Of a stretch of 64,000 nucleotides of DNA, positions 1 through 64,000 are shown in pieces. Below the pieces are notes generated by a model. The model saw only the letters and a list, made by a program, of their open reading frames with translations. It did no database searches and was not told where the DNA came from. Origin of the DNA: Blastococcus aurantiacus (GTDB taxonomy: Bacteria > Actinomycetota > Actinomycetes > Mycobacteriales > Geodermatophilaceae); NCBI RefSeq assembly GCF_900102425.1, contig NZ_FNBT01000001.1, positions 124,001 through 188,000 of the forward strand, read 5' to 3'. The position numbers were made by a program, and so were the translations under genes. Every line of letters starts with the position of its first letter. The stretch's first letter is position 1.

Positions 1-1
1 G

Positions 2-490
2 CCGGACGGTGGCGCGCGCGGCGAAGACTTCAGCTGGCAGGAGCACATCCCGCAGACGACCGCCGACGGCATCGACGCCGACATCGTCGCCGCCATGGCC
101 GCGCTGCGGGAGCGGCACGGCGAGGACCTGCCGATCGTCACCGTCGGCTTCTGCTTCGGCGGCAGCCATTCCTGGCGGCAGTCCGGGGGCGACCTCGGCC
201 TGGCCGGATGCGCCGGCTTCTACGGCCGGCCCTCGCTCGTGGGGGACGCCGCGAGCCGCGCCCACCTGCCCACGGTCATGCTGATCGCCGGCGCGGACAA
301 GGCCACCCCGGTCGAGGACCAGCTGGCCCTCGCCGCCACGATGCGCGACGCCGGCGCCGACGTGGACGCCCCCGTCTACGACGGGGCGCCGCACTCCTTC
401 TTCGACCGCGCCCACGGCGACTGGAGCGAGGCCTGCCGCGACGCCTGGGAGCACGTCCTCGGGCTCACCGACCGGGTGTCCCGCGCCTGA
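2..490 (+). CDS. Dienelactone hydrolase family protein (5' truncated by window edge)
   Basis: The frame is already open at the left edge, so the N-terminus lies outside the window; about 162 residues remain. Dienelactone hydrolases are cytosolic alpha/beta hydrolases that open lactone or ester bonds in aromatic degradation or general detoxification. The nucleophile elbow GFCFGG (146-163) carries Cys where most hydrolases have Ser. It is followed by an Asp in GADKATP and a His in PHSFF, giving the Cys-Asp-His order of this family. The gene converges on the ABC-transporter operon, and a strong hairpin lies between them. An internal ATG at 95 is not the likely start because recognisable family sequence continues upstream of it. 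Substrate unknown. Confidence 0.88.
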   Translation, partial: PDGGARGEDFSWQEHIPQTTADGIDADIVAAMAALRERHGEDLPIVTVGFCFGGSHSWRQSGGDLGLAGCAGFYGRPSLVGDAASRAHLPTVMLIAGADKATPVEDQLALAATMRDAGADVDAPVYDGAPHSFFDRAHGDWSEACRDAWEHVLGLTDRVSRA

Positions 491-504
491 CTCCGGACGG
501 ACGA

Positions 505-546
505 CCGCGGCCGAGCCGACCGGGGATCCGGTCCGCTCGGCCGCGG
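505..546. terminator. Long composite hairpin, bidirectional terminator
   Basis: Perfect 12-bp outer arms (505-516 and 535-546) enclose a second perfect 6-bp stem (518-523/528-533) with a GGAT loop and a single C-C mismatch between the two. It sits between convergent stop codons (490 on plus, 570 on minus), so it can serve both transcripts. There is no T-tract, as is usual in high-GC actinobacteria. Confidence 0.75.
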
Positions 547-569
547 GACGTCCTGCGACCTGCTGGGGA

Positions 570-1601
570 TCAGGCGGGCGCCGTGGCCAGCTCCCGGTTC
601 CCCTCGGGGGCCTGCTCCCCCACCAGCGGGAAGTGACAGGCGACGAACTGGCCTGTCGCGACCTCGCGCATCTGCGGCTCCTCCAGCTCGCACCGCTCCG
701 CCGCACGAGGGCAGCGGGTGCGGAAGCGGCACCCCGACGGCGGGTTGACCGGCGAGGGCAGCTCACCGGTCAGGCCTGCGTCGGTGTGCTTGGCCTCCGG
801 GTCGGGCTCGGGGATCGAGGCCAGCAGCGCGGCCGTGTAGGGGTGCGCCGGGTGCGCGTACAGGGTGTCCGACGGCGCGACCTCGCAGATCTTCCCGAGG
901 TACATGACCGCCACCCGGTCGCTGATGTTCTTCACCACGGCCAGGTCGTGGGCGATGAACACCATCGTGAGGTTGTACTCGGCCTTGAGGTCCTCGAGCA
1001 GGTTGAGGATCTGCGCCTGCACGGAGACGTCCAGGGCCGACACCGGCTCGTCGCAGATGAGCACCTCCGGCCGCATGATCAGCGACCGCGCGATCGAGAC
1101 GCGCTGGCACTGACCACCGGAGAGCTCGTGCGGACGACGTCCGCCGGCCCGGTCGGGGTCCAGGCCGACCGCTGCGAGGAGTTCCTCCACGCGGGGGTCG
1201 TCGCTGCCCTTGCCCTCCCAGATGGACAGGCCCTCGGCCACGATGTCCTTCACCCGGCGCCGTGGGTTCAGCGACGAGATCGGGTCCTGGTAGATCATCT
1301 GCAGCTTCGTGCGACTGCGCCGGAGCTCGTCGGCGGACAGGGAGCTCAGGTCCTTGCCGTCGAACAGGACCTCGCCACTGGTCGGCCGGGGCGCCTGCAT
1401 GATCGCCCGCCCGGTCGTCGACTTACCACATCCGGACTCCCCGACCAGGCCCAGCGTCTCGCCCTTGGCGATGTCGAAGCTGATGCCCGAGACGGCGTGG
1501 ACCTTCTGCCCCCGCTCCAGCGGGAACTCGACCACCAGCCCTTCGACGCGAAGGACGATGTCGTCCTGGTCCCGCAGGTGCGCGGTACCACTGCCGGCCA
1601 T
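570..1601 (-). CDS. Oligopeptide/dipeptide ABC transporter ATP-binding protein (OppF/DppF type)
   Basis: Cytoplasmic ATPase, one of the two that power an oligopeptide-type importer. With the ATG at 1601 it has 343 residues, the family's usual size. Walker A GESGCGKS is at about 54-61, the signature LSGGQ at about 160-164 (followed by CQR where QQR is commoner), and Walker B LICDEP at about 181-186. The C-terminus has the Cys-containing FRTRCPRAAERC segment typical of the OppD/F extension. The start overlaps the stop of the upstream ATPase gene by 1 base (ATG at 1601, TGA ending at 1601), which indicates translational coupling; longer readings to 1820 only shadow the neighbour. It is the last gene of the operon. 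Confidence 0.95.
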   Translation of the reverse strand: MAGSGTAHLRDQDDIVLRVEGLVVEFPLERGQKVHAVSGISFDIAKGETLGLVGESGCGKSTTGRAIMQAPRPTSGEVLFDGKDLSSLSADELRRSRTKLQMIYQDPISSLNPRRRVKDIVAEGLSIWEGKGSDDPRVEELLAAVGLDPDRAGGRRPHELSGGQCQRVSIARSLIMRPEVLICDEPVSALDVSVQAQILNLLEDLKAEYNLTMVFIAHDLAVVKNISDRVAVMYLGKICEVAPSDTLYAHPAHPYTAALLASIPEPDPEAKHTDAGLTGELPSPVNPPSGCRFRTRCPRAAERCELEEPQMREVATGQFVACHFPLVGEQAPEGNRELATAPA

Positions 1602-2707
1602 CAGGCTGCTCCTGCCGTTGCGATCGCTGTGCTGCTGTCCAGGGGGGTCCCGGCGGCGGTGCGCCCGGCGGCCAGGTTGCGCGCGAGCGCGTCCTGACCG
1701 GCCGTCGTCCCCACCGGGAAGTGGCAGGCCGCCTCGTGCCCGGCGGCGTGCGGCGCGAGCACCGGCGTCTCCGTCAGGCACTTGTCCTGCGCGTAGTTGC
1801 ACCGGGGCGCGAACGGGCACCCGGGCCCCGGGTCCACCAGGTCCGGCGGCCGGCCCGGGATCGCGGCCAGTCTGGTGTGGCTGGGCTGGTGCAGTCGCGG
1901 GATCGACTTGAGCAGACCCTCCGTGTACGGCATCCGGGTGCGGGCGAACAGCTCACGGGTGGGCGCCCGCTCGACGATCCGTCCCGCGTACATGACCGCG
2001 ATCTCGTCCGCGCGACCGGCGACGACGCCGAGGTCGTGGGTGATGATGATCAGCCCCATGTTCCGCTCGTGCTGCTGGGTCTCCAGCAGGTCGAGGATCT
2101 GACGCTGGACGGTGACGTCCAGAGCCGTCGTCGGCTCGTCGGCGACCAGGAGCTTGGGGCCGCAGGCGAGCGCGATCGCGATCGTCACGCGCTGCCGCAT
2201 ACCGCCCGACAGCTGGTGCGGGTACTCACCCAGCCGCCGCTCGGCCGCCGGGATCCCGACGGACTTGAGGAGGTCGACGGCGTGCGCCTTGGCGACCTTG
2301 CCCTTCTCGCCCAGGTGGATGCCCAGGGACTCGGTGATCTGATCGCCGATCTTGGTGACCGGGTTCAGCGAGGTCATCGGGTCCTGCAGGATCATCGCCA
2401 TCTCGGCGCCCCAGATGGTGCGCATCTCCTTGTTCTTCATGGTCGTGAGCTCACGACCCTCGAAGCGCACGGAGCCCTCGCGGATGGTGTTGTTCTTCGG
2501 CAGCAGGTTCATGATCGACCGCGAGAGCACGGTCTTGCCCGAGCCGGACTCCCCCACGATGCCGAGCGTCTTGCCGCGGTCCACCCGGAGGGAGACGCCG
2601 TCGACCGCCTTCACCACGCCACGCGGGGTGTCGAAGTAGGTACGCAGGTCGTCGACTTCGAGCAGCGGCTCGTTGCCTCGGCCGTCCAGCGGCCGCGCGG
2701 TCGTCAC
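1601..2707 (-). CDS. Oligopeptide/dipeptide ABC transporter ATP-binding protein (OppD/DppD type)
   Basis: Second ATPase of the importer, 368 residues. Walker A GESGSGKT is at 52-59, signature LSGGM at 166-170 and Walker B LLVADEP at 186-192. A C-terminal oligopeptide-transporter extension has Cys residues (PFAPRCNYAQDKC), as in OppD proteins. The start is GTG at 2707, with GGGAG six bases before it, and it overlaps the permease stop by 4 bases. It forms the nucleotide-binding pair with the next gene. The C-terminal tail beyond the Cys segment is Ala/Thr-rich and somewhat longer than usual. Confidence 0.95.
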   Translation of the reverse strand: MTTARPLDGRGNEPLLEVDDLRTYFDTPRGVVKAVDGVSLRVDRGKTLGIVGESGSGKTVLSRSIMNLLPKNNTIREGSVRFEGRELTTMKNKEMRTIWGAEMAMILQDPMTSLNPVTKIGDQITESLGIHLGEKGKVAKAHAVDLLKSVGIPAAERRLGEYPHQLSGGMRQRVTIAIALACGPKLLVADEPTTALDVTVQRQILDLLETQQHERNMGLIIITHDLGVVAGRADEIAVMYAGRIVERAPTRELFARTRMPYTEGLLKSIPRLHQPSHTRLAAIPGRPPDLVDPGPGCPFAPRCNYAQDKCLTETPVLAPHAAGHEAACHFPVGTTAGQDALARNLAAGRTAAGTPLDSSTAIATAGAA

Positions 2708-3639
2708 AGGTTGCTCCCTCGGACGTCGAAGCGGGTGCGGAGCGCGTCGCCGACAAGGTTCAGCGACAGCACGGTGAGGAACATGGCGATCGACGGGATG
2801 AGCACGACGTGGGGGGCCTCGTTGAGGTAGCGCTTGCCGTCGAAGATCATCCCGCCCCAGGTCGGGGCCGGCTGCTGGACGCTGAGCCCGAGGAAGGCCA
2901 GCGTCCCCTCCAGCACGATCACCACGCCCATGGCCACCAGGCCGAACGCGGCCACGGGCAGCACCACGTTGGGCAGGATCTCCCGGGCGAGCACCCGGGA
3001 GTTCTTGGCGCCCATCGTCCGCGAGGCCCGGACGAACTCCCGCTCGGCGACGGCGAGCGTCGTCGCCCGCGCCACACGGGTGTAGATCGGGATCGACAGG
3101 AACCCGACGATCAGCGAGATGACGACCAGGCTGCGGCCGACGAAGGCCAGCAGGACCAGCAGCAGCACCAGGGCCGGGAAGGCCAGGATGATGTTGATGA
3201 TCGTCATCAGGATCGTCTCGGTCTTGCCGCGGAAGAAGCCCGAGATGATGCCGAGGAAGCCGCCCACGACCATGCCGATGGCGACCGCCGTGACGCTGAT
3301 CGTGACCGAGACCCGAGCACCGTGGACCAGCCGGGCCAGGGTGTCACGCCCCAGGCCGTCGGTGCCCAGCAGACCTGCTTCTCCGGGCAGCGCCAGCTTG
3401 TTGATGACGTCCGGCGTCAGCGGGTCCCTGACCGGCAGCAGATTGGCGAAGACGGCGCAGATGAGCACCACCACCAGCCAGACCGTCGCCATCCAGAACG
3501 TCAGGCCGTAGCCACGCTTCTTCTTCTTGCCGGGCGCCGCGGCGACCTCGGTGGTCTCCGCGATCAGCCCGTCGGAGACCGCCAGCTCGGACGTCGCCCC
3601 TGGGTGGGGAGCGCCGAGGTTCGGAACGGGGGTGCTCAT
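2704..3639 (-). CDS. ABC transporter permease (OppC/DppC type)
   Basis: Inner-membrane permease of 311 residues. A hydrophilic N-terminus with a KKKKR patch is followed by about six membrane segments. The EAA-type cytoplasmic loop (ASRTMGAKNSRVLAREILPN) that docks on the ATPases is visible. The motif GTDGLGRD after the first membrane segment is typical of OppC/DppC. ATG start with GGGAG four bases before it. It lies 42 bases downstream of its partner permease and overlaps the ATPase gene after it, so it is mid-operon. Confidence 0.95.
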   Translation of the reverse strand: MSTPVPNLGAPHPGATSELAVSDGLIAETTEVAAAPGKKKKRGYGLTFWMATVWLVVVLICAVFANLLPVRDPLTPDVINKLALPGEAGLLGTDGLGRDTLARLVHGARVSVTISVTAVAIGMVVGGFLGIISGFFRGKTETILMTIINIILAFPALVLLLVLLAFVGRSLVVISLIVGFLSIPIYTRVARATTLAVAEREFVRASRTMGAKNSRVLAREILPNVVLPVAAFGLVAMGVVIVLEGTLAFLGLSVQQPAPTWGGMIFDGKRYLNEAPHVVLIPSIAMFLTVLSLNLVGDALRTRFDVRGSNL

Positions 3640-3681
3640 GCTTCTCCCTGTGCGGTCGAGCGGTGCACGGCGGGCGGGGGA

Positions 3682-4641
3682 TCAGACTCTTGCCGCAGAG
3701 CGTCCATGCGAGATCCTCGGGTCCAGGTACGAGTACAGGATGTCGACGGTGAAGTTCACGACGACGTAGCTGACGGCGATCACCAGCGCGACGCCCTGGA
3801 CCATGAGCAGGTCGCGGACCAGCACCGCCTCCAGGAGGAGGCGGCCGACGCCCGGCAGGGCGAACAGCGTCTCGATGACCACCGAGCCGCCGATGATCGC
3901 CCCGACCTGCACGCCCGCGACCGTCATCAGCGAGAACGACGACGGGCGGAGGGCGTGCCGGAACAGGATGCGCCGGTTGGAGACGCCCTTGACGCGGGCC
4001 ATGGTCACGAAGTCCTGCTGGAGCGTCCCGATCATGTCGGTGCGGAGCAGCCGGGTGTAGACCGCCATCTCCGCGATCGCCAGCGACAGCGCCGGCAGCA
4101 ACGCCGACCGGAGGTTCTGCACCGGGTTGTCGGTGAAGTTCACCCAGCCCGTGGCGGGCAGGACGCCCAGCCACACGGCGAAGATCAGGATCAGGAAGAT
4201 CGCCACCATGAAGTTCGGCACCGCGAGGAGGCCGAAGCTCGTGCTGCTGATCAGCTTGTCGGTCCGCGTGCCGGCCCGGTAGGCCGACAGCATCCCGACC
4301 GGGATCGCGACGAGCAGCGCGATGATGATCGCCAGGATCCCGATCTCGGCGGTGACCGGCAGCCGGTCGATGATGGCCTCGCTGACCGGCTCGTTCGTCC
4401 GGTAGGAGCGACCGAAGTCGCCGGTCAGCGCGTCACCGATCCAGTGCAGGTAGCGCACCGGCAGCGGGTCGTCCAGGCCGAGGTCGGCGCGGACGGCCGC
4501 GATGGCTTCGGGCGTCGCGTTCTCGGCTCCCAGGATCTGCAGCGCCGGGTCACCGGGCAGCAGGCTGGTCATCAGGAAGGTCAGCAGCGACACCGCGAAC
4601 AGGGTCGCGAGCAGCGACGGGAGCCTGCGGAGTACGTACAC
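3682..4641 (-). CDS. ABC transporter permease (OppB/DppB type)
   Basis: 319-residue inner-membrane permease, partner of the OppC-type protein. The N-terminal RRLPSLLATLFAVSLLTF helix, the PGDPA segment and the EAA loop (ARVKGVSNRRILFRHALRPS) are characteristic of DppB/OppB. About six membrane segments are seen. The start is GTG at 4641; a GGAG overlapping the end of the upstream binding-protein gene provides the ribosome site. Only 6 bases separate it from that gene, so binding protein 1 and the membrane core are co-transcribed. Confidence 0.95.
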   Translation of the reverse strand: MYVLRRLPSLLATLFAVSLLTFLMTSLLPGDPALQILGAENATPEAIAAVRADLGLDDPLPVRYLHWIGDALTGDFGRSYRTNEPVSEAIIDRLPVTAEIGILAIIIALLVAIPVGMLSAYRAGTRTDKLISSTSFGLLAVPNFMVAIFLILIFAVWLGVLPATGWVNFTDNPVQNLRSALLPALSLAIAEMAVYTRLLRTDMIGTLQQDFVTMARVKGVSNRRILFRHALRPSSFSLMTVAGVQVGAIIGGSVVIETLFALPGVGRLLLEAVLVRDLLMVQGVALVIAVSYVVVNFTVDILYSYLDPRISHGRSAARV

Positions 4642-4647
4642 GGGCGG

Positions 4648-6324
4648 TTACTCCGTCGTCCAGACGTGGCCCCACATGACCTGGGCGCTGGCAGCACCGT
4701 TCCCCTTGGTGTCGTCGGGGAAGACCCAGCCGTCCAGGTTGCGCACCACGTCACGGGCAGCCATGACGGTGAGCGTGCCACCGCTGTAGGTGTTCGGGAC
4801 GTTCTCGTTGAGGACCTCGCCGATGGCCTCGACCGCAGCCTTGCGCTCCTCGACGTCGGTCGTGGTGCGCAGGATCTCGAGCTGCTCGTCGATCTCGGGG
4901 CTCTGGAAGGCCGTCATGTTCAGCGGCCCCTCCGTGAACGCCTGGCTGAACACGATGTAGGGGTCGCGGTCGGCCCCGACGCGGGTGCAGCCCATGTCGT
5001 AGTCACGGGCGAGCATGTCCTGGATCCAGGCCGCCTGCTCCTTCTGCTCCAGCTCGACCTCGGCACCCAGGACGTTGAAGAAGGCCTGGTAGAGCTGCGA
5101 CAGCTCGTTGAGGCTCGGGTCCGGCGGGCAGGTGAAGGTGAAGGAGATGGGGCTGCCGACCGGCTTGCCGTCGGAACGATCCGGGTCGTTGATGTACTCG
5201 TCGTACAGCTCCTGGGCCTTCTCCACGTTGTGCTCGGGGTAGGACTCCTCGAGCTTCTCGGAGTAGTAGGGGCTGTCCGGGCTGAAGAACTGGGTCTGCA
5301 GCGGGGTGACGCCGGCGCCGCCGAGGACCTCGATCAGGGCCTCCTGGTCCATGGCGTGGGCCAGGGCCTGGCGGACGCGGACGTCGTCGAAGGGCGGCCG
5401 GCTGACGTTCATCGTCGAACCGCCGGAGTTGCTGCCCAGGTGCTCGAAGTTGGTGACGCCGTCCAGCTCGCGCGCCTTGATGACGGTGCTCTGACGCAGC
5501 GACTGCATGACGTCGATGTCACCGCTCTGCAGGCTGGAGAGGCGGGTGTCCTCGTCGGGGATCGGCCGGAAGGTGATCTTGTCCAGGTGGGGCAGACCCT
5601 CCTGCCAGTAGTTCTCGTTCTTCTCGAGCTCGAGGCGGCTGTCCCGCTGCCAGGAGACGAACTTGAACGGGCCGGTGCCGACCGGGTTCGCGCCGGCGTC
5701 GGGGCCGGCGGCAGCAGCGGCGGTCGGCGAGAACGGCCAGCCGGCAGCGGCCACCAGGTTGTCCGGGAACGCCGCGTTGGTCTCCTTGAGGCGGTAGACG
5801 ACGGTGAGGTCGTCCACCACGTCCAGGGACGTCACGTCGGCGACGGAGGCGGCGACGTTCGAACCAGGCCTGGTCAGGTACTCGTCGAAGATCGTCTTCA
5901 GCGCCTGGGCGTTGAGCGGGGTGCCGTCGTGGAACTGCACGTCCGGGCGGAGCTTGAGCGTCCACTCCGACAGGTCGGCGTTCGGCTCCATCGACTCGGC
6001 CAGGTAGGGCTCCACGGCCCCGTCCTCGGTGCGGTGCATCAGCGGGTCGTACAGCGCGTAGGCGACGTTGACGCCGGGCTGGTTGAACGTGCCCTCACCC
6101 GGCAGCCAGCTGTTGGTCTCGGCCTCCAGGCCGACGGTGATCTCGCCGCCCTCGACCGGGTCGCCGGCCTCGACGGTCTCGGACTGGGCGCCGGCCTCCA
6201 CGTCCCCGTTGCCGTCGTCGCCGCCTCCGCCGCAGGCGGCGGTCCCCAGGAGGAGACCCACGAGGCCCACGGAAGCGAGGGCCCGCTTCCACGGACCTCT
6301 CATCGGGCGCCGATGTACTCGCAT
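4648..6324 (-). CDS. ABC transporter substrate-binding lipoprotein, family 5 (array copy 1, operonic)
   Basis: 558-residue extracytoplasmic solute-binding lipoprotein of the peptide/nickel (SBP_bac_5) family. It captures the substrate and delivers it to the permeases encoded just downstream. A basic N-terminus and hydrophobic core end in a lipobox with Cys at about 31 (LGTAAC). Conserved landmarks include YLAESMEPNADLSEWTLKLR, FHDGTPLNAQALK and NPVGTGPFKFVSWQR. The ATG at 6324 is chosen because GGAG lies seven bases upstream; frames reaching further upstream lack such a site. It is first in the operon with two permeases and two ATPases. By eye it is about 80% identical to copy 3 over the C-terminal half. 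Substrate not predictable. Confidence 0.94.
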   Translation of the reverse strand: MRVHRRPMRGPWKRALASVGLVGLLLGTAACGGGGDDGNGDVEAGAQSETVEAGDPVEGGEITVGLEAETNSWLPGEGTFNQPGVNVAYALYDPLMHRTEDGAVEPYLAESMEPNADLSEWTLKLRPDVQFHDGTPLNAQALKTIFDEYLTRPGSNVAASVADVTSLDVVDDLTVVYRLKETNAAFPDNLVAAAGWPFSPTAAAAAGPDAGANPVGTGPFKFVSWQRDSRLELEKNENYWQEGLPHLDKITFRPIPDEDTRLSSLQSGDIDVMQSLRQSTVIKARELDGVTNFEHLGSNSGGSTMNVSRPPFDDVRVRQALAHAMDQEALIEVLGGAGVTPLQTQFFSPDSPYYSEKLEESYPEHNVEKAQELYDEYINDPDRSDGKPVGSPISFTFTCPPDPSLNELSQLYQAFFNVLGAEVELEQKEQAAWIQDMLARDYDMGCTRVGADRDPYIVFSQAFTEGPLNMTAFQSPEIDEQLEILRTTTDVEERKAAVEAIGEVLNENVPNTYSGGTLTVMAARDVVRNLDGWVFPDDTKGNGAASAQVMWGHVWTTE

Positions 6325-6428
6325 GTATTTACTCCTTGACCAGTTTCGTGCCGGCACAGCGACGAGGCCGGCGAAGGCGCGTCGATGTGCGAGCGCCCAC
6401 AGCGCGTGCTGGGAGTCTGTCCTACGGG

Positions 6429-6444
6429 AGTGGGCTGCGTCACT
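6429..6444 (-). promoter_or_regulatory. 16-bp palindromic operator-like site, binding-protein copy 1
   Basis: Minus-strand sequence AGTGACGCAGCCCACT, centred on dyad symmetry with AGTG/CACT ends. It lies 105 bp upstream of the start codon. Equivalent palindromes occur at 103-106 bp before all four array genes. Confidence 0.6.
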
Positions 6445-6475
6445 AGGCGCCTCGCCACTCTCACCGGGCGCCGGA

Positions 6476-6494
6476 CTATGCGGTGCGCACAACG
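6476..6494 (-). promoter_or_regulatory. Conserved upstream block shared with copy 4
   Basis: A 19-base stretch reading CTATGCGGTGCGCACAACG on the plus strand recurs at 12230-12248 with one mismatch, on the far side of the 16-bp palindrome in both places. A weaker relative (TGTGCGGACCGC on the minus strand) occurs before copy 3. It could be an upstream activator site or the remains of the duplicated promoter unit. Confidence 0.45.
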
Positions 6495-6522
6495 CCGTCC
6501 CGGCCCCTGATCGGTGCAGGTC

Positions 6523-6552
6523 GGTGCGGTGGCCCGGCCGGGCCACCGCACC
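6523..6552 (-). terminator. Perfect 30-bp palindrome, terminator of binding-protein copy 2
   Basis: Two perfect 15-bp arms with no loop, centred at 6537/6538, lie 12 bases past the stop of copy 2. The next gene on this strand begins 200 bp further on, so copy 2 is probably monocistronic. Confidence 0.75.
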
Positions 6553-6563
6553 GCCGCGGACCG

Positions 6564-8252
6564 CTACCCGGCCAGCCAGGCGTGGCCCCACATGACCTGT
6601 GCGCTGGCCGCGCCGTTGCCCCTGGTGCCGTCCGGGAAGACCCAGCCGTCCAGGTTCTTCACCTGGTCCTGGGCAGCCATGACGGTGAGCGTCCCGCCGC
6701 TGAAGGTGTTGGGCACGTTCTCGTTGATGACCAGGCCGATCTCCTCCACGGCCGCCTTCCGCTCGTCGATGTCCGTGGTCGTCCGGAGGATGTCGAGCTG
6801 CTCGTCGATCTCCGGGCTCTGGAACGCCGTCATGTTGAGCGGGCCCTCGGTGAAGGCCGCGTTGAAGACGATGTAGGGGTCGCTGTCCGCCCCGACGCGG
6901 GTGCAGCCGGTGTCGTAGTCCCGGGCGAGCATCTTCTGGATCCAGGTGGCCTGCTCGACCTGCTCCAGCTCGACCTGCGCACCGAGGGCGCCGTAGAGCG
7001 ACTGCACCAGCTGCGCGACCTCGTTGAGGCTGGGGTCCGGGGGGCAGCTGTAGGTGAAGGAGAGGTCGGTACCGACCGGCAGCCCGTCGGAGCGCTCCGG
7101 GTCGTTGACGTAGTCGTCGTAGAACTTCTGGGCCTTGTCCGGGTCGTACGCCGGGTAGCTGTCGGCGACCTTCTCCGAGTAGTACGGGCTGTCCTCGCTG
7201 AAGAACTGGGTCGTCGGCGGGGTGACGCCCTTGCCGCCGAGCACCTCGATGATCGCCTCCTGGTTCAGGGCATGCGCCAGAGCCTTGCGCACCCGGACGT
7301 CGTCGAAGGGCGGCTTGCTGGTGTTGACCGTCCCGCCACCGGAGTTGCTGCCCAGGTGCTCGTAGTTGTCGATGCCGTCGAGGTCGCGGGCCCGGATGAC
7401 GGTGCTCTGCCGCAGGCTCTGCATCACGTCGATGTCGCCGCTCTGCAGGCTGGCCAGGCGGGTGTCCTCGTCCGGCATCGGGCGGAAGGTGATGCGGTCG
7501 AGGTGCGGCAGCCCCTCCTGCCAGTAGTCCTCGTTCTTCTCGACCACCAGCTGGCTGTCCCGCTGCCAGCTGACGAACCGGAAGGGGCCGGTGCCGACGG
7601 GGTTCGCGCCGGCGTCCTCACCGGCGGCGGCCGCCGCCGTCGGCGAGAACGGCCAGCCCGGCGAGGAGATGAGCAGGACGGGGAAGGCGGCGTTCGCCTC
7701 GACCAGCCGGTAGACGACGGTGAGGTCGTCGACGACGTCCAGCGAGGTGACCTCGTCGACCGACGCCGCCGTGTTCGCCCCGGGAGCGGTGAGGTACTCG
7801 TCGAAGATCGTCTTCAAGGCCTGGGCGTTCAGCGGCGTGCCGTCGTGGAACGTCACGCCGGGGCGCAGCGTCAGCGTCCACTCGGTGAGGTCGGCGTTGG
7901 GTTCCATCGACTCGGCGAGGTACGGCTCGACGTCACCGTCGGCCGTGCGGTGCATCAGCGGGTCGTAGATCGCGTAGGCGACGTTGATCCCGGGCTGGTT
8001 GAACGTCCCCTCCCCCGGGAGCCAGCTGCTGGTCTCGGCCTCCAGGCCCACGGTGATCTCGCCGCCGTCGACCGGATCACCCCGGTCCGAGACGTCGTTG
8101 ACCGCGCCGACCTCGGTGCCGCCGTCCCCGTCACCGTCCCCGTCGTCGCCCCCGCCGCCACAGGCGGCGCTCCCGAGCAGCAGACCCACCAGCCCGGCGG
8201 AGACGACGGCCCGCCTCCACGGACCTCCCACCGGGCGCCGACGTCCTCGCAT
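6564..8252 (-). CDS. ABC transporter substrate-binding lipoprotein, family 5 (array copy 2)
   Basis: 562-residue SBP_bac_5 lipoprotein, paralogous to its neighbours and lacking its own permease genes. The N-terminus mirrors copy 1 (RRPVGGPWRRAVVSAG), with the lipobox Cys at about 31 (LGSAAC) followed by a Gly/Asp linker. The conserved core (FHDGTPLNAQALK, NPVGTGPFRFVSWQR, CPPDPSLNE, GCTRVGADSDPYIVF) is intact, so it should fold and bind ligand. Its own operator-like palindrome and terminator make it a separate transcription unit. It probably feeds the single permease core encoded by the copy-1 operon. A different ligand preference is possible: the ligand-contacting half differs, for example GGKGVTPPTTQFF against GGAGVTPLQTQFF. 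Confidence 0.93.
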   Translation of the reverse strand: MRGRRRPVGGPWRRAVVSAGLVGLLLGSAACGGGGDDGDGDGDGGTEVGAVNDVSDRGDPVDGGEITVGLEAETSSWLPGEGTFNQPGINVAYAIYDPLMHRTADGDVEPYLAESMEPNADLTEWTLTLRPGVTFHDGTPLNAQALKTIFDEYLTAPGANTAASVDEVTSLDVVDDLTVVYRLVEANAAFPVLLISSPGWPFSPTAAAAAGEDAGANPVGTGPFRFVSWQRDSQLVVEKNEDYWQEGLPHLDRITFRPMPDEDTRLASLQSGDIDVMQSLRQSTVIRARDLDGIDNYEHLGSNSGGGTVNTSKPPFDDVRVRKALAHALNQEAIIEVLGGKGVTPPTTQFFSEDSPYYSEKVADSYPAYDPDKAQKFYDDYVNDPERSDGLPVGTDLSFTYSCPPDPSLNEVAQLVQSLYGALGAQVELEQVEQATWIQKMLARDYDTGCTRVGADSDPYIVFNAAFTEGPLNMTAFQSPEIDEQLDILRTTTDIDERKAAVEEIGLVINENVPNTFSGGTLTVMAAQDQVKNLDGWVFPDGTRGNGAASAQVMWGHAWLAG

Positions 8253-8355
8253 GCGTTCTTCTCCCCGACCGAAGGTGCGTGCCGCACGACGGCGACCATC
8301 CGCCGGCGCGTCGACCCGCGCGCGCCAGCGCGCGCCGTCGGAGTGTGGCCCATGG

Positions 8356-8371
8356 AGTGAGCCACGTCACT
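8356..8371 (-). promoter_or_regulatory. 16-bp palindromic operator-like site, binding-protein copy 2
   Basis: Minus-strand AGTGACGTGGCTCACT: arms AGTGA/TCACT around six bases, 104 bp before the start of copy 2. Confidence 0.6.
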
Positions 8372-8429
8372 ACCCGTCGCCGCGGGTCCACCACCTGTGC
8401 GCCGCGCGCGACTCGCGCCGGACAGCACG

Positions 8430-8460
8430 ACGGCCCGGGCGAGGTGCTCGCCCGGGCCGT
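8430..8460 (-). terminator. 14-bp perfect stem, terminator of binding-protein copy 3
   Basis: Arms 8430-8443 and 8447-8460 pair perfectly around a 3-base loop. It starts 19 bases beyond the stop of copy 3. The stem core CGGCCCGGGC is the same as in the copy-4 terminator, consistent with duplication of gene plus terminator. Confidence 0.8.
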
Positions 8461-8479
8461 GGTGGTGGTGCCGATCAGA

Positions 8480-10156
8480 TCAGTCGGTGACCCACACGTG
8501 GCCCCACATGATCTGCGCGTTGTTCGCGCCGTTGCCCTCCGCGCCGTCGGGGAAGACCCAGCCGTCCAGGTTCTTCACCGCGTCACGGGTGGCCATGACG
8601 GTGAGCGTGCCGGCCGAGAAGGTGTTGGGCACGTTCTCGTTGAGGACCTCGCCGATGGCCTCGACCGCCGCCTTGCGGGCGTCGATGTCGGTCGTCGTCT
8701 TGAGGATCTCCAGCTGCTCGTCGATCTCCGGGCTCTGGAACGCCGTCATGTTGAGCGGGTTCTCCTGGAACGCCTGGCTGAACACGATGTACGGGTCGCG
8801 GTCGGCACCGACACGGGTGCAGCCGGCCTCGTAGTCCCGGGCCAGCATGTCCTGGATCCAGGCCGCCTGCTCGGTCTGCTGGAGCTCGACCTCGGCGCCC
8901 AGCGCGTTGAAGAACGCCTGGTAGAGCTGCGACAGCTCGTTGAGGCTCGGGTCCGGCGGGCACTGGAAGGTGAACGAGATGGGCTCGCCCACCGACTTCC
9001 CGTCGGAGCGCTCCGGGTCGTTGATGTAGTCGTCGTAGAGCTCCTGGGCCCGCTCCACGTCGAACTTCGGGTAGCTCTCCTCGAGCTTCTCCGAGTAGTA
9101 CGGGCTGTCCGGGCTGAAGAACTGGGTCTGCGGCGGCGTGACACCGGCACCGCCCAGGACCTCGATCAGCGCGTTCTGGTCCATGGCGTGCGCCATGGCC
9201 TGGCGGACCCGGACGTCGTCGAACGGCGGACGACTGGTGTTCATCGTCATGCCACCCGAGTTGCTGCCCAGGTGCTCGTAGTTGCTCACGCCGTCCAGCT
9301 CGCGGGCGCGCACGACGGTGCTCTGCCGGAGCGACTGCATGACGTCGATGTCGGCGGTCTGCAGGCTGGACAGGCGGGTGTCCTCGTCGGGGATCGGGCG
9401 GAACGTGATCTTGTCCAGGTGGGGAAGCCCCTCCTGCCAGTAGTTCTCGTTCTTCTCCACGACGAGGTTGCTGTCGCGCTGCCAGCTGACGAACGTGAAC
9501 GGTCCGGTCCCGACCGGGTTCGCACCGGCGTCCTCACCAGCGGCCGCGGCCGCGGTGGGCGAGAACGGCCAGCCGGCCGCGGTGACGAGCTCGTCGGGGA
9601 AGGCCGAGTTGGGCGCCGTCAGGCGGTAGACGACGGTGAGGTCGTCGACGACGTCCAGCGAGGTGACCTGGGCCAGGCTGGCGGCCAGCCGCGAGTCCGG
9701 CGCCGTGAGGTACTCGTCGAAGATCGTCTTGAGCGCCTGGGCGTTCAGCGGGGTGCCGTCGTGGAACTGCACGTCCGGGCGGAGCTTGAGGGTCCACTCG
9801 GAGAGCTCGGCGTTCGGCTCCATGGACTCGGCCAGGTAGGGCTCGACCGACCCGTCCGCGGTGCGGTGCATCAGCGGGTCGTAGATCGCGTAGGCGACGT
9901 TCGTCCCCGGCTGGTTGAAGGTGCCCTCGTTGGGCAGCCAGCTGTTCGTCTCGGCCTCCAGGCCGACGGTGATCTCGCCGCCCTCGACCGGGTCGCCGGC
10001 CTCGCCGACGTCGCTGACCGCGCCGGCCTCGGCGTCGCCGTTGCTGTCCGAGCCGCCGCCACCGCAGGCGGCGGTGCCCAGCAGGAGACCCGCGATGCCC
10101 GCGGAGACGAGCGCGCGCTTCCACGGGCCCCTCATCGGGCGCCGGTGTTGTTGCAT
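8480..10156 (-). CDS. ABC transporter substrate-binding lipoprotein, family 5 (array copy 3)
   Basis: 558-residue lipoprotein, exactly the length of copies 1 and 4. The N-terminus has the segment RRPMRGPWKRAL, shared with copy 1, and the lipobox Cys at about 31 (LGTAAC). The C-terminal half is near-identical to copy 1 (SPYYSEKLEESYP, SLNELSQLYQAFFN, AAWIQDMLARDY), making copies 1 and 3 the closest pair by eye. The ATG at 10156 is supported by GAGGGG seven bases upstream; the longer open frame to 10357 has no such site and reads low-complexity sequence. It is a single-gene unit with its own operator-like palindrome and hairpin terminator. Confidence 0.94.
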   Translation of the reverse strand: MQQHRRPMRGPWKRALVSAGIAGLLLGTAACGGGGSDSNGDAEAGAVSDVGEAGDPVEGGEITVGLEAETNSWLPNEGTFNQPGTNVAYAIYDPLMHRTADGSVEPYLAESMEPNAELSEWTLKLRPDVQFHDGTPLNAQALKTIFDEYLTAPDSRLAASLAQVTSLDVVDDLTVVYRLTAPNSAFPDELVTAAGWPFSPTAAAAAGEDAGANPVGTGPFTFVSWQRDSNLVVEKNENYWQEGLPHLDKITFRPIPDEDTRLSSLQTADIDVMQSLRQSTVVRARELDGVSNYEHLGSNSGGMTMNTSRPPFDDVRVRQAMAHAMDQNALIEVLGGAGVTPPQTQFFSPDSPYYSEKLEESYPKFDVERAQELYDDYINDPERSDGKSVGEPISFTFQCPPDPSLNELSQLYQAFFNALGAEVELQQTEQAAWIQDMLARDYEAGCTRVGADRDPYIVFSQAFQENPLNMTAFQSPEIDEQLEILKTTTDIDARKAAVEAIGEVLNENVPNTFSAGTLTVMATRDAVKNLDGWVFPDGAEGNGANNAQIMWGHVWVTD

Positions 10157-10261
10157 GTGTGTACCCCTCGACCATGTGCTCGTGGCACCTCGACGCCGGC
10201 CCTGGAGAGGGCGCGCCGGGGCGCGGGCGCACGGAGCGCCCGGTCGAAGTCTCCCCGCGGG

Positions 10262-10277
10262 AATGCGGAGAGTCATT
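10262..10277 (-). promoter_or_regulatory. 16-bp palindromic operator-like site, binding-protein copy 3
   Basis: Minus-strand AATGACTCTCCGCATT: arms AATG/CATT, 106 bp before the start of copy 3. It is the most degenerate of the four, but keeps the TGAC core and the position. Confidence 0.5.
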
Positions 10278-10357
10278 GGGCGGGCCGCCACCGTCACGGA
10301 GGGTGAGACCCGGCGGTCCGCACAGCGGGGTCGGTGTGCTAGCCGGGCACAGCACAA

Positions 10358-10385
10358 CGGCCCGGGCGGTGATCCACCCGGGCCG
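10358..10385 (-). terminator. Hairpin terminator of binding-protein copy 4
   Basis: 12-bp arms (10358-10369 and 10374-10385) with one mismatch around a 4-base loop, 18 bases past the stop of copy 4. It shares the CGGCCCGGG core with the copy-3 terminator. Confidence 0.72.
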
Positions 10386-10403
10386 CTGTACGCGTGCGCA
10401 GTG

Positions 10404-12080
10404 CTACTCCGTGCTCCAGACGTGGCCCCACATCGCGGTGCCGTCAGGCGTTCCGTTGCCCTCGCTGCCGTCCGGGAAGACCCAGCCGTCGACGTTCTTG
10501 ATCACGTCGCGGACCGCGACGACCGTGAGGGTGCCGCCGGTGAACGTGACCGGCACCTGCTCGGCGATCACGAGGCTGATCTGCTCGGCCGCCGCCTTGC
10601 GCTCCTCGACGTCGGTCGAGCCGCGCATGGTGGCCAGGGCCTCGTCGATCCTGGGGTCCGTGAACTCCGTCACGTTGGGCACGCCGGTGGTGAAGGCGCG
10701 CTGGAAGACGTAGTACGGGTCACGGGCGGCGCCGTGCCGGGTGCAGCCGGCGTCGTAGTCCCGGGCGACGGCCTGCGAGGTGTAGGCCGCCTGCTCCACC
10801 TGCTCGAGCTCCACCTGCATCCCGAGCCCGTTCCAGAAGGACTGGTACAGCTGGGACAGCTCGTTCAGGCTCGGGTCGGGCGGGCACTTGTAGGTGAAGG
10901 TGACCGGCTCCCCGACCGCCTTGCCGTCGCTGCGCTGGGGGTCGTTGATGTACTCGTCGTACAGCTCCTGCGCCTCGTCGGGCCGGTTCGTCGGCCAGGC
11001 CTCGGCCGCCTTCTCCGAGTAGAACGGGTCCTCCGGGCCGAAGAACTGGGTCGACGGCGGGGTGAGCCCGGTGCCGCCCAGCACCTCGATCAGCGCGTCC
11101 TGGTCCAGGGCGAGGGCCAGCGCCTTGCGCACCCGGAGGTCGTCGAACGGCGGCCGGGAGGTGTTGAAGTTCGACCCGCCGCTGTTGTTGCCGAGGAACT
11201 CGTAGTTGTCCACGCCCTCGACATCCCGGGCGCGGGACACCGTGCTCTGCCGCAGGGACTGCATCGCGTCGATGTCACCGCTCTGGAGGCTGGACAGGCG
11301 GGTGTCCTCGTCGGGGATCGGACGGAACGTGATCTTGTCCAGGTGCGGCAGACCCGGCTGCCAGTAGTCCTCGTTCTTCTCCACGACCAGCTGGCTGTCC
11401 CGCTGCCAGCTGACGAACTTGAACGGGCCGGTGCCGACCGGCTCGGAACCGGCGTCGGCACCCGCCGCCGCCGCGGCGGTCGGCGAGAACGGCCAGCCGG
11501 CCGGGTCCGTGAGCAGGTCAGGGAAGGCCGCGTTGGGCGCCTTCAGGGTGTACGTGACGGTGAGGTCGTCGACGACGTCCACCGACTGCACCTCGGCGAG
11601 GTTGGCCGCCAGGTTGGAGCCCGGCGCCACGAGGTAGTTGTCCCAGATCGTCTTGATGGCCTCGGCGTTCAGCGGCGTGCCGTCGTGGAACTGCACGTCG
11701 GGACGCAGCGTGAGCGTCCACACGGTGAGGTCCTCGTTCGGCTCCATCGACTCGGCCAGGTACGGCTCCGGCTCACCCTCGGGCGTCCGCTTCATCAGCG
11801 GGTCGTAGATGGAGTAGGCCACGTTGTATCCGGGGTTGCCGAAGTTCGCGGTCCCGGGCAGCCAGCTGTTCGTCTCGGCCTCGAGGCCGACGACGATCTC
11901 GCCGCCGTCGACCGGGTCGCCGGCCTCCGAGGCGTCGACGACGGCACCTTCCCCGCCGCCACCGTCCCCGTCGTCGGAACCGCAGGCCGCCGTCGCCATC
12001 AGCAGGCCCACGATGCCCGCGGAGACCACGGCCCGACCTGTCCGGCGCCACCTGCCCACCGGATGCGAATGACTGCGCAT
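10404..12080 (-). CDS. ABC transporter substrate-binding lipoprotein, family 5 (array copy 4, most divergent)
   Basis: 558-residue SBP_bac_5 lipoprotein. The signal segment ends at a lipobox Cys at about 33 (MATAAC), followed by an acidic Gly linker. Core motifs are kept (YLAESMEPNEDLTVWTLTLR, EPVGTGPFKFVSWQR, CPPDPSLNE), but many ligand-side positions differ: GLTPPSTQFFGPEDPFYSEK replaces the SPDSPYYSEK form, and GCTRHGAARDPYYVF replaces GCTRVGADRDPYIVF. It is therefore the oldest or most specialised copy. The ATG at 12080 has GAGGGG five bases before it. It lies next to the PucR-type regulator in the same orientation, with a 223-bp promoter region between, and has its own terminator. Confidence 0.93.
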   Translation of the reverse strand: MRSHSHPVGRWRRTGRAVVSAGIVGLLMATAACGSDDGDGGGGEGAVVDASEAGDPVDGGEIVVGLEAETNSWLPGTANFGNPGYNVAYSIYDPLMKRTPEGEPEPYLAESMEPNEDLTVWTLTLRPDVQFHDGTPLNAEAIKTIWDNYLVAPGSNLAANLAEVQSVDVVDDLTVTYTLKAPNAAFPDLLTDPAGWPFSPTAAAAAGADAGSEPVGTGPFKFVSWQRDSQLVVEKNEDYWQPGLPHLDKITFRPIPDEDTRLSSLQSGDIDAMQSLRQSTVSRARDVEGVDNYEFLGNNSGGSNFNTSRPPFDDLRVRKALALALDQDALIEVLGGTGLTPPSTQFFGPEDPFYSEKAAEAWPTNRPDEAQELYDEYINDPQRSDGKAVGEPVTFTYKCPPDPSLNELSQLYQSFWNGLGMQVELEQVEQAAYTSQAVARDYDAGCTRHGAARDPYYVFQRAFTTGVPNVTEFTDPRIDEALATMRGSTDVEERKAAAEQISLVIAEQVPVTFTGGTLTVVAVRDVIKNVDGWVFPDGSEGNGTPDGTAMWGHVWSTE

Positions 12081-12182
12081 GTCCACCCCTCGACGTTGCT
12101 CGTCAGCAGGGGCACCGGGCGCGCGAGCGGCCGCCCCCTGCTGTTTGCGCTCTCCGCGCTGTCGGGAAGTGTCCTCCATCAC

Positions 12183-12198
12183 AGTGACTGGAGTCACT
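12183..12198 (-). promoter_or_regulatory. 16-bp palindromic operator-like site, binding-protein copy 4 (best dyad)
   Basis: Minus-strand AGTGACTCCAGTCACT: perfect 7-bp arms around CC, 103 bp before the start codon. A further GTGA-N2-TCAC dyad (12203-12212) sits next to it, so this promoter may hold two bound dimers. This is the clearest member of the four-site set. Confidence 0.65.
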
Positions 12199-12229
12199 AG
12201 ACGTGATGTCACTGTCACAAGGGCTCCGG

Positions 12230-12248
12230 CTATGCGGAGCGCACAACG
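12230..12248 (-). promoter_or_regulatory. Conserved upstream block shared with copy 1
   Basis: 19 bases matching 6476-6494 with one mismatch, at nearly the same distance outward from the palindrome. Read on the minus strand it begins CGTTGTGCGC, so it could contain a -35-like TTGTGC. No clear -10 follows it. Confidence 0.45.
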
Positions 12249-12303
12249 GCGGGCCGCGAGCCGGGCGGATAGTCCCCGCGCAGTCGGGATCCGGGGGCCC
12301 CGG

Positions 12304-13575
12304 TCAGGCGCTGCCGGCGTCCCCGAGCACCGAGGGCTCCAGCAGCCGCAACGCCTCGACGGCGACGAACAGGCGCGCGACGCTGCGCGGGTCCTCCAGC
12401 GACTGGCCGCTGAGCTGCTCCAGTCGGGCGAGCCGGTTGCGCACCGTGTTGCGGTGGCAGAACAGCAGCCGGCCGGTCTCGGTGGAGTTGCCGTTGGTGG
12501 CCAGCCAGGTGGCCAGCGTGGCCAGCAGCGTCTGCTGCTCCGGCTCCGGCAGCTCCATGACGGCACCGAGCAGAAGGCGGGAGACCTCCGTCGAGGTCTC
12601 GACCGACGAGGCCAGCAGCGCCGCCACCGGGTCGTCGTCGATCGCCGTCACGCCCACGGCCCCGGCCGGCAGGCACCGGCGGGCCACCATGGCGCGGGCC
12701 ACGGCGACGGAGGTCTGCAGCGCGTCGGCATAGGAACGGCTGAGCCCCACGCGCCCCGTCGCCAGGGTGCCCAGCAGTTCGCGGATGGAGGTGACGGTCC
12801 GCCACTCCCCGATCGCCACGATGCCGACCGTGCCGTCCAGGGTGGTCCGCCAGGCGGAGCGGACCCCGTGACCGGCCAGGAAGTCCTCGGCGCCGGCGAG
12901 CGCGGGGCGGCCGGCGGCGTCCTGCTCGGCGGAGACCGCGACGTAAGGGCCCTCCTCGGGCAGGCCGAGCCGGGTCAGACTGCCGCCGAGGCGCGACCAC
13001 TCCCCCAGCCGCCCGTCGACGAGGGCGTCGAGCAGGAGGCGTCGTCGTTCGCGGTCGGCGTCGGTGAGGGCGGTGAGCCCCTCGTCGTACCCGGTGGCCA
13101 GTGCTCGGGACTGCTCGTCGAGGACCGTCCAGAGCGCTCCGGACTGCTCGAGGAAGACGGTCGTCTCCGCGGGGGTCCGCGCGGCTGCGCGCGCGGCCAG
13201 CTCCCGCCAGAGGACGGAGGCCGCCGAGCGCAGCCCGCGGAGGGCGACGGGCAGCGGGATGTTCTGCTCGGCGCGGCGCCGGCCGACCGTCGCGCACCCG
13301 GCGTCGCCGGCCGGGACCGTGGACCGGTCTCTCGACAGCCGGTCGAGCGTGGCATCGAGGTGGGCGGCGACGTCGGTGGTCAGTTCCCCGGCCCCGAGGC
13401 GCCGGTAGGCCGGCTCCTCGGCCCGCAGGCGCTCGCTGACCTCACCGGCCAGCGCGGTCAGGTCCGCGTCGAGGAGCTCCGCGGCGATCGCCGCCAGCAC
13501 CGGCGGGTGGGCACCGTCGCCGGGACGCCGGGGCGCGCACGGCCGCGCCCGGTCGCACTCGTTCGGCTCGGGCAC
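12304..13575 (-). CDS. PucR-family transcriptional regulator
   Basis: Predicted DNA-binding regulator of about 423 residues. The C-terminal 70 residues contain the PucR-type helix-turn-helix (LATWLATNGNSTETGRLLF, then HRNTVRNRLARLEQLSG). The middle has a GGDEF-like sensory fold as in PucR/CdaR proteins (GPYVAVSAEQD, TVGIVAIGEW). The N-terminal 150 residues are helical. The start is set at GTG 13575 because GGAGG precedes it by four bases; an open frame to 13686 reads Pro/Arg-rich sequence across the promoter region. It lies directly upstream of the four binding-protein genes and divergent from the acyl-CoA dehydrogenase. It is the natural candidate for binding the shared palindrome, though this is inference. 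Confidence 0.88.
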   Translation of the reverse strand: MPEPNECDRARPCAPRRPGDGAHPPVLAAIAAELLDADLTALAGEVSERLRAEEPAYRRLGAGELTTDVAAHLDATLDRLSRDRSTVPAGDAGCATVGRRRAEQNIPLPVALRGLRSAASVLWRELAARAAARTPAETTVFLEQSGALWTVLDEQSRALATGYDEGLTALTDADRERRRLLLDALVDGRLGEWSRLGGSLTRLGLPEEGPYVAVSAEQDAAGRPALAGAEDFLAGHGVRSAWRTTLDGTVGIVAIGEWRTVTSIRELLGTLATGRVGLSRSYADALQTSVAVARAMVARRCLPAGAVGVTAIDDDPVAALLASSVETSTEVSRLLLGAVMELPEPEQQTLLATLATWLATNGNSTETGRLLFCHRNTVRNRLARLEQLSGQSLEDPRSVARLFVAVEALRLLEPSVLGDAGSA

Positions 13576-13704
13576 TGCGCCTCCGGTGGTCTGCGCGCCC
13601 CGCGGGCGGGCGGGTGGGACGACGGTGGACGTCCGAGTGTTCCCCGGACGGAGTCCTCCGCGGGCGGCGGGTGCGGCGGACGGCAAGAGCGATTAGTTAG
13701 AGCC

Positions 13705-13732
13705 TTGCACTTTTCCAGGGGAGCACTAGGTT
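13705..13732 (+). promoter_or_regulatory. Vegetative-type promoter of the acyl-CoA dehydrogenase gene
   Basis: TTGCAC (13705-13710), 16-base spacer, TAGGTT (13727-13732), in an AT-rich patch that stands out from its surroundings and ends 30 bases before the start codon. Confidence 0.5.
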
Positions 13733-13762
13733 CGGGAGACCCGAGCGCCCGAAGGAGTGCGT

Positions 13763-15076
13763 ATGGCCATCGAGACCACCACGGCCGAACAACTGGACAC
13801 CCCGAGTCAGGTCCGCAGCGCCGTCAAGGCGTTCATCGACGAGCACTGGGACCCTTCGGTGTCGCTCAAGGACTGGCTGGGCAAGCTGGCCGACTCCGGC
13901 TGGGCGGTGCCGCAGTGGCCTGCGCAGTGGTACGGCAAGGGGCTGACCAACGACCTGGCCGCCGAGGCCTACGACGAGTTCAAGAAGATCAACGCCGTCG
14001 GACCGCCGCCCGGCCTGTCGCGCATGCTCGCTGCGCCCACGATCATCTCCCACGGCACCGACGAGCAGCGGACCGCCTACATCCGGCGGATCCTCGTCGG
14101 CGAGGACGCCTGGTGCCAGCTGTTCAGCGAGCCCGGTGCGGGTTCCGACCTGGCCGCGCTGCAGACGAAGGCCGAGCTGGACGGTGACGAGTACGTCGTC
14201 AACGGCCAGAAGGTCTGGACGTCGGGCGCCATGGGTTCCGACGTCGGCATGCTGATCGCCCGCACCGACCCGGACGCCGTCAAGCACGCCGGCATCACGT
14301 ACTTCGCCATCGAGATGGACCAGCCGGGCATCGAGGTGCGTCCGCTGCGGCAGATCACCGGCGAGGCGCACTTCGCCGAGGTCTTCCTCACCGACGCCCG
14401 CGTCAGCGCCGACAACATCATCGGTGGCCTGAACAACGGCTGGAACGTCGCCCGGACCACGCTGGCCAACGAGCGCGTCGGCCTGGGTGGTGGCGGCTCC
14501 CTCGGGTTCCCGCTGTCGGCACCCGGTGGCCGTCGCTCCGCGCAGCTCCTCGAGCAGTCCGTCGGGGAGTTCGTCGACTCCCAGAAGCGCCAGGCGTCCG
14601 GCGGTCGCGTGCCCGCCATGATGATGGTCCGCAACGGCGAGGCGCTGGCCAAGATGGCCAAGAACATGGGCCGCGACCAGGACCCCTCCGTGCGCCAGGG
14701 CATCGCCCGGGTGCACGCGCTGACCTCGCTCAACCGCTGGAACACGCTGCGTGCGCGTGCCGCGGTCGAGGCCGGCGGCCGCCCCGGCCCCGAGGCGTCG
14801 CTGGGCAAGCTCATGGTCTCGCGCATCACCCGGATGTCCCGCGACGTCGGCATGGAGATCGCCGGACCGTCGGGCATGCTCGCCGGCGAGGACGGCCCGC
14901 TGAACGGGGCCCTGGCCCTGCAGTTCCTGGGCGCGCCCGCGCCCTCGATCTACGGCGGGTCCGACGAGGTCCAGCACAACATCATCGGTGAGCGGGTGCT
15001 CGGCCTCCCCCGCGAGCCCGACGCGTCGAAGGACGTCCCGTTCCGCTCGCTGCGGACGGGCACCCAGTCGCAGTAG
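13763..15076 (+). CDS. Acyl-CoA dehydrogenase family protein
   Basis: 437-residue FAD-dependent flavoenzyme that introduces a 2,3-double bond in acyl-CoA thioesters (beta-oxidation or related catabolism). Visible family features: QLFSEPGAGSDLAAL (flavin and acyl-CoA contact region), VNGQKVWTSGA, and the C-terminal SIYGGSDEVQHNIIGERVLGLPREP, which matches the closing segment of FadE-type enzymes. ATG at 13763 with GAAGGAG five bases upstream; a GTG two codons earlier lies inside that ribosome site. Monocistronic, with its own promoter and a hairpin after it. The acyl substrate is unknown. Confidence 0.93.
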   Translation: MAIETTTAEQLDTPSQVRSAVKAFIDEHWDPSVSLKDWLGKLADSGWAVPQWPAQWYGKGLTNDLAAEAYDEFKKINAVGPPPGLSRMLAAPTIISHGTDEQRTAYIRRILVGEDAWCQLFSEPGAGSDLAALQTKAELDGDEYVVNGQKVWTSGAMGSDVGMLIARTDPDAVKHAGITYFAIEMDQPGIEVRPLRQITGEAHFAEVFLTDARVSADNIIGGLNNGWNVARTTLANERVGLGGGGSLGFPLSAPGGRRSAQLLEQSVGEFVDSQKRQASGGRVPAMMMVRNGEALAKMAKNMGRDQDPSVRQGIARVHALTSLNRWNTLRARAAVEAGGRPGPEASLGKLMVSRITRMSRDVGMEIAGPSGMLAGEDGPLNGALALQFLGAPAPSIYGGSDEVQHNIIGERVLGLPREPDASKDVPFRSLRTGTQSQ

Positions 15077-15090
15077 GCACACCGCACGGA

Positions 15091-15140
15091 CACGGGGACC
15101 CGTGGTGCGCCCCGCGAGGGGTGGACCACGGGTCTCCGTG
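15091..15140. terminator. Bidirectional hairpin between convergent genes
   Basis: 16-bp arms (15091-15106 and 15125-15140) with one mismatch around an 18-base loop, between the acyl-CoA dehydrogenase stop (15076) and the minus-strand stop at 15159. Confidence 0.7.
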
Positions 15141-15158
15141 CTTTCGTGGGAGGGCGGC

Positions 15159-15704
15159 TCAGGTGTCCGCGGCGTCGCTGGCGGCCTGCGGCCGGCCGCC
15201 GAACACGTCGGCGGCGACCTCGCGGCGGGCCTCGGCCAGCCAGGTGTGCTGGTCGTCGGCCTGGTCGATGAGCCGCTCGAACAGCGCGGCGTCGACGCGG
15301 GTGTCGACCTCGCCGAGCGCGCGCAGCGTCTCGAACCCCGCCCGCTTGGCGAGCACGGCGGTCGCGATGAACTCGAACTCGATGAGGTCGCTCAGCGGTG
15401 ACCGGGACACCAGCCGCCCGTTGAGCTTGGCCCGCGTCAGCTTCTCCCCCACCCAGGTGGCCAGCTGCTTGTACTGGCGGACCGGCACCCCGAGCGAGGA
15501 CATCGTGGAGCGCAGGCCCGCGCGCTCCTCGCGCAGCTCGTCCAGCAGCTGCTCGAGCGGCTGCTCGTACGGGGTCCCCCGCCAGCGGCCGATCATCCGG
15601 GTGACCAGCTCGATGCCGCCGGTGGCGGCGGCGAGGTGGTCGTTGCAGTAGACGCCGAGCAACTCGGGGTGACGCAGCGCTCCCCCGGTGGACGACTCGG
15701 ACAC
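15159..15704 (-). CDS. Unrecognised helical protein, ferritin-like pattern
   Basis: 181 residues from GTG 15704, which has AGGAGG four bases before it; a longer frame to 15989 overlaps the neighbour without support. I do not recognise a named family. The protein is almost wholly alpha-helical, with repeated acidic/His positions on four helices: HPELLGVYCNDHLAAATGG, LLDELREERAGL, LIEFEFIATAVLAKRAGFET and LIDQADDQHTWLAEAR. That resembles a four-helix ferritin/tRNA-hydroxylase-type bundle, but the exact diiron ligand set is not demonstrable by eye. No signal peptide or membrane segment. It stands alone between a convergent terminator and a small membrane protein. Confidence 0.75.
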   Translation of the reverse strand: MSESSTGGALRHPELLGVYCNDHLAAATGGIELVTRMIGRWRGTPYEQPLEQLLDELREERAGLRSTMSSLGVPVRQYKQLATWVGEKLTRAKLNGRLVSRSPLSDLIEFEFIATAVLAKRAGFETLRALGEVDTRVDAALFERLIDQADDQHTWLAEARREVAADVFGGRPQAASDAADT

Positions 15705-15778
15705 GGTGCCTCCTGACGACGACGGATTCCCGCCCATTGTCGCCGCCGGGGAGGCGCCCCGCGCGGCGTAGCCGCCGG

Positions 15779-16297
15779 TCAGACCCGCAGGAGCAGCACC
15801 AGACCGGCGCAGGCGGCGGCCCAGAGGGCGCTGGCCAGGGTGCCCACGATGAAGCGTTCGGCGGCCGCCGGCGACCGCAGCTCCGCGAAGCGGCCCAGCC
15901 CCTTCACGGCCAGGACGACGGCCAGCCCCTCGGGCCAGCCGGCCAGCAGCGTGCCGGTGAGCGCCGCGCGCTCCAGCACGCCGATCCACGCACCCCCACG
16001 CAGGATCTCCGGGTCCTGGGCTCCGCCCAGCACGCCGACCGCGGCGGGATCCGCGGCGTGCAGCACGCCGGTGGCCACCGGCCCGCCTCCCGCGACGGAG
16101 GCGAAAACGGCCAGCACGGTGGCGATGCCGAGCTCGGTGTCGGTGGCGTCCCCGCCGGCCCAGGCGCTCGCCGCCGCGGCGGCGAGCAGCGCCGCCATCG
16201 CCGCACCCCGCGCCTGGGGCGCCGGCCGGCCCAGCAGCACGAGCGCCAGCCCGGCGACGCCGGTCAGGCCCAGCAGCACGAGGGCGAGGACGTTCAT
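15779..16297 (-). CDS. Small integral membrane protein, partner of SatD
   Basis: 172 residues with about five hydrophobic segments and short loops, and no known catalytic motif. It begins MNVLALVLLGLTGV at 16297, with the ATG overlapping the satD stop by four bases, so the two are translationally coupled and probably act together. SatD-type genes elsewhere also tend to be followed by a small membrane protein (general knowledge, not checked here). A longer reading to 16462 duplicates satD sequence out of frame. Function unknown. Confidence 0.8.
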   Translation of the reverse strand: MNVLALVLLGLTGVAGLALVLLGRPAPQARGAAMAALLAAAAASAWAGGDATDTELGIATVLAVFASVAGGGPVATGVLHAADPAAVGVLGGAQDPEILRGGAWIGVLERAALTGTLLAGWPEGLAVVLAVKGLGRFAELRSPAAAERFIVGTLASALWAAACAGLVLLLRV

Positions 16298-16881
16298 CCC
16301 GCCGCCCTGACCAGCAAGCGTGCGGCGGTCGGCCGCAGCTCGCGTTCCAGCTCCCACAGCCCGGCCGCGAGGCGCTGGCCGACCGCCTGGCGGGAGATGC
16401 CGAGCGCGGCCGCGGCCTCGGCCTGGGTGCGGCCGTCCTCGACCAGTCCGATGGCCTCCCACGCCTGGGGACTGCGCCGTTCGACGACGACCGCCAGCGC
16501 GCTCAGCACCGCCTGCGCGTCCTCGGCGTCCGTCGCTCCCGCGCCGCGGACCGCCACGTGCACGGAGCGCTGCTTGGCCGCGTCGACCGCCCGGCGTGCG
16601 CTGAGGAACGCCGGCCCGGCCGCGGCGCGGGTGCTGGAGGGCAGCGGCGTCTGCACCGGACCCGCGCCCACGCCCACGCTCCAGGTGCCGTCGCGCAGCA
16701 GGTCGAGGACGACGTCCACGACGACGTCCGGGTCGTCGAGCACACCCTGGAACTCGTCACCCGCGGTGCGCTCGAAGGCCAACACCGCCGGCACCGAGCG
16801 CTCGAGGCGGCCCAGCACGTCGGCGACCCGGTCCGGGGTCCGCCGGCTGGCGCGTTGGTCGACCGTCAGCACGAAGGGCAC
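16294..16881 (-). CDS. SatD family protein with C-terminal helix-turn-helix
   Basis: 195 residues from a GTG start. It begins with the SatD hallmark of a short beta strand plus RASRRTPDR and continues to ERTAGDEFQGVL, a GGDEF-like strand-turn that defines the family. The C-terminal third holds a sigma-70-region-4-like helix-turn-helix (RTQAEAAAALGISRQAVGQRL), so it may bind DNA. SatD proteins were first linked to acid tolerance in streptococci; what they do in actinobacteria is unknown. Coupled to the membrane protein downstream. Confidence 0.8.
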   Translation of the reverse strand: MPFVLTVDQRASRRTPDRVADVLGRLERSVPAVLAFERTAGDEFQGVLDDPDVVVDVVLDLLRDGTWSVGVGAGPVQTPLPSSTRAAAGPAFLSARRAVDAAKQRSVHVAVRGAGATDAEDAQAVLSALAVVVERRSPQAWEAIGLVEDGRTQAEAAAALGISRQAVGQRLAAGLWELERELRPTAARLLVRAAG

Positions 16882-16919
16882 CCCGCAAGCCTGTCAGCTT
16901 TCATCAGAAGATGCAAGCC

Positions 16920-17387
16920 TCAGAGCTTGTCGACCACGTCGGGGGGGAATCCACCCGTCGCGACGGGCCCCCACCCGGTGACGGTGATCCGCAGCAGCGA
17001 CTTGCCCTGGCGCACCATGGCCGCGCGGTACTCGTCCCAGTCGGGGTGCTCTCCGCTGATCGCCCGGTAGTAGTCGACCAGCGGCTCCAGCGCCTCCGGC
17101 AGGTCCAGCACCTCCGCCTCGCCGTCCACCTGGACCCAGGGCCCGTCGAAGTCGTCGGACAGCACGCACAGCGACACCGCCGAGGCCCGGCGGGCGTTGG
17201 CCGCCTTGGCGCGCTGCGGGTAGGTGGAGACGACGATGCGTCCCTCGCCGTCCACGCCGCACGTCACCGGCGAGAGCTGCACCCCGGCGTCGCGGCGGCG
17301 GGTGACGAGCACGGCCTTGTGGCGGGGCCGGAGGAACTCCAGCAGGGCAGCGCGGTGGACACGGTCGGCGGTGGCGGTCCTCGGCAT
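16920..17387 (-). CDS. PPOX-class, probably F420-dependent oxidoreductase
   Basis: 155-residue split-barrel protein of the pyridoxamine-5'-phosphate-oxidase-like class. Landmarks are the N-terminal LLEFLRPRHKAVLVT strand, LSPVTCGVDGEGRIVVSTYP, the K-x-x-N-A-R-R segment and the C-terminal RITVTGWGP. Actinobacterial members of this shape use F420 or FMN; the sequence alone does not settle which. Cytosolic, single gene, divergent from the AI-2E exporter-type gene with 77 bases between starts. Confidence 0.85.
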   Translation of the reverse strand: MPRTATADRVHRAALLEFLRPRHKAVLVTRRRDAGVQLSPVTCGVDGEGRIVVSTYPQRAKAANARRASAVSLCVLSDDFDGPWVQVDGEAEVLDLPEALEPLVDYYRAISGEHPDWDEYRAAMVRQGKSLLRITVTGWGPVATGGFPPDVVDKL

Positions 17388-17464
17388 GACCCGACGCTAC
17401 GACGCGGGTGTGACGATCGCCGTCCGGCCGGTCGGACCGCGCCGCGTGTGCTGTGATCACTTCC

Positions 17465-18823
17465 ATGAGGCTCCGCGTTCCAGGTCTGAAGCTCCCCCGC
17501 CGGGACGACGCCGCCCGCACCGTCGAGGCGCCCCGCGCCCCGGCGCCCCACCCGTCCGGCGTGACCGCCGCGCCGGTCACCGACGGCGTCACCGGCGCGG
17601 CCGGCAGCCAGGCCCCCGCCCCGGACGACAGCCGGGGCGCCCGGATGCAGGCCGCCTCCCGCGTCCTCGCGACCGCCTCCGCCCAGTTCCTGCTCATCGT
17701 CGCCGCGGTGGTGGTCCTCGGGTACGTGCTGGGCAGACTGTGGGTGGTCCTGCTCCCGATCGTCCTGGGGCTGCTGATCGCCACCGTGCTCTGGCCGCCC
17801 ACGAGGTTCCTCCGCCGGCACGGCTGGCCGCCGGCGCTGGCGGCCAGCGTGGTGGTGGTCGTCTTCCTCACCGCGTTCGGCGGCCTGATCGCGGCCATCG
17901 CGCCGTCGGTCGCCGACCAGGTCGTCGAGCTGGGCGACCAGGCCTCCGGTGGTCTCCAGGACCTCCAGGAACGCCTGCAGGGCCCGCCGTTCAACATCGA
18001 CGAGCAGCAGATCGGCGACGCCGTCGACTCCGTCATCAACAACATCCAGGGCAACGCCCAGGACATCGCCAGCACCGCGGTGTCGGGCGCCTCGGCGGTC
18101 GGCAGCGGACTGATCAACCTCCTGCTGGCCCTGCTGCTGTGCTTCTTCTTCCTCAAGGACGGCACCCGCTGGGTGCCCTGGCTGTCGGCGCAGACCGGCC
18201 CCCGGGCCGCCCGCCACGTGGCCGCGCTGTCGTACAAGACCTGGTCGACGCTGTCGGAGTTCATCCGGCAGCAGGCGCTGGTCGGCTTCATCGACGCGCT
18301 GTTCATCGGCCTCGGGCTGTGGATCTTCGACGTCCCGCTGGTGATCCCGCTGTCCGTACTGACCTTCTTCGGCGCCTTCATCCCGATCATCGGTGCGTTC
18401 GTCGCCGGCGCGTTCGCGGTCCTCATCGCGCTGGTCGACGAGGGGCTCACGACCGCCCTGATCATCCTGGGCATCGTGCTGCTGGTGCAGCAGATCGAGG
18501 GCAACGTGCTGCAGCCGATCATCCAGGGGCGGGGCTTCAACCTGCACGCGGGCGTGGTCATCCTGGCGGTGACCGCGGGCGGCAGCCTGGCGGGGATCAC
18601 GGGCGCCTTCCTGGGCGTGCCGGTGGCGGCGCTCATCGCCGTCGTCTACCGCTACATCCGGGACGAACTGGACGGCCGGAACCCGGAGGTGCACGAGGAC
18701 GGCACCCGGGCCAGGCTCGAGGGCGGTCAGGACGGCGCCGTCCTGACCGAGGAACAGGCACCGCCCGACGCCGACGTCCCGACCGGGCCGGCCACCTCCG
18801 GCGGGCCCGCCACGTCCGGCTGA
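17465..18823 (+). CDS. AI-2E family transporter (PerM-like membrane protein)
   Basis: About 452 residues. A 70-residue Pro/Ala-rich cytoplasmic N-terminus is followed by seven or eight membrane segments in the AI-2E arrangement: a helix pair near 80-135, a long extramembrane stretch rich in Gln/Asp (QVVELGDQASGGLQDLQERL), then clustered helices ending in the conserved GNVLQPIIQGR and GGSLAGITGAFLGVPVAALI. Family members export small solutes or peptides or act as Na+/H+ antiporters, so the substrate is open. ATG 17465 is used; an in-frame GTG lies 12 bases upstream, and neither has a clear ribosome site. The tail carries a Gly/Pro/Ala stretch. Confidence 0.88.
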   Translation: MRLRVPGLKLPRRDDAARTVEAPRAPAPHPSGVTAAPVTDGVTGAAGSQAPAPDDSRGARMQAASRVLATASAQFLLIVAAVVVLGYVLGRLWVVLLPIVLGLLIATVLWPPTRFLRRHGWPPALAASVVVVVFLTAFGGLIAAIAPSVADQVVELGDQASGGLQDLQERLQGPPFNIDEQQIGDAVDSVINNIQGNAQDIASTAVSGASAVGSGLINLLLALLLCFFFLKDGTRWVPWLSAQTGPRAARHVAALSYKTWSTLSEFIRQQALVGFIDALFIGLGLWIFDVPLVIPLSVLTFFGAFIPIIGAFVAGAFAVLIALVDEGLTTALIILGIVLLVQQIEGNVLQPIIQGRGFNLHAGVVILAVTAGGSLAGITGAFLGVPVAALIAVVYRYIRDELDGRNPEVHEDGTRARLEGGQDGAVLTEEQAPPDADVPTGPATSGGPATSG

Positions 18824-18904
18824 CCGGTCGGGGCGCTGACGGGAATGCCGCGGGGCGCCGCGAGGCTGCAGCGGAAGTGGTTCCGACGACGGAGGTATGA
18901 CCGA

Positions 18905-19891
18905 GTGACCCAGCGACCCGAGGACCTCGTCGAGCTCCTGCCCGGAGCGGATCAGTTCCTCGCGGGCGGGGAGAAGAATCATGGCCTCGCCCGCGAGGAG
19001 GCGGCCGGAGGCCCCGAGGGCCGTGGCGGGCTGGTGCTCGTGCACGACATCGCCGGGGACTTCGACGCCGCGCACGCCGGCGCCCTGGCCGGCTCGCACC
19101 TGCTGGCCGGCCTCCCGCACGAGGTCATCGCCCGCTTCGACGCCGACGCCCTCGTGGACTACCGGGCGCACCGGCCCCGCGTCACCTTCAGCGGCGACCG
19201 CTACGAGACCTTCCACGCGCCGGAGATCCAGCTGTACTCCGTCGAGGACGACGCCGGCACCCCGTTCCTGCTGCTGCACGGCACCGAGCCGGACTTCCAG
19301 TGGGAGCGGTTCGTCGCCGCGATCGCCCAGCTGGTCCAGCGGTTGGGCGTGACCTCGGTGGTGGCCCTGCACGCGATCCCGATGCCGGTGCCGCACACCC
19401 GCCCGGTCACCGTCACCGCGCACGCCACCCGCCGGGCGCTCATCGAGCAGTACCCGGTGTACTGGGGCGAGATGCGGATCCCCGGCAGCGTGGCCTCGCT
19501 GCTGGAGGTGCGGCTCGGCGAGGCCGGAGTGGACGCCCTCGGCGTCGCCGTCCACGTGCCGCACTACCTGGCCCAGGCCACGTACCCCGCCGCCTCCCTG
19601 ACGCTGCTGGAGCACCTCGAGCAGCTGACCGGCCTGCACGTGCCGGTCGAGTCGCTGCGCGAGGCCGCCGAGACCCACCGCACCGAGGTCGACGAGCAGA
19701 TCGCCCGGTCGGCGGAGAACACCGCGGTCGTCGCCGCCCTGGAGCAGCAGTACGACGCCTTCACCACGGCTCGGGAGAACAGCGACCTGCTCAGCGAGGA
19801 GGGCGCGGTCCCGACGGCCGAGGAGATCGGCGCCGAGTTCGAGCGGTTCCTGGCCGACCAGGACCGCAAGCACCCCCGTGGCGGCGAGTGA
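18905..19891 (+). CDS. PAC2 family (proteasome assembly chaperone-like) protein
   Basis: 328 residues from GTG 18905, placed nine bases after GGAGG; the frame opens at 18845 but that part reads Arg-rich. It matches the actinobacterial PAC2 family: GLVLVHDIAGDFDAAHAG, YRAHRPRVTF, the Tyr/Phe-rich FQWERFVAAI segment, and VALHAIPMPVPHTRP. The C-terminal 70 residues form an acidic helical tail. The name comes from a eukaryotic proteasome chaperone; the bacterial role is not established. The stop overlaps the next gene by 14 bases. Confidence 0.82.
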   Translation: MTQRPEDLVELLPGADQFLAGGEKNHGLAREEAAGGPEGRGGLVLVHDIAGDFDAAHAGALAGSHLLAGLPHEVIARFDADALVDYRAHRPRVTFSGDRYETFHAPEIQLYSVEDDAGTPFLLLHGTEPDFQWERFVAAIAQLVQRLGVTSVVALHAIPMPVPHTRPVTVTAHATRRALIEQYPVYWGEMRIPGSVASLLEVRLGEAGVDALGVAVHVPHYLAQATYPAASLTLLEHLEQLTGLHVPVESLREAAETHRTEVDEQIARSAENTAVVAALEQQYDAFTTARENSDLLSEEGAVPTAEEIGAEFERFLADQDRKHPRGGE

Positions 19892-21674
19892 CCCTGCCCT
19901 GAACGACTCCGGCCTGGGCGGCCCGGTGCACGGGCGGTTCGACGACCTGGCCGCGGGCACCGCCCTGGCCTTCCCGCGGGCCGACCGGGTCCTGGTGGCG
20001 CGGGAGACGGCCGACGTCGTGCCCGTGCTGGCCGAGGTGGAGCGGGCGACGGCCGCCGGGGCGTGGGCCTTCGGCTACGTGGCCTACGAGGCGGCCCCCG
20101 GGCTCCACCCCGGCGCCTCGGTTCCCGCGCGCCCCCCGGGCGAGTCGCTGCCCCTGGCGGTGTTCGGGCTCGCCGACCGGGCGCACGCGGTGCCACCCGT
20201 CGCTCCCCCGCCGGGCCGCACGCGCGACTACACGGCCGGACCCTGGCGGCGCGACTGGACACCGGCCGGGTACCGGGACGCCGTCGCGGCGGTCCGGGCC
20301 TCGATCGCCGCGGGGGACGCCTACCAGGTGAACCTCACCGTGCGGATGCACGCACCGGTGACCGGTGACCTGGAGCAGCTCTACGCCGACCTGGCGTACG
20401 GGCAGCGCGGGTCGTGGGCGGCCTTCCTGGACGTCGGCAGCCACGTCGTCGCCAGCGCCAGCCCCGAGCTGTTCGTCGACTGGACCGGCGACCGTCTGCT
20501 CACCCGCCCGATGAAGGGCACCGCGCGCAGGGGCGCGACCACCATCGAGGACGACGAGGCGCGCCGGGCGCTCCTGGCCAGCGACAAGGAGCGGGCCGAG
20601 AACCTGATGATCGTCGACCTGCTGCGCAACGACCTGGGCCGCATCGCCGAGGTGGGCAGCGTCGAGGTCCCCGTGCTGTTCCGCGCCGAGCGCTACGAGA
20701 CGGTCTGGCAGCTCACCTCCGACGTGACCGCACGGCCGCGACCCGATGTCGGCCTGGTCGACGTCTTCCGCGCCCTCTTCCCCTCCGGATCGGTGACCGG
20801 CGCGCCCAAGCACCGGACCATGCAGCTCATCCGGGAGCTGGAGGCCGAGCCGCGCGGGGTCTACTGCGGCGCGGTCGGCGTCGTCGCACCCCCGGGCCAG
20901 GCCTTCCGCGCCCGGTTCAACGTGGCGATCCGGACCGTGACGGTCGAGCGGGCCGGCGGTACGGCCGTCTACGGCACCGGTGGTGGCATCACCTGGGCCT
21001 CGGATGCCGACGCCGAGCACGCCGAGCTGCTGGCGAAGGCGGAGATCCTCGGCCGGCCGTACGAGGAGTTCGCGCTGCTGGAGACGATGGCCCGCCTCCC
21101 CGGGGGCACCCTGCGCAACCTCGAGGGCCACCTCGACCGGCTGGCCGGCTCCGCCGCCTGGGCGGGCTTCCCCCTCGACCTCGACGACGTCCGCCGGCGG
21201 CTGGCCCGGGTCGCCGAGGACACCGCACCGGCGCGGGTGCGGCTGGTCCTCCGGCGCGACGGGGGGCTGGAGATCGAGGTCGCTCCGCCGCCGGCCGCCG
21301 TCGACGGTCCGGTCCGGCTCGCGGTGGACCCCGAGCCCGTCGACGCCGACGACGTCTGGCTCCGGCACAAGACCACGCGACGGGACGTCTACACCGAGCG
21401 CGCCGCGCGGTGGCCCGCCGCCGACGACGTCGTCCTGACGTCCTCGCGCGGGGAGGTGACGGAGACGACCATCGCCAACCTCGCCGTCCGGCTCGACGGC
21501 CGCTGGTGGACGCCTCCGGTGTCGTCCGGGTGCCTGCCCGGCGTGGAACGCGGGCGGCTGGTCGCGGCAGGCCGGCTGCACCAACGGCCACTCACGCCGG
21601 ACGACCTCACCGGCGCCGAGGAACTCGCCGTCGTGAACTCGCTGCGCGGCTGGCGCGCCGCCGTCCTGCTCTGA
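19878..21674 (+). CDS. pabB: Aminodeoxychorismate synthase component I fused to aminodeoxychorismate lyase (PabB-PabC)
   Basis: 598 residues. Residues about 100-400 are the chorismate-binding domain: LLTRPMKGTARRG, DLLRNDLGRI, FPSGSVTGAPK and the GGGITWASDADAEHAELLAKA ending. Residues about 400-598 are a class IV PLP aminotransferase-like lyase (FALLETM, RNLEGHLDRL, the PLP lysine context in RHKTTRRDVY, TSSRGEVTETTIANL). Together these make 4-amino-4-deoxychorismate and release p-aminobenzoate for folate. No glutamine amidotransferase (PabA) gene is in the window. The start is GTG 19878, overlapping the previous gene; GTG 19926 is a possible alternative. Cytosolic. Confidence 0.93.
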   Translation: MAASDPALNDSGLGGPVHGRFDDLAAGTALAFPRADRVLVARETADVVPVLAEVERATAAGAWAFGYVAYEAAPGLHPGASVPARPPGESLPLAVFGLADRAHAVPPVAPPPGRTRDYTAGPWRRDWTPAGYRDAVAAVRASIAAGDAYQVNLTVRMHAPVTGDLEQLYADLAYGQRGSWAAFLDVGSHVVASASPELFVDWTGDRLLTRPMKGTARRGATTIEDDEARRALLASDKERAENLMIVDLLRNDLGRIAEVGSVEVPVLFRAERYETVWQLTSDVTARPRPDVGLVDVFRALFPSGSVTGAPKHRTMQLIRELEAEPRGVYCGAVGVVAPPGQAFRARFNVAIRTVTVERAGGTAVYGTGGGITWASDADAEHAELLAKAEILGRPYEEFALLETMARLPGGTLRNLEGHLDRLAGSAAWAGFPLDLDDVRRRLARVAEDTAPARVRLVLRRDGGLEIEVAPPPAAVDGPVRLAVDPEPVDADDVWLRHKTTRRDVYTERAARWPAADDVVLTSSRGEVTETTIANLAVRLDGRWWTPPVSSGCLPGVERGRLVAAGRLHQRPLTPDDLTGAEELAVVNSLRGWRAAVLL

Positions 21675-21678
21675 ACGC

Positions 21679-21718
21679 ACGACGGGCCGCGACCGGTTTC
21701 CCGGTCGCGGCCCGTCGT
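21679..21718. terminator. 18-bp perfect hairpin between convergent pabB and catalase genes
   Basis: Arms 21679-21696 and 21701-21718 are perfectly complementary around a TTTC loop, placed between stops at 21674 (plus) and 21733 (minus). Confidence 0.85.
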
Positions 21719-21732
21719 GGTGGTGCGAGGCG

Positions 21733-23394
21733 TCAGGCGACGGCGACGTGCTCGTTGGGCACGCAGTGCGTCATGTCCTTGCCGGTGACGTCCCGCGGGC
21801 CGTTCTTGCCGAGGTTGGCCGCGCGGGCCAGCTCGTCGTCGGTGAGCGTCTGCGTCTGGAGCGGCTCCAGGCCGCGCACGTCGTCGGCGGTGATGCCGAG
21901 GGCGTCGCCGACCCGCTGGCCCCACTCGTCGTCGCACATGAAGAAGTGCCACACCATCCGCTCCTGGATGTCGCGGCGGCACTGCTCCAGGGCACCGACG
22001 AGGTTGGCGACCAGCTCGTCCTTCTCCCACTGCTCGGAGAGCTGGTAGCGCTCACCGGCCTGCTGGTAGTCGTTCGTGCGCGGGATCCGCTTGCGGGTGA
22101 GCCGGCCGGTGATGACCGGGCCCTGCTCGTCGTGAGTCGGGTACTCCGCCTCGCGCAGGCCACCGAGGATCGACGGCTCGTAGTTCACGTGCGGGTTGGT
22201 GCCCTCGGCGCGGTCGACGCCGTAGGCCATCTGCCCGTCGCGCTGGTTGGTGGCCACGCGAGCCTTGGGCGCGTTCACCGGCAGCTGCAGGTAGTTCGGG
22301 CCCACGCGGTAGCGCTGGGTGTCGGAGTAGGAGAACGTCCGGCCGACCAGCATCTTGTCGTCGGAGAAGTCCAGGCCGTCGACCAGCACACCGGTGCCGA
22401 ACGCGATCTGCTCGTTCTCGGTGAAGTTGTCCACCGGCATCCGGTTGAGGGTCATCGTGCCGACCTTGCGCACCGGGAAGAGCTCCTGCGGCCAGGTCTT
22501 GGTGTCGTCGAGCGGGTCGAAGTCCAGCTCCGGGTGCTCGTCGTCGCTCATGATCTGGACGTAGAGGTCCCACTGCGGGAAGTCGCCCGCGGCGATCGAG
22601 TCGTGCAGGTCCTTGGTGTGGGTGCCCAGGCTCTTGGCCTGCGCGGCCGCGGCGTCCGCGGCGCGCCAGGACTTCACGCCCTCGCGGGGGTACCAGTGGT
22701 ACTTGACCAGGACGCTCTCACCGGCGGCGTTGAGCCACTTGTAGGTGTTCACGCCGAAGCCCTGCATGTTCCGGTAGTTGGCCGGGGTGCCGCGGGGGCT
22801 GAAGACCAGCGAGATCATGTGCATGGCCTCGGGGGTCTGGCTGAAGAAGTCGAAGGCGCGCTCGGCGACGCTGGCCTCGAAGGTGACCGGGTCCGGCTTC
22901 TGCGAGTGGATGAAGTCGGGGAACTTGATGGCGTCCCGGATGAAGAAGACACCCAGGTTGTTGCCGACGAGGTCCCAGTTGCCGTCCTCGGTGTAGAACT
23001 TCACGGCGAAGCCGCGAGGGTCGCGCGCGGACTCGGAGGAGTCGCGGCCACCGGCCACCGTGGAGAACCGCACGGCGACGTCGGTGCGCTTGCCCTTCTC
23101 CTGGAACAGCTTGGCCCGGGTGTAGTTCGCGATCGGCTCGTCGCCGACGGTGCCGTCGGCCTCGAAGTAGCCGAACGCGGTGATGCCGCGGGCGTGCACC
23201 ACGCGCTCCGGGATGCGCTCCCGGTCGAAGTGGCTGATCTTCTCGAGGAACTGGTAGTTCTCCAGGGTCGCCGGGCCACGTGCGCCCACCGTCCGCTGGT
23301 TCTGGTTGTCGTAGACCGGGTGGCCCTGACGGTTGGTCAGGACCGGGCGGTCGGCCTCGCTCGGGGCCGCGCCCTGCGATGCGACGTCGGTCAT
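21733..23394 (-). CDS. katA: Monofunctional heme catalase
   Basis: 553 residues; it converts hydrogen peroxide to water and oxygen. The catalytic His is about residue 67 in [11 protein letters not shown]. The distal Asn lies in [20 protein letters not shown], and the proximal heme Tyr in [15 protein letters not shown]. Length fits the small-subunit class. ATG at 23394, nine bases after GAGGAGG; the open frame continues to 23901 only by reading through the regulator gene in another frame. It overlaps the Fur-family gene by 4 bases, so the repressor and its target are co-transcribed. It ends at the strong convergent hairpin. Confidence 0.96.
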
Positions 23395-23864
23395 GCGGAT
23401 GCTCCTCCTCGGATTTCGTGCGCTTCGAACTGCACGGACTCTGCTGCTGCCGGCTGCTGACAGGCTCGGCACAGCCCCCAGAACACGACCTCGGCCTCGT
23501 CGACGACGAAGCCGGCCGCGTCCGAGGGACTCAGGCACGGGGCGGCTCCCACGGCGCAGTCGACATCCGCGACGACGCCGCAGGAGCGGCAGACCAGGTG
23601 GTGGTGGTTGTCGCCCACCCGCAGCTCGAAGAGCGCGGGCGCGCCGGCGGGTTCGATCCGGCGGGCGAGCCCCACGGAGACCAGCGCGTCCAGCACGCCG
23701 TAGACGGTCTGCGGGGACAGCGTGGGGTGCTGGGCGCGGGCGCCGGTGACGATGGTGTCGGCATCGGCGTGGGGGTGGGCGGAGAGGACGTCGAGCACGG
23801 ACAGCCGCGGTCGGGTGACCCGCAGGCCCGTCTCGCGCAGCCGGTGCGCCCAGGTCGTCTCCAT
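23391..23864 (-). CDS. furA: Fur-family peroxide/metal-responsive repressor (FurA/CatR type)
   Basis: 157-residue dimeric winged-helix repressor. The N-terminus reads [20 protein letters not shown] and the recognition region [21 protein letters not shown]. The regulatory metal segment [14 protein letters not shown] is followed by the second Cys pair in LCRACQQ, the structural zinc site. Co-transcription with catalase (4-base overlap) is the arrangement of mycobacterial furA-katG and Streptomyces catR-catA, where the repressor senses peroxide and controls both genes. ATG at 23864. Confidence 0.92.
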
Positions 23865-23888
23865 CGGCGTCCACCCAACACCCTTGTT

Positions 23889-23901
23889 TTGAACTAGTCA
23901 A
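23889..23901 (-). promoter_or_regulatory. Inverted repeat upstream of furA-catalase, candidate Fur operator/promoter
   Basis: TTGA-N5-TCAA dyad (ACTAGT core), 25 bases before the furA start, in a locally AT-rich stretch. Read on the minus strand it also supplies TTGACT, a possible -35 element, so repressor binding would block the promoter. Confidence 0.5.
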
Positions 23902-23967
23902 CTTAAGGACCCCGTGCCTCCCATCACTCGCACGCTCGTGACGGGCCCCTGCACGGGGCCGAGGTGA

Positions 23968-24858
23968 CTAGCCGAAAACGATGGTGCGCGGCCCCTCCAC
24001 GATCACGCGGTCCTCCACGTGCCAGGTCACGGCCTGGGCGAGCACCTGCCGCTCGACGTAGCGGCCCACCCTGCGCATGTCCTCGACCGTCGCGCGGTGG
24101 TCGACGCGGGCAACCTCCTGCTCGATGATCGGGCCGGCGTCCAGCTCCGGCGTCACGTAGTGCGCCGTCGCCCCGATCAGCTTCACCCCGCGGTCGTGCG
24201 CGGCCTGGTACGGGTTCGCGCCCACGAACGCCGGCAGGAAGCTGTGGTGGATGTTGATCAGCCGCTCCGGGAACCGGCTGCAGAAGTCGGCGGAGACGAC
24301 CTGCATGTACCGGGCCAGCACGACGAGGTCGACGTCGCCGACGATCTCCAGGGCCCGGGTCTCCGCCTCGGCCTTCGTCGCGGGCGTCACCGGCACGTGG
24401 TGGAACGGGATGCCCGCGGCCTCGGCCACCGGTGCGAGGTCGGGGTGGTTGGAGACGACGGCGGTGATCTCGGCCCGCAGGTCCCCGGCCCGCACCCGGT
24501 AGATCAGCTCCTGGAGCACGTGGTCCGTCTTGCTCACGAACACAGCGACGGTGGGCCGGTGCGTCGCCTCCGCCAGCCGCCACGTCATCCCCCACTGCCG
24601 GGCCAGGAGCTCGAGCGCCCCCTCCAGCTGCGGTCGGCGGGCGGCCAGTTCCGGGAGGACGAACTCCAGGCGGAGGGTGAAGGTGCCGCCGAGGGGGTCG
24701 GAGGAGTGCTGCTGCGACTCGGTGATGTTCGCGCCGACGTCGGCCAGCAGCCGGGAGAGGACGGCGACGATGCCCGGCTGGTCGGGGCAGCGGACCACCA
24801 GCCGCCCGACGTCGGTGGTGCTGGGGTCGTTCGGGCCGGCGGCGGACATGGCCGCCAT
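23968..24858 (-). CDS. purU: Formyltetrahydrofolate deformylase
   Basis: 296 residues. Residues about 18-95 are an ACT domain (LVVRCPDQPGIVAVLSRLL, NITESQQHS), and the rest is the formyl-transferase fold with catalytic INIHHSFLPAF and THYVTPELDAGPII. PurU hydrolyses 10-formyl-THF to formate and THF, balancing one-carbon pools for purine and glycine metabolism. ATG 24858 is used because GAGGAGG ends four bases before it. It starts only 9 bases after the ligD polymerase-domain stop, so it is very likely the last gene of the end-joining operon, an unexpected partner. Confidence 0.94.
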   Translation of the reverse strand: MAAMSAAGPNDPSTTDVGRLVVRCPDQPGIVAVLSRLLADVGANITESQQHSSDPLGGTFTLRLEFVLPELAARRPQLEGALELLARQWGMTWRLAEATHRPTVAVFVSKTDHVLQELIYRVRAGDLRAEITAVVSNHPDLAPVAEAAGIPFHHVPVTPATKAEAETRALEIVGDVDLVVLARYMQVVSADFCSRFPERLINIHHSFLPAFVGANPYQAAHDRGVKLIGATAHYVTPELDAGPIIEQEVARVDHRATVEDMRRVGRYVERQVLAQAVTWHVEDRVIVEGPRTIVFG

Positions 24859-24867
24859 CGTGCCTCC

Positions 24868-25800
24868 TCAGGCCTCCGGCAGGGACGCCCGGGTGGCACC
24901 GGCGACGTCGAACAGGTCGCCGTACTCCTCGACCCGGGCGAGGACCTCGTCGGTGGTGAAGCGCAGCTCCGCGGGGTCCAGCGAGCCGTCCCGCACCGCG
25001 TCGACCTCGTCCCACCCGATCGGCGTGGACACGGTGGCGCCGGCGCGGGCGCGCAGCGAGTACGGGGCGACGGTGGTCTTGGCCGTGTTGTTCTGGCTCC
25101 AGTCGATGAGCACCTTGCCCGGGCGCAGCGCCTTCTCCATCCGCCAGACGACGTCGTCCGGCGTCTCGGCGGAGAGCTCCTGCGCCAGCGCCTTGGCGTA
25201 CCGACTGGGGTGCTCGCGGTCGGTGGGTGCCTCGATCGGCGCGTACACCTGCATGCCCTTGGAACCCGACGTCTTCACCACCGGGTCCAGCCCGTCGGCC
25301 TCCAGCCGCTGCCCGAGCCGCTCCGCCACGAGGCAGCACTCGAGGATGCCGGTCTCCGGCCCCGGGTCGAGATCGAGCACGAGCAGGTCGGGCAGCGCCG
25401 GCTGCCCGTCGTCGTCCACCTGCCACTGGGGCACGTGCACCTCGAGAGCGGCGAGGTTGGCCGCCCATGCGAGGTCCGCGGTGGACTCGAGCAGCACCAT
25501 GTCCAGGGTCTCCCGCCCCCGGCTGCTGCCCGGGCTCGGGATGGTCACCCGCCGCACCCACTCCGGGGCGTGCCGGGCGCTGTTCTTCTCGAAGAACGTC
25601 TGGCCCTCGACGCCGTCGGGCCACCGGGTGAAGGTGACCGGCCGCCCGGCCACGTGCGGCAGCAGCACCGGTGCGATGCGCACGTAGTAGTCGATGACCT
25701 GGGCCTTGGTGAACCCCACCTCGGGGAACAGCACCTTCTCCAGGTTGGACACCGACAGCGTCCGGCCGTCGATCTCCACCCGCTGCTTGGAGGGGCTCAC
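24868..25800 (-). CDS. ligD: Non-homologous end-joining polymerase/primase (LigD polymerase domain, stand-alone)
   Basis: 310 residues corresponding to the archaeo-eukaryotic primase-like domain of LigD. N-terminus: LSNLEKVLFPEVGFTKAQVI, DYYVRIAPVLLPH, and GRPVTFTRWPDGVEG. The metal-binding Asp pair is in LLVLDLDPGPET, and the nucleotide-binding loop in VKTSGSKGMQVYAPI. It fills gaps at broken DNA ends. No ligase or nuclease domain is attached; those are in the gene just upstream, whose stop it overlaps by four bases. LigD is therefore split here, with stoichiometric expression through coupling. Cytosolic, acts with Ku. Confidence 0.93.
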   Translation of the reverse strand: MSPSKQRVEIDGRTLSVSNLEKVLFPEVGFTKAQVIDYYVRIAPVLLPHVAGRPVTFTRWPDGVEGQTFFEKNSARHAPEWVRRVTIPSPGSSRGRETLDMVLLESTADLAWAANLAALEVHVPQWQVDDDGQPALPDLLVLDLDPGPETGILECCLVAERLGQRLEADGLDPVVKTSGSKGMQVYAPIEAPTDREHPSRYAKALAQELSAETPDDVVWRMEKALRPGKVLIDWSQNNTAKTTVAPYSLRARAGATVSTPIGWDEVDAVRDGSLDPAELRFTTDEVLARVEEYGDLFDVAGATRASLPEA

Positions 25801-27257
25801 GGCTCCCTCACCACGTCGTCCGGCTCCAGGTCATCCCGGACGCCGCGCCACGACGGGTGCCGCAGCCGGTCGTCGGCCGTCCACACCGCATAGGCCACCT
25901 CGCCCACCAGGTCCGGCTCCACCCAGTGCGCGTCCCGGGTGACCTCCCGCGGCAACGCCCCGTCGAACGGCGCCGACGTCCGGGGCGTGAGCGTGCGCTG
26001 CAGGTGCCGCAGGTCGGCGTCGCTGAAACCGGTGCCGACGTGCCCGACGTAGACCAGCCGGCCCTCGTCGTCCGGTACGCCCACGAGCAGCGAGCCGATG
26101 GTCCCCTCCCGACGTCCCTGCCCCGGGCGCCACCCGCCGACGACGACCGCCTGAGTGAAGAAGTTCTTGACCTTCCGCCAGTCGGGGCTGCGCACGCCCT
26201 CCCGGTACGGGGACTCCAGCCGTTTGGCGACGACGCCCTCCAGGCCGTTCTCCTCGCTCGCGGCCCGCACGTCGGCCCCGCCTCCCCGGAACCACGGGGT
26301 CAGCACCCAGCGGTGCCCGGCCGGGGCCAGCTCGTCGAGCAGCTCCCGCCGTTCGGCGTAGGGCCGCCCGCGCAGGTCCTCACCGTCCAGCGCGAGCAGG
26401 TCGAAGACCAGGTAGGTGACCGGCGCGGCGGCCGCCATCCGCGGCACCTCCGGGCCGGTGCGGTGCATCCGGTTCTGCAAGGCGCCGAAGTCGGGGCGGC
26501 CGGCGGCGTCCATCATCACGATCTCGCCGTCGACGACGGCGTCGCGACCGGCCAGCGCCGTCGGCAGCCGCGACACCTCCGGGTAGCGGACGGTGATGTC
26601 GGTGGCCTTGCGGGAGGACAGGGACAGCACCCCGCCGCGGACCGTGGCCACGGCCCGCACCCCGTCCCACTTGAACTCGTAGCCCCAGCGGTCGTCCTCG
26701 TCGGCGGAGGGCATCGCCCCCGCGGTCGCCAGCATCGGCAGCGGGGCGGGCGGCGGCTCCGGCGGCGCGGTGGCGTCCAGCTTGCGGATGTTCCAGGTGC
26801 CGTCGGCGAGCGGGAAGAGGGCGTACCGGCCGGTCAGCCGGCGGCCGTCGAAGGTGACGATGACGTGCCGCTCGTCCCACTTCTCCGTGGCGTACCGGCC
26901 GGCGTCCCAGATGGTCACCGCGCCGCCGCCGTACTCGCCGGCGGTGATGGTGCCGGCGAACGACGCGTACTCGAGCGGGTGGTCCTCGGTGGGCACGGCG
27001 AGCCGGTTGGTTCCCGGCTCCAGCGGCGGCCCCTTGGGCACCGCCCAGCTTTTCAGGACGCCGTCGCGCTCGAGCCGGAGGTCCCAGTGCACGCGCTCGC
27101 CCGTCCTGCCGCGGGGCGTGTGGTGCTCGTGGACGACGAAGGTGTCGTCGTCGCCCACGGGCAGCCGCTGCCCGGCGGGCGGCACCGGTTCGGCCGTCCG
27201 CGCCGGGTCCCGCTTGGCGCGGTACTCGGCGAGCGGGTCGTCCCGCCGGCCCGGCAC
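25797..27257 (-). CDS. ligD: ATP-dependent DNA ligase with N-terminal 3'-phosphoesterase domain (LigD PE-Lig)
   Basis: 486 residues. About 35-160 is the 3'-phosphoesterase domain (FVVHEHHTPR, HWDLRLERDG, the GEYGGGAV loop), which trims 3' ends. About 170-486 is the ATP-dependent ligase: catalytic Lys196 in YEFKWDGVRAVA, motif III-like YLVFDLLALDGEDL, motif IV EGVVAKRLESPY, and motif V WRKVKNFFTQAVVVGG; the OB domain follows. It seals double-strand breaks held by Ku. It starts 1 base after the ku stop and overlaps the polymerase gene. Confidence 0.95.
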   Translation of the reverse strand: MPGRRDDPLAEYRAKRDPARTAEPVPPAGQRLPVGDDDTFVVHEHHTPRGRTGERVHWDLRLERDGVLKSWAVPKGPPLEPGTNRLAVPTEDHPLEYASFAGTITAGEYGGGAVTIWDAGRYATEKWDERHVIVTFDGRRLTGRYALFPLADGTWNIRKLDATAPPEPPPAPLPMLATAGAMPSADEDDRWGYEFKWDGVRAVATVRGGVLSLSSRKATDITVRYPEVSRLPTALAGRDAVVDGEIVMMDAAGRPDFGALQNRMHRTGPEVPRMAAAAPVTYLVFDLLALDGEDLRGRPYAERRELLDELAPAGHRWVLTPWFRGGGADVRAASEENGLEGVVAKRLESPYREGVRSPDWRKVKNFFTQAVVVGGWRPGQGRREGTIGSLLVGVPDDEGRLVYVGHVGTGFSDADLRHLQRTLTPRTSAPFDGALPREVTRDAHWVEPDLVGEVAYAVWTADDRLRHPSWRGVRDDLEPDDVVREP

Positions 27258-27258
27258 G

Positions 27259-28329
27259 TCAGGCGCTGCGGCGGGCGCGCTTGGCCGGGGGCTTGTCGGC
27301 GCTCGCGCTCTTCTTCGCCGCCGTGGTCTTCGCGGCCGTGGTCTTCGCCGCCGTGGTCTTCGCGGCCGTGGTCGTCGCGGCCGTGGTCTTCGATGCCGTG
27401 GTCTTCGATGCCGGGGTCTTCTTCGCGGGCGCCTTCGCGGCGGCCGCCTTCTTCGCCGGGGCGCGCTTGGCGGGGGCCTTCTTCGCCGGAGCCTCGTCCT
27501 CGGCGGCGGAGTCGTCGGAGTCGTCGACGTCGTCGGCGGAGTCGGTTGCTCCGGAGCCGCCCTTGGCGCGCTCGACGCTGCGGCGCAGCGCGCTCATCAG
27601 GTCGACCACCGCGGCGCCGTCGTCGGCGACCTCCGGCGGCTGCTGCACGTCACCGCCGCTCTGCTTGGCCTCCAGCAGGGCGGTCATGGCCTCGCGGTAG
27701 TCGTCGGTGAACTGGCCCGGGTCGAACTCCGACGTCATGGAGCCGATCAGCGCCTCGGCCATCTTCAGCTCCTGCGGCCGGACGGCGATGTCCTCGTCGA
27801 GGAAGGCGAAGTCGGGACGGCGGATCTCGTCGGGCCACCGCATCGTGTGCATCACCAGCACGCCGTCGCGGACCCGCAGGACCGCGAGCGACTCGCGCTG
27901 CCGGATGGCGATCTTGGTGATCGCCACCTGACCGGCGTTCTCCAGGGCGTCGCGCAGCAGCACGTACGGGCGGGCCGCCGGGCCGTCGGGCTCGAGGTAG
28001 TAGGTCTTCTCGAACATGATCGGGTCGATCTCGTCCTGGTCGACGAACTCCAGCACCTCGATCTCGCGCCGGGTGCTCAGCGGCAGCTCGTCGAAGTCGG
28101 CGTCGGTGAGGATGACGACCTGGCCGTCGGGCAGCTCGTAGCCCTTGGCGATGTCGCCGTACTCGACCTCCTCGCCGTCGATCGAGCAGACCCGCTTGTA
28201 CTTGACCCGGCCACCGTCCACGGCGTGCACCTGGTGGAAGCGGATGTCCTTGTCCTCGGTGGCGGAGTACAGCTTCACGCCGATGCTGACCAGCCCGAAG
28301 GACACGGCCCCGCGCCAGATCGATCGCAT
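27259..28329 (-). CDS. ku: Ku DNA end-binding protein with long Lys/Ala/Thr C-terminal tail
   Basis: 356 residues. The first 260 or so are the bacterial Ku core (IWRGAVSFGLVSIGVKLYSAT, VCSIDGEEVEYGDIAKGYEL, YYLEPDGPAARPYVLLRDAL), a ring-forming homodimer that threads onto broken ends and recruits LigD. The last 95 residues are an acidic linker followed by PAKKAPAKR- and KTTAA-type repeats ending in PPAKRARRSA, a histone-H1-like basic tail. Such tails in actinobacterial Ku are known to change DNA binding. First gene of the operon ku, ligD(PE-Lig), ligD(Pol), purU. ATG start at 28329. Confidence 0.96.
   Translation of the reverse strand: MRSIWRGAVSFGLVSIGVKLYSATEDKDIRFHQVHAVDGGRVKYKRVCSIDGEEVEYGDIAKGYELPDGQVVILTDADFDELPLSTRREIEVLEFVDQDEIDPIMFEKTYYLEPDGPAARPYVLLRDALENAGQVAITKIAIRQRESLAVLRVRDGVLVMHTMRWPDEIRRPDFAFLDEDIAVRPQELKMAEALIGSMTSEFDPGQFTDDYREAMTALLEAKQSGGDVQQPPEVADDGAAVVDLMSALRRSVERAKGGSGATDSADDVDDSDDSAAEDEAPAKKAPAKRAPAKKAAAAKAPAKKTPASKTTASKTTAATTTAAKTTAAKTTAAKTTAAKKSASADKPPAKRARRSA
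27314..27418 (-). repeat. Seven 15-bp tandem repeats inside ku (KTTAA-type tail)
   Basis: Seven consecutive 15-base units, plus-strand form TTCGCSGCCGTGGTC with small variants, encode the pentapeptides KTTAA, TTTAA, KTTAS and KTPAS. The exact period and near-identity make this a likely site of copy-number change between strains. It is coding and is not a CRISPR. Confidence 0.9.
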
Positions 28330-28459
28330 GCCGCCCCTTCCCGAAGGGGACCCGGGGTGGGTCCCGCGCCGACCCGTTCCGGGTCAAGATCACACGATAG
28401 GTGCGCAGGGCCGCCCGTGGCAGGTCGGCGGACACGGGGTCTCCCCCGGTCGGAGGACC

Positions 28460-29044
28460 TCAGGCGTCCACGCCGGCGGACTCCTCGTCCCCCGTGGACG
28501 GCGCCAGCGCGCCGTTCTGGATGGCGTCGTACACGAACTGGAGCACGTCCGAGCCGGCCACCATCGTCATGGTGAGGGCGGCCAACCGGGTGGCCTTCGG
28601 CGCGGTGACGTAGCCGAACACGAAGCCGGTGCCGACCCACTGCGCCAGGCAGAACGGACAGGTCAGCAGCTCCCCCACCGCGTGCTTGACGCCGCCGTGC
28701 TCGCGCACCTCCTCGGCGACCTCCGCGTGCCCCGACGGGCCCTCGAAGCGCACGAACGGCGCCCGCACCGGAGCCGTCACCGGGTCCTTGGCGATCCGGC
28801 GGGCCAGCCGGAAGGTGGCCACGGTCAGCAGGGCGGCGTCGCCGAACGGGATCCGCTCGGGCAACTCCTTCCCGGAGGCCCGGACCGCCGTGGCGGCCGC
28901 GGACACCAGACCCAGGTAGACGCCCATCGCGCCGAGGTCGGCGCCGAGGGGGCGCGCCTCCCCGTTGGTGTACTCACGCTTCTGCGTGCGGGCCCACCGG
29001 CGGACCGGGGCCCCGATCCGCTGCACCTCGTCTGCGATCGCCAT
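28460..29044 (-). CDS. DUF1360 family membrane protein
   Basis: 194 residues. The diagnostic segment is GELLTCPFCLAQWVGTGFVFG, with a CxxC in a membrane-edge context as in DUF1360 proteins. Two to three hydrophobic helices (GAMGVYLGLVSAAATAV, WVGTGFVFGYV, LTMTMVAGSDVLQFVY) and a charged N-terminus suggest a membrane protein facing the cytosol. Function of the family is unknown. It stands alone upstream of ku in the same orientation, separated by 130 bp that includes AT-rich sequence and probably the ku promoter. Confidence 0.85.
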   Translation of the reverse strand: MAIADEVQRIGAPVRRWARTQKREYTNGEARPLGADLGAMGVYLGLVSAAATAVRASGKELPERIPFGDAALLTVATFRLARRIAKDPVTAPVRAPFVRFEGPSGHAEVAEEVREHGGVKHAVGELLTCPFCLAQWVGTGFVFGYVTAPKATRLAALTMTMVAGSDVLQFVYDAIQNGALAPSTGDEESAGVDA

Positions 29045-29230
29045 GGTGCGGCGCTACCCGCGCAACCGCCCCGCCACGCGCCGATCCGTCCGAGCGTGCC
29101 GCAGGGCACACGAGGCATGGCGACGCAGGCCACGGGTAGGGCGGTGGTCCGATGCCGGTCCACCGGACCGGCCCATGGTCCCCAGCGGACGACGGACGCG
29201 GGTGCGCCCGCGCGACGAACGGAGACGCTC

Positions 29231-29671
29231 ATGACCGATCCCGGCACCACCGACGGCACCACCCAGACCGAAGGTCAGACCGCCCGCGACATCTTCCCCG
29301 AGGACGACGGCATCCCCGAGGTGGCGCAGGACGACTCCCCCACGCTGCAGCGCGCCGAGGACCCGCAGTTCCAGGCGATGCCCGGGGAGAGCCCGACCGC
29401 CACCACCGACTTCGGCACGACCGCGTTCGAGCAGGCCGAGGGCGAGTCGCTCACCGGCCGCCTGGACCGCGAGCTCCCCGACGACGTCCCGGACGTCCGA
29501 CCCGCCGAGGACCCGCAGCGCGCGGACGTCCAGCTGGAGCAGGACCTGAACACCACGCCGAACAGCGACTCGGGCACCAACCGCACGGCCGACGACATGG
29601 AGGCCACCGGGGACGCGGCCATCGGCGGAGAGGGCCCCGAGGAGTCCGCCGTCCACGTCATCGACGGCTGA
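29231..29671 (+). CDS. Acidic DUF5709 family protein
   Basis: 146 residues, strongly acidic, without signal peptide or membrane segment. The stretch TDFGTTAFEQAEGESLTGRL, then an acidic ELPDDVPD, matches the actinobacterial DUF5709 pattern. The rest is Asp/Glu/Thr-rich and probably disordered. ATG 29231 has GGAG six bases upstream; frames extending left run through intergenic sequence. Proteins of this kind often appear among general-stress or osmotic-response genes; here it sits beside the SigF-type regulatory region. Function unknown. Confidence 0.8.
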   Translation: MTDPGTTDGTTQTEGQTARDIFPEDDGIPEVAQDDSPTLQRAEDPQFQAMPGESPTATTDFGTTAFEQAEGESLTGRLDRELPDDVPDVRPAEDPQRADVQLEQDLNTTPNSDSGTNRTADDMEATGDAAIGGEGPEESAVHVIDG

Positions 29672-29930
29672 TCGCACGGTTCCGGTCCTGATCCACCCCG
29701 GAGACGCGACACCCGGCCGCCAACTCCCGGGGTGGGTTGGCGTCCGCACGAACCGTTGTCTACGTTGGGTCCGCGGTTGAGCAGGCAGCCGTACCGGAGC
29801 GGACCCCACGAGGGCCTGTTCCGGCCGCGTCGACCGAGCGCAGCCACCCGGTGCCATCGTGCGCTGGACGCGCAGCGGTAGATTGACCGGGCGGTGTGCC
29901 ACTGCGCCGCCGCCGAGAGGAGCACCGTCC

Positions 29931-30329
29931 GTGACCACTTCCGACCTGCCCGCCGAGGGGCAGCCCGACGTGTCGACCGAAGGCACCGAGGCGCCGTTCG
30001 ACGACGTGATCACGCTCTCCACCTCCACCGACGAGGACGGCGTGGTGACGGTGAAGGTCGTCGGCGAGGTGGACACCTTCACCGCTCCCGTGCTGCGCTC
30101 GACGCTGGACAGCCAGCTGGAGCAGTCGCCCCGCGAGCTGGTGATCGACCTGTCCGGCGTCCAGTTCCTGGGCTCCGCCGGCCTGGCCGTGCTGGTGGAG
30201 ACGCAGAAGTCCGCCCGCAGCCGTGAGGTCGCCCTGCGCCTCATCGCCACGACCCGTGCCGTCACGCGGCCGCTCGAGGTGACCGGCCTGATCGACCTCT
30301 TCACCATCGCGGACAGCTCCGCCCGCTGA
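29931..30329 (+). CDS. STAS-domain anti-sigma factor antagonist
   Basis: 132 residues from GTG 29931 with GAGAGGAG eight bases before it. After a 30-residue acidic lead, it folds as a STAS domain: VVTVKVVGEVDTFTAPVLRS, ELVIDLSGVQFLGSAGLAVL and a C-terminal LEVTGLIDLFTIAD. The Ser in FLGSAGL is at the usual phosphorylation position. In partner switching, the unphosphorylated form binds an RsbW-like kinase and frees the sigma factor; the likely partners are encoded at 33.5-35 kb. Terminated by a strong hairpin. An upstream frame to 29859 lacks a ribosome site. Confidence 0.92.
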   Translation: MTTSDLPAEGQPDVSTEGTEAPFDDVITLSTSTDEDGVVTVKVVGEVDTFTAPVLRSTLDSQLEQSPRELVIDLSGVQFLGSAGLAVLVETQKSARSREVALRLIATTRAVTRPLEVTGLIDLFTIADSSAR

Positions 30330-30341
30330 AGCTGACGCACG

Positions 30342-30378
30342 AGGAAGGGCCCCGCCGGTCACCGGTGGGGCCCTTCCT
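30342..30378. terminator. 17-bp hairpin between STAS and topoisomerase genes
   Basis: Arms 30342-30358 and 30362-30378 pair with a single G-U wobble around a TCA loop, followed by TGTCTC on the plus side. Placed between convergent stops (30329 and 30388). Confidence 0.85.
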
Positions 30379-30387
30379 TGTCTCAGC

Positions 30388-31416
30388 TCAGGCCGTGAGC
30401 AGCTGGCAGACCGCCTGCTCCAGCGCGCGCTGCACGTCGCGGTCTGCCTCGGCGTCCTCCGCGTCCCCGAGCGCCTCCGCGACGGTCTCGCCGTGCTCGA
30501 ACCGGTCCACCACCCGCGGGTCGACGTAACTGGCCTTGCAGACCGCCGGGGTGTTGCCCAGCTGCTCGCTCACCTCCTTGTAGGCGGCGTTCACGATCTT
30601 CTTCCGGGCGGTCCTGGACGTCGGCCGGGGCGCCTCCGCGAGCTTCGCGGCCATGAGCACCGTGGCGTTCCAGGTCCGGAAGTCCTTGGCGGTGATCTCC
30701 GCCCCGCTGATGTCCTTGAGGTAGGCGTTGATCTCGCTGCTGGTGACGTCACGCCACGTGCCGTCCTCCACCTGGTAGGCGAGCAGCTCCTCCCCGGTGC
30801 CCTCCGGCCGCTCCAGCAGCTGGCGCACCACGGTGGCCGTCGGCCGGTCGGTGAGCTCGACCTCGCGCTCGATCCCACCCTTGGCGGTGTAGGAGAAGAA
30901 CGTCCGCTCCCCGCGGACCCGCACGTGCTCGCGGCGCAGCGTGGCCAGGCCGTAGGTGCCGTTCTCCTCGGCGTACTGCTCGCTGCCGATGCGGAACGCC
31001 CCCAGGTCCAGCAGCCGGATCGCCGTCGCCAGCACCCGCTCCCGGTTGAGCCCGCGGGTGCGCAGCGCCGCGACGACCTCGTCCCGGACGTCGGGGAGCT
31101 GGTGGGCGATCTCCAGGACCCGCTCGTGCTTCTCCGCGTCGCGCCGGGCCCGCCACTGGTCGTGGTAGCGGTACTGCCGGCGCCCCGCGGCGTCGAACCC
31201 GGTGGCCTGGATGTGGCCGTTGGGCCACGGGCAGATCCACACGTCGCGCCAGGCCGGCGGGATGGCCAGGCCGCGGATCCGGTCGAGGCGGTCGTCCTTG
31301 ATCAGCGCCCCGTCGGTGTCGTAGTAGGCGAACCCCCGGCCCGCCCGGCGGCGTCGGTAGCCGGGACCGTTCACGTCACTCCGCCGCAGTCTCACCGCCG
31401 GAGGATGGGCACGCAT
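30388..31416 (-). CDS. DNA topoisomerase IB (poxvirus/bacterial type)
   Basis: 342 residues from ATG 31416; a TTG four codons earlier is less likely. It relaxes supercoils by transient 3'-phosphotyrosyl bonds. N-terminal domain: GFAYYDTDGALIKD, IPPAWRDVWICPWPNGHIQATG. The catalytic domain has the Arg in FRIGSEQYAEENGTYG, a Lys in SYTAKGG, DFRTWNATV, and the nucleophile Tyr at about 297 in VCKASYVDPRV. Full length for the family. It lies between the STAS antagonist and the phosphatase of the SigF module, in the phosphatase's orientation and 37 bases after it. Confidence 0.95.
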   Translation of the reverse strand: MRAHPPAVRLRRSDVNGPGYRRRRAGRGFAYYDTDGALIKDDRLDRIRGLAIPPAWRDVWICPWPNGHIQATGFDAAGRRQYRYHDQWRARRDAEKHERVLEIAHQLPDVRDEVVAALRTRGLNRERVLATAIRLLDLGAFRIGSEQYAEENGTYGLATLRREHVRVRGERTFFSYTAKGGIEREVELTDRPTATVVRQLLERPEGTGEELLAYQVEDGTWRDVTSSEINAYLKDISGAEITAKDFRTWNATVLMAAKLAEAPRPTSRTARKKIVNAAYKEVSEQLGNTPAVCKASYVDPRVVDRFEHGETVAEALGDAEDAEADRDVQRALEQAVCQLLTA

Positions 31417-31453
31417 GACCCTGCGCAAACGCAGGACGGCGCGCCGTCACCCG

Positions 31454-33301
31454 TCAGCGGAGGTCCACCAGCCCGCCGAGGCCGCTGACCTCGAGCACGT
31501 GCCGGGTGACCCCGCGCTCGGTGGCGTGCACCACGAGCCGCCACCGCTCGTCGCGCGCGATGCGGGCCATCGCCAGCACGACCCGCACGGCGGCGCTGCT
31601 GAAGAGCGTCACGGCCTCCAGGTCGAGCTCCACCCGCGCGGTGCCGCCGCGGCTGGCCTCGAGCAGGCGGATGCGCAGCTGGTCGGCGCCGGCCTCGTCG
31701 ACCGCTCCTTCGGCGCGCACCACCGGGCGGTCCCCGCTCCGGTCGACGACGACCGTCGTGCCCTCGGTGCTCCCGCCCGGGGACGGCTCGTCCTCGGAGG
31801 TGTGCCGCAGTCGCACGGTCAGGGTCACCGTCGTGCCGTCCCGGTCGTCCAGCGAGACGCCGTCGACGAGCTGGCGCATGATCAGCAGTCCGCGCCCCCG
31901 GTCGCCCGGATCGCGGTCCGGGGGCCGCCAGGTCCCGTCGTCGTGGACGGAGACGGTGAGCACGCCGTCGGGGTCCACGCGCGCCCGCACCGACATGGGC
32001 CCTGGTTCCGACCCGCGGTAGGCGTGCTCCGCGGCGTTGGCGCACGCCTCGCCGACGGCGGCCATCACGCCGACCCGGTCGTTCTCGCTCATCCCCAGCC
32101 CGCCGAGCCATGCACCCAGCCGACGGCGAATCCCGGGCAGGGAGGCCGGGACGGCGGACAGGTCCAGCTGGAAGGGCTGGAGGCTCGCGACCCGCCGGTG
32201 GGCCACCAGCACGGCGACGTCGTCGGGCCAGTCCTGCGGTGGCCGGACCAGCTCGGCGATCTCGACGGCGAGGGCCGACGCCGTGGCCGGGTCCCCCGCG
32301 CCCGGGCGGCCCAGCACCTGCCGGGAAGCGGCGATCAGCCGGTCGAAGGCGTCGGACCAGTCGCTGCCGGCCCCGGCGAGCGCTCCGTTGGAGAACAGCA
32401 CCAGGGTCGACCCCTGCTCGAGGACGAACTCGTGCACCGGCGTCCCGGAGTCGGGCAGGCTGCCCAGCGGCGGGCGGGGTGTGACGGGCAGGAACGAGGC
32501 GCTGCCGTCCGCGCCGACGACCAGGGGCGCGGGGTGGCCGGCCGTCGTGTACGAGAGGACGCCGCTGGCGGAGTCGAGGACGCCGTAGAAGACCGAGGCG
32601 CCCTCGACGTCGTCCATGAGGGTGGCGAACGCGTCCAGGCCGGCGAGGACGGCCGGTGGCGCGGGGTCGCGCAGCGCCGTGGACCGCATCGCGCCGCGCA
32701 GCCGGCTCATCGCGCCCGCCGCGGGGACGCCGTGACCGACCGCGTCGCCGACCACGAGGGCGAGCTTCCCGTCCCCCAGCGGCACCGCGTCGTACCAGTC
32801 ACCACCGGCGGCGCGGATCGACGTCGCCTGGTGGTAGCTGCCCGCCAGCGCCAGATCCGGGAGCATCGGCAGGAACGGCGGGAGCAGCGACGACTGCGCG
32901 GCTTCGACGGCGTGCGCACCGGGGGCCGGCCAGGCAGCGGCGTCGTCGGCGTCGTGCTCGATGATCGCCATCGCGCCGGTCCCCCCGCCGACGGGGAGGG
33001 CCCGGACGACGACCGTCACCGAGGGCCCGCCCTCGCCCAGCGGTCCGCTCAGCGTCTCGGCCCGGCCGGTGCGTGTCACCGCCGCAACCACCGCGGGGAG
33101 GAGCCGGCCGGCGACCGGCGGCACCTGGTCGAGCTCGCCGCCCAGCCGGCGCGCGCGGGCGTTGGCCCAGACGGTCCGACCGGAGCCGGCCAGGCAGTAG
33201 ATGGCGGCCGACGCGCCCTCCATCGCCGCGAGCAGCACGGCGGCCCCGTCCGGCCCGGGGCCGTCCGGCGGGTGTGGCTGCCCTGCGTGGTCGGTGCTCA
33301 T
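31454..33301 (-). CDS. Four-domain partner-switching phosphatase (PAS-like, SpoIIE/PP2C, HATPase, STAS)
   Basis: 615 residues combining functions that are usually separate. Residues about 20-115 form a PAS-like sensor (AAIYCLAGSGRTVWANARA). About 140-370 is a SpoIIE/RsbU-type PP2C phosphatase with metal-site motifs GGDWYDAVPL, VVGDAVGHG and WPDDVAVLV. About 380-500 is an RsbW-like ATPase (GEACANAAEHAY, VHDDGTW, DRGRGLLIMRQLVD). About 515-615 is a STAS-like domain with FSSAAV near 568-571, where many antagonists have DSSG. It probably dephosphorylates STAS antagonists to activate a sigma factor. ATG 33301 is used; extensions to 33649 read Arg/Pro-rich antisense sequence. Followed by topoisomerase IB on the same strand and divergent from rsbW-sigF. 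Confidence 0.92.
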   Translation of the reverse strand: MSTDHAGQPHPPDGPGPDGAAVLLAAMEGASAAIYCLAGSGRTVWANARARRLGGELDQVPPVAGRLLPAVVAAVTRTGRAETLSGPLGEGGPSVTVVVRALPVGGGTGAMAIIEHDADDAAAWPAPGAHAVEAAQSSLLPPFLPMLPDLALAGSYHQATSIRAAGGDWYDAVPLGDGKLALVVGDAVGHGVPAAGAMSRLRGAMRSTALRDPAPPAVLAGLDAFATLMDDVEGASVFYGVLDSASGVLSYTTAGHPAPLVVGADGSASFLPVTPRPPLGSLPDSGTPVHEFVLEQGSTLVLFSNGALAGAGSDWSDAFDRLIAASRQVLGRPGAGDPATASALAVEIAELVRPPQDWPDDVAVLVAHRRVASLQPFQLDLSAVPASLPGIRRRLGAWLGGLGMSENDRVGVMAAVGEACANAAEHAYRGSEPGPMSVRARVDPDGVLTVSVHDDGTWRPPDRDPGDRGRGLLIMRQLVDGVSLDDRDGTTVTLTVRLRHTSEDEPSPGGSTEGTTVVVDRSGDRPVVRAEGAVDEAGADQLRIRLLEASRGGTARVELDLEAVTLFSSAAVRVVLAMARIARDERWRLVVHATERGVTRHVLEVSGLGGLVDLR

Positions 33302-33375
33302 CGCCCGCCAGAGAACAACAGGCCCCCGACCTCGGCAACCGCGCCGGAGGGGGCGTGGGGCGTGGGGCAGCGCAC

Positions 33376-33401
33376 GTTTGCCGTCGCGTCCGGAACGGGT
33401 A
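33376..33401 (+). promoter_or_regulatory. SigF/SigB-type promoter upstream of rsbW-sigF
   Basis: GTTT (33376-33379), exactly 17 bases, GGGTA (33397-33401). This matches the GTTT-N15-17-GGGTA promoter of actinobacterial SigF/SigB sigma factors and points at the rsbW-sigF pair 120 bp downstream, implying autoregulation. Confidence 0.7.
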
Positions 33402-33521
33402 GTTCTCCCCGCCGGTCCGCCAGCCGCGTCGAGGGTCCGTGGGCCTCCGCCGCGTCCGACGGGCAGGATGGACGTCGCACGGCAGTCGGCCGGGCACGCC
33501 GGGACGAAGGAGCGGTAACGG

Positions 33522-34019
33522 ATGGTTGACTCGAGGGGCGCCCTCGCGCAGGACGGGCGGCGCGCGGAACGGCTGGAGCTGCGGGTGCCCATCACCCCGA
33601 TGCAGCTGCCCGCGGTCCGGGCGATGGCCGGTGACCTCGCCATCCGCATGGACTACGACCTCGACAGCGTCGAGGACCTCCGCCTCGCCGTCGACGAGGC
33701 GTGCGCGACGCTCGCCAGCATCGTCGAGGGCGATGCCCCGCTGACCGTCGTCTTCGAGACGACCCGGAGCGGACTGCACATCGAGGCGTGGGTGCCCACG
33801 GCCGCGGGCGTCGACGTGCCGCGCGACGGATTCGGCTGGGCCGTACTGGCCACGCTCGTCGACGCGGTCGAGGGCCGCCCGGCCAGCCAGGACCGGGTCC
33901 CGGGCGGGGACGGCTCCGCCTCCCCTGTCGCGGTGATCGCCATGGACAAGTTCCTGCCGGGCCAGCGCCCCGCCGAGCTGGCGGGCGGCGCAGGGCAGAA
34001 CCTCTCGGTGGCCCGATGA
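33522..34019 (+). CDS. rsbW: RsbW-like anti-sigma factor kinase (HATPase)
   Basis: 165 residues. LRVPITPMQLPAVRAMAGDLA leads into the N-box region LDSVEDLRLAVDEACATLASI, the typical short GHKL ATPase/serine kinase of the RsbW/UsfX group. It should bind and hold the sigma factor encoded next, and phosphorylate STAS antagonists. Later ATP-lid motifs are weak, as in other actinobacterial members. ATG 33522 has GAAGGAG nine bases upstream. Its stop overlaps the sigma factor start by 4 bases, the classical anti-sigma/sigma coupling. Confidence 0.88.
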   Translation: MVDSRGALAQDGRRAERLELRVPITPMQLPAVRAMAGDLAIRMDYDLDSVEDLRLAVDEACATLASIVEGDAPLTVVFETTRSGLHIEAWVPTAAGVDVPRDGFGWAVLATLVDAVEGRPASQDRVPGGDGSASPVAVIAMDKFLPGQRPAELAGGAGQNLSVAR

Positions 34020-34981
34020 CCCGGTCTCCCGCCACGGACCCCACCGGGATGACGGTGATCCCGCGGGACGCCGCCCCGGAGCCGCGCGAGGCACCGGACG
34101 TGACCGAGGCACCCGTCGCCGAGGTGCCCGTCACCGAGCTTCCCGCCGCGGAGGGCCCGTCGACGGACGAGACGCCCGCCGTGGAGGCCCCCGCCGCCGA
34201 GGAAGCCGTCCCGCTCTCGGACAACCGGCGCCGCGCGCAGCGCACCGCGCCGCTGTTCGCCGAGCTCGCGACGCTGGAGAAGGACGACCCGCGCCGGGAG
34301 CGGCTGCGCGAGATCCTGGTCGAGGAGCACCTGCCCCTCGTCCGGCACTTCGCGCGCCGGTTCAGCAACCGCGGCGAGCCCTTCGACGACCTGCTGCAGG
34401 TCGGCACGCTGGGTCTGATCGCGGCCATCGACCGCTTCGACCCGACCCGCGGCGTGGAGTTCCTTTCCTTCGCCGTGCCGACGATCACCGGTGAGATCAA
34501 GCGGCACTTCCGCGACCAGGGCTGGTCGGTGCGCGTGCCGCGCCGGTTGCAGGAGCTGCACCTGTCGCTGAACGCGGCGGTGGGCGAGCTGGCGCAGAAG
34601 AACGGCCGGGCTCCCACGCCCAGCGAGCTGGCCCAGCACCTGGGCATCCCGCGCGAGGAGGTCCTCGAGGGCCTCGCCGTCGCCAATGCCTACCGCAGCA
34701 GCTCGCTGGACGAGCGCCTGTCCGGCGACGACGACTCCCCCACCCTGGCCGCCACGCTGGGCGAGGAGGACGCCGCGCTGGAGGGCGTGGAGTACCGGGA
34801 GTCGCTGCAGCCGCTGCTGGCCACCATCCCGGCCCGCGAGCGCCGCATCCTCATCCTGCGGTTCTTCGGCAACATGACCCAGTCGCAGATAGCCGCGGAC
34901 ATCGGCATCTCGCAGATGCACGTGTCCCGCCTGCTGTCCCAGACGCTGGCGAAGCTCCGCGAGGGCCTGCTCAAGGACTGA
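34016..34981 (+). CDS. sigF: SigF/SigB-family RNA polymerase sigma factor
   Basis: 321 residues. The first 70 are an unusual acidic Pro/Ala/Thr/Glu-rich extension. Then region 2 (EEHLPLVRHFARRF, DDLLQVGTLGLIAAIDRFDP, EFLSFAVPTITGEIKRHFRD), region 3 (RVPRRLQELHLSLNAAV) and region 4 (RRILILRFFGNMTQSQIA, ISQMHVSRLL) follow the SigB/SigF/SigG pattern. Directs general-stress transcription from GTTT/GGGTA promoters; one such site lies upstream of this operon. Start ATG 34016 overlaps the rsbW stop. Confidence 0.95.
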   Translation: MTRSPATDPTGMTVIPRDAAPEPREAPDVTEAPVAEVPVTELPAAEGPSTDETPAVEAPAAEEAVPLSDNRRRAQRTAPLFAELATLEKDDPRRERLREILVEEHLPLVRHFARRFSNRGEPFDDLLQVGTLGLIAAIDRFDPTRGVEFLSFAVPTITGEIKRHFRDQGWSVRVPRRLQELHLSLNAAVGELAQKNGRAPTPSELAQHLGIPREEVLEGLAVANAYRSSSLDERLSGDDDSPTLAATLGEEDAALEGVEYRESLQPLLATIPARERRILILRFFGNMTQSQIAADIGISQMHVSRLLSQTLAKLREGLLKD

Positions 34982-34996
34982 CGAGCACGCGACGGG

Positions 34997-35024
34997 CGGC
35001 CCGGGACCACACGGCTCCGGGCCG
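34997..35024 (+). terminator. Hairpin after sigF
   Basis: 8-bp perfect core arms (34997-35004/35017-35024) extended by imperfect pairing on both sides, 15 bases after the sigF stop. Confidence 0.5.
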
Positions 35025-35111
35025 TCGTCGTCCCCGGGAACGGCAGCTCTGCTGCGGTCATTGGCGCCCGGACCGCTCGTACCGGAGCCCGAGGCGGGCG
35101 AGGCTGGCCCC

Positions 35112-35570
35112 GTGACCCCCCTTCCCGCGCCCGACCAGGACGCCGTCGCGCACTTCGCCGCCCGGCTGCGCTACGAGACCGACCCCTCCGACGTCGCCGC
35201 CGCCCGGACGGCGGGGGCGGACACGCTGCTCATCGACGTGCGCAGCCGGATGGCCTGGGACCAGGGCCACGTGCCCGGCGCGCGCCACCTCCCGCTGCCG
35301 GAGCTCGTCGCCCGGCTGGACGAGCTGCCCGCGCCGGAGGCGGACCCGCACCTCGTCGTCTACTGCTGGGGTCCGGGCTGCAACGGCTCGACCCGGGGTG
35401 CCCTCGCGCTCGCCCGGGCCGGCTACCGGCACGTGCAGGAGATGATCGGCGGCTTCGAGTACTGGGCGCGCGAGGGCCTGGCCGTGCGGACGGCGTCCGG
35501 TCGCACCCGGTTGCCCGTCGACCCCCTGACGGCCCCGGTTCCTCGCGCGGAGGGACCCGGGACCTGCTGA
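35112..35570 (+). CDS. Single-domain rhodanese-like protein
   Basis: 152 residues from GTG 35112; an in-frame TTG at 35061 only adds Pro/Glu sequence. Rhodanese fold landmarks: ADTLLIDVRSRMAWDQGHVPGARHLP and the active-site loop VVYCWGPGCNGSTRGALAL, with a Cys at the sulfur-carrier position and a second Cys four residues on. The loop is longer than the usual CxxGxR loop, a variant seen in rhodanese-related proteins that may act on oxidised sulfur or arsenate rather than thiosulfate. Cytosolic; converges on the SPFH gene. Confidence 0.88.
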   Translation: MTPLPAPDQDAVAHFAARLRYETDPSDVAAARTAGADTLLIDVRSRMAWDQGHVPGARHLPLPELVARLDELPAPEADPHLVVYCWGPGCNGSTRGALALARAGYRHVQEMIGGFEYWAREGLAVRTASGRTRLPVDPLTAPVPRAEGPGTC

Positions 35571-35582
35571 GGCCGCCGCGCG

Positions 35583-36752
35583 CTACGGCCGGGGCGCCTC
35601 GCCGTCCGCCGGCACGCCGGGGGTGATCTCCGACAGCGGCGGGGGCGTCGGCACGAGCGGGGTCGAGTCCGTGATGCTGGTCAGCTCGATCTTGGCCTCG
35701 GGCTGCTCCGCGGCGCTGGGCAGCTGCGACTCGAACCAGCTGCTGGTGTCGATGCCGCCCTCGGCAGGAGCGGTGCGCCCGTCGACCGACGCGTCGACGT
35801 CCATCCAGGACTTGCCGTCGCCGGCACCGCCGAGGTTGGCCAGACCCTCCAGGGCCTTGCTGAACTCGCTCGGGACGATCCACATCTTGTTCGCGTCGCC
35901 CTGGGCGATCTGCGGCAGCGTCTGCAGGTACTGGTAGGCCAGCAGCCCCTGGTCGGGCTTGCCGTCGTGGATCGCCTGGAACACGGTCTCGATGGACTTC
36001 GCCTGCCCCTGCGCCTGCAGGAAGAGCGCGGCCCGCTCACCCTCGGCGCGCAGGATCCGGCTCTGCCGCTCGGCTTCCGCCTCGAGGATCGCGGCCTGCT
36101 TGCGGCCCTCCGCGGAGAGGATGGCCGACGCCTTCTCGCCCTCGGCCGAGGTGATGGCGGCCTGCCGGTGCCCCTCGGCCGTGAGGATGACCGCGCGCTT
36201 GTCGCGGTCGGCGCGCATCTGCTTCTCCATGGAGTCCTGGATCGAGTGCGGCGGGTCGATCGCCTTGATCTCCACGCGGGCCACCCGCAGCCCCCACGGG
36301 CCGGTCGTGCCGTCGAGCACCTCGCGCAGCTGGCTGTTGATGCCGTCCCGTCCGGTCAGCGCGCCCTCGAGGTTGAGCCCGCCGACGACGTTGCGCAGCG
36401 TCGTGGTCGTCAGCTGCTCCATGCCGGTGATGTAGTTCGCGATGCCGTACACGGCCAGCTTGGGATCGGTGACCTGGAAGTAGACGACCGTGTCGATCCC
36501 GACCTGCAGGTTGTCGGCGGTGATCACCGGCTGCGGCGGGAAGGAGATGACCTGCTCGCGGAGGTCGATGGTGGCGCGCACCCGGTCGACGAACGGCACC
36601 AGGATGGACAGTCCGGGGGTGAGCGTGCGGCTGTAGCGGCCCAGCCGCTCGACGACCTTCGCCTGCGCCTGGGGCACGATGGTCAGGCTCTTGGCGAGCA
36701 CGAAGATCAGCAGCAGCGCGACGACGATCAGGGCGATGAGTGCGGGCTCCAC
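35583..36752 (-). CDS. SPFH/Band 7 (stomatin-like) membrane-scaffold protein
   Basis: 389 residues from GTG 36752, five bases after GGAGG. One N-terminal membrane helix (ALIALIVVALLLIFVLA) is followed by the Band 7 domain (VPQAQAKVVERLGRYSRTL, LREQVISFPPQPVITADN, ATLRNVVGG-type segment, IKAIDPPHSIQDSMEKQMRA). A long Ala/Glu coiled coil (about 190-270) follows, then a Pro-rich acidic tail. Such proteins oligomerise into membrane microdomains. The nfeD-like gene is directly upstream on the same strand, the standard SPFH partner. Confidence 0.92.
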   Translation of the reverse strand: MEPALIALIVVALLLIFVLAKSLTIVPQAQAKVVERLGRYSRTLTPGLSILVPFVDRVRATIDLREQVISFPPQPVITADNLQVGIDTVVYFQVTDPKLAVYGIANYITGMEQLTTTTLRNVVGGLNLEGALTGRDGINSQLREVLDGTTGPWGLRVARVEIKAIDPPHSIQDSMEKQMRADRDKRAVILTAEGHRQAAITSAEGEKASAILSAEGRKQAAILEAEAERQSRILRAEGERAALFLQAQGQAKSIETVFQAIHDGKPDQGLLAYQYLQTLPQIAQGDANKMWIVPSEFSKALEGLANLGGAGDGKSWMDVDASVDGRTAPAEGGIDTSSWFESQLPSAAEQPEAKIELTSITDSTPLVPTPPPLSEITPGVPADGEAPRP

Positions 36753-36829
36753 GGGGGCCTCCTTCGTCGGGGCGGTCGGCACCGACCCTCCCACGTCCGC
36801 CCGCCCCGGTCACGGAGCCTGTGGACGGT

Positions 36830-37267
36830 TCACTCCAGGGCGTCGCCCACCACGGCCGTGGCGCCGTCGATCTGCAGGATGCGCACGGTCTCGCCGACGC
36901 CGAAGGCCTCGCCACGGTGCTGGGTGCGAGCCGACCACTCGTCGGCCCCCATCCGGATCCGCCCGCCCGCGGCGTCGACCGCGCGGGTGACGACGGCGGT
37001 GCGCCCGACCAGGCCGTCGACCCCGTCCAGCTGCAGGGGGGTGCTGTTCTCCAGGTGCCGCTTCGCGATCGGGCGGACGACGGCGAGCAGCGCGAGGGAC
37101 ACCGCGATGAACGCGATCAGCTGGAAGGCCACCGCCCCGCCGGCGAGCGCCACGGCCGTGCCGCCGAGCGCGCCTCCGGCGAACATCAGCAGCACGAGGT
37201 CGAGCGTGAGCAGCTCGCCGCCGACGAACAGGCCTGCGGCGATCAACCAGAGCACCCACGCAGCCAT
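36830..37267 (-). CDS. NfeD family protein (partner of SPFH)
   Basis: 145 residues: an N-terminal pair or trio of membrane helices (WVLWLIAAGLFVGGELL, LVLLMFAGGALGGTAVAL, FQLIAFIAVSLALLAV) and a soluble C-terminal OB-fold (LVGRTAVVTRAVDAAGGRI, WSARTQ, VRILQIDGATAVV). It is the short NfeD form without the serine protease part. NfeD and SPFH proteins form complexes in membrane domains; the gene lies 77 bases before the SPFH start. ATG 37267. Confidence 0.9.
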   Translation of the reverse strand: MAAWVLWLIAAGLFVGGELLTLDLVLLMFAGGALGGTAVALAGGAVAFQLIAFIAVSLALLAVVRPIAKRHLENSTPLQLDGVDGLVGRTAVVTRAVDAAGGRIRMGADEWSARTQHRGEAFGVGETVRILQIDGATAVVGDALE

Positions 37268-37317
37268 GGCGCGAGTCTGGCAGAGCAGGCAACGGCACGC
37301 GGCGCACCGCCGCGCGC

Positions 37318-37854
37318 TCAGCGGCCGCGGCGCCCACGTCCGGCGGCGAGTTCGCGGCGCACCGCGGCCATGTGCTCCTCGTGCACGGCGGTGGTACGCC
37401 GTCGGTCGGCCCGGAAGTCCGCGACCAGCACGAGGACCAGCACCGCCAGGAAGGTGACGACCGAGGTGGCGATGTACCACTCGGCGCGGGCCCGGAAGAG
37501 CTCCTGACGGACGCCCGTGCCGTTGTAGCTCTTCGGCGGCAGCCACACCGTGAGCAACCAGGCACCGGCCGCGGCCACGAGGGTCTGGGCCGGGATGCGC
37601 CCCCACCGCCAGACCCGCGGTGCCAGCTGCAGTACCCAGGGCGACGCGGCGGCGGCCCCCACCAGCACTCCGACGACGGCTCGCTGCCATCCGCCGAGCG
37701 ACTCCAGCCAGGGTCCCAGGACCCGGAACGTCACGCCGTCCGGCAGCCACACGCCGGCGAAGATCGCGACGAGGATCAGCAGGCCGCCCAGGTTCGGCCG
37801 TCGGCGGCTCTCCTGCGCCTGCTCCCGCGCTGCCGGCTTCCTCCGTCGCGCCAC
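37318..37854 (-). CDS. Hypothetical membrane protein, four-helix
   Basis: 178 residues from a GTG start with GGAGGAG four bases before it. An Arg/Lys-rich cytoplasmic N-terminus, membrane segments near 25-45, 58-80, 90-105 and 130-150, and an Arg-rich C-terminus. No family recognised. It sits upstream of the NfeD/SPFH pair on the same strand, with 50 bases between, so it could be transcribed with it. Confidence 0.7.
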   Translation of the reverse strand: MARRRKPAAREQAQESRRRPNLGGLLILVAIFAGVWLPDGVTFRVLGPWLESLGGWQRAVVGVLVGAAAASPWVLQLAPRVWRWGRIPAQTLVAAAGAWLLTVWLPPKSYNGTGVRQELFRARAEWYIATSVVTFLAVLVLVLVADFRADRRRTTAVHEEHMAAVRRELAAGRGRRGR

Positions 37855-37940
37855 GCCACTCCTCCCGTCGCTCCGGTCGGAGCGCTTCCCGTCGATCGTT
37901 CCATCGGCGCTCCCGGTCGCTCCCGACGTAGCCTCGCCCG

Positions 37941-38678
37941 GTGCACGACTTCCCTGCCGGCCGCCTCGCGGCGTGGGCCACCGCCTGGCTCACCGGCCGC
38001 ACCTCCTACGACGACGCGCTCGACGCCGTCACTGCGGACACCGCCCACCGCGTGAGCGGGCTCCCGGGCACCGACGTCGCCGTCCCCCTGGGCGAGGCGC
38101 TCGCCGCCCTGCGCGGGCTCGGTGAGCGGCGGCTGCGCCTGGTGCTCCCCGCGCCCGGCGACGTCCGCGGGCTGCCGGCGGTGCCCGGACTCGCGGCCCT
38201 GGCACTGGAGGCCGGGCAGGCCGCGATCGGCGACCGGGTGGTGCTGGTGCCCGAGCCGCTGGGCCCGGAGGTCCTGCAGTGGACGGCGGTCGGACTGGAC
38301 GGCGTGCCGCCCCCGCCCCCGCCGGTCGAGGGGACGCTCCGCGCGGCCTCGGGCGCGCTCGACCTGGCCGTCAGCGGCTCCGCCCGCACGCTGGCCGAGC
38401 TCGACCTCGCCCGTTGGCACCCCGAGGTGCCCGAGCTGCTCGCCGGGCTGGCCCGCCCGACGCCCGCGCAGGGGCTGCCGCCGGACTCCGATCCCCTCGC
38501 GCTCGCCATCCTCGGTCGCGCTCTGCGGGTCGCCGCCGTCCTCGACCTGGCGATGGCCGACGCCCCGGGGGGCGCGGTCAACCAGGCCCAGGCGGCCCGG
38601 CGCGACGCCGTCCTCCGGCCGCTGTCCGGCGCCGTCCGCGAGGCGGTGACGGCGGCCTACAACGCGCTGCCGCGCTGA
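37941..38678 (+). CDS. Conserved actinobacterial hypothetical protein
   Basis: 245 residues from GTG 37941, running to 17 bases before the ARG-box-like site of argG. Not recognised. Soluble, Ala/Leu/Pro-rich, with FPAGRLAAWATAWLTGRTSY at the start and a PPPPPP linker in the middle. Codon use and third-position GC look like a real gene. The charged, regularly spaced helical C-terminus (VREAVTAAYNALPR) argues against an artefact. No catalytic motif seen. Confidence 0.7.
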   Translation: MHDFPAGRLAAWATAWLTGRTSYDDALDAVTADTAHRVSGLPGTDVAVPLGEALAALRGLGERRLRLVLPAPGDVRGLPAVPGLAALALEAGQAAIGDRVVLVPEPLGPEVLQWTAVGLDGVPPPPPPVEGTLRAASGALDLAVSGSARTLAELDLARWHPEVPELLAGLARPTPAQGLPPDSDPLALAILGRALRVAAVLDLAMADAPGGAVNQAQAARRDAVLRPLSGAVREAVTAAYNALPR

Positions 38679-38694
38679 GCCCGAGGACCCGGTG

Positions 38695-38710
38695 CTGCAT
38701 GGTCATGCAG
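38695..38710. promoter_or_regulatory. ARG-box-like operator upstream of argG
   Basis: Perfect palindrome CTGCATG-GT-CATGCAG. Its TGCAT-N4-ATGCA geometry matches ArgR binding sites. It ends 14 bases before the first possible argG start, so bound ArgR would cover the promoter. A half site TGAAT follows at 38716-38720. Confidence 0.65.
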
Positions 38711-38718
38711 AGTCGTGA

Positions 38719-40179
<1,461 letters not shown>

Positions 40180-40232
40180 GGCGGGCCGTAAGCCCCTCCG
40201 GCGGCGCACCGGAGTCGCTACGGTCGTCCGGC

Positions 40233-40865
40233 ATGACCGAGCAGCTGACCATGAACCGGGTCATCCACGGCGCGGTGCGGCGCGACCTGGACCGCCTCGA
40301 GCACGCCCTGGGCCAGATGGCCGAGGGCGACCGGGCCCGCGCGCAGGCGCTGGACCGGGCCTACCGCAACCTGCAGACCGAGCTCACCCACCACCACGAG
40401 GGCGAGGACACCCACATCTGGCCGATGCTCGCCTCGGTGGGCGTCGACCAGCAGCTGCTGGACACCATGGAGAGCGAGCACCACGCCATGGCCGAGGCGC
40501 TGGCCGAGACGAGGTCTGCCATGGCGGCAGTCGCCATGAGCGGATCGCGCGCCGACGCCGCGGCGGCCCGGGGCAGCCTCCTACGCACGCGGGACGTCAC
40601 CGAGCGGCACCTCCGGCACGAGGAGACGGAGCTGGAGCCGCTGCTCGCCCCGCACATGGATTCCCCGGAGTGGCACGCCGTCGAGAAGAAGCTGCGCAGT
40701 CAGCCGCTGCCGGTCGCCGGACGGTTCTTCGCCTGGCTCACCGATGGGATGAGCGAGGAGAACCGCGCCGTCCTGAAGAGGTCGGTGCCCACGCCGGTCG
40801 TCACGGTGCTGTCGCGCGTGTTCGGCCGCCGCTACTACAAGGACGTCGCCCCCACCTGGCGGTGA
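40233..40865 (+). CDS. Hemerythrin-like domain protein
   Basis: 210 residues. Histidines and acidic residues are spaced as in the HHE/hemerythrin four-helix bundle: NRVIHGAVRRDLDRLEHAL, ELTHHHEGEDTHIWPML, TMESEHHAMAEAL and TERHLRHEETELEPLL. These would bind a non-heme diiron centre for oxygen, NO or iron sensing or storage. A C-terminal 60-residue extension ends RVFGRRYYKDVAPTWR. ATG 40233. Downstream of argG by 53 bases but functionally unrelated to it. Confidence 0.88.
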   Translation: MTEQLTMNRVIHGAVRRDLDRLEHALGQMAEGDRARAQALDRAYRNLQTELTHHHEGEDTHIWPMLASVGVDQQLLDTMESEHHAMAEALAETRSAMAAVAMSGSRADAAAARGSLLRTRDVTERHLRHEETELEPLLAPHMDSPEWHAVEKKLRSQPLPVAGRFFAWLTDGMSEENRAVLKRSVPTPVVTVLSRVFGRRYYKDVAPTWR

Positions 40866-40876
40866 CGCCGGCTCGC

Positions 40877-40934
40877 ACCGTTGAACCTCCGCAACCCTCA
40901 TCCGCCGGAACCTGGGTGGTCAGGGTTCAACGGT
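40877..40934. repeat. Widely spaced inverted repeat
   Basis: Perfect 11-bp arms (40877-40887 ACCGTTGAACC and 40924-40934) separated by 36 bases, between convergent genes. The long loop is unlike the compact terminators nearby. It could still fold and act bidirectionally, or mark a binding site or a deleted element. Confidence 0.5.
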
Positions 40935-41037
40935 CGGTCACTGTCGACCGGGTCTACGTCAGACGCCGCTAGGAGGGGGCACCTACCTGGCGCCGGCCGG
41001 CACCAACGGTGCTTCACGGGTGTTGGCCGAGGGACCT

Positions 41038-42180
41038 TCAGCTGGTGGGGCGGGGCCGCGGCGGCACGAAGCAGCACGACGCGGGGCAGTTGGTGCCCAA
41101 CCTCGGCTCTCCCCCGGCCCGGCGCTCGGCCAGCAGTTCGACCAGCGAGCCGACGAACGCCGGGTGGGTGCCGGCCGTCGCGGCGCGGGCGAAGGTCAGC
41201 CCCAGCTCCTCGGCGGTCCCCTTCGCCTCGTTGTCGAGGTCCCAGATCACCTCGAGGTGGTCGCTGACGAAGCCGACCGGGAACAGGACGACGGCCTTCT
41301 CCCCCGCCGCCGCGAGCGCCTTGAGGTGGTCGTTCACGTCCGGCTCCAGCCACGGCACCGACGGCGGGCCGCTGCGGCTCTGCCACACCAGGTCGAAGGA
41401 CCGCCCGGGAGCGACGCGGTCGACGACGAGCCGTGCGGCGGCCTGGAGCTCCGCCTCGTAGGCGTGCCCCTCGGGTCCGGCGACGGCCGCCATGGAGTCC
41501 GGGATGCTGTGCGCGGTCGCGACCAGCCGGGCGCCGTCGCGCACGTCGTCGGGCAGCCCGGCGAGCGCCGCGGCCAGCGCGTCGGCGTTGGCCCGCACGA
41601 AGCCGTCGGCGTCGAAGTAGTGCGGCAGCTTCTCCGCCGTCGGCCCACCGGCCGCGCCGGCGTCCACGGTCATCGCGGCACGGGCCCGGGCGACGTCCTC
41701 GTGGTACTGCCGGCACCCGGAGAACGAGGCGTAGGCCGAGGTCGCCAGGACGTAGGCGTGCTCGATGCCGTCGTCGGCCATCTGCTGCCAGACGTCCTCG
41801 ACGTAGGGCGCCCAGTTCCGGTTGCCCCAGTAGACCGGCAGGTCGATCCCGGCGGACCGCAGGCCGTCCTCGAGTGCTGCGAGCAGCGCCTGGTTCTGGT
41901 CGTTGATCGGGCTGACGCCACCGAAGTGGTGGTAGTGCTCGGCGACCTCCTCCAGCCGCTCGCGCGGGATGCCGCGGCCACGGGTGACGTTCTCCAGGAA
42001 CGGCATGACGTCGTCGTGGCCCTCGGGGCCGCCGAAGGAGAGCAGCAGCAGGGCCTCGCGGCGGCCGGCCGGGGCGGGGGCGGACGACGGCTCGACGCCG
42101 CCGTTGTTGCGGACGGCCAGCGAGGGGTCCTCGTCGGGGCGCTGACCGGCAGGGGTGATGTCGACGATGGCGCGGGGCAC
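41038..42180 (-). CDS. hemH: Ferrochelatase (coproporphyrin type)
   Basis: 380 residues; inserts Fe2+ into a porphyrin. Motifs: EALLLLSFGGPEGHDDVMPFL, HYHHFGGVSPINDQNQALL, VLATSAYASFSGCRQYHED, the catalytic His in LVATAHSIPDSM, and the VLFPVGFVSDHLEVIWDLD segment. A Cys-rich end (GTNCPASCCFVPPRPR) fits the actinobacterial enzymes that carry a [2Fe-2S] cluster. Actinobacteria use the coproporphyrin-dependent route, so the substrate is probably coproporphyrin III. Third in the order fabG, inhA, hemH. ATG at 42180, 75 bases after inhA. Confidence 0.95.
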   Translation of the reverse strand: MPRAIVDITPAGQRPDEDPSLAVRNNGGVEPSSAPAPAGRREALLLLSFGGPEGHDDVMPFLENVTRGRGIPRERLEEVAEHYHHFGGVSPINDQNQALLAALEDGLRSAGIDLPVYWGNRNWAPYVEDVWQQMADDGIEHAYVLATSAYASFSGCRQYHEDVARARAAMTVDAGAAGGPTAEKLPHYFDADGFVRANADALAAALAGLPDDVRDGARLVATAHSIPDSMAAVAGPEGHAYEAELQAAARLVVDRVAPGRSFDLVWQSRSGPPSVPWLEPDVNDHLKALAAAGEKAVVLFPVGFVSDHLEVIWDLDNEAKGTAEELGLTFARAATAGTHPAFVGSLVELLAERRAGGEPRLGTNCPASCCFVPPRPRPTS

Positions 42181-42255
42181 GGTGTTCTTTCCGGTTGCTG
42201 GGTGGTTCTGGATGCAGGGGCAGGCGTCACACGCCGACGGCGTGGCTCTGTGACT

Positions 42256-43028
42256 TCACACGCCTACGGCGTGGAAGCCCCCGTCGACGTGGACGATCTC
42301 GCCGGTGGTGGCGGGGAACCAGTCCGACAGCAGCGCGACGACGGCCTTGCCGGCGGGCGCGGTGTCGGTGACCGACCAGCCCAGCGGTGCGCGGCCCTCC
42401 CAGGCCTCCTCGAACTGGGCGCTGCCCGGGATGGACTTCATGGCCATGCTGCGCAGCGGACCCGCGGCGACGATGTTGGAACGCACGCCCTGGGGCCCGA
42501 GCTCGCGGGCGACGTACCGGCTGGTCGACTCCAGGGCCGCCTTGGCCGCGCCCATCCAGCCGTAGACCGGCCAGGCGACGGAGGCGTCGAAGGTCAGCCC
42601 CACGACCGAGGAGGGGTTGGCGAGCAGCGGCCGGCAGGCCTGGGTCAGGGAGGCGTAGGACCAGGCCGAGACCTGGAACGCGGTGGCGGCGTGCTCCCAG
42701 GCGACCTCGGGGAAGCCCTCGCCCATCGCCTCCTGCGGCGCGAAGCCGATGGAGTGGACGACACCGTCGAGGGTGTCGAAGCCCTGCTCGCGGAGCCGGT
42801 CGGCCAGCGTCGACAGGTGCTCCGTGTCCGTCACGTCGAGCTCGACGACGCCCGCCTCCTGCGGCAGCCGCTTGGCGATCCGCTGGCACAGCGACAGCGC
42901 CCGCCCGAAGTTCGACAGGACGACTGTGGCGCCCTGCTCCTGGGCGATGCGCGCCGTCGCGAAGGCGATCGACGCCTCCGTGAGGACGCCGGTGACGAGG
43001 ACCTTCTTGCCCTCGAGAATGCCGCTCA

Positions 43029-43029
<1 letters not shown>
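42256..43029 (-). CDS. inhA: Enoyl-[acyl-carrier-protein] reductase (InhA/FabI type)
   Basis: 257 residues, NADH-dependent short-chain reductase that completes each fatty-acid elongation cycle. MSGILEGKKVLVTGVLTEASIA carries the variant nucleotide loop of FabI/InhA. Catalytic Tyr and Lys are spaced as in InhA (VYGWMGAAKAALE). Other landmarks: LDGVVHSIGFAPQ and RSNIVAAGPLRSMAMKSIPG, the substrate-binding loop region. The start ATG overlaps the fabG stop (TGATG). Same pairing and order as the mycobacterial mabA-inhA operon. Confidence 0.95.
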
Positions 43030-43835
<806 letters not shown>

Positions 43836-44237
43836 TCAGCCCGTGGGGTGCCGCCGGAGCCAGCCACCGCCGTACAGCGCCCACAGGACCAGGAGCGGCT
43901 GGAAGAACAGGCGGACCAGGCGCTTGCGGTCGCTGTCCAGGCCGAAGGCGTCGGTGCTCTCCAGGTACTGCGCGACGTTGCCCGGGAAGATGACCACGAA
44001 GAAGGCGGCGAGCAGTCCGCCGATCAGCCGCTTCCTCCCTGGCAGCGCGACGAAGGCGGCGCCCAGCGCGATCTCGGCGACACCGGAGCTCAGCACAGTC
44101 AGGTCCTCGTCGACGGGGAACCATTCGGGCACCTGCGCCCGGAACTCCTGCCGCTGGGTGGTCAGGTGCAGCACTCCCGCGCCCACCATGGCCGAGCCCA
44201 GCAGCAGTCGGGCAGCCGTGCGGGCGAGGGCGCTCAT
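43836..44237 (-). CDS. DoxX-family membrane protein
   Basis: 133 residues with four hydrophobic segments: LLLGSAMVGAGVLHLTT, LSSGVAEIALGAAFVAL, IGGLLAAFFVVIFPGNV and LFFQPLLVLWALYGGG. The GxLHL and GNVAQYL patterns are as in small DoxX/MauE-like proteins. Function uncertain; family members are linked to thiol or quinone redox. ATG 44237. Upstream of fabG on the same strand, with 93 bases between. Confidence 0.82.
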   Translation of the reverse strand: MSALARTAARLLLGSAMVGAGVLHLTTQRQEFRAQVPEWFPVDEDLTVLSSGVAEIALGAAFVALPGRKRLIGGLLAAFFVVIFPGNVAQYLESTDAFGLDSDRKRLVRLFFQPLLVLWALYGGGWLRRHPTG

Positions 44238-44295
44238 GGCCGCAGCCTAGGGAGGCTCGTTGACAGCGCGGGCGCACCGCCCGTAGACAGCGCAG

Positions 44296-45090
44296 ATGGC
44301 TTCAGAGGACCCGCACCGCGTAGCGCTCGAGGTGGCCGACGGTGTGGCCACCGTCCGGCTCGACCGCCCCGACAAGATGAACGCCCTGGACACGCCCATG
44401 TTCGAGGCGATCGTCGCCACCGGACGCGAGCTGATGGAGCGCGACGACGTCGGCGCGGTGGTGCTCACCGGCGCGGGCCGCGCCTTCTGCGCCGGGCTGG
44501 ACTTCAGCGGGTTCGCGGCGATGGCCGAGCGGAGCGGGCCGCGCGAGGTCGCGCCGCGGGAGCCGCTGGGTGCGGCCGGCGTGCTGGCCCAGCAGGCCGT
44601 GCACGTGTGGTCGCTGGTCCCGGCCCCGGTGATCGCCGCGGTGCACGGCTACGCGTTCGGCGGCGGGCTCCAGATCGCTCTCGGTGCCGACATCCGGCTC
44701 GTCGCCCCCGACGCGCAGCTGTCGCTCATGGAGATCCAGTGGGGCATCTGCCCCGACATGTGCGGCACCCAGCTGCTGCCCGAGCTCGTGGGCCGCGACG
44801 TCGCCAAGGAGCTGGCGCTGACCGGGCGCCGGGTCTCTGGCACCGAGGCCGCGCGGCTCGGACTGGCCACCCGCGAGGAGGCCGACCCGCTCGCCGCCGC
44901 GCTCGCCCTCGCCGCCGAGATCGCCGGGCACAGCAGGAACGCCACCCGGGCGGTCAAGCGGCTGGTCGACCTCGCCGGGCGGGTGTCGCTCGAGGAGGGG
45001 TTCGCCGCCGAGCAGGCCGAGATCGGACAGCTGATCGGCTCGCCCGAGCAGGCCGCCGTCGTCCGCGCTCGCCTGGGCGGGGGCGCCTGA
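44296..45090 (+). CDS. Enoyl-CoA hydratase/crotonase family protein
   Basis: 264 residues. Crotonase-fold landmarks: VATVRLDRPDKMNALDTPMF, VVLTGAGRAFCAGLDFSGF (oxyanion loop), VIAAVHGYAFGGGLQIALGADIRL (second oxyanion-hole Gly) and MEIQWGICPDMCGTQLLPEL. One of the usual hydratase glutamates is present (LMEIQWG region), but the family includes isomerases and dehalogenases, so the exact reaction is unsure. Cytosolic. It converges on the Rpf-like gene with only 4 bases between stops. Confidence 0.93.
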   Translation: MASEDPHRVALEVADGVATVRLDRPDKMNALDTPMFEAIVATGRELMERDDVGAVVLTGAGRAFCAGLDFSGFAAMAERSGPREVAPREPLGAAGVLAQQAVHVWSLVPAPVIAAVHGYAFGGGLQIALGADIRLVAPDAQLSLMEIQWGICPDMCGTQLLPELVGRDVAKELALTGRRVSGTEAARLGLATREEADPLAAALALAAEIAGHSRNATRAVKRLVDLAGRVSLEEGFAAEQAEIGQLIGSPEQAAVVRARLGGGA

Positions 45091-45094
45091 GCGC

Positions 45095-47595
<2,501 letters not shown>

Positions 47596-47606
<11 letters not shown>

Positions 47607-48144
47607 CGGAGGTCTCCTCGGGCGACGTGGTGGTGGCGAGCAGCGTGCGGAGCCGGCCGCGGGCGCGGTGGAGGCGCACCCGGACGGTGCCGGGAGGGAG
47701 GTCGAGGACGGCGGACGCCTGGGCCGGGGTGAACCCCTCCCAGGCGACGAGCGAGATCAGCTCGCGGTCCTCCTCCGGGAGCTGCTTGAGGGCCTCCCGT
47801 ACGCGCCGGGCATCCGCCGACCGCTCGTGTATGACGGCGGGATCGGGCACCGCCCCAGGCTCGAAGGCCGCGGCGAGGCGCTCGCCGAGCCGGCCCGACC
47901 GACCGGCGCTCCGCAGGGAGTTGGCCAGGCAGTTGCGGGCGATGCCGAAGAGCCACGGCCGGACCTCGTCCGGGTCCGGCGGCAGGTCCGCTCGCCGTCG
48001 CCACGCGACCGCGAAGGTCTCCGCGACGACGTCCAGCGCGTCCTCGCGGGAGCCGCATCGGCGCAGGGCGTAGCCCAGGACGGCGGTGCCGGTGGTCCGG
48101 TACACCTCCTCGAAGCGCTCGCCGCCTCCGGGCGGTCTGGTCAT
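47596..48144 (-). CDS. ECF-family RNA polymerase sigma factor
   Basis: 182 residues from ATG 48144, nine bases after AGGAG; earlier in-frame ATGs lack a ribosome site. Region 2: FEEVYRTTGTAVLGYALRRC, DALDVVAETFAVAWRR, RPWLFGIARNCLAN. Region 4: LKQLPEEDRELISLVAWEGF, TPAQASAVLDLPPGTVRVRLHRARGRL. Group resembles SigE/SigL-like actinobacterial ECF factors with a large membrane partner. It probably senses an envelope condition through the protein encoded next. Confidence 0.93.
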
Positions 48145-48225
48145 CGGTGGCGGCTCCTGCATCGCGATCACGTGGAGTACATGTCCGGATGCGCTCCAGC
48201 GTTACAGGGGACTGCGCTGCCCGGC

Positions 48226-48993
48226 TCAGCCGCGGGTGGCGGCGAGCAGCCGGTGGCGCGCGGTGGCCAGGGAAGGGCCGTACCAGGTGAGGTCGCGTCC
48301 CGACACGAGCACCGACCGGACGTCGGGGAACGCCTCCGGCCCGTCGTCGGCGGTGAAGGCGTACGGCTCATCGGGGAGCAGGACGAGGTCCAGGTCCTGC
48401 GAGCGCACGGCGTGGAGCTCGATGCGCGGGTAGCGCTGCCCGCCGTCGGCGAAGGCGTTGCGCAGTCCCAGTCGGGCGAGCACGTCACCGGCGAAGGTGC
48501 GGCCGCCCACGACCATCCAGGGGTCGCGCCAGATGGGGACGGCGACGCGCAGGTCCGGCTCCGGGGCCGGGCGGGCCCACTCCGCGGCGGCGGTGCACAG
48601 CCACTCCGGCTCACCCACGTCGAGCACCTCGGTGAACAGCCGGCGCATCGACGTGAGCGCCTGGTCCAGCGACTCGATGACGGTGACCCAGACCGGGACG
48701 CCGGCCGCGCGCAGCCGCTGCACGTCCAGCTGCCGGTTCTCCTCCTGGTTGGCGATCACCAGGTCCGGGGCCAGGGCGGTGATCGTGGCGCGGTCGGGGT
48801 TCTTGGTGCCCCGGACACGGGCCACGTCCAGATCGGCGGGGTGGGTGCACCAGTCGGTGGCGCCCACCAGCCGGTCGGGAACGGTGACCGCCAGCGCCTC
48901 CGTCAGCGACGGCACGAGCGACACCACCCGCCGCGGCGGCCGGGGCAGCTCCACCGCCGTCCCCAGGTCGTCGAGAAGGGCCATGATGGCCAT
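48226..48993 (-). CDS. Helical-backbone metal/cobalamin receptor-like protein (BtuF/FecB fold), no signal peptide
   Basis: 255 residues. RVVSLVPSLTEALAVTV, LVGATDWCTHPADL, RGTKNPDRATITALAPDLVIANQEENR and IWRDPWMVVGGRTFAGDVL are typical of the BtuF-like class of periplasmic receptors. No signal peptide or lipobox is seen, so it is probably cytoplasmic, as in several actinobacterial homologues, where the role is unclear. The gene directly precedes a B12-dependent mutase gene on the map (19 bases downstream of it in transcription). A link to cobalamin handling for IcmF is therefore attractive but unproven. Confidence 0.85.
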   Translation of the reverse strand: MAIMALLDDLGTAVELPRPPRRVVSLVPSLTEALAVTVPDRLVGATDWCTHPADLDVARVRGTKNPDRATITALAPDLVIANQEENRQLDVQRLRAAGVPVWVTVIESLDQALTSMRRLFTEVLDVGEPEWLCTAAAEWARPAPEPDLRVAVPIWRDPWMVVGGRTFAGDVLARLGLRNAFADGGQRYPRIELHAVRSQDLDLVLLPDEPYAFTADDGPEAFPDVRSVLVSGRDLTWYGPSLATARHRLLAATRG

Positions 48994-49012
48994 CCTGGCC
49001 CTCCGGTCCCGA

Positions 49013-52000
49013 CTAGACGTTGCGGCGGTACTGGCCGCCCACCTCGAAGAACGCCTCGGTGATCTGGCCGAGCGTGCAGACCCGCACGGTGTCCATCAGC
49101 TCGGCGAAGACGTTGCCGCCGTCCATCGCCACCCGCTGCAGCCGGGCCAGCGCCGCCGGGGCCTCCGCGGCGTGCCGAGCCTGGAAGTCGGCCAGCCGGT
49201 CCAGCTGGGAGCGCTTCTCCGCCTCCGTCGCCCGCGCCAGCTCAACCGGGGCCGGCGGGGCGTCGGCGCGGTCGGGCGCCATGAACGTGTTGACGCCGAC
49301 GATCGGGAGGCTGCCGTCGTGCTTGCGGTGCTCGTAGAGCATCGACTCGTCCTGGATGCGGCCGCGCTGGTAGCCGGTCTCCATGGCACCGAGCACTCCC
49401 CCGCGCTCGGCGATCCGGTCGAACTCCGCCAGCACGACCTCCTCGACCAGGTCGGTCAGCTCCTCGACGACGAACGAACCCTGCAACGGGTTCTCGTTGC
49501 CGGCCAGCCCCCACTCCTGGTCGATGATCATCTGGATGGCCAGGGCGCGGCGCACCGACTGCTCGCCCGGCGTCGTCACCGCCTCGTCGAAGGCGTTGGT
49601 GTGCAGGCTGTTGGCGTTGTCGTAGATCGCGCAGAGCGCCTGCAGCGTCGTCCGGATGTCGTTGAAGTCCATCTCCTGGGCATGCAGCGACCGGCCCGAC
49701 GTCTGCACGTGGTACTTCAGCTTCTGCGACCGCTCCCCCGCGCCGTACCGCTCCTTCATCGCCACGGCCCAGATCCGGCGCGCCACCCGGCCGATGACCG
49801 AGTACTCGGCGTCCATGCCGTTGGAGAAGAAGAAGGACAGGTTGGGCGCGAAGTCGTCGACGTCCATCCCCCGCGCCAGGTAGCTCTCCACGTAGGTGAA
49901 CCCGTTGGCCAGCGTGAAGGCGAGCTGGCTGATGGGGTTCGCCCCGGCCTCGGCGATGTGGTAGCCGGAGATGGAGACGGAGTAGAAGTTGCGGACGCCG
50001 TTGTCGATGAACCACTGCTGGATGTCGCCCATGCAGCGCAGCGCGAACTCGGTGGAGAAGATGCAGGTGTTCTGGCCCTGGTCCTCCTTGAGGATGTCGG
50101 CCTGCACCGTGCCGCGGACGTTCGCGAGCACCCACGCGCGGAGCTCCTCGGCCTCCGCGGCGTCGGGTTCGCGGTCCTGCTCCGCGCGGAAGGCGTCCAG
50201 CCGCTGGTCGATGGCGGTCGCCAAGAACATCGCCAGGATCGCGGGGGCCGGCCCGTTGATGGTCATGGACACCGAGGTCGTCGGCGAGCACAGGTCGAAA
50301 CCGTCGTAGAGGACCTTCATGTCCTCGACCGTGGCGATGGAGACCCCGGACGTCCCGACCTTGCCGTAGATGTCCGGGCGCGGGTCGGGGTCGCGGCCGT
50401 AGAGGGTCACGGAGTCGAACGCCGTCGACAGCCGGGTCGCCTCGCTGCCGGCCGACAGCAGGCGGAACCGCCGGTTGGTGCGGAACGCGTCGCCCTCGCC
50501 GGCGAACATGCGGGCCGGGGCCTCGCCGGCGCGCTTGAACGGGAAGACGCCGGCGGTGAACGGGAAGGCGCCCGGCAGGTTCTCCGCCCGGAGGAAGCGC
50601 AGCAGCTCGGCGTCGTCCCGCGTGCGGGGCAGGGACACCCGGCGGACCGCGGTGCCGGACAACGTCGTGCGGGTCAGCGGCGTGCGGACCTCCTGGCCGC
50701 GGACCGGGTAGACGTACTCCTCCCCCGAGTACGCCTCGACCACCGCCGGCCAGCCGTCGAGCAGCCCGCGCACGTCGGGCAGCAGCTCGGCCGCGGCCGC
50801 CTCCGCGGCCGCCCGGGCCGCCTCGGCGGCGGCACCCTCGAGGACCTCGGCGGCGGTGGTGAGGTGCTGACGGCGGCGGGCGACCTCGGCCTGCGCCCCG
50901 GTGAGCGCGGCGTAACCGCGCACGGCGTCGCTGATCTCGGCCAGGTACCGGGCGCGCTGCGCGGGCACCACGCTGGTCAGCCCGGACGAGGCCCGGACGT
51001 CCACCCGCGGCAGGACACCGGCGCCCGCGGCCAGCCCCGCGTCGACCAGCAGCGCGCGCAGCTGCTGGTAGAGCGCGGTCACCCCGTCGTCGTTGAACCG
51101 GGCGGCGCTGGTGCCGAAGACCGGCATCTGCTCCCAGGGCACCCCGAAGGCCTCGCGGTTGCGCACCAGCTGGCGGGCGACGTCGCGCCGGGCGTCCTCG
51201 GCGCCGCGGCGCTCGAACTTGTTGATGGCCACGACGTCGGCGAAGTCGAGCATGTCGATCTTCTCGAGCTGCGAGGCGGCGCCGAACTCCGGCGTCATGA
51301 CGTAGAGCGAGACGTCGCTGAACGGCACGATCGCGGCGTCGCCCTGCCCGATGCCCGGCGTCTCGACGATCACCAGGTCGAAGCCGGCGGCCCGCACCGC
51401 GGCGATCACGTCGTCGAGGTGCCCGGGCACCTGCGCCCCGGCCGTGCGGGTGGCCATGGAGCGGAAGAAGGTGCGGGAGCCGGCGCCGTCCAGCGCGTTC
51501 ATCCGGATGCGGTCACCGAGCAGCGCGCCACCTCCGCGGCGGCGGGTGGGGTCGATGGCGAGGACGGCGACGCGCAGCTTGTCCTCCTGGTCCAGCCGCA
51601 GCCGGCGCAGCAGCTCGTCGGTCAGCGAGGACTTCCCGGAGCCCCCCGTGCCGGTGATGCCGAGGACGGGAACGCGCCGGCCGGCGGCGGCAGCGCGGAC
51701 CTGCTCGGCCAGGCCGGGCGAGCGGCCGCTCTCGAGCACCGTGATCGCCCGGGCGAGGGCGGCGGGGTCACCGGCGAGCAACGCCTCGACGTCGAACTCG
51801 GTGGCCGTCAGGTCGACGTCGCAGGCGCGGATCAGCTCGTTGACCATGCCCGGCAGGCCCAGCCGCTGGCCGTCCTCGGGCGCGAAGATGGTGACGCCCC
51901 GGGCGCGCAGCGCGGCGATCTCCTCCGGCACGATGACGCCGCCCCCGCCGCCGAACACCTGCACGTGGCCCGCGCCGGCCTCGGCCAGGCGGTCGACCAG

Positions 52001-52267
52001 GTAGCCGAAGTACTCGACGTGCCCGCCCTGGTAGGAGGAGAGGGCAACGCCCTGCACGTCCTCCTCGAGGGCCGCCCGGACGACGGCGTCGACGCTGCGG
52101 TCGTGGCCGAGGTGCACCACCTCCGCACCCTGGCTCTGCAGCATCCGCCGCATGATGTTGATCGACGCGTCGTGCCCGTCGAACAGGCTCGCCGCCGTCA
52201 CGAACCGCACCGGGTGGACCGGCACGTGCAGCGGCGGGCGGTCGGGCTCCGTGGTGCTGGACGTCAT
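49013..52267 (-). CDS. icmF: Fused isobutyryl-CoA mutase (IcmF)
   Basis: 1084 residues from ATG 52267 with GGCAGGAG before it. Residues about 20-150 form the B12-binding domain with the DGH base-off motif at 30-32 (LFDGHDASINIM) and GGGGGVIVPEEI. About 195-420 is the MeaI-type G-protein chaperone with P-loop GTGGSGKS at 206-213, IVETPGIGQGD, and INKFERR as base-specificity motif. A linker follows, then the (beta/alpha)8 mutase domain from about 560 (GKVGTSGVSIATVEDMK, SVSMTINGPAPAILAMFL, YHVQTSGRSLHAQEMDFNDI). It interconverts isobutyryl- and n-butyryl-CoA (or pivalyl/isovaleryl-CoA) using adenosylcobalamin, with its own repair chaperone built in. Divergent from the monooxygenase gene. Confidence 0.96.
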   Translation of the reverse strand: MTSSTTEPDRPPLHVPVHPVRFVTAASLFDGHDASINIMRRMLQSQGAEVVHLGHDRSVDAVVRAALEEDVQGVALSSYQGGHVEYFGYLVDRLAEAGAGHVQVFGGGGGVIVPEEIAALRARGVTIFAPEDGQRLGLPGMVNELIRACDVDLTATEFDVEALLAGDPAALARAITVLESGRSPGLAEQVRAAAAGRRVPVLGITGTGGSGKSSLTDELLRRLRLDQEDKLRVAVLAIDPTRRRGGGALLGDRIRMNALDGAGSRTFFRSMATRTAGAQVPGHLDDVIAAVRAAGFDLVIVETPGIGQGDAAIVPFSDVSLYVMTPEFGAASQLEKIDMLDFADVVAINKFERRGAEDARRDVARQLVRNREAFGVPWEQMPVFGTSAARFNDDGVTALYQQLRALLVDAGLAAGAGVLPRVDVRASSGLTSVVPAQRARYLAEISDAVRGYAALTGAQAEVARRRQHLTTAAEVLEGAAAEAARAAAEAAAAELLPDVRGLLDGWPAVVEAYSGEEYVYPVRGQEVRTPLTRTTLSGTAVRRVSLPRTRDDAELLRFLRAENLPGAFPFTAGVFPFKRAGEAPARMFAGEGDAFRTNRRFRLLSAGSEATRLSTAFDSVTLYGRDPDPRPDIYGKVGTSGVSIATVEDMKVLYDGFDLCSPTTSVSMTINGPAPAILAMFLATAIDQRLDAFRAEQDREPDAAEAEELRAWVLANVRGTVQADILKEDQGQNTCIFSTEFALRCMGDIQQWFIDNGVRNFYSVSISGYHIAEAGANPISQLAFTLANGFTYVESYLARGMDVDDFAPNLSFFFSNGMDAEYSVIGRVARRIWAVAMKERYGAGERSQKLKYHVQTSGRSLHAQEMDFNDIRTTLQALCAIYDNANSLHTNAFDEAVTTPGEQSVRRALAIQMIIDQEWGLAGNENPLQGSFVVEELTDLVEEVVLAEFDRIAERGGVLGAMETGYQRGRIQDESMLYEHRKHDGSLPIVGVNTFMAPDRADAPPAPVELARATEAEKRSQLDRLADFQARHAAEAPAALARLQRVAMDGGNVFAELMDTVRVCTLGQITEAFFEVGGQYRRNV

Positions 52268-52435
52268 GGCACTCCTGCCCTGGAGCCCGGATCGCGCCGG
52301 GCGGACGACGTGGCTGCCCGCACCGTACGGCCCCAACTAGTAGGACGTCCACGTATCTCGGGTGCGCCGCGGGAGCGGCGAGCGGAACGCGGCGTGCAAC
52401 CAGAGCGACGTTCTAGCAATACGGGTCCCGCGCCA

Positions 52436-52452
52436 GTACGTTTGCGACGTAC
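52436..52452. promoter_or_regulatory. Perfect 6-bp inverted repeat before the monooxygenase gene
   Basis: GTACGT-TTGCG-ACGTAC, ending 26 bases before the ATG at 52479, in the icmF/monooxygenase divergent region. Shape and position suit a TetR- or GntR-type operator; no such regulator is adjacent. Confidence 0.5.
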
Positions 52453-52478
52453 ATCACGCCCGCTGCAGGGAGTTCGCC

Positions 52479-53984
52479 ATGACCACCATCGAGGCCTCCG
52501 CCGGCCACGCCACGACCTCCGACGTCCAGCACATCGACGTGCTGATCGTCGGCGCCGGCATCTCCGGCATCGGCGCCGCCTACCACCTGCAGCACGAGCA
52601 GCCGGGGCGCACCTTCCTGCTCCTCGACGCGCTCGATGCCCGGGGCGGCACGTGGCGGACGCACCGCTACCCGGGTGCGCGCTCGGACAGCGACCTGTTC
52701 ACCTTCGGCTACGGGTTCAAGCCGTGGCGCGGCCCCTCGATCGCCACCGCCGACGAGATCCTCGCCTACCTCGACGAGGTCATCGAGGAGAACGACCTGG
52801 CCCAGCACATCCGGTACCGGCACCGGGTCACCGCCGCGAGCTGGTCGTCGGAGGAGCGGCGGTACACCGTCGACGTCACGCGCGAGGACACCGGCGAGCA
52901 GCTGCGCTTCACCACCGACTTCCTCTGGATGTGCCAGGGCTACTACGACCACGACAAGCCCTTCCAGCCGCAGTGGCAGGGCATGGACGAGTTCCGCGGC
53001 CAGGTCGTCCACCCGCAGAAGTGGCCCGAGGACTTCGACGCCACCGGAAAGCGCGTCGTCGTCATCGGCTCCGGCGCGACCGCCGCGACGCTGATCCCGG
53101 CGATCGCCGAGACCGCCAAGCACGTGACGATGCTGCAGCGCTCGCCGACGTTCTTCATCTCCCGGCCCAAGGTCGCCGAGCTGGCCGAGCAGCTGCGCGC
53201 ACTCGACATTCCCGACGAGTGGACCCACGAGATCATGCGCCGCGCCTCCTTCAAGATGGGCGAGGAGCTGTGGCGCATGTCCATCGACACCCCGGACGCG
53301 CTGCGCGAGTTCCTCATCGAGTCGATGCGCCCGCTGCTACCCCCGGACTTCGACATCGACAAGCACTTCAACCCGACCTACCGCCCGTGGCAGCAGCGCC
53401 TGGCCGTCGTCCCCGAGGGCGACATGTTCACCGCGCTCCGCGAGGGCCGCGCGTCCGTCGTCACCGACACCATCGAGAGGTTCACCGAAACCGGCATCCG
53501 GCTGACCTCCGGCGAGGAACTCGAGGCCGACATCGTCGTCACCGCCACCGGGTTCGACCTGTCGCTGTTCGGCAATGTCGCCTTCACCGTCGACGGCGAG
53601 CCGGTGGACTTCACCCAGCAGGTCACCTACCGCGGCATCATGATCACCAACGTGCCGAACATGGCCTACGTCTTCGGCTACTTCCGGGCCAGCTGGACGC
53701 TGCGCGCCGACCTGGTCAGCCAGTTCGTCTGCCGGCTGCTCACCAAGATGGACGAGCAGGGCACGCCGATCGTCGTCCCGCAGCTCCGCCCCGAGGACGC
53801 CGACATGCCGCTGCTGGACTGGTCGGACCCGGAGAACTTCAACCCCGGGTACGTGATGCGCTCCCAGCACCGAATGTTCAAGCGCGGCGACCGGGAGCCC
53901 TGGACGCACCACAAGGAGTACACCGAGGAGCGGGCGGTCCTGCCCACGGCCGACCTCGACGACGGGCTCGTCTACCGCCGCTGA
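52479..53984 (+). CDS. Baeyer-Villiger-type flavin monooxygenase
   Basis: 501 residues. The FAD Rossmann motif is VLIVGAGISGIGAAYHL at about 21-37, the Baeyer-Villiger fingerprint FRGQVVHPQKWP at 172-183 matches FxGxxxHxxxWP exactly, and the NADPH Rossmann motif VVVIGSGATAATL follows at about 193-205. Size and sequence style are EthA-like. It inserts one oxygen next to a ketone to give an ester or lactone. GCAGGGAG lies six bases before ATG 52479. The following gene is an esterase, 43 bases on, which would hydrolyse the product: a ketone-breakdown pair. Confidence 0.95.
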   Translation: MTTIEASAGHATTSDVQHIDVLIVGAGISGIGAAYHLQHEQPGRTFLLLDALDARGGTWRTHRYPGARSDSDLFTFGYGFKPWRGPSIATADEILAYLDEVIEENDLAQHIRYRHRVTAASWSSEERRYTVDVTREDTGEQLRFTTDFLWMCQGYYDHDKPFQPQWQGMDEFRGQVVHPQKWPEDFDATGKRVVVIGSGATAATLIPAIAETAKHVTMLQRSPTFFISRPKVAELAEQLRALDIPDEWTHEIMRRASFKMGEELWRMSIDTPDALREFLIESMRPLLPPDFDIDKHFNPTYRPWQQRLAVVPEGDMFTALREGRASVVTDTIERFTETGIRLTSGEELEADIVVTATGFDLSLFGNVAFTVDGEPVDFTQQVTYRGIMITNVPNMAYVFGYFRASWTLRADLVSQFVCRLLTKMDEQGTPIVVPQLRPEDADMPLLDWSDPENFNPGYVMRSQHRMFKRGDREPWTHHKEYTEERAVLPTADLDDGLVYRR

Positions 53985-54027
53985 GCGCCCCACCTTCGCC
54001 CCCACCCCGAGGACAGGAGACCCACCC

Positions 54028-54960
54028 GTGCCGGTCGACCAGCACATCGCCGCACTGCTCGCCATGGCCCAGCAGTCCGACATGCCCCCCATGTACGAGA
54101 GTGCGCCGGACGTCGGTCGCGCCCAGTACCTGGCGATGACCACCGGGCTGCGCAGCCCGGAGCAGGTCATCCCGGTGGCGAGCACCGAGGACATCCCCGT
54201 CCCCGGTGCCGAGGGTGACCTGCGGGCGCGCGTCTACCGGCCCGAGGGCGAGGGCCCGTTCCCCACCGTGGTGTTCTTCCACGGCGGCGGCTGGGTCATC
54301 GGCGACCTGGAGACCCACGACAACATGGCCCGGCACATCTGCCGGGACGGCGAGGCCGTCGTCGTCTCCGTGGACTACCGGCTGGCGCCCGAGCACCCCT
54401 TCCCGGCCGCCGCCGACGACGCCATCGCCTCGGCCCGCTGGATCGCCGCGAACCGCGACCGCTTCGGCGGCGACGACCGGCTGGGTCTGGCCGGCGACAG
54501 CGCCGGCGGCAACCTGGCCGCCGTCGTCGCACAGACCCTGCACGCCGAGAACACCCCGGTCGCCGCGCAGCTGCTCATCTACCCGGCCGTCGACGCCGAG
54601 GGCGAGTACCCCTCGCGGGTCGAGAACGCCCGCGGCTACTTCCTCGAGCAGCCGACGATGGACTGGTTCTACGGCCACTACGCCGGGGCCTGGGAGGACG
54701 CCAAGGACCCGCGCCTGGCGCCGCTGCACGCCGACCTGACCGGCCAGCCGCCGGCGGTCATCGTCACCGCGGAGTTCGACCCGCTGCGCGACGAGGGCGA
54801 GGCCTACGGCGAGGCGCTGAAGGCTGCGGGAGTGCACGTCGACGTCACCCGGTACGACGGCCTCATCCACGGCTTCTTCGACATGGGCGGGCTGTCGCCG
54901 GCGGCGAAGGCGGCCATCGAAGAGACCTGCGGGAAGTTCCGGAAGCTCCTGCACGGCTGA
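54028..54960 (+). CDS. Alpha/beta hydrolase, hormone-sensitive-lipase-like esterase
   Basis: 310 residues. The oxyanion motif HGGG is at 85-88 (TVVFFHGGGWVIGDLETHD), the nucleophile Ser158 in GDSAGG, an Asp in TAEFDPLRDEGEAY and a His in YDGLIHGFFDM complete the triad. Cytosolic esterase. GAGGACAGGAGA precedes the ATG at 54028. Co-oriented with and close behind the Baeyer-Villiger monooxygenase, whose ester products it probably cleaves to alcohol and acid. Followed by a terminator. Confidence 0.95.
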   Translation: MPVDQHIAALLAMAQQSDMPPMYESAPDVGRAQYLAMTTGLRSPEQVIPVASTEDIPVPGAEGDLRARVYRPEGEGPFPTVVFFHGGGWVIGDLETHDNMARHICRDGEAVVVSVDYRLAPEHPFPAAADDAIASARWIAANRDRFGGDDRLGLAGDSAGGNLAAVVAQTLHAENTPVAAQLLIYPAVDAEGEYPSRVENARGYFLEQPTMDWFYGHYAGAWEDAKDPRLAPLHADLTGQPPAVIVTAEFDPLRDEGEAYGEALKAAGVHVDVTRYDGLIHGFFDMGGLSPAAKAAIEETCGKFRKLLHG

Positions 54961-54979
54961 TCCCCACCACGACGCACCA

Positions 54980-55009
54980 GAGCCCGGGGATCGCATGGTC
55001 CCCGGGCTC
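54980..55009 (+). terminator. Hairpin after the monooxygenase-esterase pair
   Basis: Perfect 11-bp arms (54980-54990/54999-55009) around an 8-base loop, 20 bases after the stop. Confidence 0.75.
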
Positions 55010-55039
55010 CGGCGTTCCGAGCCTTGAGCAGAGCGCTCC

Positions 55040-55240
55040 GCGGTCGGCCCTCGGGAGCGCGTCGAGTACTCGTCGTCTATCCCGAACCTGTGCCGCATCT
55101 CGGCCTTGGCCGCGTCGATCACGGCCTGCCTGTCAGAGGCCTCTACGGGATGTCCAACGACGGCCGGTGCTCCATGGCGCGCATCATCGCCGAGACCCGC
55201 TCGGCTCGGTAGGACAACCGCGCGGCAGTCGACTGCGGAG
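55040..55240 (-). pseudogene. Frameshifted relic of an unknown gene
   Basis: The roughly 300-bp gap between the esterase and the next gene holds no intact gene apart from the terminator. On the minus strand, one frame reads protein-like text around ARLSYRAERVSAMMRAMEH and stops at 55143. A second frame picks up at once with AAKAEMRHRFGIDDEY. Together they look like one short helical protein broken by a frameshift. I cannot name the family. Low certainty: short, high-GC sequence can look coding by chance. Confidence 0.35.
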
Positions 55241-55266
55241 GGGCCCGGACCGCGACGCTCTGCTGG

Positions 55267-55590
55267 TCAGCCGGGATCGTTGAACGAGACCGGCGTGCCG
55301 GTGGCGCGGGCGTAGGCGATCTCCCTGCTCGTGGACTCGCCGATGTACCCGCCCGGATTGACGACGAGGACCCGGTCGGCCAGGTCGATCTTGCGCAGGT
55401 GGAGGGCGTCCAGCGCCGTCTTCTGCTCGTCGGTGATCAACCTGTCTGCGTCGTCATCCTCGGCGCGCAGGAAGACGCCGGGCGCGACGACGATGACACC
55501 GGCGAAGGTCAGGTCACGGTTGGCCGCAAGCATCTCGTCCACGAACCGGGTAGAGCCGCAGATGCAGACGATCTCGGGTCGGTCGGGCAC
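55267..55590 (-). CDS. Nucleoside 2-deoxyribosyltransferase-like protein
   Basis: 107 residues from GTG 55590, eight bases after GGAGG; an ATG at 55632 would place that ribosome site inside the gene. It begins IVCICGSTRFVDEML and ends IGESTSREIAYARATGTPV, matching the nucleotide-binding ends of the nucleoside 2-deoxyribosyltransferase/DUF4406-like fold. LADRVLVVNPGGYIGES carries the usual Asn-Pro-Gly turn. Predicted cytosolic; substrate uncertain. It lies in a stretch of small accessory genes and is divergent from the HAD gene. Confidence 0.75.
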   Translation of the reverse strand: MPDRPEIVCICGSTRFVDEMLAANRDLTFAGVIVVAPGVFLRAEDDDADRLITDEQKTALDALHLRKIDLADRVLVVNPGGYIGESTSREIAYARATGTPVSFNDPG

Positions 55591-55691
55591 GGCGCATTCC
55601 TCCGGGTCGAACAGGCGGCCGTCAGTGTGCACGTGGACATCGCAGGCGCCGTGCCCCGTGCGTGGCGATCGTCGGCTCTAGGCTCGCCGGC

Positions 55692-56333
55692 GTGATCATG
55701 CTGGTGGACCTCGACAACACCCTGGTCGACCGCGATCTGGCCTTCCGGACCTGGGCGCAGCACTTCATCCAGGACATCGGGGCCGACCCCGACGATCTGC
55801 CGTGGCTGCTCGCCGTCGACGGGGACGGCTACACGCCGCGTGCCGACGTGGCCGTGGCTCTCAGGGAGCGCTGGGGCCTGGACGTCAGCGTCCGTTACCT
55901 GGTGCATCGCCTGCTCTTCGACCACCTGCCCTTCGTCCAACCCTACCCAGGGGTCCCCGCCGCGCTGGATGCTCTGACGACGGCGGGCGTCACCCTCGTC
56001 GTCGTCACCAACGGAACCGTCGCCCAGCAGGACGAGAAGCTTCGGCGGACCGGGCTGGGCTCGCTGGTCACCGACGCCGTCATCTCCGAAGCCGTCGGCA
56101 GCAGGAAGCCGGATCCGCTGATCTTCCGGGCTGCGCTGGAAGCAGCGCGCCGCCACGGCGGCCGCGGGCCGGCGTGGATGGTCGGGGACCACCCCGTGGC
56201 CGACATCGCGGGCGCGCGGGACTGCGGCCTGCTCACCGGGTGGGTCAGTCACCATCGGGGCTGGACCGGGGGCACACCGGCCGACGTCGAGAGCCCGCGG
56301 ACCGTGGATCTCCTCAGCCAGATGATGCCCTGA
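55692..56333 (+). CDS. HAD-superfamily hydrolase
   Basis: 213 residues from GTG 55692 (ATG 55698 also possible). Motif I is VDLDNTLVDRD with the nucleophile Asp, motif II VVVTNGT, motif III Lys in SRKPDPLIF, and motif IV WMVGDHPVADIAGA. The cap is helical (class C1). It is a phosphatase acting on a small phosphorylated metabolite, identity unknown. Cytosolic. Starts 101 bases from the divergent transferase-like gene. Confidence 0.88.
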   Translation: MIMLVDLDNTLVDRDLAFRTWAQHFIQDIGADPDDLPWLLAVDGDGYTPRADVAVALRERWGLDVSVRYLVHRLLFDHLPFVQPYPGVPAALDALTTAGVTLVVVTNGTVAQQDEKLRRTGLGSLVTDAVISEAVGSRKPDPLIFRAALEAARRHGGRGPAWMVGDHPVADIAGARDCGLLTGWVSHHRGWTGGTPADVESPRTVDLLSQMMP

Positions 56334-56390
56334 CCACCACCTCGCGTCGTCGGCCCCGTCGCCGACGACCGTCGGCACTATCGTCCGGTC

Positions 56391-57035
56391 ATGAGCGAGC
56401 AGGACGTCGTGCTCAGCGAGCAGGTCGCCTACTACCGGATCCGTGCAGCGGATTACCTGGAACGACATCGTCTGATCCCGGGCTTCGACGAACTGGCCCG
56501 AGCAGTGACGGCTTTCGGACCGTCCGGCGCCGTGCTGGAACTGGCCTGCGGTCCCGGGACGTGGACGCCGATGCTGCTCAGGACCGCGACGACGGTCACG
56601 GCGGTGGACGCAGCGCCGGAGATGCTCGATCAGGCACGACGACAAGTCGGCGATGCCCGCGTCGAGTTCGTGCAGGCGGACCTGTTCTCTTGGCGTCCCA
56701 GTCACGTCTACGACACGGTGTTCTTCGGCTTCTGGCTGTCGCACGTCCCGCCCGGCCGCTTCGACTCGTTCTGGCGGCTCGTCGATGCTTCGTTGGCTCC
56801 GGATGGCCGCGTCTTCTTCATCGACGATGCGTGGCGGACGTCAGATGAGGTGCGAGGCGGCCAGGAGACAACGACGATCGTCCGACGCACAGCGGATGGT
56901 GACGAGCACCGCCTCGTCAAGGCGCCCTACACGTCGGAAGCCTTGCAGAAGCGTCTTGCTTCGCTCGGCTGGCTCATCGAGGTTCACGACGTCATCGACG
57001 GCTTGTTCTGGGGCAGCGGCACCCGCATGCGCTGA
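56391..57035 (+). CDS. Class I SAM-dependent methyltransferase
   Basis: 214 residues. Motif I is AVLELACGPGTWTPMLL, the acidic ribose-binding residue is in VTAVDAAPEMLDQAR, then FVQADLFSW and FFGFWLSHVPPGRF. The fold is the UbiE/small-molecule type; the substrate is unknown. ATG 56391, 57 bases after the HAD gene. Lower GC and looser codon use than the core genes around 40 kb suggest acquired DNA. Converges on the kinase-like gene with 14 bases between. Confidence 0.88.
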   Translation: MSEQDVVLSEQVAYYRIRAADYLERHRLIPGFDELARAVTAFGPSGAVLELACGPGTWTPMLLRTATTVTAVDAAPEMLDQARRQVGDARVEFVQADLFSWRPSHVYDTVFFGFWLSHVPPGRFDSFWRLVDASLAPDGRVFFIDDAWRTSDEVRGGQETTTIVRRTADGDEHRLVKAPYTSEALQKRLASLGWLIEVHDVIDGLFWGSGTRMR

Positions 57036-57049
57036 CCGCCGGAACGGCT

Positions 57050-57619
57050 TCACTTCTCATGGGTGATCGGCGCCAGCGACGGCCCGGACGTGCATGTGGA
57101 GTCCGGTGGGTCGTCGCCGAGCTGACGCAGGGCTATCGCTTCAAGGATGGCGTCGACGACGCGTGCGATGGGCGCCGTGGCGTCTATGGCGATGCCGGGG
57201 GGAGTGCCCTCCCCCGTCGCGTGCAGCCGCTCGATGAGTTCGCGTTCTCCCTGCGCCGGATGCCACTCGCTGTCGTCGCTGTTCCGCTCGTCCAGCCGCC
57301 GGATTAACGTGTCTCGATCGACCGTGAGGACGAAGACGGCGTCGAACAGCTCGATGAACTGCGGAAAGTTCCGGGAGCCGCCGCAGAAGAACGTCTCCTC
57401 CGCGTCGTCGTTCGCGACCAGAGCTGCGACCTTCTGCACGTGCCACATGTGGTGTTCGTGCCTGTGGCCATCCACCGCTGCGCCAGGTGCCGGCTGGCCC
57501 TGGTATGCCAGTTCTCGGTCGCCGTGGACGGCGTGGTGCCCCCGCCGCTGCAGTTCTGCGCAGACAGAGGTCTTGCCGGTGCCGGAGACGCCTTCGACGA
57601 GATAGTTCCGTCGGCCCAT
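57050..57619 (-). CDS. P-loop kinase-like ATPase with intact Walker A
   Basis: 189 residues from ATG 57619. Walker A is GVSGTGKT at 10-17 after a YLVE strand, as in small adenylate-kinase-like or shikimate-kinase-like proteins. VFVLTVDRDTLIRRLDERN is the lid-type region seen in such kinases, and IAIDATAPIARVVDAIL closes the sheet. Probably a nucleoside or small-metabolite kinase; no substrate motif recognised. Divergent from a second P-loop protein 67 bases away. Confidence 0.82.
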   Translation of the reverse strand: MGRRNYLVEGVSGTGKTSVCAELQRRGHHAVHGDRELAYQGQPAPGAAVDGHRHEHHMWHVQKVAALVANDDAEETFFCGGSRNFPQFIELFDAVFVLTVDRDTLIRRLDERNSDDSEWHPAQGERELIERLHATGEGTPPGIAIDATAPIARVVDAILEAIALRQLGDDPPDSTCTSGPSLAPITHEK

Positions 57620-57686
57620 GGGCGGACGGTATCGCGCGCGGAACGACCGCTCTGCGCCCTCGAAATGGGCGATCTGGAGCGGGACC

Positions 57687-58361
57687 ATGGCCATCGCTCG
57701 CAGTGGCACCCTCGCGGCCATGGCAATCGAGGAAGTGCTGCTCATCGGCGGTGCAGCCGGGGTCGGCGAGTCGAGCGTCGGGTGGGAGGTCTCCAGCCAG
57801 CTGAACCGTCGCGCCGTCGCCCATTGGCATCTGGAAGGCGATGTGCTCGATGCCGCATGGCCCCGCCCTGCCGACGACCAGGATGGTCGGCGCATGACCG
57901 TGAACACCCTTCGCGCCATGGCAGGGGTGTTCGCGGCCGAGGGCTACCTGCGTTGCGTGTACGCGCAGACCGCGAGCGTCGTCGACTTCGAGCTGGTGAC
58001 GCGCGCGCTGGGCAGAGTCCGCCTGCACGGCGTACTGCTCACCGCGTCGGAAACGACTCGCTCTGCACGACTTCCCCAGCGCGAGATCGGCTCCGATCTC
58101 GATCGGCACCTGGTGAGCAGCACACGCATGGCTGACTACCTCCAGAAACAAGCACCGGAGTGGGTGACCCGGGTTCCGACCGACGATCGGACGGTCACCG
58201 AGATCGCCCGCGACGTGATCGCCCTGTCCGATTGGACGGTCGCCTATGCAAACAGCTGCACCCACCCGTTCCGGCTGCCTCCCTTCGGGGCTCCCCCGGA
58301 GTCGTCCGGGCTCCGATCAGGTGTGTCCGTCCATGTCGACCGGGGTGTCCGCGGTCGGTGA
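57687..58361 (+). CDS. P-loop protein with degenerate Walker A (Lys replaced by Glu)
   Basis: 224 residues from ATG 57687, which has GGAG seven bases upstream; ATG 57720 is the alternative. The N-terminal strand-loop VLLIGGAAGVGESS would be a textbook GxxGxGKS loop, but the invariant Lys codon is GAG (Glu). The remaining text (HWHLEGDVLDAAW, RVRLHGVLLTASETTR) keeps the kinase-like fold. ATP binding is doubtful, so it may be inactive or regulatory, or the gene may be decaying. Its last 45 bases overlap the convergent MarR gene. Confidence 0.75.
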   Translation: MAIARSGTLAAMAIEEVLLIGGAAGVGESSVGWEVSSQLNRRAVAHWHLEGDVLDAAWPRPADDQDGRRMTVNTLRAMAGVFAAEGYLRCVYAQTASVVDFELVTRALGRVRLHGVLLTASETTRSARLPQREIGSDLDRHLVSSTRMADYLQKQAPEWVTRVPTDDRTVTEIARDVIALSDWTVAYANSCTHPFRLPPFGAPPESSGLRSGVSVHVDRGVRGR

Positions 58362-58838
58362 TCGCCAGGGGTGCCCGGGGCCGGCGGCGGTCAGGATGCT
58401 CTGGGTGATGTCCCGGAGCTGCTGATGCTGGGCCGCGGTCAGCGGCGTGAGGACCAGTCGCCGGACGGTCGCGACGTGCCCGGGCATGGCCTCGTCGACC
58501 TGGTGCCACCCGAGCTCGGTGAGGGTCGCCAGGGTGTAGCGGCCGTCGGTCGGGTCGGTCGTGCGGCGGACCCACTGCCGTCGCTCCAGGCGGGTGACGG
58601 CGCGGGACAGCTTGGTCAGCGAGCTGTTCGCGTAGCCCGCCAGCACGCTCAGGCGCAGGGTCCGGTCGGGGGCGACGGAGAGCGCGTAGAGCAGGCCGTA
58701 CTCGAAGTGCGTCAGACCCGCGTCGCGCTGCAGCTGAGCGTCCAGCAGCGCCGGCAACCACTCCAGCACTGTGGCCAGGCTGGACCACGTCTGCAGCTCG
58801 TCGCCCGAGAACGCGGCGGGGCCAGAGATCTCACCCAT
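58317..58838 (-). CDS. MarR-family transcriptional regulator
   Basis: 173 residues. Winged helix: LTHFEYGLLYALSVAPDRTLRLSVLA, recognition helix NSSLTKLSRAVTRLERRQWV, and wing RRTTDPTDGRYTLATLTELG. A dimer is formed by the terminal helices. ATG 58838. It is divergent from an SDR oxidoreductase, and the 110-bp space between them carries two copies of a palindrome, the typical arrangement for a MarR protein that represses both itself and its neighbour until a ligand binds. Confidence 0.92.
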   Translation of the reverse strand: MGEISGPAAFSGDELQTWSSLATVLEWLPALLDAQLQRDAGLTHFEYGLLYALSVAPDRTLRLSVLAGYANSSLTKLSRAVTRLERRQWVRRTTDPTDGRYTLATLTELGWHQVDEAMPGHVATVRRLVLTPLTAAQHQQLRDITQSILTAAGPGHPWRSPTADTPVDMDGHT

Positions 58839-58879
58839 GTCGCGGGCGACGGAGGCAGAACATGCACGCAGGCTAGATC

Positions 58880-58895
58880 ACTTGCTCAGGCAAGT
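58880..58895. promoter_or_regulatory. MarR-type operator copy 1
   Basis: ACTTGCTCAGGCAAGT: 6-bp perfect arms around TCAG, 42 bases from the marR start. Confidence 0.72.
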
Positions 58896-58908
58896 CACCT
58901 GTAGCGTC

Positions 58909-58924
58909 ACTTGCTCAAGCAAGT
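58909..58924. promoter_or_regulatory. MarR-type operator copy 2
   Basis: ACTTGCTCAAGCAAGT: same site with one base different in the centre, 29 bases (nearly three helical turns) from copy 1 and 24 bases from the SDR start. Confidence 0.75.
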
Positions 58925-58948
58925 CAGACGACGTGGAGTGAGGCGGAC

Positions 58949-59740
58949 ATGGATCTGCAGTTGACGGGCAAGCGGGCGTTCATCAGCGGCTCGACGCGGG
59001 GCATCGGCCATGCCGTCGCCCGGGCACTCGCTGCCGAGGGCGCTGCCGTCGTCCTCCACGGCCGCACGCGCGACGGCGTCGACGACGCCGTGCGGCGCCT
59101 CAGGGCGGAGCGGCACGGGGTCGACGTGTCAGGTGTCGCCGGCGACGTCGCGGACGACGCCGAGCTCGGCCGCCTGCTGGGGACCGTCGGCGACGTCGAC
59201 GTCCTGGTGAACAACGTCGGGGTCTTCGAGCTGGCGTCCTTCCCGGCGACCACGGACGAGGACTGGCGTCGCGTCCTCGACGTCAACCTGATGAGCGCCG
59301 TGCGACTGTCCCGGCAGCTGCTGCCGGGCATGCTCGAGCGCGGATGGGGGCGCGTCGTCATGGTGAGCAGCGAGTCCGGCGTCGACGTCCCGGCGGACAT
59401 GATCCACTACGGCGTGAGCAAGGCCGCGATGCTGGCACTGGGCAACGGTCTCGCCAAGCTCACGCGAGGCACCGGGGTCACGGTCAACACGATCCTCGGG
59501 GGACCGACGTACAGCGACGGTGTCGAGGCCGCCGTCCGCCACGTCGCCGAGCTGCAGGGGCTGCCGGAGGCGGACGTGAAGGCCGGCATCGCCGCGAGCA
59601 ACACCAGCTCGCTCGTGCAGCGCTTCCTCGAGCCGGCGGAGTTGGCGAGTCTGGTCGCCTACCTCGCCAGCCCGCTCTCCTCGGCCACCAACGGCGGGGC
59701 GCTCCGTGCGGACGGCGGCCGCCTGGTCCAGGTGCTCTGA
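58949..59740 (+). CDS. Short-chain dehydrogenase/reductase
   Basis: 263 residues. Cofactor loop RAFISGSTRGIGHAVARAL, with Ser where Thr is usual before the Gly-rich loop; LVNNVGVFELASF; catalytic Ser in VVMVSSESG and Tyr/Lys in HYGVSKAAML. NAD(P)H-dependent; the substrate is unknown. The C-terminal region (SSLVQRFLEPAELASLVAYL) is normal for the family. ATG 58949. Presumably under MarR control through the doubled operator just upstream. Confidence 0.93.
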   Translation: MDLQLTGKRAFISGSTRGIGHAVARALAAEGAAVVLHGRTRDGVDDAVRRLRAERHGVDVSGVAGDVADDAELGRLLGTVGDVDVLVNNVGVFELASFPATTDEDWRRVLDVNLMSAVRLSRQLLPGMLERGWGRVVMVSSESGVDVPADMIHYGVSKAAMLALGNGLAKLTRGTGVTVNTILGGPTYSDGVEAAVRHVAELQGLPEADVKAGIAASNTSSLVQRFLEPAELASLVAYLASPLSSATNGGALRADGGRLVQVL

Positions 59741-59775
59741 TCCCCTCCGGGCCGCTGCGCGGGTGCCGGAGAAGA

Positions 59776-61020
59776 TCAGCGGGCTGCTGGAGCCGGTGGC
59801 TTGGCCGGTAGCGCCTTGATCTGCTCGACGAAGCTCTCGAAGTCCGAGCCACCCGCGGTCAGGGCCCGGCGGCTCGTGACCAGGGCCTTGGGCCAGTTCA
59901 CGCTGACGGCACCGATGAGCCGGCCGTCGTCGTCGGAGTAGAGGACGGCCGCACGCGCCGGGTCGGCCGCCAGGTCGCCGACGACCTCGTACCGACCACC
60001 GCGCGAGGCGTGCCCGACGATCTGCAGCTTCCAGTCGTACTGGTCGCTCCAGACGTACTCGAGCGGGCTGTAGGGCTTCAGGCCGTCGGCATGCACGATG
60101 TTGTGCGCGACCGCGGCCGCCTGCTCGACGGCGTTCGTCCAGTGCTCCAGGCGCACCTCGGTCGGGTAGCGCGGGTCCTGCCAGCGGGCGACGTCGCCGA
60201 CCGCCCACACCCGGTCGGAGTCCACCGCGCGGCAGTACCGGTCGCAGACGACGCCGTTCTCGACCAGGAGCCCCGAGTCGGCGAGCCAGGCGTCGTTCGG
60301 CACGGCGCCGATGCCGACGAGGACGGTCGCGGCCGGCAGGACCGACCCGTCGGTGAGGCGCACGGTCAGGTTGCCGGCGGTCCCGTCGATGCCCTCGACG
60401 CCGACGCCGAAGCGGGTGTCCACGCCGTGCCGGCGGTGCAGCTCCTCCAGCGGGCGGCCGACCTCGGGGCCGACGAGCCGGGCGAGCGGCGTGCGCAGCG
60501 GGTCGACCACGGTCACGGCGTGCCCGAGCGTGCTGATGGTCGCGGCCGCCTCGGCGCCCACGACGCCGCCGCCGACCACCACGACCGCGCCCCCGGCGGC
60601 CAGGTCGGCGCGCAGCCCGTCGACGTCGGCCAGCGTGCGGATGACGTGCACGCCGGAGTCCGCCGGCCACGGCGAGGGCCGGGCCGCGGCACCCGTGGCG
60701 ATCACGACGGAGTCGAAGTCCAGCGCCGTCCCGTCGGCCAGCAGCACCTGCTGCGCCGCGACATCGAGCCGGACGGCGGCGACGCCGAGCCGCAGCTCGA
60801 TCTCCGCGCTCGCGGCCGCCTCAGGGGTGATCAGCGCGAGCCGGTCGAGCTCCCACTCCCCCGCCAGGTACTGCTTGGACAGCGGCGGCTTGTCGTAGGG
60901 CGCGTGCGGCTCCTCGCCGACGAGCACGATGCGGCCGGCGAAGCCCTCGCGGCGCAGGGCCTGCGCGGTGCGCACCCCGCCGGTGGACGAGCCGACGACG
61001 ACGACGGTCTCCGTGGTCAC
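59776..61020 (-). CDS. FAD-dependent ferredoxin reductase of the P450 system
   Basis: 414 residues from GTG 61020. FAD Rossmann motif VVVVGSSTGGVRTAQALRREG (Ser-Ser in place of Gly-Ala), PYDKPPLSKQYLAG, an NADH Rossmann motif in AVVVVGGGVVGAEAAATIS, and VWAVGDVARWQDP at the FAD-ribityl site: the BphA4/putidaredoxin-reductase-like family. It would pass electrons from NAD(P)H to the small ferredoxin encoded upstream. It follows the P450 gene on the same strand after a 90-bp gap that holds a strong hairpin. Confidence 0.93.
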   Translation of the reverse strand: MTTETVVVVGSSTGGVRTAQALRREGFAGRIVLVGEEPHAPYDKPPLSKQYLAGEWELDRLALITPEAAASAEIELRLGVAAVRLDVAAQQVLLADGTALDFDSVVIATGAAARPSPWPADSGVHVIRTLADVDGLRADLAAGGAVVVVGGGVVGAEAAATISTLGHAVTVVDPLRTPLARLVGPEVGRPLEELHRRHGVDTRFGVGVEGIDGTAGNLTVRLTDGSVLPAATVLVGIGAVPNDAWLADSGLLVENGVVCDRYCRAVDSDRVWAVGDVARWQDPRYPTEVRLEHWTNAVEQAAAVAHNIVHADGLKPYSPLEYVWSDQYDWKLQIVGHASRGGRYEVVGDLAADPARAAVLYSDDDGRLIGAVSVNWPKALVTSRRALTAGGSDFESFVEQIKALPAKPPAPAAR

Positions 61021-61063
61021 GGGTGGAACCCACTCTCTGGTGCAGGCTGGCGCTGGACGTGCC

Positions 61064-61103
61064 GGAGCCCCGGTGGCCGTGGGATCACGGCCACCGGGGC
61101 TCC
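61064..61103 (-). terminator. 18-bp perfect hairpin between P450 and reductase genes
   Basis: Arms 61064-61081 and 61086-61103 are exactly complementary around a GGAT loop. It is eight bases past the P450 stop and upstream of a co-oriented gene, so it may partially terminate, giving less reductase than P450/ferredoxin mRNA, or stabilise the upstream transcript. Confidence 0.75.
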
Positions 61104-61110
61104 GAGTACA

Positions 61111-62379
61111 TCAGCCGAGGTTGATCGGCAGCATCCGGGGACCGCGGATCTGACCGGTCGACCAGCGCATGGGCGCGCCTTCGGCCAGCGAGAACTCCGG
61201 GATCCGGTCGAGCCAGACGTCGAGGGCGACGCGCAGCTCCATGCGGGCCAGGTGCGAGCCCGCGCAGCGGTGGATGCCCAGGCCGAACGCGGCGTGCCGG
61301 TTGACCTCGCGGTCGATGACGACCTCGTCGGCCCGCTCGAACTTCTCCGGGTCGCGGTTGGCGGCCGGGAAGGGCAGGAGGACCCAGTCCTCCTTCTTCA
61401 TCTCGACGCCACCGAGCTCGACGTCCTCCTTGACCAGGCGGGCCATGGTCACGGGGGCGTAGGCGCGGAGGAACTCCTCCACGGCGGTCGCCCGCAAGGC
61501 GGGCTCCTCGACGAGGCGCTTCCGGTCCTCGGGGTTCTTCGCCAGGTGCCACAGCGAGGCGCCGATCGCGCTCCACGTGGTGTCGATGCCGGCGATGAGC
61601 AGCAGCGCCATCGTGCCCACCACGTGGTTCGGCGCCAGCTTCTGGCCGTACAGCTCGGCGTTGATGAGGTAGGTCGTCAGGTCGTCGCGCGGGTTGTCGA
61701 TGTGGTCGCGCACCTGCTCGAGGAGGTAGGAGAAGAGCACCTCGGTGGAGGCCTCGCGCTCCTCGGGTGACCGGTTGACCCCTTCGAGGGCGTTCTCCAC
61801 GAAGACCTTGAACTTCGGGGTGTCCTCGGTCGGGAAGCCGAGCATGTCCGCGATCACCCGGATCGGGATGTGCATCGCGTACTCGGTGGCCGCGTCGACC
61901 AGGTCGCGGCCCTCGAAGGCGTTGATCAGCGAGTGGCAGAACTCCCGGGTGGTGATCTCCTGCTTCGCGACGTTCGCCTTGGTGAAGGCCGGCAGCAGCA
62001 GCTTGCGGGCGTCGTGGTGGAACGGCGGGTCGGACGAGATCGGGGGGACTCCGCCGACGGGGGCGAGGTCCAGCGGGGGCCGGTAGTTGCCCACGATGAC
62101 GGCACGCGAGGTGAAGTGCTCGGTGTCGTAGGCGATCGCCTGGACGTCCTCGTACCGCGTCGGCAGCCAGGCGCCACCGAAGCGCTCGGTGTGCGCGACC
62201 GGGCAGCGGCCACGCAGGTCGTCCCAGATCTCGTGGGCGTTCTCCGCGTACTGCTCGTCCATGTGCGAGAAGTCGGTGGCCCAGTCGGAGACCGGACCGT
62301 CCATCACCTCGAACCGGGTGAGCTCGGCGGGATCGGCCTTCTGGAACGGCGAGTCGGTGAACCTGTCATCGACGGTCAT
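61111..62379 (-). CDS. Cytochrome P450
   Basis: 422 residues. The I-helix oxygen motif is LLIAGIDTTWSAIG, the K-helix ExxR lies in AVEEFLRAYAP, and the heme loop is FGLGIHRCAGSHLA with the Cys ligand at 372. Cytosolic bacterial class I enzyme. ATG 62379 with GAGGAGG six bases before it. It overlaps the ferredoxin gene by 14 bases, so both are made together. Subfamily and substrate cannot be assigned by eye; the catabolic neighbours (thioesterase, mutase, monooxygenase) favour lipid, terpene or steroid-type substrates. Confidence 0.95.
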   Translation of the reverse strand: MTVDDRFTDSPFQKADPAELTRFEVMDGPVSDWATDFSHMDEQYAENAHEIWDDLRGRCPVAHTERFGGAWLPTRYEDVQAIAYDTEHFTSRAVIVGNYRPPLDLAPVGGVPPISSDPPFHHDARKLLLPAFTKANVAKQEITTREFCHSLINAFEGRDLVDAATEYAMHIPIRVIADMLGFPTEDTPKFKVFVENALEGVNRSPEEREASTEVLFSYLLEQVRDHIDNPRDDLTTYLINAELYGQKLAPNHVVGTMALLLIAGIDTTWSAIGASLWHLAKNPEDRKRLVEEPALRATAVEEFLRAYAPVTMARLVKEDVELGGVEMKKEDWVLLPFPAANRDPEKFERADEVVIDREVNRHAAFGLGIHRCAGSHLARMELRVALDVWLDRIPEFSLAEGAPMRWSTGQIRGPRMLPINLG

Positions 62380-62590
62380 TCAGTGCCTCCTCATGGACGA
62401 GAACAGCGGACTCGGGGCAGTTGGCTGCAGCGAGACGGATATCGCCCTCGCGGCCCTCGGGCACGTTGCCGTCGGCCGTGAGCGCGGTGAGCGTGGCGTA
62501 GCCCTCGTCGTCCTCGCCGAAGAGGTCGGGGGCGAGGTCGTAGCAGCGGCCGTGCCCCTGGCACAGCTGCGAGTCGATCTGCACCTTCAT
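62366..62590 (-). CDS. [3Fe-4S]-type ferredoxin, redox partner of the P450
   Basis: 74 residues from ATG 62590. Cluster ligands are Cys10 and Cys16 in CQGHGRC and Cys58 in ANCPESAV. The second Cys of the usual CxxCxxC is His13, the CxxHxxC variant that holds a three-iron cluster and is typical of P450-linked ferredoxins in actinobacteria. Acidic surface (FGEDDEG). Its start overlaps the TetR stop by four bases and its end overlaps the P450 gene. Confidence 0.93.
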   Translation of the reverse strand: MKVQIDSQLCQGHGRCYDLAPDLFGEDDEGYATLTALTADGNVPEGREGDIRLAAANCPESAVLVHEEALNDRR

Positions 62591-63198
62591 GTGCGGGTTC
62601 CTATCTGTTCCTCGGTACGGGCGATGCTCGTCACGACCCGGGACAGCAGCGCTGTCCATTCCTCGTCGCCGACGTCGTGCAGATCAGGGGTGAGCAGCGT
62701 GCTGCCGATGGCCAGCGCCGTCGCCAGGTGCGCGATGGCGCGGGCGGAGACGGTGGCGTCGATCTCGCCGTGCAGCTGCGCCTGCTCGACCAGGTCGGTC
62801 ATCCACTCGGCGCGCTCGCGGACGTAGCCGGTCATCGACGCGGCGACCTCCGGGTCGCGCCGCACGGCGATGAGCGCCTCGATGACCAGGTAGCGGTCGG
62901 CGTCCGGCCGCTCGCGCAGGCCCACGCCGGTGCGCATGAGCATGTCGACGATCGAGCGCTGGGGGTCGGCGGCGACCATGTCCTCGAGGGGCCGGCGGCC
63001 GTGGGTGCGCAGGGCACCGACGAGGAGCTCGGCCTTCGAGGTGAAATAGGCGTACAGGGCGCTGTTGCTCAGCCCCGCCTCCGTCGCGATGTCGGCGACG
63101 CGCGTGCCGTCGTAGCCGCGGCGGGCGAACACGTCGGCGGCAGCACGCAGCAGCCGCTGCCGTGTCTGTGCGCCGGTTGCGCCTGCGATGCGTCCCAC
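62587..63198 (-). CDS. TetR-family repressor of the P450 operon
   Basis: 203 residues from GTG 63198. N-terminal helix-turn-helix: QTRQRLLRAAADVFARRGYDGTRVADIA, TEAGLSNSALYAYFTSKAELL. The ligand domain is helical. An upstream GTG at 63222 also opens the frame, but it adjoins the palindrome at 63208-63221, which would then be inside the gene, so the downstream GTG is preferred. First gene of the operon tetR, ferredoxin, P450 (then reductase), which suggests self-repression and induction by the P450 substrate. Confidence 0.92.
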   Translation of the reverse strand: MGRIAGATGAQTRQRLLRAAADVFARRGYDGTRVADIATEAGLSNSALYAYFTSKAELLVGALRTHGRRPLEDMVAADPQRSIVDMLMRTGVGLRERPDADRYLVIEALIAVRRDPEVAASMTGYVRERAEWMTDLVEQAQLHGEIDATVSARAIAHLATALAIGSTLLTPDLHDVGDEEWTALLSRVVTSIARTEEQIGTRT

Positions 63199-63207
63199 GC
63201 CACGAAT

Positions 63208-63221
63208 TGAATAGTGATTCA
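63208..63221. promoter_or_regulatory. Palindromic operator upstream of the TetR-P450 operon
   Basis: TGAAT-AGTG-ATTCA, perfect 5-bp arms in an AT-rich patch, 10 bases before the preferred tetR start and shared with the divergent thioesterase promoter region. Confidence 0.65.
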
Positions 63222-63279
63222 CTTAACAGGTCAAGAGGGGCTGGCCAGGAGGAGTCGGGTTTTCGTGCAGGCTGACGGC

Positions 63280-64000
63280 ATGCAGGCACCGGATGGGCAG
63301 GGGCGGGTGCTGGGTGGGGACGTAGCGGACGTCGTACGCGACGGCTGGGCCGGCGTGATGCTGGTCTCGCCGACCGGGGACGACGAGTTCCGCGCCGGGC
63401 CACGCCGCCGGTTGCCCGAGCGCTCGTTCGGCGGCGCGGTCGTCGCGCAGTCGCTGCTGGCCGCCGGGGCGACGGTCGACCCCGAGCGGGCCCCGCACTC
63501 CCTGCACGCCTACTTCCTCCGCGCCGGCGAGGCGTCGTCCCCGATCGACTTCCGCGTCTCCCGGGTGCGCGACGGCGGGTCGTACAGCACCCGGCGGGTC
63601 ACCGCCGAGCAGTCCGGCCGGGCGATCCTCGAGCTGACCGCCTCCTTCCAGGTGGCCGAGCCGGGCTTCACCCACCAGGTCCCTCGGCTGGAGGCACCCG
63701 AGCCGGAGTCGCTGCCCACCGCGCAGGAGGCCGCCGCCGACATCGAGAGCCCGCTGCGCGGGTGGTTCGAGCAGCTGACCCGGCGGCACCCCTTCGACAT
63801 CCGCTTCGACGGCGAGCTCCCCCGCGTCGCTGCCTCCCGGGGCGAGACGGCGCCGCCGCACCAGCGGTTCTGGATGCGCTCGCTGGAGCCGCTGCCGGAC
63901 CAGCCGCTGGTGCACGCGGCCGCCCTGGCCTACGCCTCGGACATGCTCATGCTGTCCACGTCGCTGGCACCGCACGCGCGCGCTGTGGGCGCCCCCGACG
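63280..64000 (+). CDS. Acyl-CoA thioesterase (TesB type), 3' cut by window edge
   Basis: At least 240 residues, running off the right edge. Two hotdog domains: LPERSFGGAVVAQSLLAAG and PHSLHAYFLRAGEASSPIDF in the first, the RRVTAEQSGRAILELTASFQ strand, and AALAYASDMLMLSTSLAPH in the second, which is the TesB signature. It hydrolyses acyl-CoA to free acid and CoA. Start: ATG 63280, or GTG 63265 lying 12 bases after AGGAGG; the choice is open. Divergent from the tetR-P450 operon across the AT-rich operator, so possibly co-regulated. Confidence 0.9.
   Translation, partial: MQAPDGQGRVLGGDVADVVRDGWAGVMLVSPTGDDEFRAGPRRRLPERSFGGAVVAQSLLAAGATVDPERAPHSLHAYFLRAGEASSPIDFRVSRVRDGGSYSTRRVTAEQSGRAILELTASFQVAEPGFTHQVPRLEAPEPESLPTAQEAAADIESPLRGWFEQLTRRHPFDIRFDGELPRVAASRGETAPPHQRFWMRSLEPLPDQPLVHAAALAYASDMLMLSTSLAPHARAVGAPD

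Follow-up and report, generated by a model that had tools for sequence, protein, structure and literature searches.

The solute-binding protein array

The window analysed here is a 64,000-nucleotide stretch of the 4.16 Mb genome of Blastococcus aurantiacus (G000). It holds a gene array located entirely on the minus strand, in which a PucR-type regulator gene is followed by four paralogous genes of family 5 solute-binding proteins (SBPs; SBP1–SBP4 are the four window paralogues), two permease genes and two ATPase genes (Table 1). The regulator carries a C-terminal HTH_30 domain (PF13556, E 6.3e-20, above the curated cut-off) and a GGDEF-like domain (PF17853, 28.7 bits against a cut-off of 24.5), which is a feature of many PucR-family members. 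With its family 5 SBPs, two permeases and two ATPases, the array is like the Opp/Dpp/Nik ABC importers, but unlike these it comes with five to eight SBP paralogues per genome and one linked importer. None of the importer array proteins reaches an NCBIfam equivalog cut-off that would specify the substrate.

Two observations were made at the edges of the array and in a relative. The segment between pucR and a divergent acyl-CoA dehydrogenase gene (13686–13757) is strongly conserved in five genomes and is probably the promoter of the dehydrogenase gene. In the genome G010 (L081:2067–3012 and 11974–13645), two genes, the SBP3 orthologue and that of the second permease, are each matched as two separate pieces, and the array may therefore be decaying there.

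Table 1. Features of the SBP array and its promoters, in window coordinates.
Feature	Position	Strand	Basis or remark
PucR-type regulator gene	12304..13686	-	Pfam HTH_30, GGDEF_2; orthologues; real start perhaps internal to the ORF
SBP4, family 5 solute-binding protein	10404..12080	-	Pfam
SBP3, family 5 solute-binding protein	8480..10156	-	69% identity to SBP4
SBP2, family 5 solute-binding protein	6564..8252	-	Pfam
SBP1, family 5 solute-binding protein	4648..6324	-	Pfam; first before the importer genes
Peptide/nickel-type importer (two permease, two ATPase genes)	570..4641	-	Pfam, NCBIfam
Putative operator before SBP1, AGTGACGCAGCCCACT	6429..6444	-	Pattern match; genome rank 1 in profile search, E 2.0e-12
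Putative operator before SBP2, AGTGACGTGGCTCACT	8356..8371	-	Pattern match; profile E 3.9e-10
Putative operator before SBP3, AATGACTCTCCGCATT, weak palindrome	10262..10277	-	Pattern match; profile E 1.7e-8
Putative operator before SBP4, AGTGACTCCAGTCACT, perfect palindrome	12183..12198	-	Pattern match; profile E 4.0e-6
-10-like box of SBP1, CAGACT	6414..6419	-	Predicted from conserved spacing
-10-like box of SBP2, CACACT	8342..8347	-	Predicted
-10-like box of SBP3, GAGACT	10248..10253	-	Predicted
-10-like box of SBP4, GACACT	12168..12173	-	Predicted
Upstream element of SBP1, TTGTGCG-N3-CGCATAG	6476..6492	-	
Upstream element of SBP4, TTGTGCG-N3-CGCATAG	12230..12246	-	
Upstream element of SBP3, degenerate	10309..10325	-	10/14 specified bases

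A 16-bp site precedes every SBP gene of the window

The initial annotation described one 16-bp palindrome at a nearly fixed distance before all four SBP genes. When recomputed, both the places and the distances came out the same, the sites lying 105, 104, 106 and 103 bp before the ATG codons at 6324, 8252, 10156 and 12080, respectively. The pattern ARTGAC-N6-CAYT has five strand-hits at four places in the window (the SBP4 site, being a perfect palindrome, is counted twice, once per strand), against a mean expectation of 0.10 strand-hits, and at least five hits were obtained in none of 100 shuffles. The motif is thus well above chance. AGTGAC-N4-GTCACT specifies 12 bases, of which the SBP1–SBP4 sites match 10, 11, 8 and 12, which makes the SBP3 site a weak palindrome; a score of at least 10 is reached in the window by the other three sites only.

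Across the whole genome, ARTGAC-N6-CAYT occurs at eight places, five of which precede the five close SBP paralogues (69–70% identical to SBP4). The remaining three fall within mechanically listed ORFs or at an ORF end. The fifth paralogue is encoded on another contig (C13:130841), with its site 102 bp ahead of the start, and the 20 kb examined around it lack counterparts of the importer genes, of pucR and of the genes that flank the window array.

SBP homologues matched at E <= 1e-100 are found in nine of 146 genomes, all of one genus. Six of these genomes hold five to eight copies, and three (G008, G011, G020) hold a single copy of 52–54% identity; these lone copies are included in the 41 matches of the survey, leaving 38 in the six array genomes. 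The motif precedes 37 of the 38 (the miss is G022:C5), counting three degraded sites that were anchored by hand (G001:C12:109642, G010:C2:470004 and G010:C2:474521), and it is absent from the three lone SBPs. In a seventh genome that was not used for training, Blastococcus sp. DSM 44205, all seven SBPs seen, at two loci, have the site. Taken together, 44 of 45 promoters of the SBP family in seven Blastococcus genomes carry it. The closest homologues outside Blastococcus (L203, L204) lack the palindrome. Their SBP upstream regions contain a different one, TTAGCG-N3-CGCTAA, perfect in L204 and weaker in L203, and a TetR-type gene lies just upstream in L203; the closest homologues outside the genus thus seem to use another operator.

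Specificity of the motif

A sequence-only profile was built from 32 training sites, all from the five other array genomes. In G000, the five SBP promoters occupy ranks 1–5 of its matches, the four in the window with the E values given in Table 1 and the unlinked fifth with 0.0015. The next match has E 0.0075, and the best matches of 17 genomes without the array range from 0.005 to 0.23. No further clear target was found among the best 150 of 3,650 first-look candidates in G000. The match at E 0.0075 (C11:232757) was rejected as a target, since its position falls within a predicted ORF and it could not be aligned to the similar-scoring matches in G008 and G001. Two of the training sites themselves score within background (G001:C8, E 0.016; G022:C4, E 0.26). 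Given these scores and the restriction to the best 150 candidates per genome, some weak targets may have been missed and the regulon may extend a little further.

The strict palindrome AGTGAC-N4-GTCACT occurs at six places in 23 genomes of the genus, five of them SBP promoters; G011 has one place. It is also found in 23 genomes outside the genus. A loose composite pattern recovered the SBP promoters together with scattered matches near control level in other genomes and was discarded.

The site is embedded in a putative conserved promoter

Conservation was counted over the 44 sites, with bases numbered from A0 to T15; anchoring on the consensus favours high counts. T2, G3, C12 and A13 are invariant (44/44), and A4 and C5 are nearly so (43/44 each). 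They are followed by A0 (38/44), G1 and C14 (37/44 each, position 1 being A in the remaining seven), T11 (28/44) and T15 (26/44).

The initial annotation held that motif and position are both kept, and this extends to the relatives. The start codon lies 97–110 bp from the site in 33 of 35 genes (36 of the 44 promoters were measured and a start was found in 35) and at 66–67 bp in two genes of G004. Longer values, which had made the distance appear incidental and the leaders widely variable, arose artificially from truncated tblastn matches. A -10-like box is spaced even more tightly: the best such hexamer, by a scoring chosen after the alignment was seen, starts at an offset of 24–25 bases from A0 in 41 of the 44 promoters and is an exact NASACT in 38. 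In three unlinked genes the score chose another hexamer, and a TAGAGAT- or TAGGACT-like sequence is located at about the same place. With such a spacing, GTGAC may double as a -35 box. The two hexamers of a sigma-70 promoter are expected 16–18 bp apart, and a generic promoter scan of 6200–12400 returned no promoters. Two other assignments were rejected: the motif as a -10 box (TAGTGA) has no -35 element at a workable distance, and for a leader RNA there are no Rfam matches in window positions 1–16000.

In our reading, the 16-bp site is an operator integrated into a promoter that these genes have in common, and a protein would bind to it. The original suggestion, a common operator or regulated promoter element for a co-regulated set, is well supported by the unlinked fifth gene, by the 44 of 45 promoters and by the profile trained on other genomes. 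One regulator probably controls the whole SBP family together. In kind this is ordinary, a small regulon's operator-promoter, and the comparative evidence for it is clean. The 44 paralogous promoters amount to an experiment of nature, with one element retained as everything around it drifts, and illustrate how a binding-protein family can grow and disperse without loss of common control.

A PucR-type protein as the candidate reader

Our first choice, held tentatively and at somewhat less than even probability, is that this compact promoter-operator, found at all SBP paralogues, is read by the PucR-type protein encoded upstream of SBP4. Each SBP gene would be headed by one sigma-70-like core, (T)AGTGAC-N6-CACT-N8-9-NASACT, in which the -35 and -10 elements would be GTGAC and NASACT, respectively. 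The 16-bp near-palindrome would double as a dimer operator with half-sites one helical turn apart; the CA mirrored within the spacer would be required by a second protein alone, most likely the PucR-type product of the gene next to SBP4. An operator lying over both the -35 box and the spacer would, when occupied, be expected to stop or gate RNA polymerase at every paralogue, linked or not, and the cell would in this way switch the set of binding proteins feeding one importer. The placement over the -35 box and spacer suggests repression or gating. This effect is uncertain because PucR-family regulators are mostly activators, according to the part of PMC7652997 available to us, and proteins of that kind seldom bind over the -35 box. 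If the assignment is true, a PucR-type protein in Blastococcus gains an operator.

The distribution of the regulator is consistent with this role. At E <= 1e-60, it is found in six of 146 genomes, the same six that hold multi-copy arrays. The gene adjoins SBP4 in all six (a contig end cuts it in one) and is also present in DSM 44205. Among the matches listed from 394 genomes of the class, no other PucR protein exceeds 39% identity. The regulator and the array were probably inherited together, so their co-occurrence does not represent six independent events. Within the genus set searched, the site is found only where the PucR gene is present, leaving aside the one AGTGAC-N4-GTCACT place in G011. 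The proposal of the initial annotation that the PucR-type protein reads the site is therefore plausible from co-occurrence; what weakens it is that similar palindromes precede homologous genes elsewhere without a PucR orthologue. The flanking bases are more particular to the array: A...T flanks are present in five of seven full-core SBP sites and in one of 78 non-SBP GTGAC-N4-GTCAC sites (11 Blastococcus genomes, the latter count obtained by subtraction). Autoregulation of pucR was considered and dropped, as the best score upstream of pucR in five genomes is 7–8 of 12 and no copy of the site was seen. The PucR site could also be another element restricted to the array genomes.

Known PucR-family operators allow for such a site. 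In the excerpts of PMC7652997 that we could consult, they are often but not always inverted repeats, and include inverted repeats of 17–24 bp; in the group of GabR, AdeR, PutR and MabR, several members have inverted repeats, of 17, 21 and 24 bp. Here, a PucR-type gene is adjacent. The recognition helices of MabR are one turn apart (PMC11617747, available to us in part). AGTGAC-N4-GTCACT differs from the operator sequences given in these portions of PMC7652997 and PMC11617747. GabR, in the same partial sources, binds two repeats between -87 and -23, unlike the single site here, and the site of Bacillus subtilis PucR is non-palindromic.

Competing explanations

The main alternative is that the palindrome is a Crp/GlxR-class box, GTG-N8-CAC, through which a global nutrient regulator controls the genes, with PucR acting elsewhere or as an extra layer. 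We consider this a real possibility, if not a probable one, and prefer the PucR-type protein to it narrowly. The core and its spacing are common to the Crp/GlxR boxes of Actinobacteria: 35 of the 44 sites conform to GTG-N8-CAC (nine do not) and 25 to GTGA-N6-TCAC, while the accessible part of PMC10033298 gives NGTG-N8-CACN as the GlxR consensus and GTG-N6-GNCAC for Crp of Streptomyces coelicolor, and that of PMC4117774 gives TGTGA-N6-TCACA as the Escherichia coli CRP site. The remark that the operator had not been described thus holds with a qualification, since its core equals the consensus of GlxR, a Crp-family regulator; an operator assigned to a PucR-type protein in Blastococcus was not found in the open-licence PubMed Central literature. 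GTGAC-N4-GTCAC also appears at 9/10 or 10/10 in six of 29 distant SBP upstream regions (three Acidimicrobiia-type genomes), although the shuffles used there preserve base composition only and understate chance, because the palindrome is over-represented genome-wide. Two of these three genomes, of unstated completeness, have no PucR match at E <= 1e-5, and the third (G149) has one weak stretch of 31% identity. One Acidimicrobiia-type MAG of 3.4 Mb (G148; L282–L295) contains GTGAC-N4-GTCAC 17 times, against one match of the reversed-pattern control. Twelve of its 17 copies are flagged as intergenic, and copies lie near genes for ribonucleotide reductase, a sigma factor and a permease 68% identical to that of the window, which looks like a candidate global regulon. 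In G000, three of five non-SBP copies are flagged likewise. These flags come from crude ORF calls, and the caller put two of the three SBP sites of G148 inside ORFs.

Several features set the site apart from such boxes. Crp sites favour T...A flanks, whereas here the first base is T in one of 44 sites and A15 is seen in four; the TGAC arm is conserved; and the SBP3 orthologues have ATG in place of GTG, an A being present there in seven of the 44 sites. The lone SBPs of G008, G011 and G020 do without the site. Five promoters carry a separate Crp-like TGTG-N8-CAC 30 bp upstream, as picked by a best-of-many search run without a control. Finally, the Blastococcus target set is confined to one gene family in the profile search. 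According to a second alternative, which appears improbable to us, no regulator binds the palindrome, and its sequence simply forms the -35 region of a promoter common to these genes, possibly one used by a specific sigma factor. This would fit the better conservation of the left half-site GTGAC over the right inner bases and the 24–25 bp spacing to NASACT, but C12 and A13, which mirror G3 and T2 across the dyad, never vary despite their position in the spacer, and a promoter alone is an insufficient explanation for this. Least credible by far are functionless leftovers of tandem duplication. Every carrier is indeed a paralogue and most are in tandem arrays, but paralogues with 63–70% protein identity to SBP4 retain the motif amid upstream columns close to background, and unlinked SBP copies keep it too.

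Upstream elements and other palindromes

A further palindrome, the 17-base TTGTGCG-N3-CGCATAG, begins 47–48 bp before the operator in a subset of promoters (Table 1). Its 16-base core, TGTGCG-N3-CGCATAG, has ten matches in 23 genomes of the genus, all in SBP promoters of the six array genomes, and the reversed-pattern control has none. Thus, one promoter core is combined with differing upstream elements. It is conceivable, but in our view doubtful, that a dedicated PucR-type repressor or gate at a new, -35-fused operator before all five to eight family members and class-specific upstream elements (TTGTGCG-N3-CGCATAG at -48, the Crp-like TGTG-N8-CAC at -30) that choose which paralogues are made would together form a combinatorial switchboard of substrate range, kept through tandem duplication and gene movement to unlinked places.

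Sites of the TGTGAA-N4-TTCACA type, which occur in most genomes of the genus, were set aside as a different motif that presumably resembles Rex operators. The one in G000 (L170) is located at the 5' end of a reductase-like ORF.
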